Assembly: GCA_009917405.1 (NCBI GenBank)
Contig: QZED01000015.1
Coordinates: forward strand, 1 to 45,046
Length of the DNA stretch: 45,046 nt
DNA from: a bacterium c-19
GTDB lineage: Bacteria; Bacillota_I; Bacilli_A; Erysipelotrichales; Erysipelotrichaceae
Direction: 5' to 3'
Below the pieces are notes generated by a model. It searched no databases. It was not told where the DNA came from and saw only the letters and a list, made by a program, of their open reading frames with translations. A program made the position numbers and the translations under genes. Below, in pieces: positions 1 through 45,046 of this stretch (positions within the stretch are counted from its first letter, which is position 1; every line of letters begins with the position of its first letter).

Positions 1-38
<38 letters not shown>

Positions 39-99
39 TTAGCTCAAGCGCTTTGCGCTTTTTCTTTTTTTGTTTTCCGAAATATCTTTTGATATTTGA

Positions 100-186
100 A
101 ATTGACGTTTCCTGTTTAGTTTTCAAAGACCGTTTCGCGCTTTTTGGCGCTCGTATATGATACAACACTCTTCTTTCTCTTGTCAA
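100..186 (-). promoter_or_regulatory. rRNA operon promoter and antitermination-type leader
   Basis: On the minus strand a perfect -35 TTGACA (181-186) and a -10 TATCAT (157-162) are 18 bp apart, upstream of 16S. The leader that follows contains GGTCTTTGAAAACTAAACAG at about 112-131, which resembles the conserved box found in Firmicute rRNA leaders. A GCGCC/GGCGC-like inverted element is next to the start. The promoter is seen in the sequence; the antitermination role is inferred from related leaders. Confidence 0.8.
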
Positions 187-960
187 TCTTTTTCTTTACT
201 TTTTTTCAAAATGTTGCTATTTCTTTTTGATTACAGTTGATTTAGCCCTTTCAATTACCTATATTCAATACTCATCCATTCTTCTTTATCCTATTTTTTC
301 ATTAAATGATTATCATTGCACACAATTTTCATTCTTATTCTCTAATCGGTACTTATCAGTACTATTTTACAATATCCCGCAGTTTCATTTCATCGCGAAA
401 TTGTCAAAAGCAAGCCGCGAACATAACAACTACAACAAAAATTAGGTAATAGAGATCAAATCTAAATTTTAAAAAATTAGTATTAATCATTATATGATAA
501 CTCAACCATCACAAAAAGAATGGATGTCTTCCATTTCTCTTGAAATTATGTATAATATAACTGAACTATCTTTGAAAGATAGTATTACTCTTGCACATAC
601 CGTAAATGATTTTGAAGAGTTTTGCAGAACACGCAACTACGGCAGCTTTTGGATTTAATGAGTTCGACTGCTACCTTTTCTTTTTGTTTCATTACTGGCT
701 GAATCATGAATGATCGTCGTTTTAAATATAAACATACACACAAACAAGAAAAGGAAAAATGGCAATCTTTGTTACGAACTCCAAGGTCTATAAAAAGAAA
801 AGCCATTTTTTCTCTAACGACTTTTTTCCAGTTGTATGCCTACGAAAAGATAAAGCCAGGAATTATGATACATCCTGACTTTCTATCATTAACATTCAAA
901 TTTATAATTGATTCTCTTTTCGGTGAAAATGATTCTTTCTATTCATTTCAATGATTCAAT
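187..960. other. Gene-poor region with possible decayed ORFs
   Basis: I see no recognisable gene here. A 54-codon frame on the plus strand (494-658; begins MITQPSQKEW, ends RNYGSFWI) and an 82-codon frame at 706-954 (begins MNDRRFKYKH) both lack a good ribosome binding site and match no family I know. A plus-strand hairpin with a T tract at 970-996 follows the second frame, so one or both may be remains of a gene. Antisense frames in the same stretch look like shadows. Confidence 0.3.
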
Positions 961-969
961 TCTATATCA

Positions 970-996
970 AGCAGGATGCTTTTCTTCCTGCTTTTA
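970..996 (+). terminator. Hairpin with T-rich tail
   Basis: AGCAGGA (970-976) pairs with TCCTGCT (986-992) across a 9-base loop and is followed by TTTATTA. It could end plus-strand transcription from 706-954 or be a convergent partner of the serA terminator. Confidence 0.45.
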
Positions 997-1001
997 TTAT
1001 A

Positions 1002-1050
1002 CAAAAAAGAACATTTCTCGATAACATTACATTAGTACGAAATGTTCTTT
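1002..1050 (-). terminator. Probable terminator of the serC-serA operon
   Basis: On the minus strand AGAACATTTC (from 1048) pairs with GAAATGTTCT (to 1008) and runs directly into six T residues (1008-1003). The loop is long, about 21 bases. A second small hairpin (ACTGAA/TTCAGT, 1058-1074) lies between it and the serA stop. Confidence 0.65.
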
Positions 1051-1137
1051 CTGTAAGACTGAAGAAGATTCAGTTTGCACTATATTTATTGAATTGCACG
1101 AATACCTTACAAAGCTGCTCTTGCGAAATATCCTCTT

Positions 1138-2304
1138 TTATTTTAATGACGGATATACATTTACTCTGATAATTCCTCCCACCGCTTGTAAATTAGCGAG
1201 CTGTGAATCATCAATTTGATTATCTAAATCAATGAGAGTATATGCATAATCATTTTTTGACTTATTGATCATATTAGCAATGTTTACATTATTCTTAGCC
1301 AAAGTATCAGCAATCTGCGCAAGCATACTCGGGATATTACGATGAATTACACCGATTCGCTCACCGCCGCTTCGCTCTAAGCTGACATTAGGGAAATTGA
1401 CCGAATTGGTAATATTTCCGTTTTCCAAGAAGTCCTTCAACTCTTCTACCGCTTTTACAACACAATTTTCTTCTGCCTCACTGCTGGACGCACCTAAATG
1501 CGGAATTGTGATGACCTGCTCCAAAGCAGCTAAGCGATCATTAGGAAAATCGGTGACATAAGTAGAAACCTTACCGTCTTGAATTGCATTAATTACCGCT
1601 TGATCATCAATTAATTCACCGCGGGCAAAGTTCAACAAATGCACGCCGTTTTTCATATCATTGATCGCTTCTTGATTAATCATATATCTTGTCTTGTCAT
1701 TTAACGGAACATGAATACTTATATAGTCACAGTTTTTGTAAATATCAGTCAAGCTCTTCGCATGCTTCACGGATCGAGATAAGTTCCAAGCCGCATCAAT
1801 TGATATAAACGGATCATATCCGTAAACATCCATACCAAACTTTAACGCGAGATTGGCAACTTGAATACCGATCGCACCGAGACCGATAATACCTATTGAT
1901 TTGCCCATCAATTCACTGCCGGCATATTTTTTCTTTTCTTTTTCTACTCGTTGTTCAATATTTCCCTTTGTATCATTTTTTGTCCAAGCAATTCCCTGAT
2001 AAATTTTTCTGGCACTTAAAAGCATTCCGGCAAATACCAACTCTTTCACTGCATTCGCATTAGCACCCGGAGTATTGAAAACGACAATACCCTTTTCGCT
2101 GCATGAGGGAATCGGAATATTATTCACTCCGGCACCTGCTCGGGCGATTGCTTTTACACTGTTATCCAAAGCAACATCATGAAGACTCGCTGATCGTACG
2201 ATAATACCATCTGGCTGATTTACATCATCACTGATTTGGTATCGTTCACCGAAGCGCGCTAATCCGCTTGGACTGATTTGATTCATTGTTTTTATCTGGT
2301 ACAT
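1138..2304 (-). CDS. serA: D-3-phosphoglycerate dehydrogenase
   Basis: First enzyme of serine synthesis: oxidises 3-phosphoglycerate to 3-phosphohydroxypyruvate with NAD in the cytoplasm. The 388-residue product has the substrate-binding half at both ends of a Rossmann domain with the dinucleotide motif GLGAIG near residue 145, the conserved arginine in NFARGELID, and the catalytic histidine in PHLGASSSEAEENC. The last 75 residues (about 315-388, HRNIPSMLAQIADTLAKNNV) form a C-terminal ACT domain, normally a site for amino-acid feedback. This is the compact type common in Firmicutes. The ATG has AAAGGAG eight bases upstream. It is the second gene of a serC-serA operon, 48 bp after serC, and shares its promoter. 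It is followed by a hairpin terminator. Confidence 0.95.
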   Translation of the reverse strand: MYQIKTMNQISPSGLARFGERYQISDDVNQPDGIIVRSASLHDVALDNSVKAIARAGAGVNNIPIPSCSEKGIVVFNTPGANANAVKELVFAGMLLSARKIYQGIAWTKNDTKGNIEQRVEKEKKKYAGSELMGKSIGIIGLGAIGIQVANLALKFGMDVYGYDPFISIDAAWNLSRSVKHAKSLTDIYKNCDYISIHVPLNDKTRYMINQEAINDMKNGVHLLNFARGELIDDQAVINAIQDGKVSTYVTDFPNDRLAALEQVITIPHLGASSSEAEENCVVKAVEELKDFLENGNITNSVNFPNVSLERSGGERIGVIHRNIPSMLAQIADTLAKNNVNIANMINKSKNDYAYTLIDLDNQIDDSQLANLQAVGGIIRVNVYPSLK

Positions 2305-2352
2305 TATAGATCTCCTTTACTTCTGTTTTCTTTATTATTGTATACTGCCGTA

Positions 2353-3435
2353 TTATTGATTGGCTTTTTCAAACGCCTTCATAAAAGCTACTAATTTCTC
2401 AACACCTTCAATCGGCATTGCATTATAAATGCTGGCACGCATTCCACCAACACTGCGATGTCCCTTTACATTGATAAATCCGTTTGATTTTGCTTCTTTA
2501 ATGAACTTAGCGTCTAATTCTGCGTCTCCGCTGACAAAAGTAACATTCATCAGTGAGCGATCCTGAGGATTCACAGGATTAGAGAACATCTTAGAGTTAT
2601 CAAGGTAATCATACAGAAGCTTTGCCTTTTTTTCATTGCGTAGCTTCATTGCCTCTAAGCCGCCGATTTCCTCTTCAATCCACTGTAAAACAAGACCACA
2701 CATATAAATAGCATATGTCGGAGGAGTATTGAACATAGAACCGTTATCCGCCATGATTTGATAATTTAACATGCTCGGTGTTTGTTCCTTCGCATTCCCT
2801 ATCAGATCCTCACGAATGATCACAACGGTTAATCCAGCAGGCCCCATATTTTTCTGCGCTCCCGCAAAGATCAATCCGTATTTGGAGACATCAATCGGTT
2901 CACTTAAGATACAGCTGGATAAATCCGCAACCAACGGAATATCTTTCGTATCCGGAAGTGTTTTATATTTGGTACCGTAGATCGTATTATTTTCACAAAT
3001 ATACACATAATCGGCATCCTCATGAAAATCCAGTGTTGTCACATCAGGAATATAAGAAAAAGTTTTATCCTCACTAGAAGCTAGTACATTTGCTTTTCCC
3101 AGCTTATTTAATTCTTTAATTGCTTTTTTACTCCACTGTCCCGTATTAATTACATCGGCATGACCGTTTTTTAATAAATTCATCGGAATCATGGTAAACT
3201 GTAAGGAGGCTCCGCCTTGCAAAAACAATACCTTATAGTTATCACCGATATTCATCACTCTGCGTAAGCGCGCCTCACAATCATCTATAATTGCTTGATA
3301 TTCTGCCGAACGATGACTCATTTCCATAACAGACTGTCCGCTTTGTCCATATTCAATCATTTCTGATGCAGCCTTTTTCAGTACCCATTCCGGTAGCATT
3401 GATGGTCCCGCAGAAAAATTGTATACTCTACTCAT
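2353..3435 (-). CDS. serC: Phosphoserine aminotransferase
   Basis: PLP enzyme of serine synthesis: converts 3-phosphohydroxypyruvate and glutamate to phosphoserine and 2-oxoglutarate. Its 360 residues are the normal family length. The N-terminus MSRVYNFSAGPSMLP is diagnostic, and the PLP lysine lies in FAGAQKNMGPAGLT (about residue 194). The C-terminal VKGHRSVGGMRASIYNAMP is also typical of SerC. The ATG is preceded by AAAGGAG. It is the first gene of the serine operon. No phosphoserine phosphatase (serB) is adjacent, so that step must be coded elsewhere. No riboswitch or T-box was seen in the roughly 35-base leader. Confidence 0.96.
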   Translation of the reverse strand: MSRVYNFSAGPSMLPEWVLKKAASEMIEYGQSGQSVMEMSHRSAEYQAIIDDCEARLRRVMNIGDNYKVLFLQGGASLQFTMIPMNLLKNGHADVINTGQWSKKAIKELNKLGKANVLASSEDKTFSYIPDVTTLDFHEDADYVYICENNTIYGTKYKTLPDTKDIPLVADLSSCILSEPIDVSKYGLIFAGAQKNMGPAGLTVVIIREDLIGNAKEQTPSMLNYQIMADNGSMFNTPPTYAIYMCGLVLQWIEEEIGGLEAMKLRNEKKAKLLYDYLDNSKMFSNPVNPQDRSLMNVTFVSGDAELDAKFIKEAKSNGFINVKGHRSVGGMRASIYNAMPIEGVEKLVAFMKAFEKANQ

Positions 3436-3475
3436 ATATAATCGCTCCTTTATTTTTTTCTAATACTTAACTAAC

Positions 3476-3504
3476 ATTATAAGTCTATTATTCGCTCACG
3501 TCAA
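3476..3504 (-). promoter_or_regulatory. serC-serA promoter
   Basis: Near-consensus sigma-A promoter on the minus strand: -35 TTGACG (3499-3504), a 17-bp spacer, and a perfect -10 TATAAT (3476-3481). Transcription should start about 35 bases before the serC ATG. Confidence 0.85.
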
Positions 3505-3643
3505 ATATTATTTTCATTTATTTTCAGAATCTTTCAAGCCATTGTTTCATTGTTTCATAAACTTTCGATCAAATAGCTCCTTTCTAAATTTAGTGCGATT
3601 ATCATGATTAGAAATATAAATATCATAAATTTCATTTTATATC

Positions 3644-3672
3644 TTGCATTTCCCCTTTTTTTCGTGTAAAAT
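3644..3672 (+). promoter_or_regulatory. tRNA-Leu promoter
   Basis: -35 TTGCAT (3644-3649), 17-bp spacer, -10 TAAAAT (3667-3672), ending 12 bases before the tRNA. Confidence 0.6.
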
Positions 3673-3684
3673 AATAAAGCACTT

Positions 3685-3771
3685 GCCCGAGTGGTGAAAC
3701 TGGTAGACGCAACGGACTCAAAATCCGTCGGTAGCGATACCGTGCCGGTTCGAGTCCGGCCTCGGGCACCA
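3685..3771 (+). tRNA. tRNA-Leu, anticodon CAA
   Basis: Complete class II tRNA of 87 bases with an encoded CCA. The acceptor stem GCCCGAG pairs perfectly with CTCGGGC. The anticodon loop CTCAAAA gives CAA (reads UUG). A long variable arm (about 3730-3743) and the T arm GCCGGTTCGAGTCCGGC are present. It stands alone with its own promoter; I saw no clear terminator after it. Confidence 0.97.
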
Positions 3772-3948
3772 TTTATCAACTTGACTGTGATAGAAGCTTT
3801 AGCATCATAGTCTTTTTTAATTATCTGACAGCTATACCAAAAATCAGTTATAAGACTTATGACATACAGCTATTAAAAAATTTCTGCCCTAGGAAGCAAA
3901 AGCAGCTCATGGTAAGATGCACGATATATTGAAGCAGTGAGGTTATTT

Positions 3949-5046
3949 ATGAAAAAAGATTATCAGTATATTAATTTTTTAAAATCTATCGCTATCTTAA
4001 TGGTATGTACCTACCATTTCGGTATTGTATTAAGCAGTGCCGATACTGAATATTTGAGAATCATAAAAATCTTTTTCTATAATTTATGTGTAGCTGGTGT
4101 ACCGTTATTTTTTATGGTAAACGGTGCTTTACTGCTTAATAAAGAATTAGATATTAAAGCACACTATATCAAAATAATCAAAATGTTTTTCGTACTCTGT
4201 GCATGGCGTATCATAACATTACTAATCATCGGCTTTTATACAGAAATTGATTTTTCAACCATCGGTATTCGTCAGCTGTTTAATTATATTTTACTGTCTA
4301 ATTTTGAAAATAATCCTGTCCCAACCAATCATTTTTGGTTTATTCCAACACTGATCGGAATTCATCTTTTATTCCCTATCTTAAAAAAAGCATTTGATGC
4401 TGATAAAAATGAGCCGATTTATCGCAACAGCTTGGCATTGTTGTGTATTACGATTTTTGTCCTTTTTCTGATTCCTAATTTATTCTACGTCTTTGTAAAA
4501 CAGGTGCCCATGCTTTGTCATCTTGATTTAAACGGACTTAACGGTCTGCTTCCGTTTAATCTCAGTTCAGCCTGCATGCTGATGTATTTTATTATGGGTG
4601 GTTTGATTCATCAAAAGAAAGATAAATTAAAAGAGCTTCCGATGTTAAAATTACTGCTTTGCTTATTAGGCGGCCTTATCTTATTGACTGTTAGATGGAA
4701 AATCATAAGTAATGCTGACAATGCTCCTTATGATGCTATCTATAACGGTACGATGACGATTTCCGGAATGATGATTGCCTGTTCAATTTACCTAATGGCG
4801 ATAAAAATAAAAGCTTTACCATCATATTCTCAAAAGTTTTTTCAAACGATTTCGAGAAACACATTGTTCGTCTATTACGCACATTGGATTGTCGGTTATA
4901 CGCTTTTAGATCTCGTTATCTATCCATCCTTATCTATCCGAGGCTTGTTTATAAACCTTATAAAAGGATTATTGTTAGTTATCAGCTTATCCTATCTCGC
5001 TGTATTATTGAAAAAGCTTCCAATCATCAAACATTTAATAAATTAA
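3949..5046 (+). CDS. Membrane acyltransferase, acyltransferase-3 family
   Basis: Integral membrane protein of about 365 residues of the OafA/WecH/OatA-like acyltransferase-3 family, which move acetyl or other acyl groups onto cell-surface sugars or lipids. The family signature is visible: an early histidine in ILMVCTYHFGIVL (segment 1), FFMVNGALLL in segment 2, FWFIPTLIGIHLLFPILKK, and a late FVYYAHWIVGYTLL. About ten hydrophobic segments cover the chain; there is no extra SGNH domain. I chose the ATG at 3949 because GAGG lies six bases before it; a GTG 12 bases upstream overlaps that site. The substrate cannot be told. A strong hairpin terminator follows and no sugar gene is adjacent. Confidence 0.85.
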   Translation: MKKDYQYINFLKSIAILMVCTYHFGIVLSSADTEYLRIIKIFFYNLCVAGVPLFFMVNGALLLNKELDIKAHYIKIIKMFFVLCAWRIITLLIIGFYTEIDFSTIGIRQLFNYILLSNFENNPVPTNHFWFIPTLIGIHLLFPILKKAFDADKNEPIYRNSLALLCITIFVLFLIPNLFYVFVKQVPMLCHLDLNGLNGLLPFNLSSACMLMYFIMGGLIHQKKDKLKELPMLKLLLCLLGGLILLTVRWKIISNADNAPYDAIYNGTMTISGMMIACSIYLMAIKIKALPSYSQKFFQTISRNTLFVYYAHWIVGYTLLDLVIYPSLSIRGLFINLIKGLLLVISLSYLAVLLKKLPIIKHLIN

Positions 5047-5084
5047 AAAAATATGTTCAATCGCATCGAACATATTTTTTATTG
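5045..5084 (+). terminator. Terminator of the acyltransferase gene
   Basis: ATATGTTC and GAACATAT form a stem around AATCGCATC and are followed by TTTTTT. Flanking A and T tracts make it potentially bidirectional. Confidence 0.8.
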
Positions 5085-5360
5085 TTTTCTGAAAGCATAT
5101 CTTGATAAAAAATTCATTTCATAAGCTATTATGCAATCGCTGCATCTATCTTTTAATTTGTTATCAAATCTTGCATCACCACTATCTGTATAATCTGTTT
5201 TTGACGCTTAAATGCACTCACATATTGATTAGAAATTCATAGTTTGAAAGTGATTGCGGCAAACTGATCAATATGGACGCTTGCATTGATAATAGTATAT
5301 TCCCTCAATGAGAGGATCTCTTTTACTACACATTACAATTTTGCAAAAGCTAATCACTTT
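5085..5360. other. Intergenic region, no gene seen
   Basis: Between the acyltransferase terminator and the end of pepD I find no gene. Short open frames on the minus strand (about 5095-5215) have no start signal and no recognisable family. No clear pepD terminator was found either. Confidence 0.5.
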
Positions 5361-6791
5361 CTACAGTTCTTTTAAAAATGCACAAAGTAAATCGAATGTA
5401 CGATCAAAGCTATCTATACTCAAGCATTCCTTCGGCGTATGAATATCCTTCATAATCGGTCCCATCGTAACAATATCCATATCAGGATCCATCATTTTGA
5501 ACACTCCGCACTCTAAACCTCCATGGACTGCCATCAATACCAATTCCTTCTGATAACACTCTTTGCATACTGCTTGTAAGCAAGAACGCATTTTGGATTC
5601 TGAATCATAGCTCCACGCCGGATAACGAGCATCTCGTACTGTTTCTAAACCGCACAGTTTAGCCAAAATTTCTATTTCTTCTGCAATCGTATCAATATAT
5701 GATTCTAAAGCACCTCTTACAGAAGTATTGATCATGATTTCAGAATTGTCACATGTTACAACAGCGGCATTAGACGATGCAGTTGTTAATCCTTCTATTG
5801 ACATACTGCGATGACGCATACCGTTAGGAATTAAACGCATAAAATTAATAAAAGACTGAGAATCTTCTTCGCTCATAAAACGAGCTGCTTTCGTCTTTGT
5901 CAGCGTAATATGCAAATCAGTGTCAGAGAATTCCAATTCCTTCATCATTTCATTTTTCTGTTGTTCCACTATTTCTTTGCAATCACTGAATGACAACGCT
6001 GTATGGAATATCGCCGATGCTTCTCGAGGAATGGCATTATCCTTCATGCCGCCTTCCGCATGAGCCAAAGTAAGCTTAGCTTGCTTTGACAGCGTATATA
6101 GAATACGTGCTGCTAATTTATTCGCATTGCCGCGTTCCTTATGTATTTCTCCGCCGCTGTGACCACCTTTCAGACCACCAATCGTTAATTCAAATGCTTC
6201 CTTTTCCTCGTCCTTCCAAGTAAGTGCTCGCTTCGCAATAACATTTACTCCGCCGGCACTGGTCGTTCCGCTCGCAAACTCACCGCCGTCATCGAGATTA
6301 ATCAGTCGCTTGCCGCTGATATTCTGACGATCCAATCCTAAAGCACCGAACAATCCGACCTCTTCTTGTACCGTAAACACACATTCCAACGGCGGATGTG
6401 CAATAGAATCGGAATCCATAATCGCCAACATATATGCAACACCGCAGCCATCATCCGCACCGAGTGTTGTTCCTTCCGCAGACAGCCATCCCTCATCCAA
6501 ACGCAGTTTTAATGCATCATGTTCAAAATCGAATGCAACATCCTTATTCTTTTCGCATACCATGTCGATATGTGCCTGTAAAATCACCGTTTCATGCTTT
6601 TCATATCCGCTTGTTCCCGGTACATAGATAATTACATTATTCATATCATCGCGAATATATCGCAAATTATGCGATTGCGCAAAATCAATCAAATAATCGC
6701 TGTACGCACGCTCATGAAAAGAACCATGCGGAATCCGCGTCATTTCCTCAAAAAATTTCTGATGTGCTTTATTGTGATCTAATACATTCAT
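5361..6791 (-). CDS. pepD: Aminoacyl-histidine dipeptidase (M20 family)
   Basis: Cytosolic di-zinc dipeptidase that cleaves Xaa-His and other dipeptides during peptide utilisation. The 476 residues match the family. Metal-binding motifs are present in order: the H-x-D of QAHIDMVCEK (about 72-82), GADDGCGVAYMLAIMD (about 112-127), and the catalytic glutamate pair in FTVQEEVGLFGA (about 139-150). A dimerisation (lid) domain follows, beginning GGLKGGHSGGEIHKERGNAN, and MAVHGGLECGVF near the C-terminus contributes the last zinc ligand region. The start has an ideal AGGAGGT. It lies 84 bp downstream of a lipoprotein gene on the same strand, and that gap holds three small hairpins. Confidence 0.93.
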   Translation of the reverse strand: MNVLDHNKAHQKFFEEMTRIPHGSFHERAYSDYLIDFAQSHNLRYIRDDMNNVIIYVPGTSGYEKHETVILQAHIDMVCEKNKDVAFDFEHDALKLRLDEGWLSAEGTTLGADDGCGVAYMLAIMDSDSIAHPPLECVFTVQEEVGLFGALGLDRQNISGKRLINLDDGGEFASGTTSAGGVNVIAKRALTWKDEEKEAFELTIGGLKGGHSGGEIHKERGNANKLAARILYTLSKQAKLTLAHAEGGMKDNAIPREASAIFHTALSFSDCKEIVEQQKNEMMKELEFSDTDLHITLTKTKAARFMSEEDSQSFINFMRLIPNGMRHRSMSIEGLTTASSNAAVVTCDNSEIMINTSVRGALESYIDTIAEEIEILAKLCGLETVRDARYPAWSYDSESKMRSCLQAVCKECYQKELVLMAVHGGLECGVFKMMDPDMDIVTMGPIMKDIHTPKECLSIDSFDRTFDLLCAFLKEL

Positions 6792-6804
6792 TCTTCTACC
6801 TCCT

Positions 6805-6870
6805 GAATCTGTTTAGATTCTTTCACATTGATGTGATTTAACTGCTTGATCATTTATCTTAATAATCAAG
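6805..6870 (-). promoter_or_regulatory. Three tandem hairpins in the pepD leader
   Basis: Reading toward pepD: CTTGATTAT pairs with ATGATCAAG (6870-6845, one G-U), TCACAT pairs with ATGTGA (6836-6823), and GAATCT pairs with AGATTC (6820-6805). The last is four bases from the pepD Shine-Dalgarno. None is followed by a T tract, so none is an ordinary terminator. They may be processing or translation-control structures. Confidence 0.4.
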
Positions 6871-6875
6871 AAAAC

Positions 6876-7475
6876 CTATTCTGCTTGCGCTGCTTTCATT
6901 ACGAACAGTTGTTCCAACAGTTTCTCCCCGTCCTGCGATTCTATCAGCCACTTATTATCAACCAGCTGTAGTCGCATTGTCATATCAAAGCTTTTTGATC
7001 GCTCGGCATTTTGAAACTCTTCAATGATAATATCCGCAATCTTTTGGTTTTTATCAGCTTCACTTAAATCATCACCGTTGATTGCCTGAAAGGTCTCTTC
7101 CTGCTTGGAAACAATGTCCGTTAATACTTCAGAAAGATCATACGCCTGTACATGAATTTTTATTTCAGCTTTTGTTTCATTTACCACAGCTTCATCACAC
7201 GTATATGTAAAATTCAACAGCTGTGCATATAGCTTCCACATACTGTCCTTATTCAGACCCCATACTTTTGCATCTTCCTCACTGATCGTAAAATCAACAC
7301 CGCTTTGATCTGATGTATGATCGGCCATCACCATCCCATCTTGTTTTTTTATCGCTTCTAAATACAGCTGTAAAACCGCTTTGGGGGATTGCTCTGGCAT
7401 TACCTTTTCTTCAGAGCGACATCCGCAGATAAACAACATACTCAGTATCACTATCGATAAGATCCGTTTTCTCAT
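6876..7475 (-). CDS. Putative lipoprotein, NTF2/DUF4878-like
   Basis: A predicted lipoprotein of 199 residues. The N-terminus MRKRILSIVILSMLFICGC is a charged start, a hydrophobic stretch and a lipobox ICGC with the modified cysteine at residue 19. The remainder is acidic and globular. The pattern SPKAVLQLYLEAIKKQD, long middle helices and a final strand KWLIESQDGEKLL resemble Firmicute lipoproteins with DUF4878 or DUF5105 NTF2-like folds; this is a fold-level guess, not a function. I chose the ATG at 7475 because AAAGGA lies nine bases before it; an upstream ATG nine bases earlier touches that site. An extended -10 (TGGTATCAT, about 7507-7515) may drive it. It may be co-transcribed with pepD. 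Confidence 0.7.
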   Translation of the reverse strand: MRKRILSIVILSMLFICGCRSEEKVMPEQSPKAVLQLYLEAIKKQDGMVMADHTSDQSGVDFTISEEDAKVWGLNKDSMWKLYAQLLNFTYTCDEAVVNETKAEIKIHVQAYDLSEVLTDIVSKQEETFQAINGDDLSEADKNQKIADIIIEEFQNAERSKSFDMTMRLQLVDNKWLIESQDGEKLLEQLFVMKAAQAE

Positions 7476-7655
7476 ATCGGGCATCCTTTCTCTTTCTCAG
7501 CAATATGATACCACACAATGAAAAAAAAGATAGATTTTTTTTGGGTTTTCTCTTTTTTCCGTGTACATATAAAAGAGAGAAAACTGTCGAGCGGATTCTG
7601 ATTGAAAAAGACAAGCAGTCAAAACGCAGGACATATAATGAAACGAGGTGATTCT

Positions 7656-8108
7656 ATGGAAAATCGCAAGGCGATCTATGTATCCGGATTAATTTTTTCT
7701 CTCGCATTCGCAATCATTTATTATTTATTATTCCAAACCTTTTTAGCACAAAAGGAAATGCAATTTACAATATATTATCATCAAATCGGTTTATATCAAA
7801 ACGGTGATAATGCACAAAAAGCGATTGCGCAGTTTAAAGAACTAGGAATTGAAGCATGGATCTATGAAATTGACGGTATGAACAGTGTGATCTGTAATAT
7901 CAGTGATTCACAAAGTGATGTGCAAAAAACCGAAACAGTCTTGAAAGAAAAAAACATTCCGTTTGTGAATAAGACAATACAGTCACAAAATGAAGCTGTG
8001 CTTGATGCACTTAATGAAAAAGATTATAAAACAGCATTGGAGTTGATTAAAAATGAAAGTAAAAGAAATGAACAAGCAGGAGCGTCCCAGGGAAAAAGCG
8101 CTGAATGA
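7656..8108 (+). CDS. Membrane-anchored SPOR-like protein upstream of radC
   Basis: A 150-residue protein with one N-terminal membrane segment (about residues 6-31, VSGLIFSLAFAIIYYLLF) and an extracytoplasmic domain. Residues about 38-112 follow the SPOR pattern: a strand ending YYHQIGLYQN, helix NAQKAIAQFKELG, strand IEAWIYEIDGMNSVICNI, then helix DVQKTETVLKEKN. SPOR domains bind denuded peptidoglycan glycan at division sites. In Bacillus the SPOR protein SpoIIB lies just upstream of maf-radC, and here the gene directly precedes radC, which supports the assignment. The ATG at 7656 has GAGGTGATTCT before it; an open frame extends 18 codons upstream. The last 56 bases overlap radC. Family membership is inference from pattern and synteny. 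Confidence 0.6.
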   Translation: MENRKAIYVSGLIFSLAFAIIYYLLFQTFLAQKEMQFTIYYHQIGLYQNGDNAQKAIAQFKELGIEAWIYEIDGMNSVICNISDSQSDVQKTETVLKEKNIPFVNKTIQSQNEAVLDALNEKDYKTALELIKNESKRNEQAGASQGKSAE

Positions 8109-8748
8109 TGGTGTACATTCTTTATCAAATCGTGAATTGATTGCGATTTTATTAAGAAGCGGGACTAAAGATCGCTCAGCGTTGGATTTGGCTGATGAGA
8201 TATTGCATTTAAGAGGTAATTTATTATCCTTGATGGATCTGCGGATTGATGAATTAATGCAGATTAAAGGAATCAAAGCTGCCAAAGCAACTGAATTATT
8301 GGTGTGCTTTGAATTAATTCAACGAATTTCTTTAGAACGTATGAAACAAGAGACACACACTGATCATAAGCCACAGATAATTACAGAATGGCTGATGAAC
8401 CATATCGGACACAAGGACCAAGAGATTTTTGTCGTTCTCTTTCTAAATACACGCGGAGAGATCATTGCTCATAAGGATATGTTTATCGGAACCTTGTCAA
8501 GAAGCTTTGCGAATCCGCGAGAGGTATTTAAGGAAGCGCTTAAATATAGCTGCACTCACATTATATGCGCACATAACCATCCGAGCGGTAATCTTACGCC
8601 GAGCAGAGCCGATATAAAAAGTGCCGATGCGCTTGAGCAAAGCGGAGAAATGATCGGTATTGAAGTATGGGATCATTTGATCGTATCGCGCAATCGCTAT
8701 TTTAGCTTTCGTGAGCATGACATGATGCGAAATCAGCGTTTATTTTGA
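8053..8748 (+). CDS. radC: RadC-family JAB1/MPN domain protein
   Basis: 231 residues, usual for RadC (UPF0758). The N-terminus MKVKEMNKQERPREKAL and LSNRELIAILLRSGTKDRSALDLA is the conserved start, followed by a helix-hairpin-helix segment (LMQIKGIKAAKATELL). The C-terminal half carries the JAMM metalloprotease-like motif H-x-H-x7-S-x2-D as HNHPSGNLTPSRAD (about 178-191). The biochemical role of RadC is still unsettled; it is not required for recombinational repair in all species. The start is the ATG that reproduces the conserved N-terminus, so the gene overlaps the SPOR-like gene by 56 bases, indicating translational coupling. Plus-strand pair, convergent with the large surface-protein gene. 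Confidence 0.93.
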   Translation: MKVKEMNKQERPREKALNDGVHSLSNRELIAILLRSGTKDRSALDLADEILHLRGNLLSLMDLRIDELMQIKGIKAAKATELLVCFELIQRISLERMKQETHTDHKPQIITEWLMNHIGHKDQEIFVVLFLNTRGEIIAHKDMFIGTLSRSFANPREVFKEALKYSCTHIICAHNHPSGNLTPSRADIKSADALEQSGEMIGIEVWDHLIVSRNRYFSFREHDMMRNQRLF

Positions 8749-8779
8749 TTAACTTGTTAAGTGAAAAGATTTTCTCGAT

Positions 8780-8816
8780 AAAAAAAGCGGATCGCTAATA
8801 TTCTTCACGTCCGCTT
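8780..8816 (-). terminator. Terminator of the large surface-protein gene, overlapping its stop
   Basis: On the minus strand AGCGGA (from 8815) pairs with TCCGCT (to 8786) and runs into seven T residues (8786-8780). The upstream arm lies inside the last codons of the gene and the stop codon is in the loop. Confidence 0.75.
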
Positions 8817-11479
8817 CTGATTAATAAGATAATAAAACATACGACCAGTACCGCTCCTGCTGCATACAATACCAATTGCAGATCATTTTCCGCAAAGGTA
8901 AACGGCTGAAATGATACTCTGGTAACCTCGGTGTGCAGATTGGGTGCTGTTTCGAGCATGTCGTTTGGTTTTGCCAAATAAAATCCCAGTTGCCCTGCCG
9001 TAGCACTGCGTTTAGTTTCTACATAATAAATCGGTTCTAATGATGATAAATGAAGGATCTGTGCCGTCGGCTCAGCAGTTGTTACAATCGGCTCATAACC
9101 GCTGCCCTTTCGCTGTACCCAATAACCTGCCGGCTTGGTTTGATTCACTATTGGTATGGTTACTTGAATCGGTTGATTGGCAATCGCATTTTCATGATTT
9201 TCCCACTCGATTTGAAATCCTTTTACATCGGTTATTTCTTCAGTTTCGGGAATAATCTTCACAATATCTTCCGGTTTCGTATCATCGATTGACTGTACAT
9301 GAATGCGGTCACTGTCCGTAAAGACACGAGAATAAAATAACATGGTTGAATTTTCCGCGCTGAGCACTGTCATCGCCTCATCATTCAGAACCTGACACGT
9401 CTTTTCTCCTTTTAAACCGGCATGATCGCTCGCTGCTGCACATACTTTATGCACACCGGTATCATCTATTTGAATCGAAACGCTCTCCCCTGTTTCCACT
9501 CCCTCGCTCAACAGCGTTTCTTTTTTGTCATTGTCAATGCGATAAATCTGATAAGCAATTTCCTTTACTCCGCTTGTCTTAATCTCAGGATCCATTAATG
9601 TATCATCGGCATGAATATCTATGATCATTCCTTCACCGAAAACACTTTGGAAAGTCAATTCATCGACCCATTCCTTCCATTTATGATCAGCTGCTTTACG
9701 CTCACTGATGGAAGTGATTAATGGTGCGTGCGTATCGATTTTAAAAGAAACTTTCGCAACCGTGCTTTTCACACCTTGTTTATCGCTGAACGATATCGGT
9801 AGCGTCGCATCGCCGTTATAATCCCACTTCAACTTTTGATAGCTTTCTTCGCTGTAATGAAAAGCGGATGCCGGTGCATCTTTCTGTAAGGATAAGGTAA
9901 CGGCAGAGGTATACCATCCTTTTTCTCCGAGCTTTCCTTGCATATTCAGCCATTTTGCATCACCGAGCCATTCCTTATTTAAAACTTCCGGTTCTCTTAC
10001 ATGAACAAGCAACGAAATCACATTGCTCTTTTTATAGTTCGCATCACCATCATTATAAATTTCGATTTTCGCACTGCCAACTTTTAGCGGCTTGATCACA
10101 AGACCACCCGGTTCACTGTAGGACAAAAAGATACATTCCTCATCGCTAATCAGCTTGGCTACCAATGCACCGTTTCCCATCCGCCCTTTAATCAGCGGAT
10201 CAAAGCGTCCGTCCTCTGGTGATATATTTATTTCACTGCTCGGTAAGGAAATCTGTTGATCTGCTTTATCGATCATGACACTGCACTCATATTCCTGATC
10301 CTGCCATCTTGCCGTAACCATAATCGGTTGTTTGCTGATTTTTTTGATGATCACATTCCCTGTCTGTGAAATATTTAGATATTCTGCGTCAGCTTCATTC
10401 TTTAGCTGAAACAAAACCTCTTCTAAATTTTTGTTACTCGTAATCTGAAAGCTGTTGTTCCCTGCTTCGTAAGAACGCACGATGCTCGATACTGCTTTTC
10501 CCTCATAGCGAAACTGAAATTCCTCTTTAGAATTATCAGCTTTCACAATCACTTCATATTCACAGGTTACTTCATATAGCTTGTCCTGTTCCGATGTCAC
10601 GGTTACCTTTACATGATGTTTGCCTTTTTTCTGTTTTCCCGACACATATAATTCACCGTCGATTATTTCAAACTGCTTTCGGTCTTTTTCTGCAAGTTCA
10701 TATTGATACGTTCCGCTTTGCGGATGCTCAATATAACCGATTTTTTGCTTCTCTGCGTTTTCAGCGGCAACAGGCTGTGTTTGAATAAAGCGGAAATCAT
10801 TATCTTCACCTTTTTGAATCTGCGGCTTTGTCGTCTCTGTTTTTGCGACGGCGACTTCTATCTTCAACACACTTTCATATAAGCGCCGGTCCGCATCTGC
10901 AGTACCGTCAAACACGACCATATGTATATTTGCAGTACCTTCCTTTGCGGCGGTAATGATTCCTTCTTCATTAACCACAGCGACTGCTTCATTATCACTT
11001 GAATAAGTAAAAAGCGGATGAACATCACTCGGTAATGTACCGTAAGTTTGCGGCTTGAGTTGTTGGTGCGGCTCCATTGTCATCGTATCGTTTTGATAAA
11101 CGATACCGTAAACGGTAACTGCAAGCACACCGCTGATTTCTTTACTGCTGCCTTGAGATTTCACCTCTGCACTTAGTTCACCCTGATAAACCCCCGGCTT
11201 TCGTATATCGGATATTGTAATGATATTTGTTTCATGAAACGGAATTTGATAGGTAAAAGCACCGCCGTGTAATTCTCCCCCGCCGACATAAAGAATTGTC
11301 TCATCGCTGCGATCACTGGTAAGCGTGTAGGAAAATTCATCGTTTACATAATGATGTTCTTTCGTATTCTCACTAAATCGCAATGTTGATTCATCAGCCG
11401 CAAATAAGGAACCGCTGATCAACGTTGCACCACCCAAAAGACAGATCGAAAGAATTGAAACACAAAACTTTTTCCACAT
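8795..11479 (-). CDS. Large membrane-anchored surface protein with Ig-like domains
   Basis: 894 residues. A signal peptide (MWKKFCVSILSICLLGGATL, cut probably after LFA at 27) is followed by a long extracytoplasmic region. One hydrophobic segment near the C-terminus (LYAAGAVLVVCFIILLI, about 868-884) is followed by the short basic-acidic tail RSGREEY, so it is anchored by a type I membrane tail and not by sortase (no LPxTG). Domains seen: a Big2-like Ig domain (about 120-210, with DNEAVAVVNEEGIITAAKEG), several beta-rich repeats each ending in a V-x-V strand, and a later domain with WYTSAVTLSLQKD and FKIDTHAPLITSI that resembles bacterial Ig/OmpL47-like modules. The role is probably adhesion or envelope structure. 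Promoter: TATAAT at about 11510 with a weak -35. Confidence 0.8.
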   Translation of the reverse strand: MWKKFCVSILSICLLGGATLISGSLFAADESTLRFSENTKEHHYVNDEFSYTLTSDRSDETILYVGGGELHGGAFTYQIPFHETNIITISDIRKPGVYQGELSAEVKSQGSSKEISGVLAVTVYGIVYQNDTMTMEPHQQLKPQTYGTLPSDVHPLFTYSSDNEAVAVVNEEGIITAAKEGTANIHMVVFDGTADADRRLYESVLKIEVAVAKTETTKPQIQKGEDNDFRFIQTQPVAAENAEKQKIGYIEHPQSGTYQYELAEKDRKQFEIIDGELYVSGKQKKGKHHVKVTVTSEQDKLYEVTCEYEVIVKADNSKEEFQFRYEGKAVSSIVRSYEAGNNSFQITSNKNLEEVLFQLKNEADAEYLNISQTGNVIIKKISKQPIMVTARWQDQEYECSVMIDKADQQISLPSSEINISPEDGRFDPLIKGRMGNGALVAKLISDEECIFLSYSEPGGLVIKPLKVGSAKIEIYNDGDANYKKSNVISLLVHVREPEVLNKEWLGDAKWLNMQGKLGEKGWYTSAVTLSLQKDAPASAFHYSEESYQKLKWDYNGDATLPISFSDKQGVKSTVAKVSFKIDTHAPLITSISERKAADHKWKEWVDELTFQSVFGEGMIIDIHADDTLMDPEIKTSGVKEIAYQIYRIDNDKKETLLSEGVETGESVSIQIDDTGVHKVCAAASDHAGLKGEKTCQVLNDEAMTVLSAENSTMLFYSRVFTDSDRIHVQSIDDTKPEDIVKIIPETEEITDVKGFQIEWENHENAIANQPIQVTIPIVNQTKPAGYWVQRKGSGYEPIVTTAEPTAQILHLSSLEPIYYVETKRSATAGQLGFYLAKPNDMLETAPNLHTEVTRVSFQPFTFAENDLQLVLYAAGAVLVVCFIILLIRSGREEY

Positions 11480-11700
11480 AGTTATCGCATCCTATCAAAA
11501 TATCGGTATTATTATATCATATTTTTAAGCCTTCGCCTAGTCCTTACATACGCTTTTACAGCTGTTATCAAGCCGTTTTTACACATTCAAACTAATTAGC
11601 GATTTATTATTAACCGAAAGACAAAAAGAGTAAGAAACCAGCTCAAAAGCGGTTGCTTGATAATAAATATTTTTTGATAAAACCGACGCATTTTATGAAT
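11480..11700. other. Upstream region of the surface-protein gene
   Basis: Contains the minus-strand -10 TATAAT (about 11507-11512) of the surface-protein gene and AT-rich DNA. Apart from that I see no gene until the ABC permease remnant. Confidence 0.4.
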
Positions 11701-11701
11701 A

Positions 11702-11836
11702 TTATAATTTCTCTTTGCGACAGAAAGCATGTACAGCTGCAAGCAACACAAGAATATAACCAAGGACGCTGATTGTGCCGATGCGAAAACACATCGCTCT
11801 TAACAGAAAGGAACAGTATTTGTAAGAAGTTGCGAT
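11702..11836 (-). pseudogene. ABC-2 type permease, C-terminal remnant
   Basis: A minus-strand open frame without a start reads RIGTISVLGYILVLLAAVHAF, then CRKEKL and a stop. This matches the last membrane helix and charged tail (often FxRKEL) of bacitracin/lantibiotic-type ABC-2 permeases. It lies just downstream of a broken ATPase on the same strand, the usual ATPase-permease order. At most the last 45 residues survive. The identification is by pattern and context. Confidence 0.55.
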
Positions 11837-11841
11837 CTTAC

Positions 11842-12181
11842 CTATTCATCCAGTAGATGACTTGATGTTAAAACAGTGATTCCTTGTTCATAAAATTTTA
11901 TAATCAAATCACGTAATTTTTGATACCGGCAGATCCAGGCAGTTAATCAGCTCATCTATTATCAAATGATTCGGATTACCGAACAGGGCAATCGCAATAC
12001 TCAAATGATGCCGCATTCCCAAAGAGAATCTAACGACTTTTTTCTTACAGGTTTGTGTAAGACCGACAGTCTTCAGCAGATCTTGCAGCTATTTTTTCAA
12101 TAGCTTGCCTGATAATAATGAAAAGTGTTTTAAATTCTCTAAGACTGATTCATTTGGGGACAGGATTTTGAACAAAACAGC
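11842..12181 (-). pseudogene. ABC transporter ATPase remnant, frameshifted
   Basis: The minus strand retains the second half of a BcrA/SalX-type ABC ATPase. In order: SPNESVLENLKHFSLLSGKL (the Q-loop-proximal helices), an in-frame TAG, LLKTVGLTQTCKKKVVRF, the signature helix SLGMRHHLSIAIAL, FGNPNHLIIDELINCLDL (Walker B and D-loop), then a frameshift and LRDLIIKFYEQGITVLTSSH followed by LLDE (H-loop) and a stop. Walker A and the N-terminal half are missing. The normal P-T-N-G-L-D-P sequence has become L-I-N-C-L-D-L. A stop, a frameshift and the missing P-loop make this a dead gene, once probably part of an antimicrobial-peptide resistance or export cassette. Confidence 0.75.
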
Positions 12182-12345
12182 AATGATGATATGAATTATT
12201 TATCTGAAAGTCTGTTTCGTAATTATAGTAAATACTAAGAAGTTTATTTACTCCTTTATCGTCATGGCTTATCAAATTTAATCTTTGAAAATCTGCGAGC
12301 TGCTTGTAAGTTAGAAGAAGTACAGACAACTCAAGTTCCAAAAGA
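12182..12345. other. Rest of the decayed region
   Basis: No functional gene. A plus-strand frame without a start (about 12236-12369), with SNLIFENLRAACKLEEVQ in its middle, may be another C-terminal gene scrap; I cannot name its family. Confidence 0.25.
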
Positions 12346-12389
12346 AAACGATACAGCTTTATCAAATAGATAAAGTGTATCGCTTTTTT
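12345..12389 (-). terminator. proS terminator, bidirectional
   Basis: A long stem (CGATACA-GCTTTATC with GATAAAGTGTATCG, 12349-12382, one bulged base) follows the proS stop immediately. On the minus strand it is followed by TTTTCTTTT and on the plus strand by TTTTTT. Confidence 0.8.
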
Positions 12390-14088
12390 ATTTGTGTAAA
12401 TAAGACATCAGCTTTATTACAATCTCATTTAACGCGATTTCCTGTTTTTCTTCATTACCGCGAATATTCAGTTCGACAATACCTTCATTGATTCTGCGCC
12501 CTACCGTAATACGATATGGGATACCGATCAATTCCATATCCTTAAATTTCACTCCTGGACGTTCCTTTCGATCATCCAAGAGTACATCAATCCCCTGCGC
12601 TTTCAGCTGTTGATACAAGCTTTCAGCCACCTGCATTTGTGTCTCATCCTTATTAGCCACAACAACGACCGCAACGCTGAACGGGGCTATTTCTTGTGGC
12701 CAAATGATTCCGGCTTCATCATGATGCTGCTCTGCGACTGCCGCCATGCATCGTTCCAAGCCAATGCCGTAGGAACCCATGACAACCGGTTTCAAGGTAT
12801 TGTCCTGATCGAGATACTGAAGTCCTAAGCTATCGGCATATTTGGTACCGAGCTTAAAGGTATTACCTACCTCAATCCCTTTCGTAAATGTCAGCTTGGC
12901 TTTACACTGCGGACAAATATCTCCTGCCTTGACTAATGCGATATCTGCCACCTCATCCGCATGAAAATCGCTGATATTCGCATTGATATAATGATGATCA
13001 CTTTTATTGGCACCGACGATAAAGTTTTTCATCTTCATAATTTGTCGATCCATGATAATTTTTACGCCTTCCAAACGAATCGGACCGGCAAATCCGACCT
13101 TTGCTTTCGTAATACGCTCTACATCCGCAAAGCTTGCCAATTCCATTTCATTCGCTTTTAACAGCTTCAATGCTTTTGTTTCATTCAATTCACGATCACC
13201 GCGCAATAAGAATGCAACAATTTCTTTCCCGTCAACCTGATAAAGCAATGTTTTCACAAAATCTGCCGGTGTTTTACGGAAGAACGCCGCAACTTCTTCA
13301 ATCGTCTTTGCATTCGGTGTTTCTACCATTTCTAATGCTTCAAAAGCCGCATCACTTGTTTCGGCAGTATCGATGACTTCTGTAATTTCCATATTGCTGG
13401 AGAAATCACATTGTTCACAACCGACCACAATATCTTCACCGATTTCACAGATTGCCTGAAATTCCTCTGATAACAGACCGCCCATTGCGCCTGTATCAGC
13501 TTTTACTATTTTATAATTCAAATGCAGACGATCGAAAATTCGACAATACGCATTGAACATTTTCATATATGATTCATGCAGACCCTCTAAATCGGTATCA
13601 AAAGAATACGCATCCTTCATCACAAACTCACGAGTCCGAATCAATCCGTAACGCGGACGTGTTTCATCGCGATATTTCGTCTGAATCTGATAGAGATTAT
13701 AAGGGAAATCCTTATAAGATTTGCCCTTCATTCCTGCCGCAAGGGCGAATAATTCTTCATGAGTAGGACCTAATACATATGCCTTGTCATAGCGATCCTT
13801 TAAAGCAAACATATTCGCGCCGAACGCATCGCGGCGTCCGCTTTTCACATAGATGTCTTCCAAAATCAATGCCGGCATTGATAGTTCCTGTGCGCCTGTC
13901 GCATCCATTTCTTCGCGGATGATCGACTCTATTTTCCGCAACACTCGTTTTCCCATCGGCATAATCATATAAACACCGCTGGAGCTTTTCTTAATCATGC
14001 CGCTGCGCACTAACAGATTACCGGAAGTACTGTCTTCGTCTTTTGCATCTTCTCTCAATGTATAAAAGAAACTTTCACTTAATTTCAT
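12388..14088 (-). CDS. proS: Prolyl-tRNA synthetase
   Basis: Charges tRNA-Pro with proline. The 566 residues correspond to the bacterial type with an editing (INS) domain. Class II motifs: motif 1 near MPMGKRVLRKIESIIREEMD, motif 2 TKYRDETRPRYGLIRTREFV (about 137-156), and motif 3 VMGSYGIGLERCMAAVAEQ. The insertion domain (about 225-395) deacylates mischarged Ala-tRNA. The C-terminal anticodon-binding domain begins at APFSVAVVVV. The start ATG has AGAGGG eight bases upstream. It lies 18 bp after trhP2, so trhP1-trhP2-proS form one operon, all concerned with tRNA. No T-box leader was found in front of proS. Confidence 0.97.
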   Translation of the reverse strand: MKLSESFFYTLREDAKDEDSTSGNLLVRSGMIKKSSSGVYMIMPMGKRVLRKIESIIREEMDATGAQELSMPALILEDIYVKSGRRDAFGANMFALKDRYDKAYVLGPTHEELFALAAGMKGKSYKDFPYNLYQIQTKYRDETRPRYGLIRTREFVMKDAYSFDTDLEGLHESYMKMFNAYCRIFDRLHLNYKIVKADTGAMGGLLSEEFQAICEIGEDIVVGCEQCDFSSNMEITEVIDTAETSDAAFEALEMVETPNAKTIEEVAAFFRKTPADFVKTLLYQVDGKEIVAFLLRGDRELNETKALKLLKANEMELASFADVERITKAKVGFAGPIRLEGVKIIMDRQIMKMKNFIVGANKSDHHYINANISDFHADEVADIALVKAGDICPQCKAKLTFTKGIEVGNTFKLGTKYADSLGLQYLDQDNTLKPVVMGSYGIGLERCMAAVAEQHHDEAGIIWPQEIAPFSVAVVVVANKDETQMQVAESLYQQLKAQGIDVLLDDRKERPGVKFKDMELIGIPYRITVGRRINEGIVELNIRGNEEKQEIALNEIVIKLMSYLHK

Positions 14089-14106
14089 CTTATTCCCTCT
14101 TTCTTT

Positions 14107-15330
14107 TTATTCTATCTGTCTTTTCTTATCTATTACTTTGCGAATCATCGCATGCTTACTCATAGGAAACTCGCTTGGGATTTTTACGATACGCATCGGC
14201 TGATTCGCCGTTTCCAAGCGCATATCTTCTTCATCATAAATTTGGGATATTACAAACTGTCTGGGCGGTTCATGCGGCGCAAAAACCTCAGCTTTAATAC
14301 CCGGATCAAATTTATTACGGACCTTTAATACAGCCATTTTTTGCTCAGAATCATAATCGATTACATCGGCGATATATTCCCCGCTGATGCCGGCTCCGTT
14401 TATACCATACAGATGGTCTTGCGCTTTGGGAACTCCCTGAAAAAAGCCGGTCGCAAACGGACGATTTTCTGCTTTTGCAAGCTGAGCACAATACCAGTCC
14501 ATCTTTTCATCCGAGACGCTGCCGTTTTCAAGCAATTCATCGATCAGCATACGATACGTGTGTACCAATGTCGCAATATAGTAAGTGCTTTTCATTCTGC
14601 CTTCGATTTTTACACTGGCAATTCCCATCTGCATCAGTTCGGGCAAAAAACGCGCCCCCATTAAATCCTTGCTGGACATACTGAACAATGTTGCTTCATC
14701 GTGGATCGGTTTACCGTTATCATACAGACGATATTTCCAACGGCAGCTTTGTGCACATCCGCCGCGATTGGCGTCACGCAGGGTCATATGATTGCTCAGC
14801 ATACAGCGTCCGCTGTAAGATATGCACATACCGCCGTGTATAAACACCTCTAACGGCAGTTCACTGTGTTCTTTTACTTCCTTTAACTGCGACAAAGTTA
14901 ATTCACGAGCTAAAACTACACGATCGGCACCTTTGCTTTTCCAGTAGTTGGCAGCTGCACTGTTAGTCAGTGAATGCTGTGTAGATACATGTACCTCTAA
15001 CTTCGGTGCGACTTGCTTCGCACACATCATAATTGCCGGTGATGCACATATGATCGCATGTACACCGCATTCCTGCAAAGCCGTTAGGTAATCGCTTAAG
15101 CCGCTGAGATCCTCTTCATGCGGCAGCATATTTACTGTAACATGCACCTTGGCACCGTACTGCTTCGCAAACGCTGCTCCTTCTTTAATATCAGCTAAGG
15201 AAAAATTACTTGCGCGAGAACGCAGCGAAAACTGCTTCCCACCGATATATACCGCATCGGCACCATAGCGAACCGCTGTTTTTAAACGGGTTAAGTCACC
15301 TGCCGGTGCCAATAATTCTATCTGATTCAT
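14107..15330 (-). CDS. trhP2: U32-family tRNA hydroxylation protein (YrrO/TrhP2-like)
   Basis: A U32 'peptidase' of 407 residues. In Bacillus YrrN and YrrO (TrhP1, TrhP2) are needed for prephenate-dependent 5-hydroxylation of uridine 34 in tRNA; in E. coli TrhP does this. The conserved N-terminus ELLAPAGDLTRLKTAVRYGA is present. A cysteine cluster GRCMLSNHMTLRDANRGGCA plus the next QSC (about 175-197) and an upstream cysteine in HGGMCIS are the likely iron-sulfur ligands. A C-terminal barrel follows (AVLKVRNKFDPGIKAEVFAP). I place the start at the ATG at 15330 with AGGTG six bases before it; a GTG at 15339 abuts the trhP1 stop. The adjacent partner on the same strand supports the assignment; the exact chemistry is from the family. 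Confidence 0.88.
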   Translation of the reverse strand: MNQIELLAPAGDLTRLKTAVRYGADAVYIGGKQFSLRSRASNFSLADIKEGAAFAKQYGAKVHVTVNMLPHEEDLSGLSDYLTALQECGVHAIICASPAIMMCAKQVAPKLEVHVSTQHSLTNSAAANYWKSKGADRVVLARELTLSQLKEVKEHSELPLEVFIHGGMCISYSGRCMLSNHMTLRDANRGGCAQSCRWKYRLYDNGKPIHDEATLFSMSSKDLMGARFLPELMQMGIASVKIEGRMKSTYYIATLVHTYRMLIDELLENGSVSDEKMDWYCAQLAKAENRPFATGFFQGVPKAQDHLYGINGAGISGEYIADVIDYDSEQKMAVLKVRNKFDPGIKAEVFAPHEPPRQFVISQIYDEEDMRLETANQPMRIVKIPSEFPMSKHAMIRKVIDKKRQIE

Positions 15331-15339
15331 CGCTAACAC

Positions 15340-16233
15340 CTACTTACTTGTACCGGTGGCTTGATAATAAAAGCCGCTTGTTGATAATTGTTTCGGAAAA
15401 TGTGAGCGATACAGCTCTTCTGCTTCCTCGCTGTCAATTTCCTGCTTTCTTAAACGATCATAAATAGACAGGATAAACGCAATATCAGCTCCAGTATGAA
15501 ATATACCGTCTATCCGCATCGCACCGATATTCACTTCTGTTAATTGTTTGAATTCCGTGAAGCTTTTCTGAACAAAAGCGGAAAACACATGCGTTCCGTA
15601 AGCATCCTCATAAATCGGCATTGCTTCATGACGAGTTGCTTCCTCAATCGTCAAATGATCACAACCGAAAAGTTTATCATCACGATTTAAATGTTCCATA
15701 TAGTTGCTTAACAGCTTTCGTCTTGAGTGCATCATTGTCAAATAGCCGTGCCCGATCAATTCCGTTTTGGAAGCATCGCTCGCTTGTGCAATCGCCGTAA
15801 TTTCATTTAAAGTGATTTCCTTGGCCAACACAACACCTTGGATTCCTTCAGCCAAATAATAATTCACATCCATATGATTTGTCAGCAAAGTATCACTTTG
15901 ATAAATCAACAGATGAGTCATCTCCAGCTCTGTTGCCAAAGCTAAAACTGCTTCATCACTGAAATAAATTGCATCCGTGCCGATTTCCTTTAAATAAGAA
16001 AGATGCTCTTTAATGCGCGATAATTCATGCTCATCAAACATGCGATTCACAAGCACGCGCATTTCAACTTTGCATTCATGACAGCGTTTTACAATCTCTG
16101 CCAACTGTGCTTCTTCAAATACTGCCGCAGCGCGCAAGGAAAAAAACGCAGTGCCGAACAGCAGTCCGTCTGCACCTGCATCCGCTAATATCGCAATATC
16201 ATCAATTGTCATCGCAGTTGTCAACAGCTTCAT
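15340..16233 (-). CDS. trhP1: U32-family tRNA hydroxylation protein (YrrN/TrhP1-like)
   Basis: The smaller U32 partner, 297 residues. The (beta/alpha)-like N-terminus MKLLTTAMTIDDIAILADAG and VKRCHECKVEMRVLVNRMFD match YrrN. Where the larger paralogue has the cysteine cluster, this protein has HSRRKLLSNYMEHLNRDD, without cysteines, as expected for the YrrN branch. It probably works as a complex with TrhP2 in tRNA U34 hydroxylation. The start has TAGGTGAAAAC before the ATG. Its stop touches the next gene's upstream region, so the two are translationally linked. It is the first gene of the trhP1-trhP2-proS operon, with an extended -10 (TGGTATGAT, at 16263-16271). Confidence 0.85.
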   Translation of the reverse strand: MKLLTTAMTIDDIAILADAGADGLLFGTAFFSLRAAAVFEEAQLAEIVKRCHECKVEMRVLVNRMFDEHELSRIKEHLSYLKEIGTDAIYFSDEAVLALATELEMTHLLIYQSDTLLTNHMDVNYYLAEGIQGVVLAKEITLNEITAIAQASDASKTELIGHGYLTMMHSRRKLLSNYMEHLNRDDKLFGCDHLTIEEATRHEAMPIYEDAYGTHVFSAFVQKSFTEFKQLTEVNIGAMRIDGIFHTGADIAFILSIYDRLRKQEIDSEEAEELYRSHFPKQLSTSGFYYQATGTSK

Positions 16234-16262
16234 GTTTTCACCTATTTCATTTTAGCTTTACT

Positions 16263-16271
16263 ATCATACCA
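16263..16271 (-). promoter_or_regulatory. Extended -10 promoter of trhP1-trhP2-proS
   Basis: TGGTATGAT on the minus strand, an extended -10 about 30 bases before the trhP1 start. The -35 is poor, as is common with extended -10 promoters. Confidence 0.5.
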
Positions 16272-16428
16272 TAGAACGCATGATAATTCTATGTTTTTCA
16301 ATCTCGACAAATACTTTTCTTAATCTTTTTTACATGAATACAAGTTCCTAATCCGAAATCTTCGAATGATATCTTAAGTATACAATCTATTAGATAATGA
16401 ATGATCGATCACCTGTTTTTATGTAATG

Positions 16429-16451
16429 AAAAAGAACTGCAACTGCAGTTC
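16429..16451 (-). terminator. Terminator of the AAA ATPase gene
   Basis: On the minus strand GAACTGC and GCAGTTC pair around a four-base loop and are followed by TTTTT (16433-16429), 15 bases after the stop codon. Confidence 0.75.
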
Positions 16452-16466
16452 AATTCATATCGCTTA

Positions 16467-17582
16467 TTATCTTTTGAATAGTGCCTTAAAGTTAATCGGA
16501 GCTATTGTATCATATTCACCCTTTAAATACTTGCGCATATAGTTATTCTCACGATTTGCATATTCAATCAATGTTTTCATCTTAGTTCCTGTTTTAGTCT
16601 TTGTCACAAATGTTATTTCATCACGACGTACAAAATATTTGTTCAAATATACAGGATTAAAGGTTGAGAACACAAGCTGTGTTTCATTTTTATTAATTTT
16701 CGGATCATGAAGCTGTGACAGTAACGGAATGATACGATTTGGATCTAAGGAAATATCTAAATCGTCCATAATCAAAACTCCGCCCTCTTTTAACGCACTG
16801 TAAAGCATATCCGCAAAATGCACCATGCGTAAAGTTCCGGTTGCCAACGGTACGGAACCATCCAACGGTTCTTTTAAATTCACCGATTTTAAGAATGCGG
16901 CAACTTCTTTTTCATTTTTCAGTGATAACGGATGGTTCAAAGTATTACCGGCTTCCATTGTGATAAATACTCGTTTTTCAAAATAATCCTGAATCATTCC
17001 GCCCAAAGTCGGTGCGATTAAGCTTTTGAAACCGCGTGTTAAGAAAATATCTGTTCCTTTATAGCGTTTAAATTGCTTCTCATTGATTTCAATGCTCGGA
17101 ATTCGCTGCTCATCTAAATATTCTACCGCTTTATTCGTTTTCGCCATATTTAATTTAGAGCCTTTACGCTCAAACATAACAGAACGATTTACACTTAATT
17201 TTTCAGAAATGACACTTTCGGTATCAAAGCATACATCATAGGCAATAACACGTTCCTCGTGAATAAAGGTTACACCTAAAGAAATCGGCTGATCCTTCCC
17301 TTCGGCATTTACTAATTCTTCATACGGAACACTGAAAGGAATATCGATTCTGCCTGCGGATATAATCTCTTTTAAAATTTGGATTCCCAGCAACAGATTG
17401 CTTTTGCCGCTGGAATTTTGACCGTACAACAGCTTCAAAGGAACAATTCGATATTCATCTGTCTTATTTCGATTCCATTTCATGATTGAATCTCTGAATT
17501 CACAGATGCTTTCTGCACTTAAATCAAATACAGTCGGTTTTTTCATGGAACGGAAGTTCTCATAACGCATTTCTAAAATCAT
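16467..17582 (-). CDS. AAA ATPase, COG1106/AAA_15 type, with altered catalytic motifs
   Basis: 371 residues. The N-terminus MILEMRYENFRSMKKPTVFD with a P-loop LLYGQNSSGKSNLL (about 51-64) is the signature of OLD/SMC-like ATPases of the COG1106 group, often found beside an RloB-like nuclease in defence loci. Here it stands alone. The Walker B region reads LIMDDLDISLDP (about 270-281): the catalytic glutamate of the usual D-E is aspartate, and the histidine of the usual S-L-H-P is aspartate. The later T-T-H-N is FSTFNP, without the histidine. ATP binding looks intact but hydrolysis may be weak. Start ATG with a GAGGT-type site. It has its own terminator. Function unknown; defence is only a possibility. 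Confidence 0.75.
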   Translation of the reverse strand: MILEMRYENFRSMKKPTVFDLSAESICEFRDSIMKWNRNKTDEYRIVPLKLLYGQNSSGKSNLLLGIQILKEIISAGRIDIPFSVPYEELVNAEGKDQPISLGVTFIHEERVIAYDVCFDTESVISEKLSVNRSVMFERKGSKLNMAKTNKAVEYLDEQRIPSIEINEKQFKRYKGTDIFLTRGFKSLIAPTLGGMIQDYFEKRVFITMEAGNTLNHPLSLKNEKEVAAFLKSVNLKEPLDGSVPLATGTLRMVHFADMLYSALKEGGVLIMDDLDISLDPNRIIPLLSQLHDPKINKNETQLVFSTFNPVYLNKYFVRRDEITFVTKTKTGTKMKTLIEYANRENNYMRKYLKGEYDTIAPINFKALFKR

Positions 17583-17951
17583 ATTTTTTTACCTCTCTTA
17601 TTTTTTGTTTTCTACTTAAAAGAAACTTTTAATTAAAAAAAAGTTCAAATAAAAATGCAAAAATTTGAAATGTCATAATTTATAATATTTTTTGTACAAA
17701 GTTTTGTATTCTTACAAGCGAGGTAGGTAAAATTTTCCTGATATTTACATAATATTTTTGTTATTTATTATATAATATAAAAAACGTTCGGTTTTACGAC
17801 CGTTTCAAAAATTGTGACTGCCTGTTTAATTTTAATCGTCGTTGAAAATAATTATCATAAGTCATGATAATAAATGCATGAATTCAGATCTTATTTCTGT
17901 AAAGCAATATTGAGAAAACTTCATTTATATTTACAGTCGCACAAGCCGCAT
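17583..17951. other. AT-rich intergenic region
   Basis: Very AT-rich, with no gene seen. It should contain the promoter of the AAA ATPase gene; several TATAAT-like elements are present (for example 17771-17776 on the plus strand), but no clear -35 and -10 pair. An imperfect hairpin (ACGTTCGG/ACGACCGT) lies near 17784-17806. Confidence 0.35.
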
Positions 17952-18533
17952 CTATCTCTTTCTGCCGATATAACGACACACCTTTTTACGATACTGCAGA
18001 TACTCATTTCCAAAGGTATCTGTCAAAAAAGGCTCCTCTACACAAACGATCTGTAAATGGTACATGATGATTGTGAAAACGCTCAGAATACATAAAACCC
18101 AATGAAAGAACTGTAATAATATACCGATATACAAAAGATCAAAGCCGAGAAAAGCGGGATTTCGGCTGATTTGAAAAATACCGTCTGTTATTAATTCCGT
18201 TTTATCGGTCTTGGAAACTCCTGCTCGAAAGCTGTCACGCATTGTATATACTGCAGTGATAAATATAATTGTTCCAATAATACTTATAAGCACTCCTATG
18301 GTACGAACTACCGCGGGACTATAACTTGTTCCGATAATAATACCCACAAGATTCGCCGCAAAGACAAGCACCGCAACCAGTTTCATAGTAATCTCTATGA
18401 ATTTCACAACACCAACTTTGTCCTTTCCGATTTGATCAGTCCGTATACCCTGCTTTTTTTGACAAATCATTTTTATAAAATAGCAGCCATAGAAAGCGAT
18501 TAAGATTGCTATGGAAATTAACTTGTATTCCAT
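17952..18533 (-). CDS. Isoprenylcysteine carboxyl methyltransferase-like membrane protein
   Basis: 193 residues with about five hydrophobic segments. The C-terminal half shows the ICMT/PEMT pattern: LITDGIFQISRNPAFLGFDL (about 135-154, the region contacting S-adenosylmethionine) and EEPFLTDTFGNEYLQYRKKV near the end. Bacterial members are membrane-embedded methyltransferases of unknown substrate. It is transcribed alone from a clear promoter about 40 bases upstream. Neighbouring genes give no hint of substrate. Confidence 0.8.
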   Translation of the reverse strand: MEYKLISIAILIAFYGCYFIKMICQKKQGIRTDQIGKDKVGVVKFIEITMKLVAVLVFAANLVGIIIGTSYSPAVVRTIGVLISIIGTIIFITAVYTMRDSFRAGVSKTDKTELITDGIFQISRNPAFLGFDLLYIGILLQFFHWVLCILSVFTIIMYHLQIVCVEEPFLTDTFGNEYLQYRKKVCRYIGRKR

Positions 18534-18573
18534 TTCTGCTCTCCTTTCAGACTACGATATGCCATATGGTTCT

Positions 18574-18602
18574 ATTATACCATATCAGTTTTACAGAGTG
18601 AA
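18574..18602 (-). promoter_or_regulatory. Promoter of the ICMT-like gene
   Basis: Extended -10 TGGTATAAT (-10 hexamer at 18574-18579) with a moderate -35 TTCACT (18597-18602) 17 bp upstream; GAAAGGAG precedes the ATG. Confidence 0.65.
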
Positions 18603-18741
18603 AAGAATTCATAGTAATTCGATTTCATATGCTGAAATTTGAGCCTTACTGTCTTCGTAACGATGAAGATGTGATATTTTACATTGGCAGAATATTGATT
18701 TGGCAATGTTTCGATAAAGCTTTGAATATTTATAAGATTTG

Positions 18742-18767
18742 AAAAACCGGCTGATTCATCTGCCGGT
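18742..18767 (-). terminator. Probable pepC terminator
   Basis: On the minus strand ACCGGC and GCCGGT pair around a ten-base loop and are followed by TTTTT (18746-18742), about 95 bases after the pepC stop. The rest of 18580-18862 contains no gene. Confidence 0.65.
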
Positions 18768-18862
18768 CTCTGGTTACAATCATATATAAAGTATGAATCT
18801 ACAAGTATGGATCTACTAATCAGCTTCTCTCATTTTGAGGGTAACCGCCGATTATTATTTCG

Positions 18863-20188
18863 TCAATCAGCCAGTGTTCCCATCGGATCCCACGGTTCCA
18901 ATAATTTCGGTTCCTTTTCTAAATCGACAAGCATTTCTTTAGTTAAATATTTTTTATGAATGACACATTGATAGACAAAGCGCTCAAACCATGAATCACT
19001 GGCGATGAAATAACCGTTGTTTCCGGTTGTGGAACCCCAGCTGTTTTCAATTTTCCATTTGATCGGCTTATCGTCTACAAGATCGACACCGCTCAGTACC
19101 ATCGCATGATTCATCGTACTGTCGCGCATATCGAGAGCTGTTTCTTTATCAATACTGAAATCAAGCTCAAATGCAGCTGTGTAATCAAATGATCGATCAT
19201 CCCAAAAACCGCCTTTTTTATCATTGAATTGATTGCAGTCACTGCCGAACCATACAAGGCAGTCTGCCTTTAACTGACGTATTACTGCTTGCTTTAACGC
19301 ATCCATTTCAACATTGAGATAGCGTACAGCCTTTCCGCCGGCGTGATCTAAATATTTCACTTGGAACACTTGATGGAACGGTTTATCTTTTGTCGGAGCA
19401 TGAATCAAGCTGATATAATCCTCAAGATTCAGAGTGATTTGGTCGTGATAGAATTCCTGCGGTGTCATCTCTTTCATATGATGTACATCTCCGTCCTTAT
19501 CGGCATAGGAAAAGGCAAACGATTTAGGCGGCACACCGAAGCAGGTACATAAAAAGCCATACATCTCCTGCATTACAGCAGCTTTTAACATGATAATTTC
19601 ATCTTCTTTTTGCAGTGAAGCTAAATTTCGTACCTCTTGTGCATATCTGCGTAAGCGAGAGTTAATTAACAGATTCATCGTGGTAGTATTGGAGCTTTGA
19701 TAAGTTTCCGGCATATAATCTTTCGGGAGGATTCCGTATTTGGTCACAAGGTTAACAAACATATCCCATTGTCCCCCGTCTTGTACACCGTTGGAAACAA
19801 ACCATACATAAGTGCGATCATCGATCGGCTTGTCCTTCATCTCTATCGCCAATTCCGTAAATGTATGTATCTTTTCCAGCTTATCATAAAACGCCAAATA
19901 GTTTTGTGATAACTCAAACTGATTCATATGATTGCGCTTCGCTATTTCCTCACGCAAGATATTCAATCCGGCAAATATCCAGCAGCGTCCGCTTGTCAGC
20001 TGATCCGCAGCCGGCAGTGTCTTAATTTCAACTGAAAAATGATTTTGATTTTTCGTCATGTTTTCCTGCACCATTACGCATTGATCCAAAGGATTATTGT
20101 ATACAGCATGGCGCATCGCAGTCTGTAGCGGATTATGAATATAGGCATTGTGCCATTGATTGATTTGCTCAAATGTTAGTGTTTCCAT
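18863..20188 (-). CDS. pepC: Aminopeptidase C (bleomycin hydrolase family)
   Basis: Papain-like C1B cysteine aminopeptidase, cytosolic and normally a hexameric barrel, which trims N-terminal residues from peptides. The catalytic cysteine is in TSGRCWIFAGLN (about residue 69), the histidine in MNHAMVLSGVDL, and the asparagine in WKIENSWGSTTGNNGYF. The C-terminus ends DPMGTLAD; in this family the tail blocks the active-site cleft and leaves space for one or two residues. I chose the ATG at 20188 because GTGAGGT lies seven bases upstream; the frame stays open nine codons further. With about 441 residues it has the usual length. It stands alone and complements PepD in peptide use. Confidence 0.95.
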   Translation of the reverse strand: METLTFEQINQWHNAYIHNPLQTAMRHAVYNNPLDQCVMVQENMTKNQNHFSVEIKTLPAADQLTSGRCWIFAGLNILREEIAKRNHMNQFELSQNYLAFYDKLEKIHTFTELAIEMKDKPIDDRTYVWFVSNGVQDGGQWDMFVNLVTKYGILPKDYMPETYQSSNTTTMNLLINSRLRRYAQEVRNLASLQKEDEIIMLKAAVMQEMYGFLCTCFGVPPKSFAFSYADKDGDVHHMKEMTPQEFYHDQITLNLEDYISLIHAPTKDKPFHQVFQVKYLDHAGGKAVRYLNVEMDALKQAVIRQLKADCLVWFGSDCNQFNDKKGGFWDDRSFDYTAAFELDFSIDKETALDMRDSTMNHAMVLSGVDLVDDKPIKWKIENSWGSTTGNNGYFIASDSWFERFVYQCVIHKKYLTKEMLVDLEKEPKLLEPWDPMGTLAD

Positions 20189-20353
20189 TTCATCGACCTC
20201 ACATAGTTTTAGCATATCCCATCGTTGCGATTTTCATACCTGATCTGTGGACGGAGTAAGCAAAATGATTTGTATTTCATAGGATAATATTGAGTATCGA
20301 CACGAAATAGACAACGATTGGACATAAAATTTAAAAAATTTCATCATTTAGTG

Positions 20354-20381
20354 TTGCATTTTATTCAATTTAGTATATAAT
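20354..20381 (+). promoter_or_regulatory. tRNA-Cys/tRNA-Leu promoter
   Basis: -35 TTGCAT (20354-20359), 16-bp spacer, perfect -10 TATAAT (20376-20381), ending 23 bases before tRNA-Cys. Confidence 0.75.
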
Positions 20382-20404
20382 ATTATAGCAGTGCTTCCAT
20401 AGAT

Positions 20405-20478
20405 GGTTCCGTAGCCAAGTGGTAAGGCAATAGACTGCAACTCTGTGATCACCAGTTCAAATCTGGTCGGAACCTCCA
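20405..20478 (+). tRNA. tRNA-Cys, anticodon GCA
   Basis: 74 bases including an encoded CCA. The acceptor GGTTCCG pairs with CGGAACC, and the discriminator is U, typical of tRNA-Cys. The anticodon loop CTGCAAC gives GCA. The T arm ACCAGTTCAAATCTGGT is intact. First of a two-tRNA transcript. Confidence 0.97.
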
Positions 20479-20484
20479 GCAAAT

Positions 20485-20571
20485 GGGATCGTGGCGGAAT
20501 AGGCAGACGCAACGGACTTAAAATCCGTTGGGAGAAATCCCGTGTGGGTTCAAGTCCCACCGTTCCCACCA
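20485..20571 (+). tRNA. tRNA-Leu, anticodon TAA
   Basis: 87-base class II tRNA with encoded CCA, six bases after tRNA-Cys. The anticodon loop CTTAAAA gives TAA (reads UUA). A long variable arm and the T arm GTGGGTTCAAGTCCCAC are present. The acceptor stem GGGATCG against CGTTCCC contains a U5:U68 mismatch; the other six pairs are standard. Confidence 0.95.
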
Positions 20572-20579
20572 TTTATGAA

Positions 20580-20607
20580 TAACTCCCTGTTTAAAGGGAG
20601 TTTTTTC
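20580..20607 (+). terminator. Terminator after the tRNA pair
   Basis: AACTCCCT and AGGGAGTT pair around a short loop and are followed by TTTTTT. Confidence 0.85.
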
Positions 20608-20745
20608 ATGTTTGAAATGAATTCTGTACAGGTTCACTATAACAACGGAATAGCCATTCTTTATTTAGCTTCTCACCGTGAGTTTTTCGTCTTGTTAAAC
20701 AGCAAAGATGCCATCTTTTTCAATGACATCCTTTTATTCGAATGA
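20608..20745 (+). CDS. Possible 45-residue protein after the tRNA terminator
   Basis: An ATG at 20608 opens 45 codons (starts MFEMNSVQVHYNNGIAILYL, ends FFNDILLFE). The AAGGGAG of the terminator's downstream arm lies seven bases before this ATG and could serve as ribosome binding site. The sequence alternates hydrophobic and polar residues and looks like a small beta-rich or truncated domain; I do not recognise it. It ends a few bases from the convergent feoB stop. It may be translated from read-through of the tRNA transcript, or be a gene scrap. Confidence 0.4.
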   Translation: MFEMNSVQVHYNNGIAILYLASHREFFVLLNSKDAIFFNDILLFE

Positions 20746-20750
20746 ATTTA

Positions 20751-22847
20751 CTACATAAATAAACCGGCAATATGTGAAATCAAGAAGCAAATACTCATCC
20801 CTACTGCCGTAGGAATGACAAATGACAATGCAGTCCATTTCCAGCTACCCGTCTCTTTCTTAATTGTCCACAATGTAGTCGCACAAGGAAAATGAATGAG
20901 TGAAAACAGCATCGTGCAGACAGCGGTTACCCATGTCCATCCATTGCTTACCAACAAATCCTTTAAAGCCGTTAAGTTATCCATTTCCATCATATATGAC
21001 GATGACATATATGCCATAATTATGATCGGCACAACGATTTCATTTGCCGGAAAACCTAAGATAAACGCCAACAGAATTACTCCGTCTAGACCTAATTGTC
21101 GCGCAAACGGGTCAAGGAAATCAGAAATGATCACCAACAATGTCTGATCCTGTATCGTAATATTCGCAAACAGCCAAATTAATGCACCGGCAGGAATTGC
21201 AACACTGATTGCCCGACCGAGTACAAACAATGTACGATCAAATATAGATCGAACAATTACCTTTGCGAACTGCGGCTTGCGGTATGGCGGCAACTCTAAT
21301 GTAAACGCAGACGGTACACCTTTTAATAACGTCATACTTAAGAGACGTGATACCCAAAAGGTTAAAATAATTCCCAGTAAAATTGTCCCTGTCAACAACA
21401 ATGCCGATACAATACCGCTCCAAGGTGCTGCCAGCATACCGGCAAAAAACATCGTAATGATCGCAATCAGAGTTGGATAACGTCCGTTACAGGGGACAAA
21501 ATTATTCGTCAAGATCGCGATCAAGCGCTCTCGCGGTGAATCGATAATCCGACAACCGCTGACACCGACAGCATTACAACCAAACCCCATACTCATAGTA
21601 AGTGCCTGCTTCCCGCACGCCTTCGCTTTACGAAAATAACCATCAAGATTAAACGCTACTCGCGGTAAATAACCGAAATCCTCAAGAATCGTAAATAACG
21701 GAAAAAATATTGCCATCGGCGGCAACATGACAGATATGACCCAAGCCGATGTTTTATATACACCATCCATCAGAATTGCTCGTACTGTCTCATTCATACC
21801 GATCTCATGAAACCACGTATTCAGTTTACCTTCAAAGATATGAAAACCATCGGCCAACAGCTCGCTCGGTACATTAGCAGCTGATATTGTTATCCAGAAA
21901 ATGAGCCCCAGTAATGCAATCATCAATAATATACCCCACACCTTGTGTGTAACAATTCGATCAATTTTACGATCCTTTTCATAATAATCTGTCTGTTGAT
22001 AAGTAATACAATCATTCGCAATGTGTAAAGCTTTTTGATTAATAGCACCTACAATTGAATCCTCTAATCGATCATAAGCGCCGCAATCCTTTAGCTGCTT
22101 GATTTCCTGTTGAACAATTGTTTGAACTGCTTCTTTATTTTTAACACATTGATAGAATTGTTGATTACCTTCTAACAGTTTGATCGCAATAAATCGCTCC
22201 TGCAACTGTTTCTTTTGAATCACTTTACTGATATGAGTGATTGCCTCTTCAATCATTGACGGATAAACAACGGGTGAACGATGCATTTCCCCTTGTTTCA
22301 CCCCGCATCGCATTACAGCCTCTTTCAACTCATCTAAGCCGACAGCGCTTCGTGCACTCATTAATACAACCTCTACTCCTAAGGCTTGTTCCAGTTTTTC
22401 CTTATGGATTATGATATTTTTCTTATTAGCCTCATCACAAAGATTGGCACATACAACTACCTTATCAGTGATTTCTAAGGTCTGTAACACTAAATTCAGA
22501 TTGCGCTCTAAGCACGTGCTGTCGCACACTACAACACAAACGTCACAGGGTGAAAAGCAGATATAATCACGTGTTACCTCTTCCTCTCGAGAATGCGCCA
22601 GTAATGAATAGGTTCCCGGCAGATCAATCATTTCATGTGATTTTTGATGATGAAGAAAACTGCCGCGTGCCAGCGCTACGGTTTTCCCGGGCCAATTACC
22701 TGTATGCTGATGCATTCCTGTCAAGGCATTGAACACCGTGCTTTTTCCGACATTGGGATTGCCGATCAATGCAATGGTGTAGCCTTTATTTTCATTCAAA
22801 TAGGCTTCATTTAACTGTTCATTTACTGCCATTAGCTTACTAAACAT
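20751..22847 (-). CDS. feoB: Ferrous iron transporter B
   Basis: Main Fe(II) uptake permease: an N-terminal GTPase in the cytoplasm fused to a membrane channel. 698 residues. G1 GNPNVGKSTVFNALTG (about 29-44), G3 IDLPGTYSL, G4 ANLCDE (the usual N-x-x-D, here with cysteine), G5 around MSARSAVG. The helical regulatory part precedes the membrane domain, which begins near VTHKVWGILLMIALLG. Two Gate motifs are visible, around MPPMAIFFPLFTILEDFGYL-like and FNLDGYFRKAKACGKQ with GFGCNAVGVSGCRIIDSPRE. Start ATG with AAAGGGGG upstream. feoA ends three bases before, so this is a feoA-feoB operon; feoC was not seen. Confidence 0.96.
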   Translation of the reverse strand: MFSKLMAVNEQLNEAYLNENKGYTIALIGNPNVGKSTVFNALTGMHQHTGNWPGKTVALARGSFLHHQKSHEMIDLPGTYSLLAHSREEEVTRDYICFSPCDVCVVVCDSTCLERNLNLVLQTLEITDKVVVCANLCDEANKKNIIIHKEKLEQALGVEVVLMSARSAVGLDELKEAVMRCGVKQGEMHRSPVVYPSMIEEAITHISKVIQKKQLQERFIAIKLLEGNQQFYQCVKNKEAVQTIVQQEIKQLKDCGAYDRLEDSIVGAINQKALHIANDCITYQQTDYYEKDRKIDRIVTHKVWGILLMIALLGLIFWITISAANVPSELLADGFHIFEGKLNTWFHEIGMNETVRAILMDGVYKTSAWVISVMLPPMAIFFPLFTILEDFGYLPRVAFNLDGYFRKAKACGKQALTMSMGFGCNAVGVSGCRIIDSPRERLIAILTNNFVPCNGRYPTLIAIITMFFAGMLAAPWSGIVSALLLTGTILLGIILTFWVSRLLSMTLLKGVPSAFTLELPPYRKPQFAKVIVRSIFDRTLFVLGRAISVAIPAGALIWLFANITIQDQTLLVIISDFLDPFARQLGLDGVILLAFILGFPANEIVVPIIIMAYMSSSYMMEMDNLTALKDLLVSNGWTWVTAVCTMLFSLIHFPCATTLWTIKKETGSWKWTALSFVIPTAVGMSICFLISHIAGLFM

Positions 22848-22850
22848 ACC

Positions 22851-23078
22851 CTACCCCCTTTGTTCCACAATAATCTCACTGCTTTCACTGTCTCGCAGTG
22901 CAATTAATGTTCCCTTTATGAAATATGCTCGCATATAGCCTGACGGTGATGTATGAACCGGTTCAATTACGGTATTCGGTAAAATCCCTAAATCTAACAG
23001 TCTTCTGCGTATGCTGCCTTGAACCTTTAATTCTTTGATGATTGCTCTGGTATTCAGCTTTACCTCTTGCAAAGTCAT
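22851..23078 (-). CDS. feoA: Ferrous iron transport protein A
   Basis: A 75-residue SH3-like cytoplasmic partner of FeoB. The pattern VQGSIRRRLLDLGILPNTVI followed by ALRDSESSEIIVEQ is typical. The ATG at 23078 is preferred because GGGGG lies seven bases upstream; an in-frame ATG six bases earlier almost touches it. It leads the feoA-feoB operon and is expected to be iron-regulated; an inverted repeat lies on its promoter. Confidence 0.9.
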   Translation of the reverse strand: MTLQEVKLNTRAIIKELKVQGSIRRRLLDLGILPNTVIEPVHTSPSGYMRAYFIKGTLIALRDSESSEIIVEQRG

Positions 23079-23103
23079 AGACATTCCCCCTTGATATACC
23101 GTA

Positions 23104-23144
23104 TGTATACCTATAGAATCTGTCTATCACAAATACCCATTTGT
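23104..23144 (-). promoter_or_regulatory. feoAB promoter with overlapping inverted repeat
   Basis: On the minus strand -35 TTGTGA (23127-23132) and -10 TATACA (23104-23109) are 17 bp apart. A perfect inverted repeat, ACAAAT-4-ATTTGT (23129-23144), covers the -35. This is where a metal-dependent repressor would sit; which one (Fur-like or DtxR/MntR-like) cannot be decided. Confidence 0.5.
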
Positions 23145-23156
23145 ATCTTATGCATA

Positions 23157-23181
23157 GAAAAAGAGATGGTTTTCATCTCTT
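23157..23181 (-). terminator. Terminator of the HAD gene
   Basis: On the minus strand AAGAGATG and CATCTCTT pair around a short loop and run into a T-rich tail (TTTTTC, 23162-23157). Confidence 0.8.
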
Positions 23182-23183
23182 GT

Positions 23184-23987
23184 TCAATCGTCCTTGAGTT
23201 TAATTTGAAATCGGTTTTTGATTGCCTGTATGACACCGTCTTCATCATTGCTTGCGGTATGATAGTGAGCAAGCTTTAAAATATCCGGATGAGCATTACT
23301 CGGGGCATAGGATTCTGTGCATTCCAAAAGCATTTCATAATCATTCATAAAATCGCCGAATGCCATAATATCTTGCGGATCGATGTTTTTCAACTGTTTT
23401 AAATAGGCCAGTGCGGTTCCTTTATTCACATTTGGATTCGTAAGATCCACCCAGTGCTTCCCGCTCGTCACCATATGATACCGATCAACATGACCGCTCA
23501 GATAAGCCTTTGTATGTGTTTCACTGTCGATAGCGTCATAGATTGATATTTTACAAATCGTATCATGCTTTGCGGCTTCCATCACATCATCAACAAGCTG
23601 TAAATTGCGATAATACATACGACAGTTTTCTAAAAACTCGACATTGTTATTTTCTATATAGGCATTCTGAATACCGCAAAGCACACACCACGCATGATCC
23701 AGCTCTCGAATTCGCTGCACCGGTTCATCCAGCATATCATAGGCTATTTCATTATGATAAATACATTGCTTTCCTTCAAACATCACTGCACCGTTTTCAG
23801 CGATGAACAACATATGATCCGCATATTCTCTGAAATGATCATAAAGGTTATAATATTGTCTTCCGCTGGCAATTCCGAAACTAATATCACGTTTTTGCAG
23901 CTCGTCTAATAAAGGGAAAAGTTGCTTGGGAAGTGACTTATCGCTGTGTAGGAGTGTACCGTCCATATCAGTAAAAATATATTTCAT
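23184..23987 (-). CDS. HAD-superfamily Cof-type phosphatase
   Basis: 267 residues of the Cof/YxeH-like IIB branch, usually cytosolic sugar-phosphate or flavin-phosphate phosphatases. Motif I is FTDMDGTLLHSDKSLPK with the nucleophile aspartate at residue 7. Motif II is the serine in GIASGRQYYNL. The cap domain follows, a lysine occurs in NPNVNKGTALAYL, and motif IV is MAFGDFMNDYEML. The substrate cannot be inferred from the sequence or from neighbours. It has its own promoter and terminator. Confidence 0.88.
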   Translation of the reverse strand: MKYIFTDMDGTLLHSDKSLPKQLFPLLDELQKRDISFGIASGRQYYNLYDHFREYADHMLFIAENGAVMFEGKQCIYHNEIAYDMLDEPVQRIRELDHAWCVLCGIQNAYIENNNVEFLENCRMYYRNLQLVDDVMEAAKHDTICKISIYDAIDSETHTKAYLSGHVDRYHMVTSGKHWVDLTNPNVNKGTALAYLKQLKNIDPQDIMAFGDFMNDYEMLLECTESYAPSNAHPDILKLAHYHTASNDEDGVIQAIKNRFQIKLKDD

Positions 23988-24017
23988 TGAAAAACCGCCT
24001 TTCTGTCTGTCAGAAGT

Positions 24018-24046
24018 ATTCTAACAGTTTTTAGGATATGTGTAAA
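24018..24046 (-). promoter_or_regulatory. Promoter of the HAD gene
   Basis: -35 TTTACA (24041-24046), 17-bp spacer and -10 TAGAAT (24018-24023) on the minus strand, 31 bases before the ATG. Confidence 0.65.
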
Positions 24047-24171
24047 TGCAGATAATACTTATCGAAAGGCACTTTTATGAATACAAAAGAAAACATCTCA
24101 TCTTCGATACATTCATTCACCTATACTGTAACGCTTAACATCGCATAGGATGAAAAGAAAGGAGGAAACAT

Positions 24172-24852
24172 ATGGCTAAGGTCATTGTATATGATGTATA
24201 TACACAGGCTTTACAGGTGTATCGGCTGAATGAATCTGATCCGATGCCTTATGCCTACGGCAGAACTATGCTTGTCGGTGAGTTCAGAGGCAGCTCTGGT
24301 TCTTCAGTATTGTGGACCACAAATGCGGCTATGGAAGCATGGAATGCGACAAGAAGAACCTATGGTTCACCGATTCCTTTCCGTTATGCATTTAAACGTA
24401 TATGGGAAGGCGGACACGGACGCCAGTCGCAGCATTATGCCGGAGTAGCCTTTGATGTCGGTCAGGCGCTTTCATCAGCACAGCGCAATTGGATTTGGAA
24501 TGTTGCGAACAATCTCGGTGTGTGGAGTTATGTAGAACCGCAAAGCATGACACCGACATGGGTACACTTGGACAAACGCTATGGCAGACCTGCATGTTCT
24601 GCCGGTTATCCGGTCGTCAGAAGCGGTTCGCGCGGTATTTATGTGCTTGTGTTACAGGATGCACTGAACGCTTTAGGTTATACCACCTATACCCTCGACG
24701 GAGCATTTGGAAATAATACGCGCAACGCTTTGATTTCTTATCAGCGTAACAACGGCTTAACCGCAGATGGAATTGCCGGATGTGCAACATGGACAAGGCT
24801 TGTGAATGAAGCAGTCGGTATCGGAAAAACATCGACTGTGATTGATCCGTAA
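24172..24852 (+). CDS. M15-family peptidase with C-terminal peptidoglycan-binding domain
   Basis: 226 residues. The first about 145 carry an M15A-type zinc DD-/LD-peptidase core: SQHYAGVAFDVG gives the first histidine and the aspartate, and TWVHLDKR gives the last zinc histidine. Residues about 150-215 are a PG_binding_1 domain (GSRGIYVLVLQDALNALGY, DGAFGNNTRNALISYQRNNG, DGIAGCATWTRL). It should cut or bind cell-wall peptides. No signal peptide or membrane segment is visible, so it is either released by lysis (phage-like endolysin) or exported in another way. The ribosome binding site AGGAGG is ideal, and a strong terminator follows. A single-gene unit; no phage genes adjoin it. Confidence 0.82.
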   Translation: MAKVIVYDVYTQALQVYRLNESDPMPYAYGRTMLVGEFRGSSGSSVLWTTNAAMEAWNATRRTYGSPIPFRYAFKRIWEGGHGRQSQHYAGVAFDVGQALSSAQRNWIWNVANNLGVWSYVEPQSMTPTWVHLDKRYGRPACSAGYPVVRSGSRGIYVLVLQDALNALGYTTYTLDGAFGNNTRNALISYQRNNGLTADGIAGCATWTRLVNEAVGIGKTSTVIDP

Positions 24853-24861
24853 TAAATTCAA

Positions 24862-24906
24862 AAGACTGTTACACATGAAATCATCAGCGTGTGTAACAGT
24901 TTTTAT
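24862..24906 (+). terminator. Terminator of the M15 peptidase gene
   Basis: ACTGTTACAC (24865-24874) pairs with GTGTAACAGT (24891-24900), followed by TTTTA. Confidence 0.85.
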
Positions 24907-24970
24907 AATTATTTGAAAACATCCCTATTCCAGCTATTATTTTTACTTTAAGCTGGTAGCGAATGTTGTA

Positions 24971-27900
24971 TTATACTAAACCGAAATATTTTTCAAAAAA
25001 ACCTTTTAGCTTATCAATGACAGTCTGTTTTTTCAAAGCTCTATTTGAACCGTCTGAAAATCTTGAAATTGGTGGTAATATTTTATCAATATCCGTTCCT
25101 GTGGTTTTTATCCCACCATCTCTGAATGAATTTTCTATAAATTTTTGAGCTTCATTGTATTTTAATTTTTCATCTTCGATGATTATCTTTAGGTCCTGTT
25201 CTTTTTGCTTTTCAACAAAGTCTTTCCAGTCCTTTTCAATATCTGTTTTTACTGTCATTTGGGCAACAAATCCCTCAATTAGATCTTTTTTGCTGCGCAG
25301 TTCAACACTTGCATTTATTGATCTATTAATATTAGCAAGAATCGTTTTATCCTCACAATTTGATTCGTGATATTTAGCGACAAGCGCCAAGATATAATCT
25401 ATATTGACCTCGACCTGTTTTATAAGTTCTATTTCAAAGACAATGTCATCGTTGATTCGTTCTTTTTCAATATCACTTTTTTTAGCGTAATCTTGGTATA
25501 AATCAATATAAATGCTTTGATAATCCTGTAAATCTCTAACGGATACAGAGTTATCACTTTCGAATTCGTCAAAACACATTAAAATATTTCTCAATTTCAA
25601 AATGCGTCCAAACAGTTTAATAAATTCTTTTTCATTATCCTCGCTGATAATTTGACTGCTTATTGGAAATTCATTTACCAGTTCGGCTACAAGCTCATTA
25701 TAACCTTCAATATGTTTCCCGTGTTCATCTTCATAGCCATTCACATATTCATTGTAACTTTTCAGAATAACCATACCCCCTGCATTTTGATCTCCAAAAA
25801 GCGCTAAGGCATTATTAGTGGCTGTCTCAAGATTTCTAAAACAAACAATATTTCCAAATGTTTTAACTGAGTTCAAAATACGATTGGTACGGGAAAACGC
25901 CTGTATCAAACCGTGATCTTTTAAATTCTTATCTACCCACAAGGTATTAAGGGTAGTTGCGTCAAATCCTGTTAAAAACATATTGACTACAATCAGCAAA
26001 TCAATCTCACGATTTTTCATTCGCAATGAAACATCTTTATAATAGTTAGGAAATTTATCGGAGGATGTATCATAACTAACATTAAACAGCTTATTATAAT
26101 CATAAATGGCGCTTTCAAGAAAATCTCGTGATGTCTGATCAAGACCGCTTGTATCGAAATTCTCGTCTTTCAATATATCATCCGGATCTTCTTCGTTTGG
26201 ATTAAAACTGAATATTGTAGCAATATTTAATTTATAACCGGTTTCTTCCATTTGTTTTTTTAATTCATTGTAATAAGCAATCGCTGCCGGAATAGATGCG
26301 ACTGCAAAAATAGAATTAAAACCATTTACTTTTGCAGTTGTTTTTTGCTCTGATACAGTATTATTCTTGGACTTCGCCATTTTTTCTACATTCGTAATCA
26401 CTTTATGGTCATAATAGGAACGGCTTTGATTGCGATAAGTTTTTTGTGCAAAATGTTCAAGAATGTATTGTGTAATCTCAGATACCCTTTTAGGATCAAG
26501 CAAAGCCTTTTCACGGTCAATTGCCTTTACTTGTTTGTCATTCAACAACTCTGGGTTTTTGATTGTATTAATATAATCGATTCTAAAAGGCAGTACATTT
26601 CCATCGTGAATAGCATCTACAATGGTGTATGCGTGCAACGGTCTTACTTTGTTCCCGTTTTCGTCTGGTTCTCCGCCGAATACTTGTGCTGTAGTACGCA
26701 TATTCAAAGCATTGGAACTGTTAGAGTTTGATGCAAAAATAGGTGTGCCTGTAAAACCGAAAATATGATAATTCTGAAAGTGCTTTGTAATCGACTTGTG
26801 CATATCTCCAAACTGAGAACGGTGACATTCGTCGAAAATCATAACAATATGTTTTTTATAGACTTCGTGTTCTTTGTTCTTAGATATGAATTTATCTAAT
26901 TTTTGAATGGTTGTGATAATAATTCTTACATCATCATCTTCCATTTGTTTTTGCAGAATTTTAGTAGAGGTGTTGCTGTTGGCAGCACCTTTTTCAAACC
27001 TGTCATATTCTTTCATTGTCTGATAGTCAAGATCTTTTCTATCGACAACAAACAATACTTTATCAATGAAATTCAATCCTTGAGCAAGCTGTGCAGTTTT
27101 AAAACTTGTTAAAGTCTTGCCGCTTCCGGTGGTATGCCAAATGTAACCGCCTGCCTCTTTTCTGCCGGTTTTTTTGAGGTTGGTAGAAACGATAATGCGG
27201 TTTAGGATTTTTTCAGTTGCCGCAATTTGATAAGGACGCATTACCAATAATAAATCCTCTGAAGTAAACACACAGTAACGAGTCAAAATATTAAGCAGCG
27301 TATGTTTTGCAAAAAAGGTTTTTGTAAAATCCACAAGGTCCGGGATGGTGCGGTTTTTCTCATCCGCCCAATAACTTGTAAATTCAAAGCTATTAGAAGT
27401 CTTTTTCTTTTTTGCTGCGTTTTTCTCTGCATTATCTTTGATATGCTGAAATCTTGTTGTATTAGAATAATACTTTGTATGCGTCCCATTGGAGATTACA
27501 AACAGCTGTACATACTGATACAATCCGCTGCCTGCCCAAAAGCTGTCACGCTGATATCGATTGATTTGGTTAAACGCTTCTCGAATTGCGTTCCCTCGTT
27601 TTTTAAGCTCAATATGCACCAATGGCAATCCGTTTACCAAAATCGTCACATCATAACGAGTATCATGCTTCCCGCCGTCTTCTTCATACTGGTTTATTAC
27701 CTGCAAATGATTGTTATGAATGTTGGTTTTGTCGATCAGCTTGATGTTTTTTACATAACCGTTATCGAGGGTAAGATTTTGCAGATAATCTTCCTGTATT
27801 TTGCGGGTTTTCTCTACAATGCCATCATTTCCGTTAGAAATAACGCTGTTGTAAAAGTCGTTCCACTCTTTATCGAAAAAGGTATAGTTATTCAGTTTTT

Positions 27901-28102
27901 CAAGCTGTGTACGGAGGTTGTCAATTAAGTCCTGTTCGCTTTTTATAGTAATGTATTCGTAGCCCTGACTGACAAGGCGATTTATAAAATCTTGTTCAAG
28001 CGCCGCTTCGCTTTGATAGTCGGTGCTTTTTCTTTTTTCGGGTGTGTACTCAGCCACTACCGTACTTTCAGTAGAGCTTGCCACAATTTCAAAGCTATTC
28101 AT
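24971..28102 (-). CDS. hsdR: Type I restriction enzyme, R (motor/nuclease) subunit
   Basis: 1043 residues. With M and S subunits it translocates DNA and cuts far from the site. The N-terminal nuclease has the PD-(D/E)xK residues D151 (YDVTILV) and E165/K167 (HIELKKRG). The helicase part has Walker A HTTGSGKTLTSF (P-loop about 325-330), the DEAD-like IFDECHRSQFG, motif III FTGTPIFA, and motif VI QAFSRTNRIL. A C-terminal helical region for complex assembly follows, rich in charged residues. The ATG overlaps the hsdS end by eight bases (ATGAATAG), so translation is coupled. All domains appear intact. It resembles the EcoR124I-like (type IC) group, which agrees with the TAEL repeat in HsdS. Last gene of the operon; no clear terminator was seen. 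Confidence 0.95.
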   Translation of the reverse strand: MNSFEIVASSTESTVVAEYTPEKRKSTDYQSEAALEQDFINRLVSQGYEYITIKSEQDLIDNLRTQLEKLNNYTFFDKEWNDFYNSVISNGNDGIVEKTRKIQEDYLQNLTLDNGYVKNIKLIDKTNIHNNHLQVINQYEEDGGKHDTRYDVTILVNGLPLVHIELKKRGNAIREAFNQINRYQRDSFWAGSGLYQYVQLFVISNGTHTKYYSNTTRFQHIKDNAEKNAAKKKKTSNSFEFTSYWADEKNRTIPDLVDFTKTFFAKHTLLNILTRYCVFTSEDLLLVMRPYQIAATEKILNRIIVSTNLKKTGRKEAGGYIWHTTGSGKTLTSFKTAQLAQGLNFIDKVLFVVDRKDLDYQTMKEYDRFEKGAANSNTSTKILQKQMEDDDVRIIITTIQKLDKFISKNKEHEVYKKHIVMIFDECHRSQFGDMHKSITKHFQNYHIFGFTGTPIFASNSNSSNALNMRTTAQVFGGEPDENGNKVRPLHAYTIVDAIHDGNVLPFRIDYINTIKNPELLNDKQVKAIDREKALLDPKRVSEITQYILEHFAQKTYRNQSRSYYDHKVITNVEKMAKSKNNTVSEQKTTAKVNGFNSIFAVASIPAAIAYYNELKKQMEETGYKLNIATIFSFNPNEEDPDDILKDENFDTSGLDQTSRDFLESAIYDYNKLFNVSYDTSSDKFPNYYKDVSLRMKNREIDLLIVVNMFLTGFDATTLNTLWVDKNLKDHGLIQAFSRTNRILNSVKTFGNIVCFRNLETATNNALALFGDQNAGGMVILKSYNEYVNGYEDEHGKHIEGYNELVAELVNEFPISSQIISEDNEKEFIKLFGRILKLRNILMCFDEFESDNSVSVRDLQDYQSIYIDLYQDYAKKSDIEKERINDDIVFEIELIKQVEVNIDYILALVAKYHESNCEDKTILANINRSINASVELRSKKDLIEGFVAQMTVKTDIEKDWKDFVEKQKEQDLKIIIEDEKLKYNEAQKFIENSFRDGGIKTTGTDIDKILPPISRFSDGSNRALKKQTVIDKLKGFFEKYFGLV

Positions 28103-29225
28103 TTTCCGCCACCTCCTTTTTCTTAAAAGTTAAGAGCTTATCTCGGTAATATTCGTATTGTTTTTGTCTTGCTTCAATTTCAGCAGGTAATCCCTCGCTG
28201 ATATCGTTGCAAAGCTTATCGAAACGATTTAGCAAATTTACAACTTGCTCTTGTTCGTCGATCGATATTATTGGTATCTGTAAATTTTCTATTACAGTTC
28301 TAGACAAACGAGGAATACTTGCTTTTCTTACATTAGAATAGATAAAGTCTTGTTTTGTAAGTAAAAAGTAGTAAATGTATTTATTGTTAATTTCTCTAGG
28401 ATTAGAAAAAAACAAACAATCGTCTGCAGCCCAAAAATTAGTTTCGCAATAACCTATTTCACCTGCTGCGCCTGCACTAATAACATATGTTGTATTTCCA
28501 TTACAATTATATTTGTCATAATATCCCATAGGTGCAAGACTGTTTTGGTAAACAGGATAGTTTCCATTTGAAATAAGTTGCTTTTTAACTACTCTAATTC
28601 CACGGGAAATATCCGCAACTTCAATGAGTTTTTTCTTAGGTGCTGATTTATAATTAGCGAAAAGTCTATCTCTATAATACTCATACTGCTGTTTTCTCGC
28701 AGTGAGTTCCGCAGTGAGTTCCGCAGTGAGTTCCGCAGTGAGTTCCGTAAATTTATCCAATATACGAATAATCTCCTCTTGTATTGGTAACGGCGGAACA
28801 GCAATTTTTAATGCTCTAAAATCACCGCCCGTTAATTTTGGAATATTGCCATGAATCAAGTGTTTTACAGGTACAGTTTGTAGATAATGAAATAAGTAAC
28901 GCAGCAAAACACCATTTATCTCTGAAATAATATGAGCATGATTGTTCACCCATATTTTTCCTGTAGCCCAAGTAACAATAGGTGTTCCCATTTCGGTTAC
29001 AACGCTACCATCCTCGCCGACGAGAATAAAAGTGCCATCAAATATATAATTAGATACATAATCTTGAATACCATTTGCTCCGTAATACGGATATTTACCT
29101 GCTTCTCTTGCGGATTTTGTTACAGGCTTTCTTTTGTTATCCAAGATTTCACAGCAATTTTCAAGTCTTCGATATTCTACCCCATTGGGGCAAAGTTCAT
29201 TGATAAGTTGTTCTAATTTACTCAT
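28095..29225 (-). CDS. hsdS: Type I restriction enzyme, S (specificity) subunit
   Basis: 376 residues with two target-recognition domains. TRD1 is about 20-150 (after MSKLEQLINELCPNGVEYRR), and TRD2 about 195-330 (KKKLIEVADISRGIRVVKKQ). Each is followed by a conserved helical segment ending in the near-repeat ARKQQYEYYRDRLF (about 176) or ARQKQYEYYRDKLL (near the end). Between TRD1 and the central helix lie three exact TAEL repeats preceded by a TEL. In EcoR124I the number of such repeats sets the gap length of the DNA site. The ATG at 29225 is chosen because GGAGGTGAGG precedes it; it overlaps the upstream gene's stop (ATGAGTAA). The DNA target cannot be predicted from sequence alone. Confidence 0.94.
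   Translation of the reverse strand: MSKLEQLINELCPNGVEYRRLENCCEILDNKRKPVTKSAREAGKYPYYGANGIQDYVSNYIFDGTFILVGEDGSVVTEMGTPIVTWATGKIWVNNHAHIISEINGVLLRYLFHYLQTVPVKHLIHGNIPKLTGGDFRALKIAVPPLPIQEEIIRILDKFTELTAELTAELTAELTARKQQYEYYRDRLFANYKSAPKKKLIEVADISRGIRVVKKQLISNGNYPVYQNSLAPMGYYDKYNCNGNTTYVISAGAAGEIGYCETNFWAADDCLFFSNPREINNKYIYYFLLTKQDFIYSNVRKASIPRLSRTVIENLQIPIISIDEQEQVVNLLNRFDKLCNDISEGLPAEIEARQKQYEYYRDKLLTFKKKEVAENE
28701..28748 (-). repeat. 12-bp tandem repeat inside hsdS (TAEL coding)
   Basis: Four head-to-tail copies of a 12-bp unit (plus-strand AGTGAGTTCCGC). The first three are identical and the last differs at its final base. They code for TAEL on the minus strand. The unit length is a multiple of three, so gain or loss keeps the frame. 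Confidence 0.95.
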
Positions 29226-30096
29226 TTTCCTCACCTCCAACGGCTAAACCTGCATCAAGTAATGCCTTTTGAATTTCAGCATTATTCTTTATTTCTTCAT
29301 TTTTTCTTCTAACATTTTCGATAATTCCAATGACCAATCTTCTTAAAGGTTCATATTCTTTTAGTGCTGTCATTTCATCAGAATTACCATGGGCTATTTC
29401 ACTTAATTTGATAAATAAATCATATCCATTCTCAGCATATATCGAAGGTATAATGGAGCATTCTGAATCAACTCTTTGCAAGACTTCACGAAAATTTAGA
29501 ATTTTTTCATTTTTATCTCTAATTTTGACTCCTGCGTTTAAACCAACTTCATGTGTTATTTTCTCAAATACAGATCTTAAATATATGATTGCTCCTGCCC
29601 CAAGCCTTTCTTTATGTGCAATTTCCGCTTTAGCTAACCACTCCGAATATTTATCCTCAATCTCTATAGCAAGTTTTACATTCTCAGATAATTTGAAATT
29701 TTGCTTCACCAAATTTACATTAGGAGTATTTGCAAATATATCGTCAGCTTCGATTAAAAACCAAGCCTGAATATATGGATTACATTTTCTGCACTTTGAG
29801 TTTTCTTTATCAAAATCTGTACACTTTAACTGACAATCAATACTAATCATTTTTTCATTGATGATTAAGCAATGTAGTTTTTTAGGTGAAATAAAGGAAT
29901 TGGTATCTTCACATATTGTTGAGTAAAAAGGCAAATTAATGGTACCGATTTGTATTTCGATAAAATCGCCTGAAGAAACATAAACTATTTCATCAGTTTC
30001 CTCTTCTTTTTGTGATGTATATCTGTCAGGATCAATAAACGACTCTACTTCACCATGATTTTTATCTCTGTCAGATAATCTGCTACTAAGTCTCAT
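29218..30096 (-). CDS. DUF4145-like protein inside the type I R-M operon
   Basis: 292 residues, between hsdM and hsdS. The N-terminal half is unfamiliar and contains a likely zinc site, C-x3-C-x9-C-x2-C (CQLKCTDFDKENSKCRKCN, about 110-130). The C-terminal half reads GAGAIIYLRSVFEKITHEVG and later FIKLSEIAHGNSDEM, then LRRLVIGIIENVRR. This is the pattern of DUF4145, a helical domain known from some restriction proteins. The stop overlaps hsdS and the start lies four bases after hsdM, so it is made with the R-M subunits. Possible roles are an accessory subunit, a control factor or a guard effector; none is shown. AGGAGG precedes the ATG. Confidence 0.7.
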   Translation of the reverse strand: MRLSSRLSDRDKNHGEVESFIDPDRYTSQKEEETDEIVYVSSGDFIEIQIGTINLPFYSTICEDTNSFISPKKLHCLIINEKMISIDCQLKCTDFDKENSKCRKCNPYIQAWFLIEADDIFANTPNVNLVKQNFKLSENVKLAIEIEDKYSEWLAKAEIAHKERLGAGAIIYLRSVFEKITHEVGLNAGVKIRDKNEKILNFREVLQRVDSECSIIPSIYAENGYDLFIKLSEIAHGNSDEMTALKEYEPLRRLVIGIIENVRRKNEEIKNNAEIQKALLDAGLAVGGEENE

Positions 30097-30099
30097 ACA

Positions 30100-31764
30100 T
30101 TACGCCTCCTCAATTTCAGCTATAATCGCATCAATTTCGGCACGCAATGTATTTTCACGTTGAACAATTTCAGATATTTGCTGGTTAAGGACAGCTATAT
30201 CAATAACTTCTCTTGTATCCTCACTTTCTACATAAGTTGACACAGAAAGATTGTAATCTGCTTTTTCAATATCTTCCTGTTTAACAAGAGCAGTAAAATG
30301 CTTTTCCGTCTTCCGGTTGATATAAGCGTTTAATATATTCTGAATGTTATTAGGCTCGTTGCTTGCAGTTCCGTCACCCAATTTATTGCTGTTGGTAGAC
30401 TTGACAAATTCTTTTGAAGCATCAATAAACAGAGTTTGGTTGTCAACTTTTGATTTTTTGAGAACCATAATGCAAGTTGCAATGCTTGTTCCGTAAAAAA
30501 GATTATCGGGCAGCTGAATGATACATTCGATATAATTATTATCAATCAGATATTTTCTGATTTTCTGTTCTGCGCCGCCACGATACATAATACCGGGGAA
30601 ACAAACAATAGCCGCTGTTCCGTCCGTAGCAAGCCAATGCAGACAATGCATAATAAAAGCAAAGTCTGCTTTTGATTTAGGAGCCAATACACCGGCAGGA
30701 GAAAAACGAGGATCGTTTATCAGTGTTCCGTTGTCAGAACCTTCCCATTTAATAGAATAAGGCGGATTTGAAACGATGGCTTCAAACGGTTCCTCATCCC
30801 AATGCTTAGGATCAGTCAAAGTGTCGCCGTGTTCAATGCTGAATTTATCGTAACCTATGTCGTGCAGGAACATATTGATACGGCAAAGGTTATAAGTTGT
30901 AATATTGATTTCCTGACCAAAGAATCCATTGCGAACATTATCTTTACCGAGAATTTTTGCAAACTTCAAAAGTAATGAACCGCTCCCCACAGCAGGGTCG
31001 TATACTTTATTTACTTCTGTTTTCATTTTACCGTTATTATCAAGAAGCGAAATTTTTGTCAGAAGCTCAGATACCTCTTGTGGGGTGAAAAATTCGCCGC
31101 CGCTTTTGCCGGCATTAGAAGCATACATTCCCATCAGATACTCATAGGTGTCCCCAAAAGCATCGATTGAATTATCTTGATAGTTACCAAGATCCATATC
31201 CCCGATAACAGTAATTAATCTTTTAAGTCTTTTGTTTCTCTTAATAACTGTTGGTCCGAGCTTATTGCTGTTCACATCTATATCGTCAAACAAACCTTTG
31301 AAGTTTTCTTCGCTTGGACTGCCTATAGCAGAGGCTTCAATGTTTTTAAAGTTCGTTTGCAATATTTCGTTCAAATTCTCATCCAAATCAGCAATTTCTA
31401 CTTCTTTGCCGTCTTTTTCCGCTTGATCCTTTGCGTCTTTATCAGCTTTTTTTATTTTGTTTAATAAGTTACCAAACAATTCACTGGGCATAATAAAGAA
31501 GCCTTTTTCCTGCACTAAATCATCTTTAACACTTAAAGCGTCATCATCTTTGATTTTTGCATAATCAAAATCAGTATTTCCTGCCTCCCATTCACCTTTA
31601 TTCAGATAAATTGTAAGGTTTTCAGATATATATCTATAGAACAACATACCTAAAACATATTGTTTAAAATCCCAACCATCGACACTTCCTCTAAGTTCAT
31701 TAGCAAGCGCCCATATTGTACGGTAAAGCTCTGTTCTCTCTTGCTCTCTTGTATTATCATTCAT
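30100..31764 (-). CDS. hsdM: Type I restriction enzyme, M (methyltransferase) subunit
   Basis: Adenine-N6 methyltransferase subunit, 554 residues. The N-terminal helical domain (TIWALANELRGSVDGWDFKQ) is followed by the catalytic domain: motif I KVYDPAVGSGSLLLKF binds S-adenosylmethionine, and motif IV SNPPYSIKW is the N-P-P-Y/F of adenine methylases. The C-terminal helices bind HsdS. I use the ATG at 31764 with GGAG nine bases upstream; an earlier in-frame ATG at 31779 has no site of its own. It is the first intact gene of the operon. M2S1 modifies host DNA even without HsdR. Confidence 0.95.
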   Translation of the reverse strand: MNDNTREQERTELYRTIWALANELRGSVDGWDFKQYVLGMLFYRYISENLTIYLNKGEWEAGNTDFDYAKIKDDDALSVKDDLVQEKGFFIMPSELFGNLLNKIKKADKDAKDQAEKDGKEVEIADLDENLNEILQTNFKNIEASAIGSPSEENFKGLFDDIDVNSNKLGPTVIKRNKRLKRLITVIGDMDLGNYQDNSIDAFGDTYEYLMGMYASNAGKSGGEFFTPQEVSELLTKISLLDNNGKMKTEVNKVYDPAVGSGSLLLKFAKILGKDNVRNGFFGQEINITTYNLCRINMFLHDIGYDKFSIEHGDTLTDPKHWDEEPFEAIVSNPPYSIKWEGSDNGTLINDPRFSPAGVLAPKSKADFAFIMHCLHWLATDGTAAIVCFPGIMYRGGAEQKIRKYLIDNNYIECIIQLPDNLFYGTSIATCIMVLKKSKVDNQTLFIDASKEFVKSTNSNKLGDGTASNEPNNIQNILNAYINRKTEKHFTALVKQEDIEKADYNLSVSTYVESEDTREVIDIAVLNQQISEIVQRENTLRAEIDAIIAEIEEA

Positions 31765-31782
31765 CTTTATATTCTCCATTCT

Positions 31783-32136
31783 TTAATAGTTTACGCAGTC
31801 TATACCATTTCTCAATTCTTTGCACATATCTTTATTCTTTAACGTTTGTGCAATATCAGTGAGCATTTCGTTACACTCCTATGCAGCTAAGCTAAAAAAT
31901 AACGCTATTTATTCAGGTTTAGGCTTTAATAACTGAATCATTGCAAATTGTCTGTCATGTCAGGAGGGGGGAATGACCTTGCCGCTTATACTATCGTAAA
32001 AGTAAGGATCCTTTATGCCCAGTGCGGTGTAAAACTTGACATTTGATAAATTTTCCTCTTTAATCATTTGCACAATCAAATTGCAACATTTCCAAGAATC
32101 ATCAACAATCAAGTAATCACCGCCATTTCTAAATTA
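31783..32136 (-). pseudogene. Broken small regulator upstream of hsdM
   Basis: The minus strand from 32133 reads, without an ATG, GDYLIVDDSWKCCNLIVQMI, KEENLSNVKFYTALGIKDPY, then FYDSISGKVIPPS and a TGA (31960-31962). It resumes in the same frame as HDRQFAMIQLLKPKPE to a TAA at 31909. A further scrap (31866-31783) reads MLTDIAQTLKNKDMCKELRN. The core, F-Y-x-A-L-G-I-x-x-P-Y-F-Y-D followed by a P-rich turn, is that of small helix-turn-helix proteins found in front of type I R-M operons. A TTG at 32112 with GGCGGTG before it could still start a 50-residue product. The family call is from memory of the pattern. Confidence 0.55.
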
Positions 32137-32146
32137 GTATTAAATT

Positions 32147-32166
32147 TACATACTACATACTGTCAT
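32147..32166 (-). promoter_or_regulatory. Possible operator/promoter of the R-M operon
   Basis: A perfect tandem 7-bp repeat, TACATACTACATAC on the plus strand (32147-32160), adjoins an ATGACA -35-like element on the minus strand (32161-32166). A TAATAC -10-like element follows 18 bp downstream. It is a fitting position for the operator of the lost regulator. Confidence 0.35.
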
Positions 32167-32167
32167 A

Positions 32168-32214
32168 TTTAAAAGCAAAAGTCAATCAAAAATATTTAGA
32201 ATATGGCTTTTGCG
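32168..32214 (-). terminator. rsmB terminator
   Basis: On the minus strand GCAAAAG (from 32213) pairs with CTTTTGC (to 32175), followed by TTTTAAAT, about 65 bases after the rsmB stop. It separates rsmB from the restriction island. Confidence 0.55.
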
Positions 32215-32278
32215 GTTGTTGGTTACAATAGATCATTGACAAACCTTAAAATCTATTCTTTTCAGCTTTTGCAAATTA

Positions 32279-33520
32279 TCATTTTCTCTCCAACTTCGCC
32301 ATATAAAACCCATCGCACCCGTACTCATACGGAAAGAGCGTCCTCTCCTCCACCAACAAAAACTCTGAATGCTCTTTCAAGAACGCCGCAACTTGCTTCT
32401 CATTCTCCTTTTTATTCAGTGTACAAGTGCTGTATACAATCACACCGCCCCGCTTCACCAACTGCGCCGCTCGTCTGAGAATAGCCGCCTGTATCGGAAT
32501 CAGGCTGTCCATATCACTGCTTTCCATATGCACCTTAATATCACTTTTATGCGAAAGTGTTCCATAACCGCTGCAAGGCACATCACACAAAATCCGATCA
32601 AAACTTTCATCCTCAAACTGCGATAATTCACACGCATCACCCAACATCGCTTTGATACAAGTAATCCCCAACCTTGCCGCACCTTCCTCAATCAGCTTCA
32701 CTCGATGTTCATGAACATCAACGGAAATGATTTCCCCCTGATCCTTCATCAGCTGCGCCATATGGCAAGCTTTAGTCCCGGGCGCGCTGCACGCATCAAG
32801 AATTCGCTCCTTTGGTTGCGGAGCTAAAAACGGTGCTATCAACTGACTTGCTTCATCTTGAATCGCGACATAACCGTCCTGATACCATTTTGTATCGCTG
32901 ATATTCCCTTGTGCCATCACAAAAGAATCCTCACCAAGCGTCCCTTCAAGAAACAACGGTTCCTGTGCCAATAGCTTTGAACGACTGATTTTTAAAGTAT
33001 TCACCCTGCCATATCCCTTATGAGCATGTAAGCTTGCGTGACAGATTTTTTCACATGCTTCTGCCCCATACTGTGCATTCCACATTTTAATCAACCAGAG
33101 CGGATGTGAAGTTTCAATGCTCAAAGCCTCATCACGATCATCAGGCAACACCCTTTTTCCCTGAATCGCAACTTTGCGCAATACCGCATTCACCAGCTTT
33201 GCATTGCCACTCAAGTAACGCTTCGCAAAATCAACCGTTTCATTAATCAGTGCATAAGGCACTTCTTCGAGCCAAAGAAGCTCATACACCGCCATATCCA
33301 GTAGCACACAAACGCGCTTTTTCGGCAATCGCCCTACAAAGCACTCCCAACACCAACGAACAAAACGATAATTCTCCAAAGTACCGTAAACAACCTGTGT
33401 CACATACCCGCGTCTTTCACTCGGCAATTGCTTCAACGCATGACGTAAAGTTAAATTGGCATACTGCTTTTCCACCATCACTGCCTTTAAACAATCATAA
33501 ATCAATTTTCGCTGCTGCAT
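32279..33520 (-). CDS. rsmB: 16S rRNA m5C967 methyltransferase
   Basis: Methylates C967 (E. coli numbering) of 16S rRNA. The product is 413 residues. An N-terminal NusB-like RNA-binding domain (about 1-130, with YVTQVVYGTLENYR) precedes the SAM domain. SAM motif I is LDACSAPGTKACHMA, the catalytic motif IV is DVPCSGYGTLSHKSD, and motif VI is YSTCTLNKKENE; both cysteines are in place. The ATG at 33520 has an ideal GGAGGTGATTTC; the frame extends 19 codons upstream without a good site. It lies downstream of priA with a promoter of its own in the gap. Confidence 0.94.
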   Translation of the reverse strand: MQQRKLIYDCLKAVMVEKQYANLTLRHALKQLPSERRGYVTQVVYGTLENYRFVRWCWECFVGRLPKKRVCVLLDMAVYELLWLEEVPYALINETVDFAKRYLSGNAKLVNAVLRKVAIQGKRVLPDDRDEALSIETSHPLWLIKMWNAQYGAEACEKICHASLHAHKGYGRVNTLKISRSKLLAQEPLFLEGTLGEDSFVMAQGNISDTKWYQDGYVAIQDEASQLIAPFLAPQPKERILDACSAPGTKACHMAQLMKDQGEIISVDVHEHRVKLIEEGAARLGITCIKAMLGDACELSQFEDESFDRILCDVPCSGYGTLSHKSDIKVHMESSDMDSLIPIQAAILRRAAQLVKRGGVIVYSTCTLNKKENEKQVAAFLKEHSEFLLVEERTLFPYEYGCDGFYMAKLERK

Positions 33521-33595
33521 GAAATCACCTCCAGATCCATATAATCCTTCAAACTTCCTATTTCTTAAAACTCCCAATATCCCTGATCCCTCATA

Positions 33596-33623
33596 ATATT
33601 ATCTTAACATCGAGCCAAGTCAA
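33596..33623 (-). promoter_or_regulatory. rsmB promoter
   Basis: -35 TTGACT (33618-33623), 16-bp spacer, -10 TAATAT (33596-33601) on the minus strand, about 75 bases before the rsmB ATG. Confidence 0.55.
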
Positions 33624-33680
33624 TCAATCAAAATTCTACAAACAACCTTTCCCCACAACTCATCGAAGCTATCAGCCTCC

Positions 33681-35864
33681 CTACTCCAACATCAACGGCT
33701 GTAAATCAATCTCCATCGCCGCCTTTTGCTTCGTCTGAATATGCTGCTGATAAATCTCCCATACAAGTGTATTTAACATTAGTTGATCCTTCCCCTTCAA
33801 CAGTATCCTTACCCGATAAAGATCATTGCGTTTTCCCAGCGGTGCCGGTCCCAGCACTCTGATATTACCGACTGTCCGCAACTGCGCTACGTATTGATTC
33901 GCACACATCATCGCAATTGCCTCTGCCTTATGCTGAAAAACAATACTTGCCAAATAGGCATAAGGCGGATAACCGGCAAGATGACGATACTGCATCTCAT
34001 GGGCAAAAAATGTATGATAATCATGCTTTTCAGCACAGGTAAGCGCATAATGATTCAAATCATAAGCCTGAATAATCACTTCCCCGTTTTTCTCATGCCT
34101 GCCGCTGCGCCCGCTTGCCTGCTCCAATAAATCATAAGTCAATTCCGCACAGCGATAATCATTGCGATTTAATAAGGCATCTCCGTTTAAAATGCCGACC
34201 AAGGTCACATTTTCAAAATCCAATCCCTTTGCAATCATCTGCGTACCTAATAAAATATCAGCTTCCCCGCAGCGAAATTTCGACAGGATCGTTTCATGCG
34301 CATGCTTCCCGGCAGTCGTATCGGCATCCATACGCAAAATCTTCGCCTGTGGAAATTTACGCAGAACATGTTCCTCTAAACGCTGCGTACCGACTCCCAA
34401 ATAGCGCCATGACGCCTTAGCGCACTGGGGACAACTATCCGGTAGCTTCATCGTATAACCGCACGTATGGCATTTTAGCAGTCCCTCATCCTTATGATAA
34501 CTTAATGCCACATCACAATGCGGACACTGCTGCACATAGCCGCAGCTGACACAACGAAGCAGCGGTGTATAACCGCGGCGATTCAACAGCAAAATACTTT
34601 GTTCCTTACGCAACAAGCGCTGATTCAATGCCTCAGTGAGCTTATCGGACAACATATAATCCTCACCATTACGCAGCGCACTGCGCATTTCAACCAATGA
34701 AACGTCAGGTAAGGTTTCATTAATTCGCTTCGGCATTTCAATCAATTCATATACACCCTTATAAGCACGTGCATATGACTCCAAACTGGGAGTTGCGCTC
34801 GCCAGCAACAAAGGACAGCGATGATGCTTCGCTCGTACAACAGCCACATCACGACAATGATAACGCGGCATCACATCCTGCTTATAGCTGGAATCGTGTT
34901 CCTCATCGATAATAATCAGACCCAAACGATCAAACGGCATAAAAATCGCACTGCGCGTACCGACAACGATCGATACTTGATGCTTCTTCACCAGCATATA
35001 CTGTTCATACTTCTCCTGCGGATTCAGCCGACTGTGATAAATAGCGGCATTCATCGCAAAGCGTTGTTCAACCGATTCAATCATTTGCGGAGTCAATGCG
35101 ATCTCCGGAACCATAAATAATACTTGCTTGCCCTGCTCCAATACCTGTTGTGCCAGCTGTAAAAACACCTCGGTTTTTCCCGATCCCGTAACTCCGTGCA
35201 GCAGCATTACCTTTTGATCACCGATCGCCTTGATTTTTCCGATCGCCTCAAGCTGCTGCGGCTGTAAGACTCGATGATTTTGTTGAGGCGTTAAAACCTT
35301 TAAAGTACTTGTCGCTTCTCGTTCCTCTACACGCACCGCACCAAGCTCCACCAATTTCTTTCCGACACTTTTAAACTCCGCATTAAAATCACTGTGGCGC
35401 ATTTCTTTTCGCATTCGCATTGCTTTCGCTGCTTCTCGCTGCTTTTTTGTTAAAGCAAGTGCAGTCAAATCGATCCCTTGATCAACAATCCACGCTTCTT
35501 TTTTCACTGCCTTTGCGCTGCTTTTCGGCTTTAGCTTGCCGGGCAACATACACTGAAAACAGCTGATCATCGGCGCAACACACGTTTTTGCCATCCAAGC
35601 AGCCAATGAAAATAATTCCTCATTGATCAACGGTTCACTGTCAATGACCGCTTCAATCGCTTTGATTTCATAATTCAGTGAATGGACTTCAGAATCATTG
35701 ACCTCTTCTACATGATCGACAAAACCGATCAGCGATTGATTGCGATTCCCGAAAGGTACCTTAACCCGTACCCCGCGACTTAAAGAAAAGCCATCACAGC
35801 GATAGGTAAATAAACGATCCAATTCCATAATCGGTCGTTCAATATATACATACACTAGCTTCAT
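33681..35864 (-). CDS. priA: Primosomal protein N' (replication restart helicase)
   Basis: Superfamily 2 DNA helicase that reloads the replisome at stalled forks. 727 residues. The N-terminal 3'-end-binding domain starts VYVYIERPIMELDRLFTYRC. Walker A is LLHGVTGSGKTEVFLQLA (about 222-239), and the D-E-x-H box is IIIDEEHDSSYKQD. The zinc-binding insertion has eight cysteines: CVSCGYVQQCPHC, then CHTCGYTMKLPDSCPQC. The late helicase motif VI is in EQASGRSGRHEKNGEV. Extended -10 TGATAAAAT about 35 bases upstream. It follows gmk, but a terminator lies between them. Confidence 0.96.
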   Translation of the reverse strand: MKLVYVYIERPIMELDRLFTYRCDGFSLSRGVRVKVPFGNRNQSLIGFVDHVEEVNDSEVHSLNYEIKAIEAVIDSEPLINEELFSLAAWMAKTCVAPMISCFQCMLPGKLKPKSSAKAVKKEAWIVDQGIDLTALALTKKQREAAKAMRMRKEMRHSDFNAEFKSVGKKLVELGAVRVEEREATSTLKVLTPQQNHRVLQPQQLEAIGKIKAIGDQKVMLLHGVTGSGKTEVFLQLAQQVLEQGKQVLFMVPEIALTPQMIESVEQRFAMNAAIYHSRLNPQEKYEQYMLVKKHQVSIVVGTRSAIFMPFDRLGLIIIDEEHDSSYKQDVMPRYHCRDVAVVRAKHHRCPLLLASATPSLESYARAYKGVYELIEMPKRINETLPDVSLVEMRSALRNGEDYMLSDKLTEALNQRLLRKEQSILLLNRRGYTPLLRCVSCGYVQQCPHCDVALSYHKDEGLLKCHTCGYTMKLPDSCPQCAKASWRYLGVGTQRLEEHVLRKFPQAKILRMDADTTAGKHAHETILSKFRCGEADILLGTQMIAKGLDFENVTLVGILNGDALLNRNDYRCAELTYDLLEQASGRSGRHEKNGEVIIQAYDLNHYALTCAEKHDYHTFFAHEMQYRHLAGYPPYAYLASIVFQHKAEAIAMMCANQYVAQLRTVGNIRVLGPAPLGKRNDLYRVRILLKGKDQLMLNTLVWEIYQQHIQTKQKAAMEIDLQPLMLE

Positions 35865-35941
35865 GGCTTCCCTTCTTTCTTTTTTTCCTATATTTTATCA
35901 TAAAACAATTTCAAATACCCGCAAAAATACGCTGTACAAAC

Positions 35942-35969
35942 AAAAAAACAGAGCCGTAAAGGCATCTGT
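35942..35969 (-). terminator. gmk terminator
   Basis: On the minus strand ACAGA-T-GCC pairs with GGC-TCTGT around TTTAC (one bulge), followed by seven T residues, directly after the gmk stop. Confidence 0.75.
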
Positions 35970-36557
35970 CTAAGATTCCTGATAAATATCCGCATTCTGC
36001 ATATGACGCTTGATGATCAACGAAATCATATCAGCTGCAAGCTGGGGATCATCATTACAAACCACATACTTGTAATCCTTCACCATCTTCATCTCACCGG
36101 CAGCCTTAGCCAAACGCTGCTGCACAATTTCCTCCGGCTCGCTGCGACGACCGCGGATTCGCTTTTCCAGCTCTTCCATATTCGGCGGAATAATAAAGAT
36201 TGACAACGCATCAGGACACTTCTCCTTGACCTGCATTGCGCCCTGAACCTCAATCTCCAACAGCACATTCTTTCCCTGATTACGCAAATCCTCAACCAAA
36301 GACAATGGAGTACCGTAATAATTACCGACAAACTCTGCCCATTCCAGTAATTCTCCGTTTTCAATTGCTTGTTCAAACTGTTCCTTTGTCGTAAATATAT
36401 AATCTCTGCCGTCAACCTCACCGATACGCGGAGAGCGAGTCGTCATTGAAATTGAATAAGCCAGCTTTAACGCTTCATCATTCATAAAGAAATTACGAAT
36501 CGTACCCTTCCCTACACCACTGGGACCGCTTATAATGATCAATAAACCTTTTTCCAT
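35970..36557 (-). CDS. gmk: Guanylate kinase
   Basis: Phosphorylates GMP to GDP with ATP. 195 residues. P-loop LIIISGPSGVGKGTIRNFFM (about 5-24), the GMP-binding region SMTTRSPRIGEVDGRDYIF, and LLEWAEFVGNYYGTP are all present. The lid contains RIRGRRSEPEEIVQQRLAKA. The start has AAGGGTG upstream. It has a near-consensus promoter and its own terminator, so it is not tightly coupled to priA. rpoZ and coaBC, which often follow gmk in Firmicutes, are not here. Confidence 0.97.
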   Translation of the reverse strand: MEKGLLIIISGPSGVGKGTIRNFFMNDEALKLAYSISMTTRSPRIGEVDGRDYIFTTKEQFEQAIENGELLEWAEFVGNYYGTPLSLVEDLRNQGKNVLLEIEVQGAMQVKEKCPDALSIFIIPPNMEELEKRIRGRRSEPEEIVQQRLAKAAGEMKMVKDYKYVVCNDDPQLAADMISLIIKRHMQNADIYQES

Positions 36558-36583
36558 ATGTATGCACCCTTTTCTTTTCTATC

Positions 36584-36612
36584 ATTTTACTAGGCATGAT
36601 TAAACTTGTCAA
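36584..36612 (-). promoter_or_regulatory. gmk promoter
   Basis: Perfect -35 TTGACA (36607-36612), 17-bp spacer, -10 TAAAAT (36584-36589) on the minus strand. Confidence 0.85.
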
Positions 36613-36721
36613 ACAGCTTTTGCGTATTTTGGTTAAAATAACCGAAGTTTCATCTAAAAGTCACAAAAAAATTTAAACTATCTGATCATTCAAACATTAT
36701 CTATATACATTTTCGATAGGA

Positions 36722-36750
36722 TTGCCACATCCGGTATGATATAATAATAA
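36722..36750 (+). promoter_or_regulatory. Probable rqcH promoter
   Basis: -35 TTGCCA (36722-36727), 17-bp spacer, -10 TAATAA (36745-36750). A TATAAT at 36740-36745 overlaps it and may be the true -10. Confidence 0.5.
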
Positions 36751-36772
36751 CGAAAAAAATTGAGGTGAGAAT

Positions 36773-38434
36773 ATGGCACTCGATGGCATTGTATTACAAG
36801 CAATTACAAATCAGCTGCAAGAGCTACTTCCGGCTAAAATCAATAAGATCCAACAATTATCAGATACAGAACTGTTATTTCAGCTCAGAACCAAGAATGG
36901 TAACAAAAAGCTGCTGCTGTCACTTCACAGCGTATACAATCGCATTAACATTACAAATCAAAGTTATACGACCCTAGATGCACCGCAGGGCTTTGTCATG
37001 CTTTTAAGAAAACAATTAGACGGCGGTATGATCCGATCCTTGCAGCAAATCGGATTGGATCGTATTTTACATATGGAAATTGAAGCGCGCAATGAATTAG
37101 GTGATATTCATCAAAAGCATTTATATATTGAATTAATGGGTAAATACGCCAATCTCGTATTTGTAGATGAAAACGGCATTATCCTTGATGCATTAAAAAG
37201 AATACCGCCCTTTGAAAATAATAAACGCACGATTCATCCGGGTGCGAAATATCAGCTTCCTGCTCCCCATCTTAACAAACAGGACCCGTATCAAAATCCC
37301 ACAGTTGATTTTAACGCTTCCTTAGTCAAACAGCTGCATGGATTTTCACCGCTGTTGGCGAGTGAAGTCGAATATCGAATGCAAAAGGGTACTGCCTTTT
37401 CAATGATTATGAATGAACTGCAGCAATCCGATACTGTCTATATCAGCGAACAGGACGGAAATACGCAGTTTCATATTCTGCCGTTGACCCATCTGTCACA
37501 GCCGATTCGCAGCTATCCCTTGATGAAAGGTTTAGATATCTTATATCATGAAAAAGAAGAAAAGGTCCGCATCAAGCAACAAACCGGAGATATTTATAAA
37601 ACCGTCAAACAGGAGTTGCATCGAAACAGCGGGAAGCTCCCGAAGCTGAAGGAGAGTTTGCAGGAAGCGTTTGATTGTGAAAAATATCGTGAATACGGAG
37701 ATTTATTATTTGCGTATCAAAGCAGCCTAAAACGACAGCCAAAGGTCACACTTCCCTCATTTGAAAGCGGCGCAGAACTTACCATTCCTCTAGATATGCG
37801 TTATGATATCAAGCAAAATGCCAATCGTTATTATCATAAATACCATAAGGGTAAACGCGCACAAGATTTTCTGCAGGAACAGATTGCATTATGTGAAAAA
37901 GAACTGCGCTATTTTGAAGCGATGAAGCTACAGCTGGAACAGGCAAACGCTCAGGATGCGAAAGAAATACGCGAAGAATTGATTCGCCTGCATTACATGA
38001 AAGATACCAAGCGAGCGATACGCAAAAAGAAGAAAAATCAGCTTCCTCACTATGAATGCTTTCATTTTGATGATTATAAAATCTATGTTGGAAAAAACAA
38101 TTTACAAAATGATTTTGTAACATGGAAACTGGCTAAAAAACAAGATACATGGTTTCATGCGAAAGATTATCACGGTGCCCATGTGATCGTCACATCCGCT
38201 CAGCCGAATGAAACAATGATCAGAAATGCAGCAATGCTGGCGGCATGGTATTCTGAGGGCAGATATTCCTCCAGTGTACCGGTAAACTACTGTCTTGTAA
38301 AGCAATTAAAAAAAGTTCCCGGAACACAGGGCAGCTTTGTTTCCTTAAGCAGCTATAAAACAATCTATATCGATCCGGAAGCTGCAAAGATTCAAGCCCT
38401 CATCGATGCACATATGCAGATCAATGCGAAATAA
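36773..38434 (+). CDS. rqcH: Ribosome quality control protein RqcH (NFACT family)
   Basis: Binds stalled 50S subunits carrying peptidyl-tRNA and adds C-terminal alanine tails that mark the chain for degradation. 553 residues with NFACT-N (1-about 175; MALDGIVLQAITNQLQELLP, YIELMGKYANLVFVDENGII), HhH, a long coiled-coil (about 340-415, rich in E and K), and NFACT-R near the end (DTWFHAKDYHGAHVIVTSA). The family was once called fibronectin-binding protein A (FbpA). The start has GAGGTGAGAAT. It is divergent from gmk, with a terminator shared with asnA. Confidence 0.93.
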   Translation: MALDGIVLQAITNQLQELLPAKINKIQQLSDTELLFQLRTKNGNKKLLLSLHSVYNRINITNQSYTTLDAPQGFVMLLRKQLDGGMIRSLQQIGLDRILHMEIEARNELGDIHQKHLYIELMGKYANLVFVDENGIILDALKRIPPFENNKRTIHPGAKYQLPAPHLNKQDPYQNPTVDFNASLVKQLHGFSPLLASEVEYRMQKGTAFSMIMNELQQSDTVYISEQDGNTQFHILPLTHLSQPIRSYPLMKGLDILYHEKEEKVRIKQQTGDIYKTVKQELHRNSGKLPKLKESLQEAFDCEKYREYGDLLFAYQSSLKRQPKVTLPSFESGAELTIPLDMRYDIKQNANRYYHKYHKGKRAQDFLQEQIALCEKELRYFEAMKLQLEQANAQDAKEIREELIRLHYMKDTKRAIRKKKKNQLPHYECFHFDDYKIYVGKNNLQNDFVTWKLAKKQDTWFHAKDYHGAHVIVTSAQPNETMIRNAAMLAAWYSEGRYSSSVPVNYCLVKQLKKVPGTQGSFVSLSSYKTIYIDPEAAKIQALIDAHMQINAK

Positions 38435-38435
38435 A

Positions 38436-38460
38436 AGCATCCCATAGGATGCTGTTTTTT
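38436..38460 (+). terminator. Bidirectional terminator between rqcH and asnA
   Basis: AGCATCC pairs with GGATGCT around CATA and is followed by G and TTTTTT. The minus strand has TTTTA on the other side, so it may also serve asnA. Confidence 0.85.
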
Positions 38461-39472
38461 ATAAAATATGAATTCCGTATTCCTCACACGCTGCAATCAT
38501 TTCATCACTCCATGCACTGACCTGCACTTCACCGATATGCGCTTTATTCAATAACACAAGACAAATACGTGATTGACCGATGCCGCCGCCCATTGTCAAA
38601 GGCAACTCATCTTTCAGCAGCATTTGATGAAACGGCAACTGTTCGCGCTTCAGACAATTTGCTTTTTCCAACTGTGTATGCAGCGTTTTCGCATCTACAC
38701 GAATTCCCATACTGGATAGTTCAACTACACAATCCAGAATTGGATAATAAATCAAAATATCACCGTTTAAATGCCAATCATCATAATCAGGCGCACGTCC
38801 GTCATGCACTTCCCCGTTATTTAAACGATCTCCGATTTCCATTAAAAAGACACTTTTATGTTGCTTGCAGATTTCATATTCACGCTGCTTTGCATTCAAA
38901 TGCGGATATCGATCAGCAAGCTCTTGAGTAGTGATAAAAGTAATATCTTCATAGATAAACGGCTCCAAGTTTTCAAATACCTCGATCACTTCCGATTGTG
39001 TTTCAACCAAAGCCTTCATAATCATTCTTACCGTATGCTTTAACATATCGATATTACGATCCTTTTTCGCAATGATCTTTTCCCAATCCCATTGATCCAC
39101 ATATGCGGAATGCAGGTTATCCAAGTCTTCATCTCGTCGTACCGCATTCATATCCGTATAAATTCCTTTATTCACATCGATATGATAGCGTTTCAGCGCC
39201 ATACGCTTCCATTTGGCTAATGAATGGACAATTTCCATATCCATACCTAATTCCTTGATATCGAAATGTATGGAACGCTCTACGCCGTTTAAATCATCAT
39301 TGAGACCACTGCCGCTGTTTACATAAAGCGGTGCTGATACTCGCATCAGATTCAAATGGTTTGCCAATCGCTTTTCAAACAGATCCTTTACATATTTAAT
39401 TGCGATCTCTGTTGTCACTAAGTCAAGCTTATTCTCATAATGCTGAGGCAGCAATAAATCCTTTATAGCCAT
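38459..39472 (-). CDS. asnA: Aspartate-ammonia ligase
   Basis: ATP-dependent asparagine synthetase using ammonia, related to class II aminoacyl-tRNA synthetases. Diagnostic segments: LMRVSAPLYVNSGSGLNDDL, VHSLAKWKRMALKRY, DLDNLHSAYVDQWDWEKI, RAPDYDDWHLNGDILIYYP, LSSMGIRVDAKTL and GGGIGQSRICLVLLNKAHIG. With about 337 residues it fits the family. Two ATGs occur in a row; I prefer the second at 39472, giving GGAGGT a six-base spacing. The frame runs 26 codons further upstream, but those lie in the promoter region. The -10 TATAAT is at 39498-39503, so the leader is very short and there is no T-box. Confidence 0.95.
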   Translation of the reverse strand: MAIKDLLLPQHYENKLDLVTTEIAIKYVKDLFEKRLANHLNLMRVSAPLYVNSGSGLNDDLNGVERSIHFDIKELGMDMEIVHSLAKWKRMALKRYHIDVNKGIYTDMNAVRRDEDLDNLHSAYVDQWDWEKIIAKKDRNIDMLKHTVRMIMKALVETQSEVIEVFENLEPFIYEDITFITTQELADRYPHLNAKQREYEICKQHKSVFLMEIGDRLNNGEVHDGRAPDYDDWHLNGDILIYYPILDCVVELSSMGIRVDAKTLHTQLEKANCLKREQLPFHQMLLKDELPLTMGGGIGQSRICLVLLNKAHIGEVQVSAWSDEMIAACEEYGIHIL

Positions 39473-39497
39473 CATGATACCTCCAATCATTGGGTAT

Positions 39498-39503
39498 ATT
39501 ATA
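39498..39503 (-). promoter_or_regulatory. asnA -10 element
   Basis: Perfect TATAAT on the minus strand with only weak -35 candidates. The predicted start leaves about ten bases before the Shine-Dalgarno site. Confidence 0.5.
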
Positions 39504-39665
39504 GCGTATTTCAACTGAAAAATATACTGACTTTTATCATTTATTTTCATTTTATATCATTTTCTTTCATAGAATACCGAATTTTGATACTGTTATAAAG
39601 ATATTATTGCAACTTTTCCGGCTTGATAAAAGCATGTATATTGTTTATCCCGAAACAAAAGAACA

Positions 39666-39690
39666 TAAAAAATGCGGTTTCCCGCATTTT
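39666..39690 (-). terminator. rnf operon terminator
   Basis: On the minus strand AATGCGG and CCGCATT close a GAAA tetraloop and run into a T tract (39672-39667), just after the rnfB stop. Confidence 0.9.
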
Positions 39691-39692
39691 CA

Positions 39693-40010
39693 TTAAGCCT
39701 TTACTTTGACACACGTTCCGTCAGGTCCCGGTGTCGTATTCAAATATTCAGCGATCTTTTCCTTTTGATCCGCTTTACAAGGACGACAGGTTCCGACCAC
39801 GCTGACCTCACCGTTCACAAGTGCTTCCGCTAAACCGGAGCAGCCGGCATAGCCGCAGCTTCCGCAGTTATAATTCGGCAGCATCGCCGTAACGGTTTCA
39901 ATTCGTTCATCAACCTCTACTTGTAAATAACGATCCGCAATGCCGAGACCCAAGCCTAACAATGCGCCGAGTACCAGCATCATAACGATCGCAATCAGGA
40001 TTGCTTCCAT
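39693..40010 (-). CDS. rnfB: Short RnfB-like subunit (membrane anchor plus FeS domain only)
   Basis: 105 residues. One N-terminal membrane helix (AILIAIVMMLVLGALLGLGL, 3-22) is followed by the RnfB FeS motif C49-x2-C52-x4-C57-x17-C75 in YNCGSCGYAGCSGLAEALVN and VGTCRPC. This matches the first part of RnfB. Canonical RnfB continues with two [4Fe-4S] ferredoxin domains, the entry point for ferredoxin electrons in current models; here the protein ends about 28 residues after C75 with a normal stop and a strong terminator. The ATG at 40010 is preferred (AAGGA nine bases upstream) over a GTG at 40016. It is the last gene of the operon. Either it is a minimal form or the remaining domains are coded elsewhere. 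Confidence 0.85.
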   Translation of the reverse strand: MEAILIAIVMMLVLGALLGLGLGIADRYLQVEVDERIETVTAMLPNYNCGSCGYAGCSGLAEALVNGEVSVVGTCRPCKADQKEKIAEYLNTTPGPDGTCVKVKA

Positions 40011-40012
40011 AA

Positions 40013-40189
40013 TCACTCATCCTTTCCGCTCAGGTCATGTGAAGGATGATTTCCGCAGGAAGCATCATGACAGCCCTCACAGCCTGCTTTGATATTTTCA
40101 CAGCCTTCCGGCAGTGGTGTTTTATGATTCAGATAATATAACAATGCATAAATACCTGCCAATACGGCAAAGAACAATACGGCTGCCAT
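40013..40189 (-). CDS. Small cysteine-rich single-pass membrane protein in the rnf operon
   Basis: 58 residues. An N-terminal membrane segment (AAVLFFAVLAGIYALLYYL, 2-20) is followed by a polar tail with four cysteines (residues 30, 37, 40, 45) in GCENIKAGCEGCHDASCGN, spacing C-x6-C-x2-C-x4-C, and three histidines. It resembles in plan the small Cys-rich membrane proteins seen beside feoB in other bacteria, but sits in an rnf operon. The start overlaps the rnfA stop by one base (TAATG) and the stop lies two bases before rnfB, so it is translated with the complex. It could carry an iron-sulfur cluster or other metal; this is inference. Confidence 0.75.
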   Translation of the reverse strand: MAAVLFFAVLAGIYALLYYLNHKTPLPEGCENIKAGCEGCHDASCGNHPSHDLSGKDE

Positions 40190-40770
40190 TATACAAGACC
40201 TGCCAAACCGCTGAATGCCAATGCCATGATACCGGCTACGATCAATGCGATCGGATTACCGGCAAATGCCTTAGGAACATTACATATGTCCAAGCGTTCA
40301 CGAATGGTAGAGAAAATATATAATACCAAGGTAAAGCCGACCGGGATTGCAATCGCGTATGTCAGCATTTCCGCAAAGTTATAGCCTTCGCTGATATTGT
40401 TTAACGTAACATTCAATACAACACAGTTTGTCGTAATCAACGGCAAATAAACACCAAGTGCCTTGTACAGAGCCGGACTCATCTTTTTGATGATCATTTC
40501 TACCAGCTGTACCAAGGATGCGATGACCAAGATAAAGGTAATCAAATCCATGTATTGTAAGGACAGCGGCTCTAATACTGCATAATAAAGTGCATATGTT
40601 ACAAGAGAGGCTGCCACAATGACAAAGGTAACAGCGGCCCCCATACCGATTGCCGAACTGCTTTTCTTAGATACACCCATAAACGGGCAGATACCTAAGA
40701 ACTGATTTAAGATAACATTATTTATTAAGGTGAAGGTGATAAACATCACGAATAAATTTCCTAAATCCAT
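40189..40770 (-). CDS. rnfA: Rnf complex subunit A
   Basis: 193-residue integral membrane subunit with six helices, paralogous to RnfE. NNVILNQFLGICPFMGVSKK near the N-terminus and TTNCVVLNVTLNN in the middle are diagnostic; the cysteines in these two segments are proposed to hold an iron-sulfur cluster with RnfE at the membrane centre. The Shine-Dalgarno AAAGGAGG is inside the end of rnfE. The complex couples ferredoxin and NAD redox to sodium or proton transport. Confidence 0.96.
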   Translation of the reverse strand: MDLGNLFVMFITFTLINNVILNQFLGICPFMGVSKKSSSAIGMGAAVTFVIVAASLVTYALYYAVLEPLSLQYMDLITFILVIASLVQLVEMIIKKMSPALYKALGVYLPLITTNCVVLNVTLNNISEGYNFAEMLTYAIAIPVGFTLVLYIFSTIRERLDICNVPKAFAGNPIALIVAGIMALAFSGLAGLV

Positions 40771-40773
40771 AGT

Positions 40774-41454
40774 TTACTTCGCCTCCTTTAAAGCTGCCTT
40801 AGCGGCTGCTTCCTTTTTTTCCTCTTTAGCAGTTTGATGATTCTTATAGGCTGCCAAAGCACCTGCCAATAATGCGAAAGTAATAAACGCACCGACCGGC
40901 TGTGAGAACATACTGATGACATAATCCTCGGGAATCAGTCTGAAAGCGAAAATAGACTGTTCCACATTAAACGGATTTTCAAATGTCAACATGCCGGTTG
41001 CGAGGATCTGACGAAGTGCAGACATCACGATAATTGATACCGTATAGCCAAGCCCCATTCCCAAACCGTCCAGCGCAGAATCAAATACACCGTTTTTAGA
41101 CGCAAATGCCTCTGCACGTCCTAAGATGATACAGTTTACTACGATTAACGGAATAAATACACCTAAGGCAGAATCTAATGCCGGTGCATATGCTTTAATC
41201 AACATTTGGATGATCTTTACCAATGTCGCAATCACTACGATATAGACAGGAATACGAATTTCACTCGGTGTTACCTTTCTCAAGCATGAGATAATAATAT
41301 TGCTCATCACCAATACAAGAATAACCGCAACACCCATACCGATCGCATTATTTAAAGTCGTAGTAATCGCTAAGGTAGAACATAATCCCAAGTATAATCC
41401 GAATACCGGATTTTCTCTGATGAACCCGGCGGTAAAATTTTCTTTACGATTCAT
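40774..41454 (-). CDS. rnfE: Rnf complex subunit E
   Basis: 226 residues, six-helix membrane protein. The N-terminus NFTAGFIRENPVFGLYLGLC and the segment PLIVVNCIILGRAEAFASKN are typical. Both conserved cysteines (near 21 and in VNCIILG) are present. The C-terminal tail is lysine- and alanine-rich (KEEKKEAAAKAALKEAK). It is 12 bases after rnfG with GGAGGG at the start, and it overlaps the ribosome binding site of rnfA. Confidence 0.96.
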   Translation of the reverse strand: MNRKENFTAGFIRENPVFGLYLGLCSTLAITTTLNNAIGMGVAVILVLVMSNIIISCLRKVTPSEIRIPVYIVVIATLVKIIQMLIKAYAPALDSALGVFIPLIVVNCIILGRAEAFASKNGVFDSALDGLGMGLGYTVSIIVMSALRQILATGMLTFENPFNVEQSIFAFRLIPEDYVISMFSQPVGAFITFALLAGALAAYKNHQTAKEEKKEAAAKAALKEAK

Positions 41455-41465
41455 TGTTCACCCTC

Positions 41466-41978
41466 CTACTTCAAATTTTCCGACAGGTACTTGCCTGCCT
41501 CTTGAATGCCTTCCACAACCGGCTTTGAGGATACCGTAGCGCCGCTGATCGTATCCAAGGTATCGGTTTCAGCATTCTTTCCGACTAATTTTTCTTTAAA
41601 GGAATCCTCGGCAACCTTAGTTCCGATTCCTTGTGTATCACCGTTGGAAATTACTACATAATCTAAGATTTTGCCGCTGTCATCAAGCGCAACCATAAAG
41701 CTTGTTCCTTCCTTATAGCCGCTGACCTTCAGTTTAAAGACAATCCCTTGATTATTCACCTTAAAAATCTTTTCAATTGTTTCACTGTCCTTGACACTGA
41801 TCTCTTCAAAATCAGAATCCGCTGCATCCGGGAAGATCAGCTGAAGATTTTGTTTTTCTGCCGCCAATGCATTTGCCGCAACGATCGGCGCCGTTAAGCT
41901 GTTTGCCAATGCGAGCGCTCCGCCGGCGATTGCCGCTACAAGAGCCAGAAACAGTGTTAAATGCAATACTTTTTTCAT
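41466..41978 (-). CDS. rnfG: Rnf complex subunit G (FMN-binding)
   Basis: 170 residues. A membrane anchor (LHLTLFLALVAAIAGGALAL, 5-24) is followed by an extracytoplasmic FMN_bind domain. The flavin attachment motif SGATVSS is at 145-151, with T148 the expected phosphoester threonine. GIGTKVAEDSFKEKL is the usual segment before it. A second domain of this type is fused to RnfD in the gene just upstream. Confidence 0.93.
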   Translation of the reverse strand: MKKVLHLTLFLALVAAIAGGALALANSLTAPIVAANALAAEKQNLQLIFPDAADSDFEEISVKDSETIEKIFKVNNQGIVFKLKVSGYKEGTSFMVALDDSGKILDYVVISNGDTQGIGTKVAEDSFKEKLVGKNAETDTLDTISGATVSSKPVVEGIQEAGKYLSENLK

Positions 41979-41989
41979 AGCTTACCTCC

Positions 41990-43501
41990 CTAGTAGCCTA
42001 ATGCCTTCTTGACCTCAAGAAGCGCACGCATACTGGACTTTACGGAGAATGTCGCTCCGGAAACTACATCGTTCTTTTCCACTTCATTCAATGCAGAAAT
42101 GTCTTTTCCCTTGAATTGATCCAAATATTTTGCATTCAGAATCTTATCACCGAAATATTCAGTATCATTCATCGCAGTTACATTCACCGATACAATTGTT
42201 TTATTATCGGCTGCAATCGTAATTTCAAACTGATTCGGTTCAAACGGGTGTCCGTAATCCGGCATATTCGGACCTTCCTTCGCCGCAAAGCCCTCTGCTG
42301 TAATCTGATAAGTCGTTGAGCCGTCGGCATTTTTCACAGATCCGTCCAATTTCGCAGATAATGAATTTACATAATCATCACCCATCGCAATCATCTCAGT
42401 TTTCGGTTTTTCCGGTTTTTTAGGTTCCGCCGGAGTAATAGCCATATTCGCCAAATACACAGAGCCTAATCCCAACAAGCTAAGCACTGATAAGCTGATC
42501 CATGATTTCTTGATCAGTGCGCGCTGTTTACCGGAGAATGCCTGATCGATTGCCGGTGTCAGCATATTCATAATTAAAATGGAATACATGCAGCCTTCCG
42601 GCGCATTTGCCAATACGCGAATCAATACCGTGATAATACCGGCACCGAGTGCGAATACACATTTTCCCTGCTTGGTTGCCGGAGATGTGACGGGATCACT
42701 CAACATAAATACGGCACCGAATGCCACACCGCCCGTGCATACATGGAAAATCGGATACCACAGCCAATTACTCATACCACAGAACAAAGCCAATGCGGAT
42801 GATAATACAAAGATACTGCCTAAGTAAATGGTCGGTACACGCCAGTCAATGACCTTGCGAATCGCCAAAATCGCACCGAGTACCAACAGCAACAATGTAC
42901 TTGTTTCACCTAAGCCCCCCGGATACCAGCCAAGGAATAAATTCCACAGTCCGTCGAACTTATCAAGCAGCGTTGAAATCATCGTATCATTTAACGTCAG
43001 CCAGTTATAACCTGTCGCCATTGTCGAGATCGGTGTCGCACCGGTTGCGACATCCGCTACCTTAGAACCGGCAAAGCTCGCAAAAATAATCGCAAAGCCG
43101 ACCGCTGCCGGATTGAAGATATTTTGACCGAAGCCGCCGAACAGGATTCTGCCGACGAAAATCGCAAAGAAAGTTGCCATTCCCAGTGCATAAAGCTGTG
43201 TATCGACCGGACACATCAACACCAAAATAATCGCAGTGATCCATCCGAACGAGGAAGCCAAATACTTCTTCATATTCTCTTTTTTAAATAATGCCCAAGC
43301 AATTTCGGTCACAAATGTAACTCCCAGTGCCGTAGCCATCATCAATAATGCTTGAATCGCATATTCACTTCCGAATTCCTTGAAATAATAGAATAAGGAA
43401 AATGCATATACGATAAGTAATGCAATCGTCAGCTCTAACATCATACGCTTTGTACTTTGCTTCTGGCGCAGGTTAGGGCTTACACTGAATGTAAATTTCA
43501 T
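41990..43501 (-). CDS. rnfD: Rnf complex subunit D with fused RnfG-like FMN domain
   Basis: 503 residues; ordinary RnfD has about 310-350. The N-terminal part is normal RnfD: SPNLRQKQSTKRMMLELTIA, FGGFGQNIFNPAAVGFAI, CTGGVAFGAVFMLSDPVTSP with the threonine expected to carry FMN, and MNMLTPAIDQ. After the last helix (about 345-367) a proline-rich linker leads to an extracytoplasmic domain (about 380-503): FEITIAADNKTIVSVNV, then NDVVSGATFSVKSSMRALLE with S-G-A-T at 481-484. That is the FMN_bind motif of RnfG. Frame and codon use are continuous, so it is a real fusion. The complex would then carry two RnfG-type flavins plus that of RnfD. Confidence 0.93.
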   Translation of the reverse strand: MKFTFSVSPNLRQKQSTKRMMLELTIALLIVYAFSLFYYFKEFGSEYAIQALLMMATALGVTFVTEIAWALFKKENMKKYLASSFGWITAIILVLMCPVDTQLYALGMATFFAIFVGRILFGGFGQNIFNPAAVGFAIIFASFAGSKVADVATGATPISTMATGYNWLTLNDTMISTLLDKFDGLWNLFLGWYPGGLGETSTLLLLVLGAILAIRKVIDWRVPTIYLGSIFVLSSALALFCGMSNWLWYPIFHVCTGGVAFGAVFMLSDPVTSPATKQGKCVFALGAGIITVLIRVLANAPEGCMYSILIMNMLTPAIDQAFSGKQRALIKKSWISLSVLSLLGLGSVYLANMAITPAEPKKPEKPKTEMIAMGDDYVNSLSAKLDGSVKNADGSTTYQITAEGFAAKEGPNMPDYGHPFEPNQFEITIAADNKTIVSVNVTAMNDTEYFGDKILNAKYLDQFKGKDISALNEVEKNDVVSGATFSVKSSMRALLEVKKALGY

Positions 43502-43513
43502 ATTGTCCTCTCC

Positions 43514-44806
43514 TTATTTCTTCGCCATCGCAAGCTGGCGTTTTGCTTTTCTGACATTCTCGGTAACATCTAAGCGTGACGGGCAGATGTACGCACATAA
43601 GCCGCACTCGATGCAATCCATCGCATGAAGCTTTTCCATCATCGCCTGATTTTTAGCCTTAGCCGATTGTACAATTCGAACCGGCTGCAGACCAACCGGA
43701 CACACGTCACAACACTGACCGCAGCGCATACAAGCGACACTGTCATAACTCTTAGTCGCTAATACCGTGATCGCATTCATTTGACGCTCAGCGACAAACT
43801 TATCATTGACGATCGTCTTGCCCATCATTGCGCCTGCCGCAATCAGCTTAACATCTTCACATGTATAACCGCCGCAAGCTTCAATCAGCTCATTAGCCGG
43901 TACGCCGACAGGACAGTGTACATTGACCGGTTCCTTTACCGCATTACCGCTGACAGTCATGAGTGCAGTAATAATCGGTTCCCCATGCAATAATGCATTC
44001 GCAAACGCATATGCGGTAGATACGTTATTCACAATCGCACCTGCTTCAGAAGGAAGCTTCTGATAATCCTTTTTCATAACATAGCGAACAAGGGCGCGCT
44101 CCCAACCGATCGGATATACATCAGGAACTGCAAGAACTCTGACTCCGTTGATATTGGCAACCGCTGCCTCTACCTTTTTAATCATTTCGGTGTGCGTCTT
44201 TTTAATCGCAATGACAGCTTCCTCTGCCTGTGCCATTTTACGCATTGCCAAGATACCGACAAGGATTTCATCCAAATGGTATTCCATCGCAATATGATCG
44301 GCTGTGATATACGGCTCACATTCCGCCGCATCAATAATCAACTTTTTAATATCCTTGGCACTTTGATACTTTACATAGGTAGGAAAGCCTGCACCGCCTT
44401 GACCGATAATCCCGGCTTCCTTCATAAAAGCAATCAATTCTTCACGTGTAGCAGTTTGATAATCTAACGGTTGGAAGGGTAATTCCCGCTCCATCTTCCC
44501 GTCATTTTCAATCACTACATGATCCAAAGGCTTTAAAGACATGTGCATCAATTTCTGCACACCTTTTACCGTACCCGATACACTCGCATAGATTGGAATT
44601 TCCATACGATCCTTGCATACGGCAATTTTCGCTCCTACTTTTACGTGATCTCCCTCTTGAACCAATATTTCAAACTGTGTTGAATGACTGGCAAACATGG
44701 GAATGAACACCTGCGGTCCGGCCTTAACTTCCAAAATTGCTTTTTTGGACGTTAATTCCTTATAACCCGGTATATGATGACGCATTGATCCTAATAACAA
44801 TGACAT
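43514..44806 (-). CDS. rnfC: Rnf complex subunit C (NADH-binding, iron-sulfur)
   Basis: 430 residues; the cytoplasmic face subunit that binds NAD(H) and FMN. IGQGGAGFPTYVKYQSAKDI is the Nqo1-like nucleotide/FMN loop. Two [4Fe-4S] motifs lie near the C-terminus: CMRCGQCCDVCP and CIECGLCAYICP. The N-terminal barrel carries VFIPMFASHSTQFEILVQEG. I chose the ATG at 44806 with AAGGTG seven bases upstream, next to a GTG at 44809. It is the first gene of the operon, order C-D-G-E-A-small-B, with tight spacing. Confidence 0.95.
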   Translation of the reverse strand: MSLLLGSMRHHIPGYKELTSKKAILEVKAGPQVFIPMFASHSTQFEILVQEGDHVKVGAKIAVCKDRMEIPIYASVSGTVKGVQKLMHMSLKPLDHVVIENDGKMERELPFQPLDYQTATREELIAFMKEAGIIGQGGAGFPTYVKYQSAKDIKKLIIDAAECEPYITADHIAMEYHLDEILVGILAMRKMAQAEEAVIAIKKTHTEMIKKVEAAVANINGVRVLAVPDVYPIGWERALVRYVMKKDYQKLPSEAGAIVNNVSTAYAFANALLHGEPIITALMTVSGNAVKEPVNVHCPVGVPANELIEACGGYTCEDVKLIAAGAMMGKTIVNDKFVAERQMNAITVLATKSYDSVACMRCGQCCDVCPVGLQPVRIVQSAKAKNQAMMEKLHAMDCIECGLCAYICPSRLDVTENVRKAKRQLAMAKK

Positions 44807-44864
44807 CACTTTTCACCTTACCTTTCCGTTATGTGTCTGCTTCACTAATTTTGACACTAGTTTA

Positions 44865-44873
44865 ATTATAGCA
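44865..44873 (-). promoter_or_regulatory. rnf operon promoter
   Basis: Extended -10 TGCTATAAT on the minus strand (hexamer 44865-44870) with a modest -35 TTTGTA 17 bp upstream, about 60 bases before rnfC. The remaining bases to 45046 hold no recognisable gene. Confidence 0.65.
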
Positions 44874-45046
44874 TTTTCTACAACTGATACAAAGCGAAAT
44901 TTCATATTTTTAAGTTTTTCACAGCCTAAAAGCCGTCTGGTAATATTTCAAGAGAAAAAATGAAATAAAACAGATGGAAAGAGATAGGAAGTGATAAAGG
45001 AATGCGCACTTAAAAAGAACTCAAAGGAGAACGATTTTAAAAACTA

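Follow-up and report, generated by a model that had tools for sequence, protein, structure and literature searches.

An FMN_bind Domain Appended to RnfD in an Rnf Operon of the Erysipelotrichaceae

In the genome examined here, that of a gut bacterium of the Erysipelotrichaceae, the RnfD subunit of the Rnf complex is extended at its C terminus by an additional transmembrane helix, a linker, and an FMN_bind domain that has an ApbE flavinylation motif of its own. The gene lies in the window (the whole 45,046-nucleotide stretch of DNA that was analyzed), which is one contig among 184 in a genome of 2.24 Mb. Computational comparison establishes the domains of this protein, the conservation of the added motif, the operon in which it sits, its occurrence in relatives, and an ancestry for the tail that is separate from that of RnfG. 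RnfD fusions of this kind are common in the family, and they may provide an outlet for electrons on the outer side of the membrane.

The RnfD–FMN_bind Gene and Its Operon

The rnf genes are read from the minus strand in the order rnfC, rnfD, rnfG, rnfE, rnfA, a 58-amino-acid ORF, and rnfB:

43514..44809, minus strand: rnfC, 431 aa (Pfam and NCBIfam scans)
41990..43501, minus strand: rnfD–FMN_bind fusion gene, 503 aa, ATG start
41466..41978, minus strand: rnfG, 170 aa, separate and complete (FMN_bind, 50.5 bits)
40774..41454, minus strand: rnfE, 226 aa, unfused in the window (Pfam and NCBIfam scans)
40189..40770, minus strand: rnfA, 193 aa (Pfam and NCBIfam scans)
40013..40189, minus strand: conserved 58-aa ORF, encoding a single transmembrane helix followed by C-x6/7-C-x2-C-x4-C
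39693..40016, minus strand: rnfB, 107 aa, transmembrane helix and FeS domain only

Within the fusion gene, which has a ribosome-binding site just 5' of its start, and in the neighboring rnfG, the following parts are distinguished:

42533..43489, minus strand: RnfD core, residues 5–323 (Pfam NQR2_RnfD_RnfE; solved RnfDs matched near full length)
43034..43054, minus strand: RnfD's own flavinylation motif DVATGAT, D150–T156
42449..42505, minus strand: extra transmembrane helix 11, about residues 333–351 (hydropathy; absent from solved RnfDs)
42341..42448, minus strand: Pro/Lys-rich linker, residues 352–387 (sequence)
41993..42340, minus strand: appended FMN_bind domain, residues 388–503 (Pfam match and isolated domain model)
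42050..42070, minus strand: ApbE motif DVVSGAT of the appended domain, D478–T484 (sequence and conservation)
41535..41555, minus strand: ApbE motif DTISGAT of RnfG, ending at T148 (sequence)

That the protein is an RnfD is supported by its core, its key residues, and its position in the rnf operon. The core scores 262.3 bits against Pfam NQR2_RnfD_RnfE (cut-off 27.7), and its alignment with the solved Clostridium tetanomorphum subunit (7zc6_D) spans 7–300 of 310 residues. The best NCBIfam match is TIGR01946, at 183.1 bits under a curated cut-off of 207.05; since the core residues and operon context of an RnfD are both present, this miss is a matter of score threshold only. RnfD of Acetobacterium woodii bears FMN on T156 (PMC11889175), and T156 of the window's protein aligns with it, while N130 and D269 align with the A. 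woodii riboflavin-site residues N123 and D249. All three are invariant in an alignment of 12 fused RnfDs (the window's and 11 others that are 32%–72% identical to it).

By domain and motif, the tail reads as an FMN_bind protein. A sequence-only reading of this DNA had placed an FMN_bind domain with an SGAT motif of its own at the C terminus of RnfD, beside a separate and complete rnfG, and these features are borne out: the Pfam scan places FMN_bind at residues 424–494 (29.5 bits, cut-off 22), and DVVSGAT satisfies the ApbE flavinylation motif, defined as D-x-x-[ST]-G-A-[ST] (PMC12052999). The same reading was right that RnfD is longer than usual, although its figure of 150 residues was too small; solved Clostridia RnfDs have 310–318 aa, and the window's is longer by ~185–190 residues, which the extra helix, the linker, and the FMN_bind domain make up. 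An assembly artefact is ruled out, as the same fusion ORF is found in independent assemblies of uncultured Erysipelotrichaceae. Three of these (L006, L007, and L008) have the full-length fusion at 99% identity, and two more have it at 78% identity (L009 and L010, the latter only as far as its contig reaches).

A Predicted Outward-Facing Tail

RnfD has ten helices (PMC11889175), and the C-terminal ten residues of the C. tetanomorphum protein are cytoplasmic (PMC9588780). With the core ending in the cytoplasm, as in this homologue, and an eleventh helix following it, the tail would therefore be outside. We regard it as very likely that the FMN_bind tail occupies the outer face, where ApbE and RnfG are, its position in the window's own RnfD being a prediction from topology. 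ApbE is present in a single copy in the genome, and this sole copy is a lipoprotein with a lipobox and is therefore outside. T484 is the predicted site of a covalent flavin. The sequence-only reading had counted two outward covalent flavins; because the T156 site of RnfD itself is intact, there would be three.

An eleventh hydrophobic stretch is seen in every RnfD of the same class, fused or unfused, in which the pattern for the end of the core worked. As unfused RnfDs also have helix 11, the outward tail probably preceded the gain of the domain. RnfE is fused to FMN_bind in two relatives, each time behind a newly gained hydrophobic helix that has no counterpart in the window's RnfE. These proteins are 366 and 353 aa long (L045 and L138); the gene in L045 lies at 8517-9617 on the plus strand, with the added helix before the domain. 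Appendages on RnfG need no added helix, because the end of RnfG is already outside.

A model of the isolated tail domain (mean pLDDT 70.7) has C. tetanomorphum RnfG as its best match in the PDB (7zc6_G; Z 8.3, rmsd 3.3 over 100 residues). The next-best matches are other RnfGs, and the flavinylated domain 1 of CbFMN4 is also among the matches. The input alignment of the model contained RnfG rows and the Foldseek E-value is only 0.05, so that this support for an RnfG/NqrC-like fold of the tail is modest. A sequence search of the PDB with the tail found no match. The AlphaFold model of full-length RnfD, built from four input sequences, is unreliable (pLDDT 41.7).

Conservation of the Added Motif

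T484 is invariant in the 12 diverse fused RnfDs, and D478, G482, and A483 are at least 90% conserved, a degree of conservation that exceeds chance. The dN/dS of the FMN domain is ~0.12–0.3; because dS is saturated, the value can be read only as an indication of purifying selection. These observations bear on the suggestion that the domain has no working flavin and is a structural tail, or one on which cell-wall or lipoprotein partners dock. The fast evolution of the extra helix and linker would fit such a role, as would the altered motifs (SSAT, SGCT, or IGAT) of a few relatives. The invariance of T484, the near-invariance of its D, G, and A, and the retention of the acceptor Thr in all of the altered motifs argue against it, and we consider a docking tail improbable.

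Origin of the Appended Domain

The phrase "RnfG-type", which the sequence-only reading applied to the tail, does not hold as a statement of descent. When 79 FMN_bind domains are placed in a tree (102 columns, with many forks unresolved), the first RnfG domains form one starred clade, one aberrant row aside, and the window's RnfD tail falls in a different clade, also starred and well supported, that consists of 26 appended domains (19 from RnfD, six from RnfG, and one from RnfE). Against TIGR01947 the tail scores 15.7 bits under a cut-off of 102, a cut-off that the window's true RnfG also misses (68.6 bits). By ancestry the tail is not an RnfG; it belongs to a lineage of its own, made up of FMN_bind domains appended to RnfD, RnfG, or RnfE.

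A rival origin, a plain tandem copy of the neighboring rnfG fused to rnfD, has in its favor that the two share a Pfam domain, that rnfG lies directly downstream of rnfD, and that RnfG too has an N-terminal helix. Yet the tail is only ~25% identical to the window's RnfG, the starred RnfG clade leaves out the appended domains, and helix 11 is also found in RnfDs without the domain. An RnfG duplication is rejected by the domain tree, within the resolution given above, and we find such an origin scarcely credible.

In several genomes the appendages borne by RnfD and RnfG of a single operon are closely related, at 98% identity in L063, 59% in L046, and 53%–60% in L049/L050; the domain has therefore been exchanged between Rnf subunits. 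The identity in L063 (RnfD at 6015-7445 and RnfG at 5104-6006, minus strand) points to recent copying from one subunit to the other. Distinct appended sets occur in other families, and the starred branches require at least four state changes. In a concatenated RnfD/E/A tree, the absence of any appendage requires only four changes; a single loss could explain the large appendage-free clade that adjoins the window's.

Distribution in the Erysipelotrichaceae

We surveyed 145 genomes of the same family, thus within one phylum, and found a principal RnfD match in 113. The fusion is common: 72 of the 113 RnfDs are fused, with one to three domains each (in 65 the profile-search match extends over the appended domain, and seven more were recognized by an HMM made for the domain in this analysis), 36 are unfused, four are cut by contig ends and were kept out of both classes, and one is N-masked. 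At least seven of the unfused RnfDs are accompanied by an RnfG that has between two and four FMN_bind domains. Overall, appended domains occur in one to three copies on RnfD, in up to three extra copies on RnfG, and also on the tail of RnfE. Fused RnfDs are found in other families of the class as well. Apparent fusions of 871 aa (RnfD) and 631 aa (RnfA) in one genome (L089, G493) were rejected, as their frames run through N-masked sequence.

A Proposed Side Branch for Electrons

We propose that an outer flavin tethered to RnfD takes electrons from the outer flavins of Rnf to acceptors outside, a proposal that we hold to be about evenly balanced between right and wrong; the direction of electron flow and the identity of the acceptor are what we infer here. 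An outside ApbE would flavinylate the small C-terminal FMN_bind domain on T484, helix 11 would place on the outer face a tail that would otherwise end in the cytoplasm, and the domain would swing on its flexible linker near the flavins of RnfD (T156) and RnfG (T148). The usual U-shaped path, from ferredoxin through RnfB, RnfA/E, the RnfG FMN, the RnfD FMN and riboflavin, and RnfC to NAD+, would be kept, and the extra flavin would form a side branch by which electrons leave the outer flavins for acceptors beyond the membrane. This parallels the proposal of Meheust et al. for multi-flavinylated RnfG (PMC8238504). The variable copy number of the domain and its presence on the tails of RnfD, RnfG, and RnfE suggest a tethered carrier more than a component with a precise place in the core path, because the domain is placed on whichever tail reaches the outside, in variable number, and beside a conserved RnfG shuttle.

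Relatives rich in appendages often have many other FMN_bind genes, and three such genes that were fully read encode lipoproteins in which FMN_bind is combined with FAD_binding_2. In the raw data, appended domains correlate strongly with other FMN_bind genes (Spearman 0.74; other FMN_bind places have a median of 4 versus 0), with L089 counted among the 29 genomes scored as "none". The correlation is lost with independent contrasts, from which L089 was left out (r = 0.19, p = 0.10), so shared ancestry explains most of it. Independent pairs were too few for a sign test of co-occurrence, and RnfD fusion status alone gave a weak association (p = 0.02). We therefore rejected the argument from co-occurrence for an outlet to FMN/FAD reductases, which is not significant under independent contrasts.

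No full-length FAD_binding_2 reductase was found in the window's genome. Outside the rnf operon, FMN_bind occurs in this genome as a degenerate remnant and in a small lipoprotein with a DILTGCT motif. The remnant (L003, ~1500-1610, plus strand) is short, reads DAISGAT, and adjoins an aminotransferase-like ORF; it is perhaps what is left of a lost outer flavoprotein. The lipoprotein is one of two small tandem lipoproteins (L004, 757-1227 and 1345-1815, plus strand) that have D-x-L-T-G-C-T where SGAT would stand; of the two, the second alone comes near the threshold for FMN_bind, its paralogue having no significant Pfam match, and they are possible flavin carriers outside the cell.

With no obvious reductase here and a correlation that fails phylogenetic correction, an internal role becomes a serious rival: the extra flavin would be a second shuttle or buffer beside RnfG, between the RnfA/E [2Fe-2S] cluster and the RnfD FMN, and would need no outside acceptor. 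The window's clade retains the domain in genomes without any other FMN_bind gene, as several close relatives do, and RnfG must swing to bridge ~35 Å (PMC12174285), a distance over which a second carrier could help. Against this, the domain is found on RnfG and RnfE too and is repeated up to three times per subunit, its sequence is not RnfG-like by ancestry, and 28 of the 76 Rnf operons in the concatenated tree have no appended domain. On balance an internal buffer seems to us somewhat unlikely, and we continue to favor the tethered outlet.

The Input Side of the Complex

The window's RnfB matches only residues 1–89 of C. tetanomorphum RnfB, which comprise its helix and swinging FeS domain. The ferredoxin-type C-terminal input module is missing from it and from the RnfBs of relatives across the class; in solved RnfBs this module carries two to seven [4Fe-4S] clusters (PMC12174285). 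The 58-aa ORF is present in 110 of the 145 family genomes, and its four Cys are invariant in 21 aligned sequences; it has no convincing match in Pfam, NCBIfam, or the PDB. One guess is that its product acts as an Fe-S carrier at the Rnf input. A broader picture, tentative and in our estimate rather unlikely to hold as a whole, is of the family's Rnf as a pump that has been rebuilt and given a branched outlet. In it, the input would have kept only RnfB's swinging FeS domain, perhaps with the 58-aa four-Cys membrane protein as a helper, and exchangeable FMN domains on RnfD, RnfG, and RnfE would pass ferredoxin electrons both to acceptors outside the cell and to NAD+.

Elsewhere in the window, an apparent type I restriction-modification cluster occupies 24971-31779 (minus strand), with HsdR-, HsdS-, and HsdM-like ORFs (named by eye from the sequence); an ORF of 292 aa separates its S and M genes.

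Comparison with Known Systems

The remark of the sequence-only reading that this architecture is not known from described Rnf or Nqr complexes holds in part. No description of an RnfD or RnfE fused to FMN_bind was found in the literature searched, mostly non-subscription papers; the combination PF03116+PF04205 may already be listed in InterPro or the AlphaFold DB. RnfGs with several FMN_bind domains, on the other hand, have been published together with a proposed bifurcated electron path (Meheust 2021, PMC8238504). Those complexes and the window's share the possession of extra outer FMN_bind domains, but here the extra domain is on RnfD, behind an added helix, and beside a single-domain RnfG.

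Compared with the RnfD/NqrB proteins (PF03116; 7zc6_D of C. tetanomorphum and 9eri_D of A. woodii), the window's RnfD has the full core with T156, N130, and D269, and adds to the solved structures helix 11 and the FMN_bind domain. The Nqr/Rnf-like two-subunit systems (Meheust 2021; Huang 2024, PMC11334425) resemble it in having an RnfD-like membrane domain with a C-terminal fusion and in being linked to flavinylated outer proteins. Their tail, however, is a cytosolic NAD-binding PF00175 domain and they have lost the RnfD flavinylation site, whereas the window's RnfD has an FMN_bind tail, keeps the site, stands in a full rnf operon, and shows no PF00175 in the Pfam scan. SaFMN3 and CbFMN4 (PMC10339131) likewise have tethered FMN_bind domains with ApbE flavins, but they are separate membrane-anchored proteins and are not parts of an Rnf subunit.

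Implications for Rnf in the Family

The exchange of domains among three subunits shows how a deeply conserved ion pump can gain cofactors while its core is unchanged. The fusion also offers a clean experimental handle, either a single Thr (T484) or one removable domain. If the appended flavin does draw electrons out, Rnf would stand at a fork, with ion pumping and NAD+ reduction on one side and respiration on outside acceptors on the other, and the Rnf of a common gut family would not be a closed ferredoxin:NAD+ loop.
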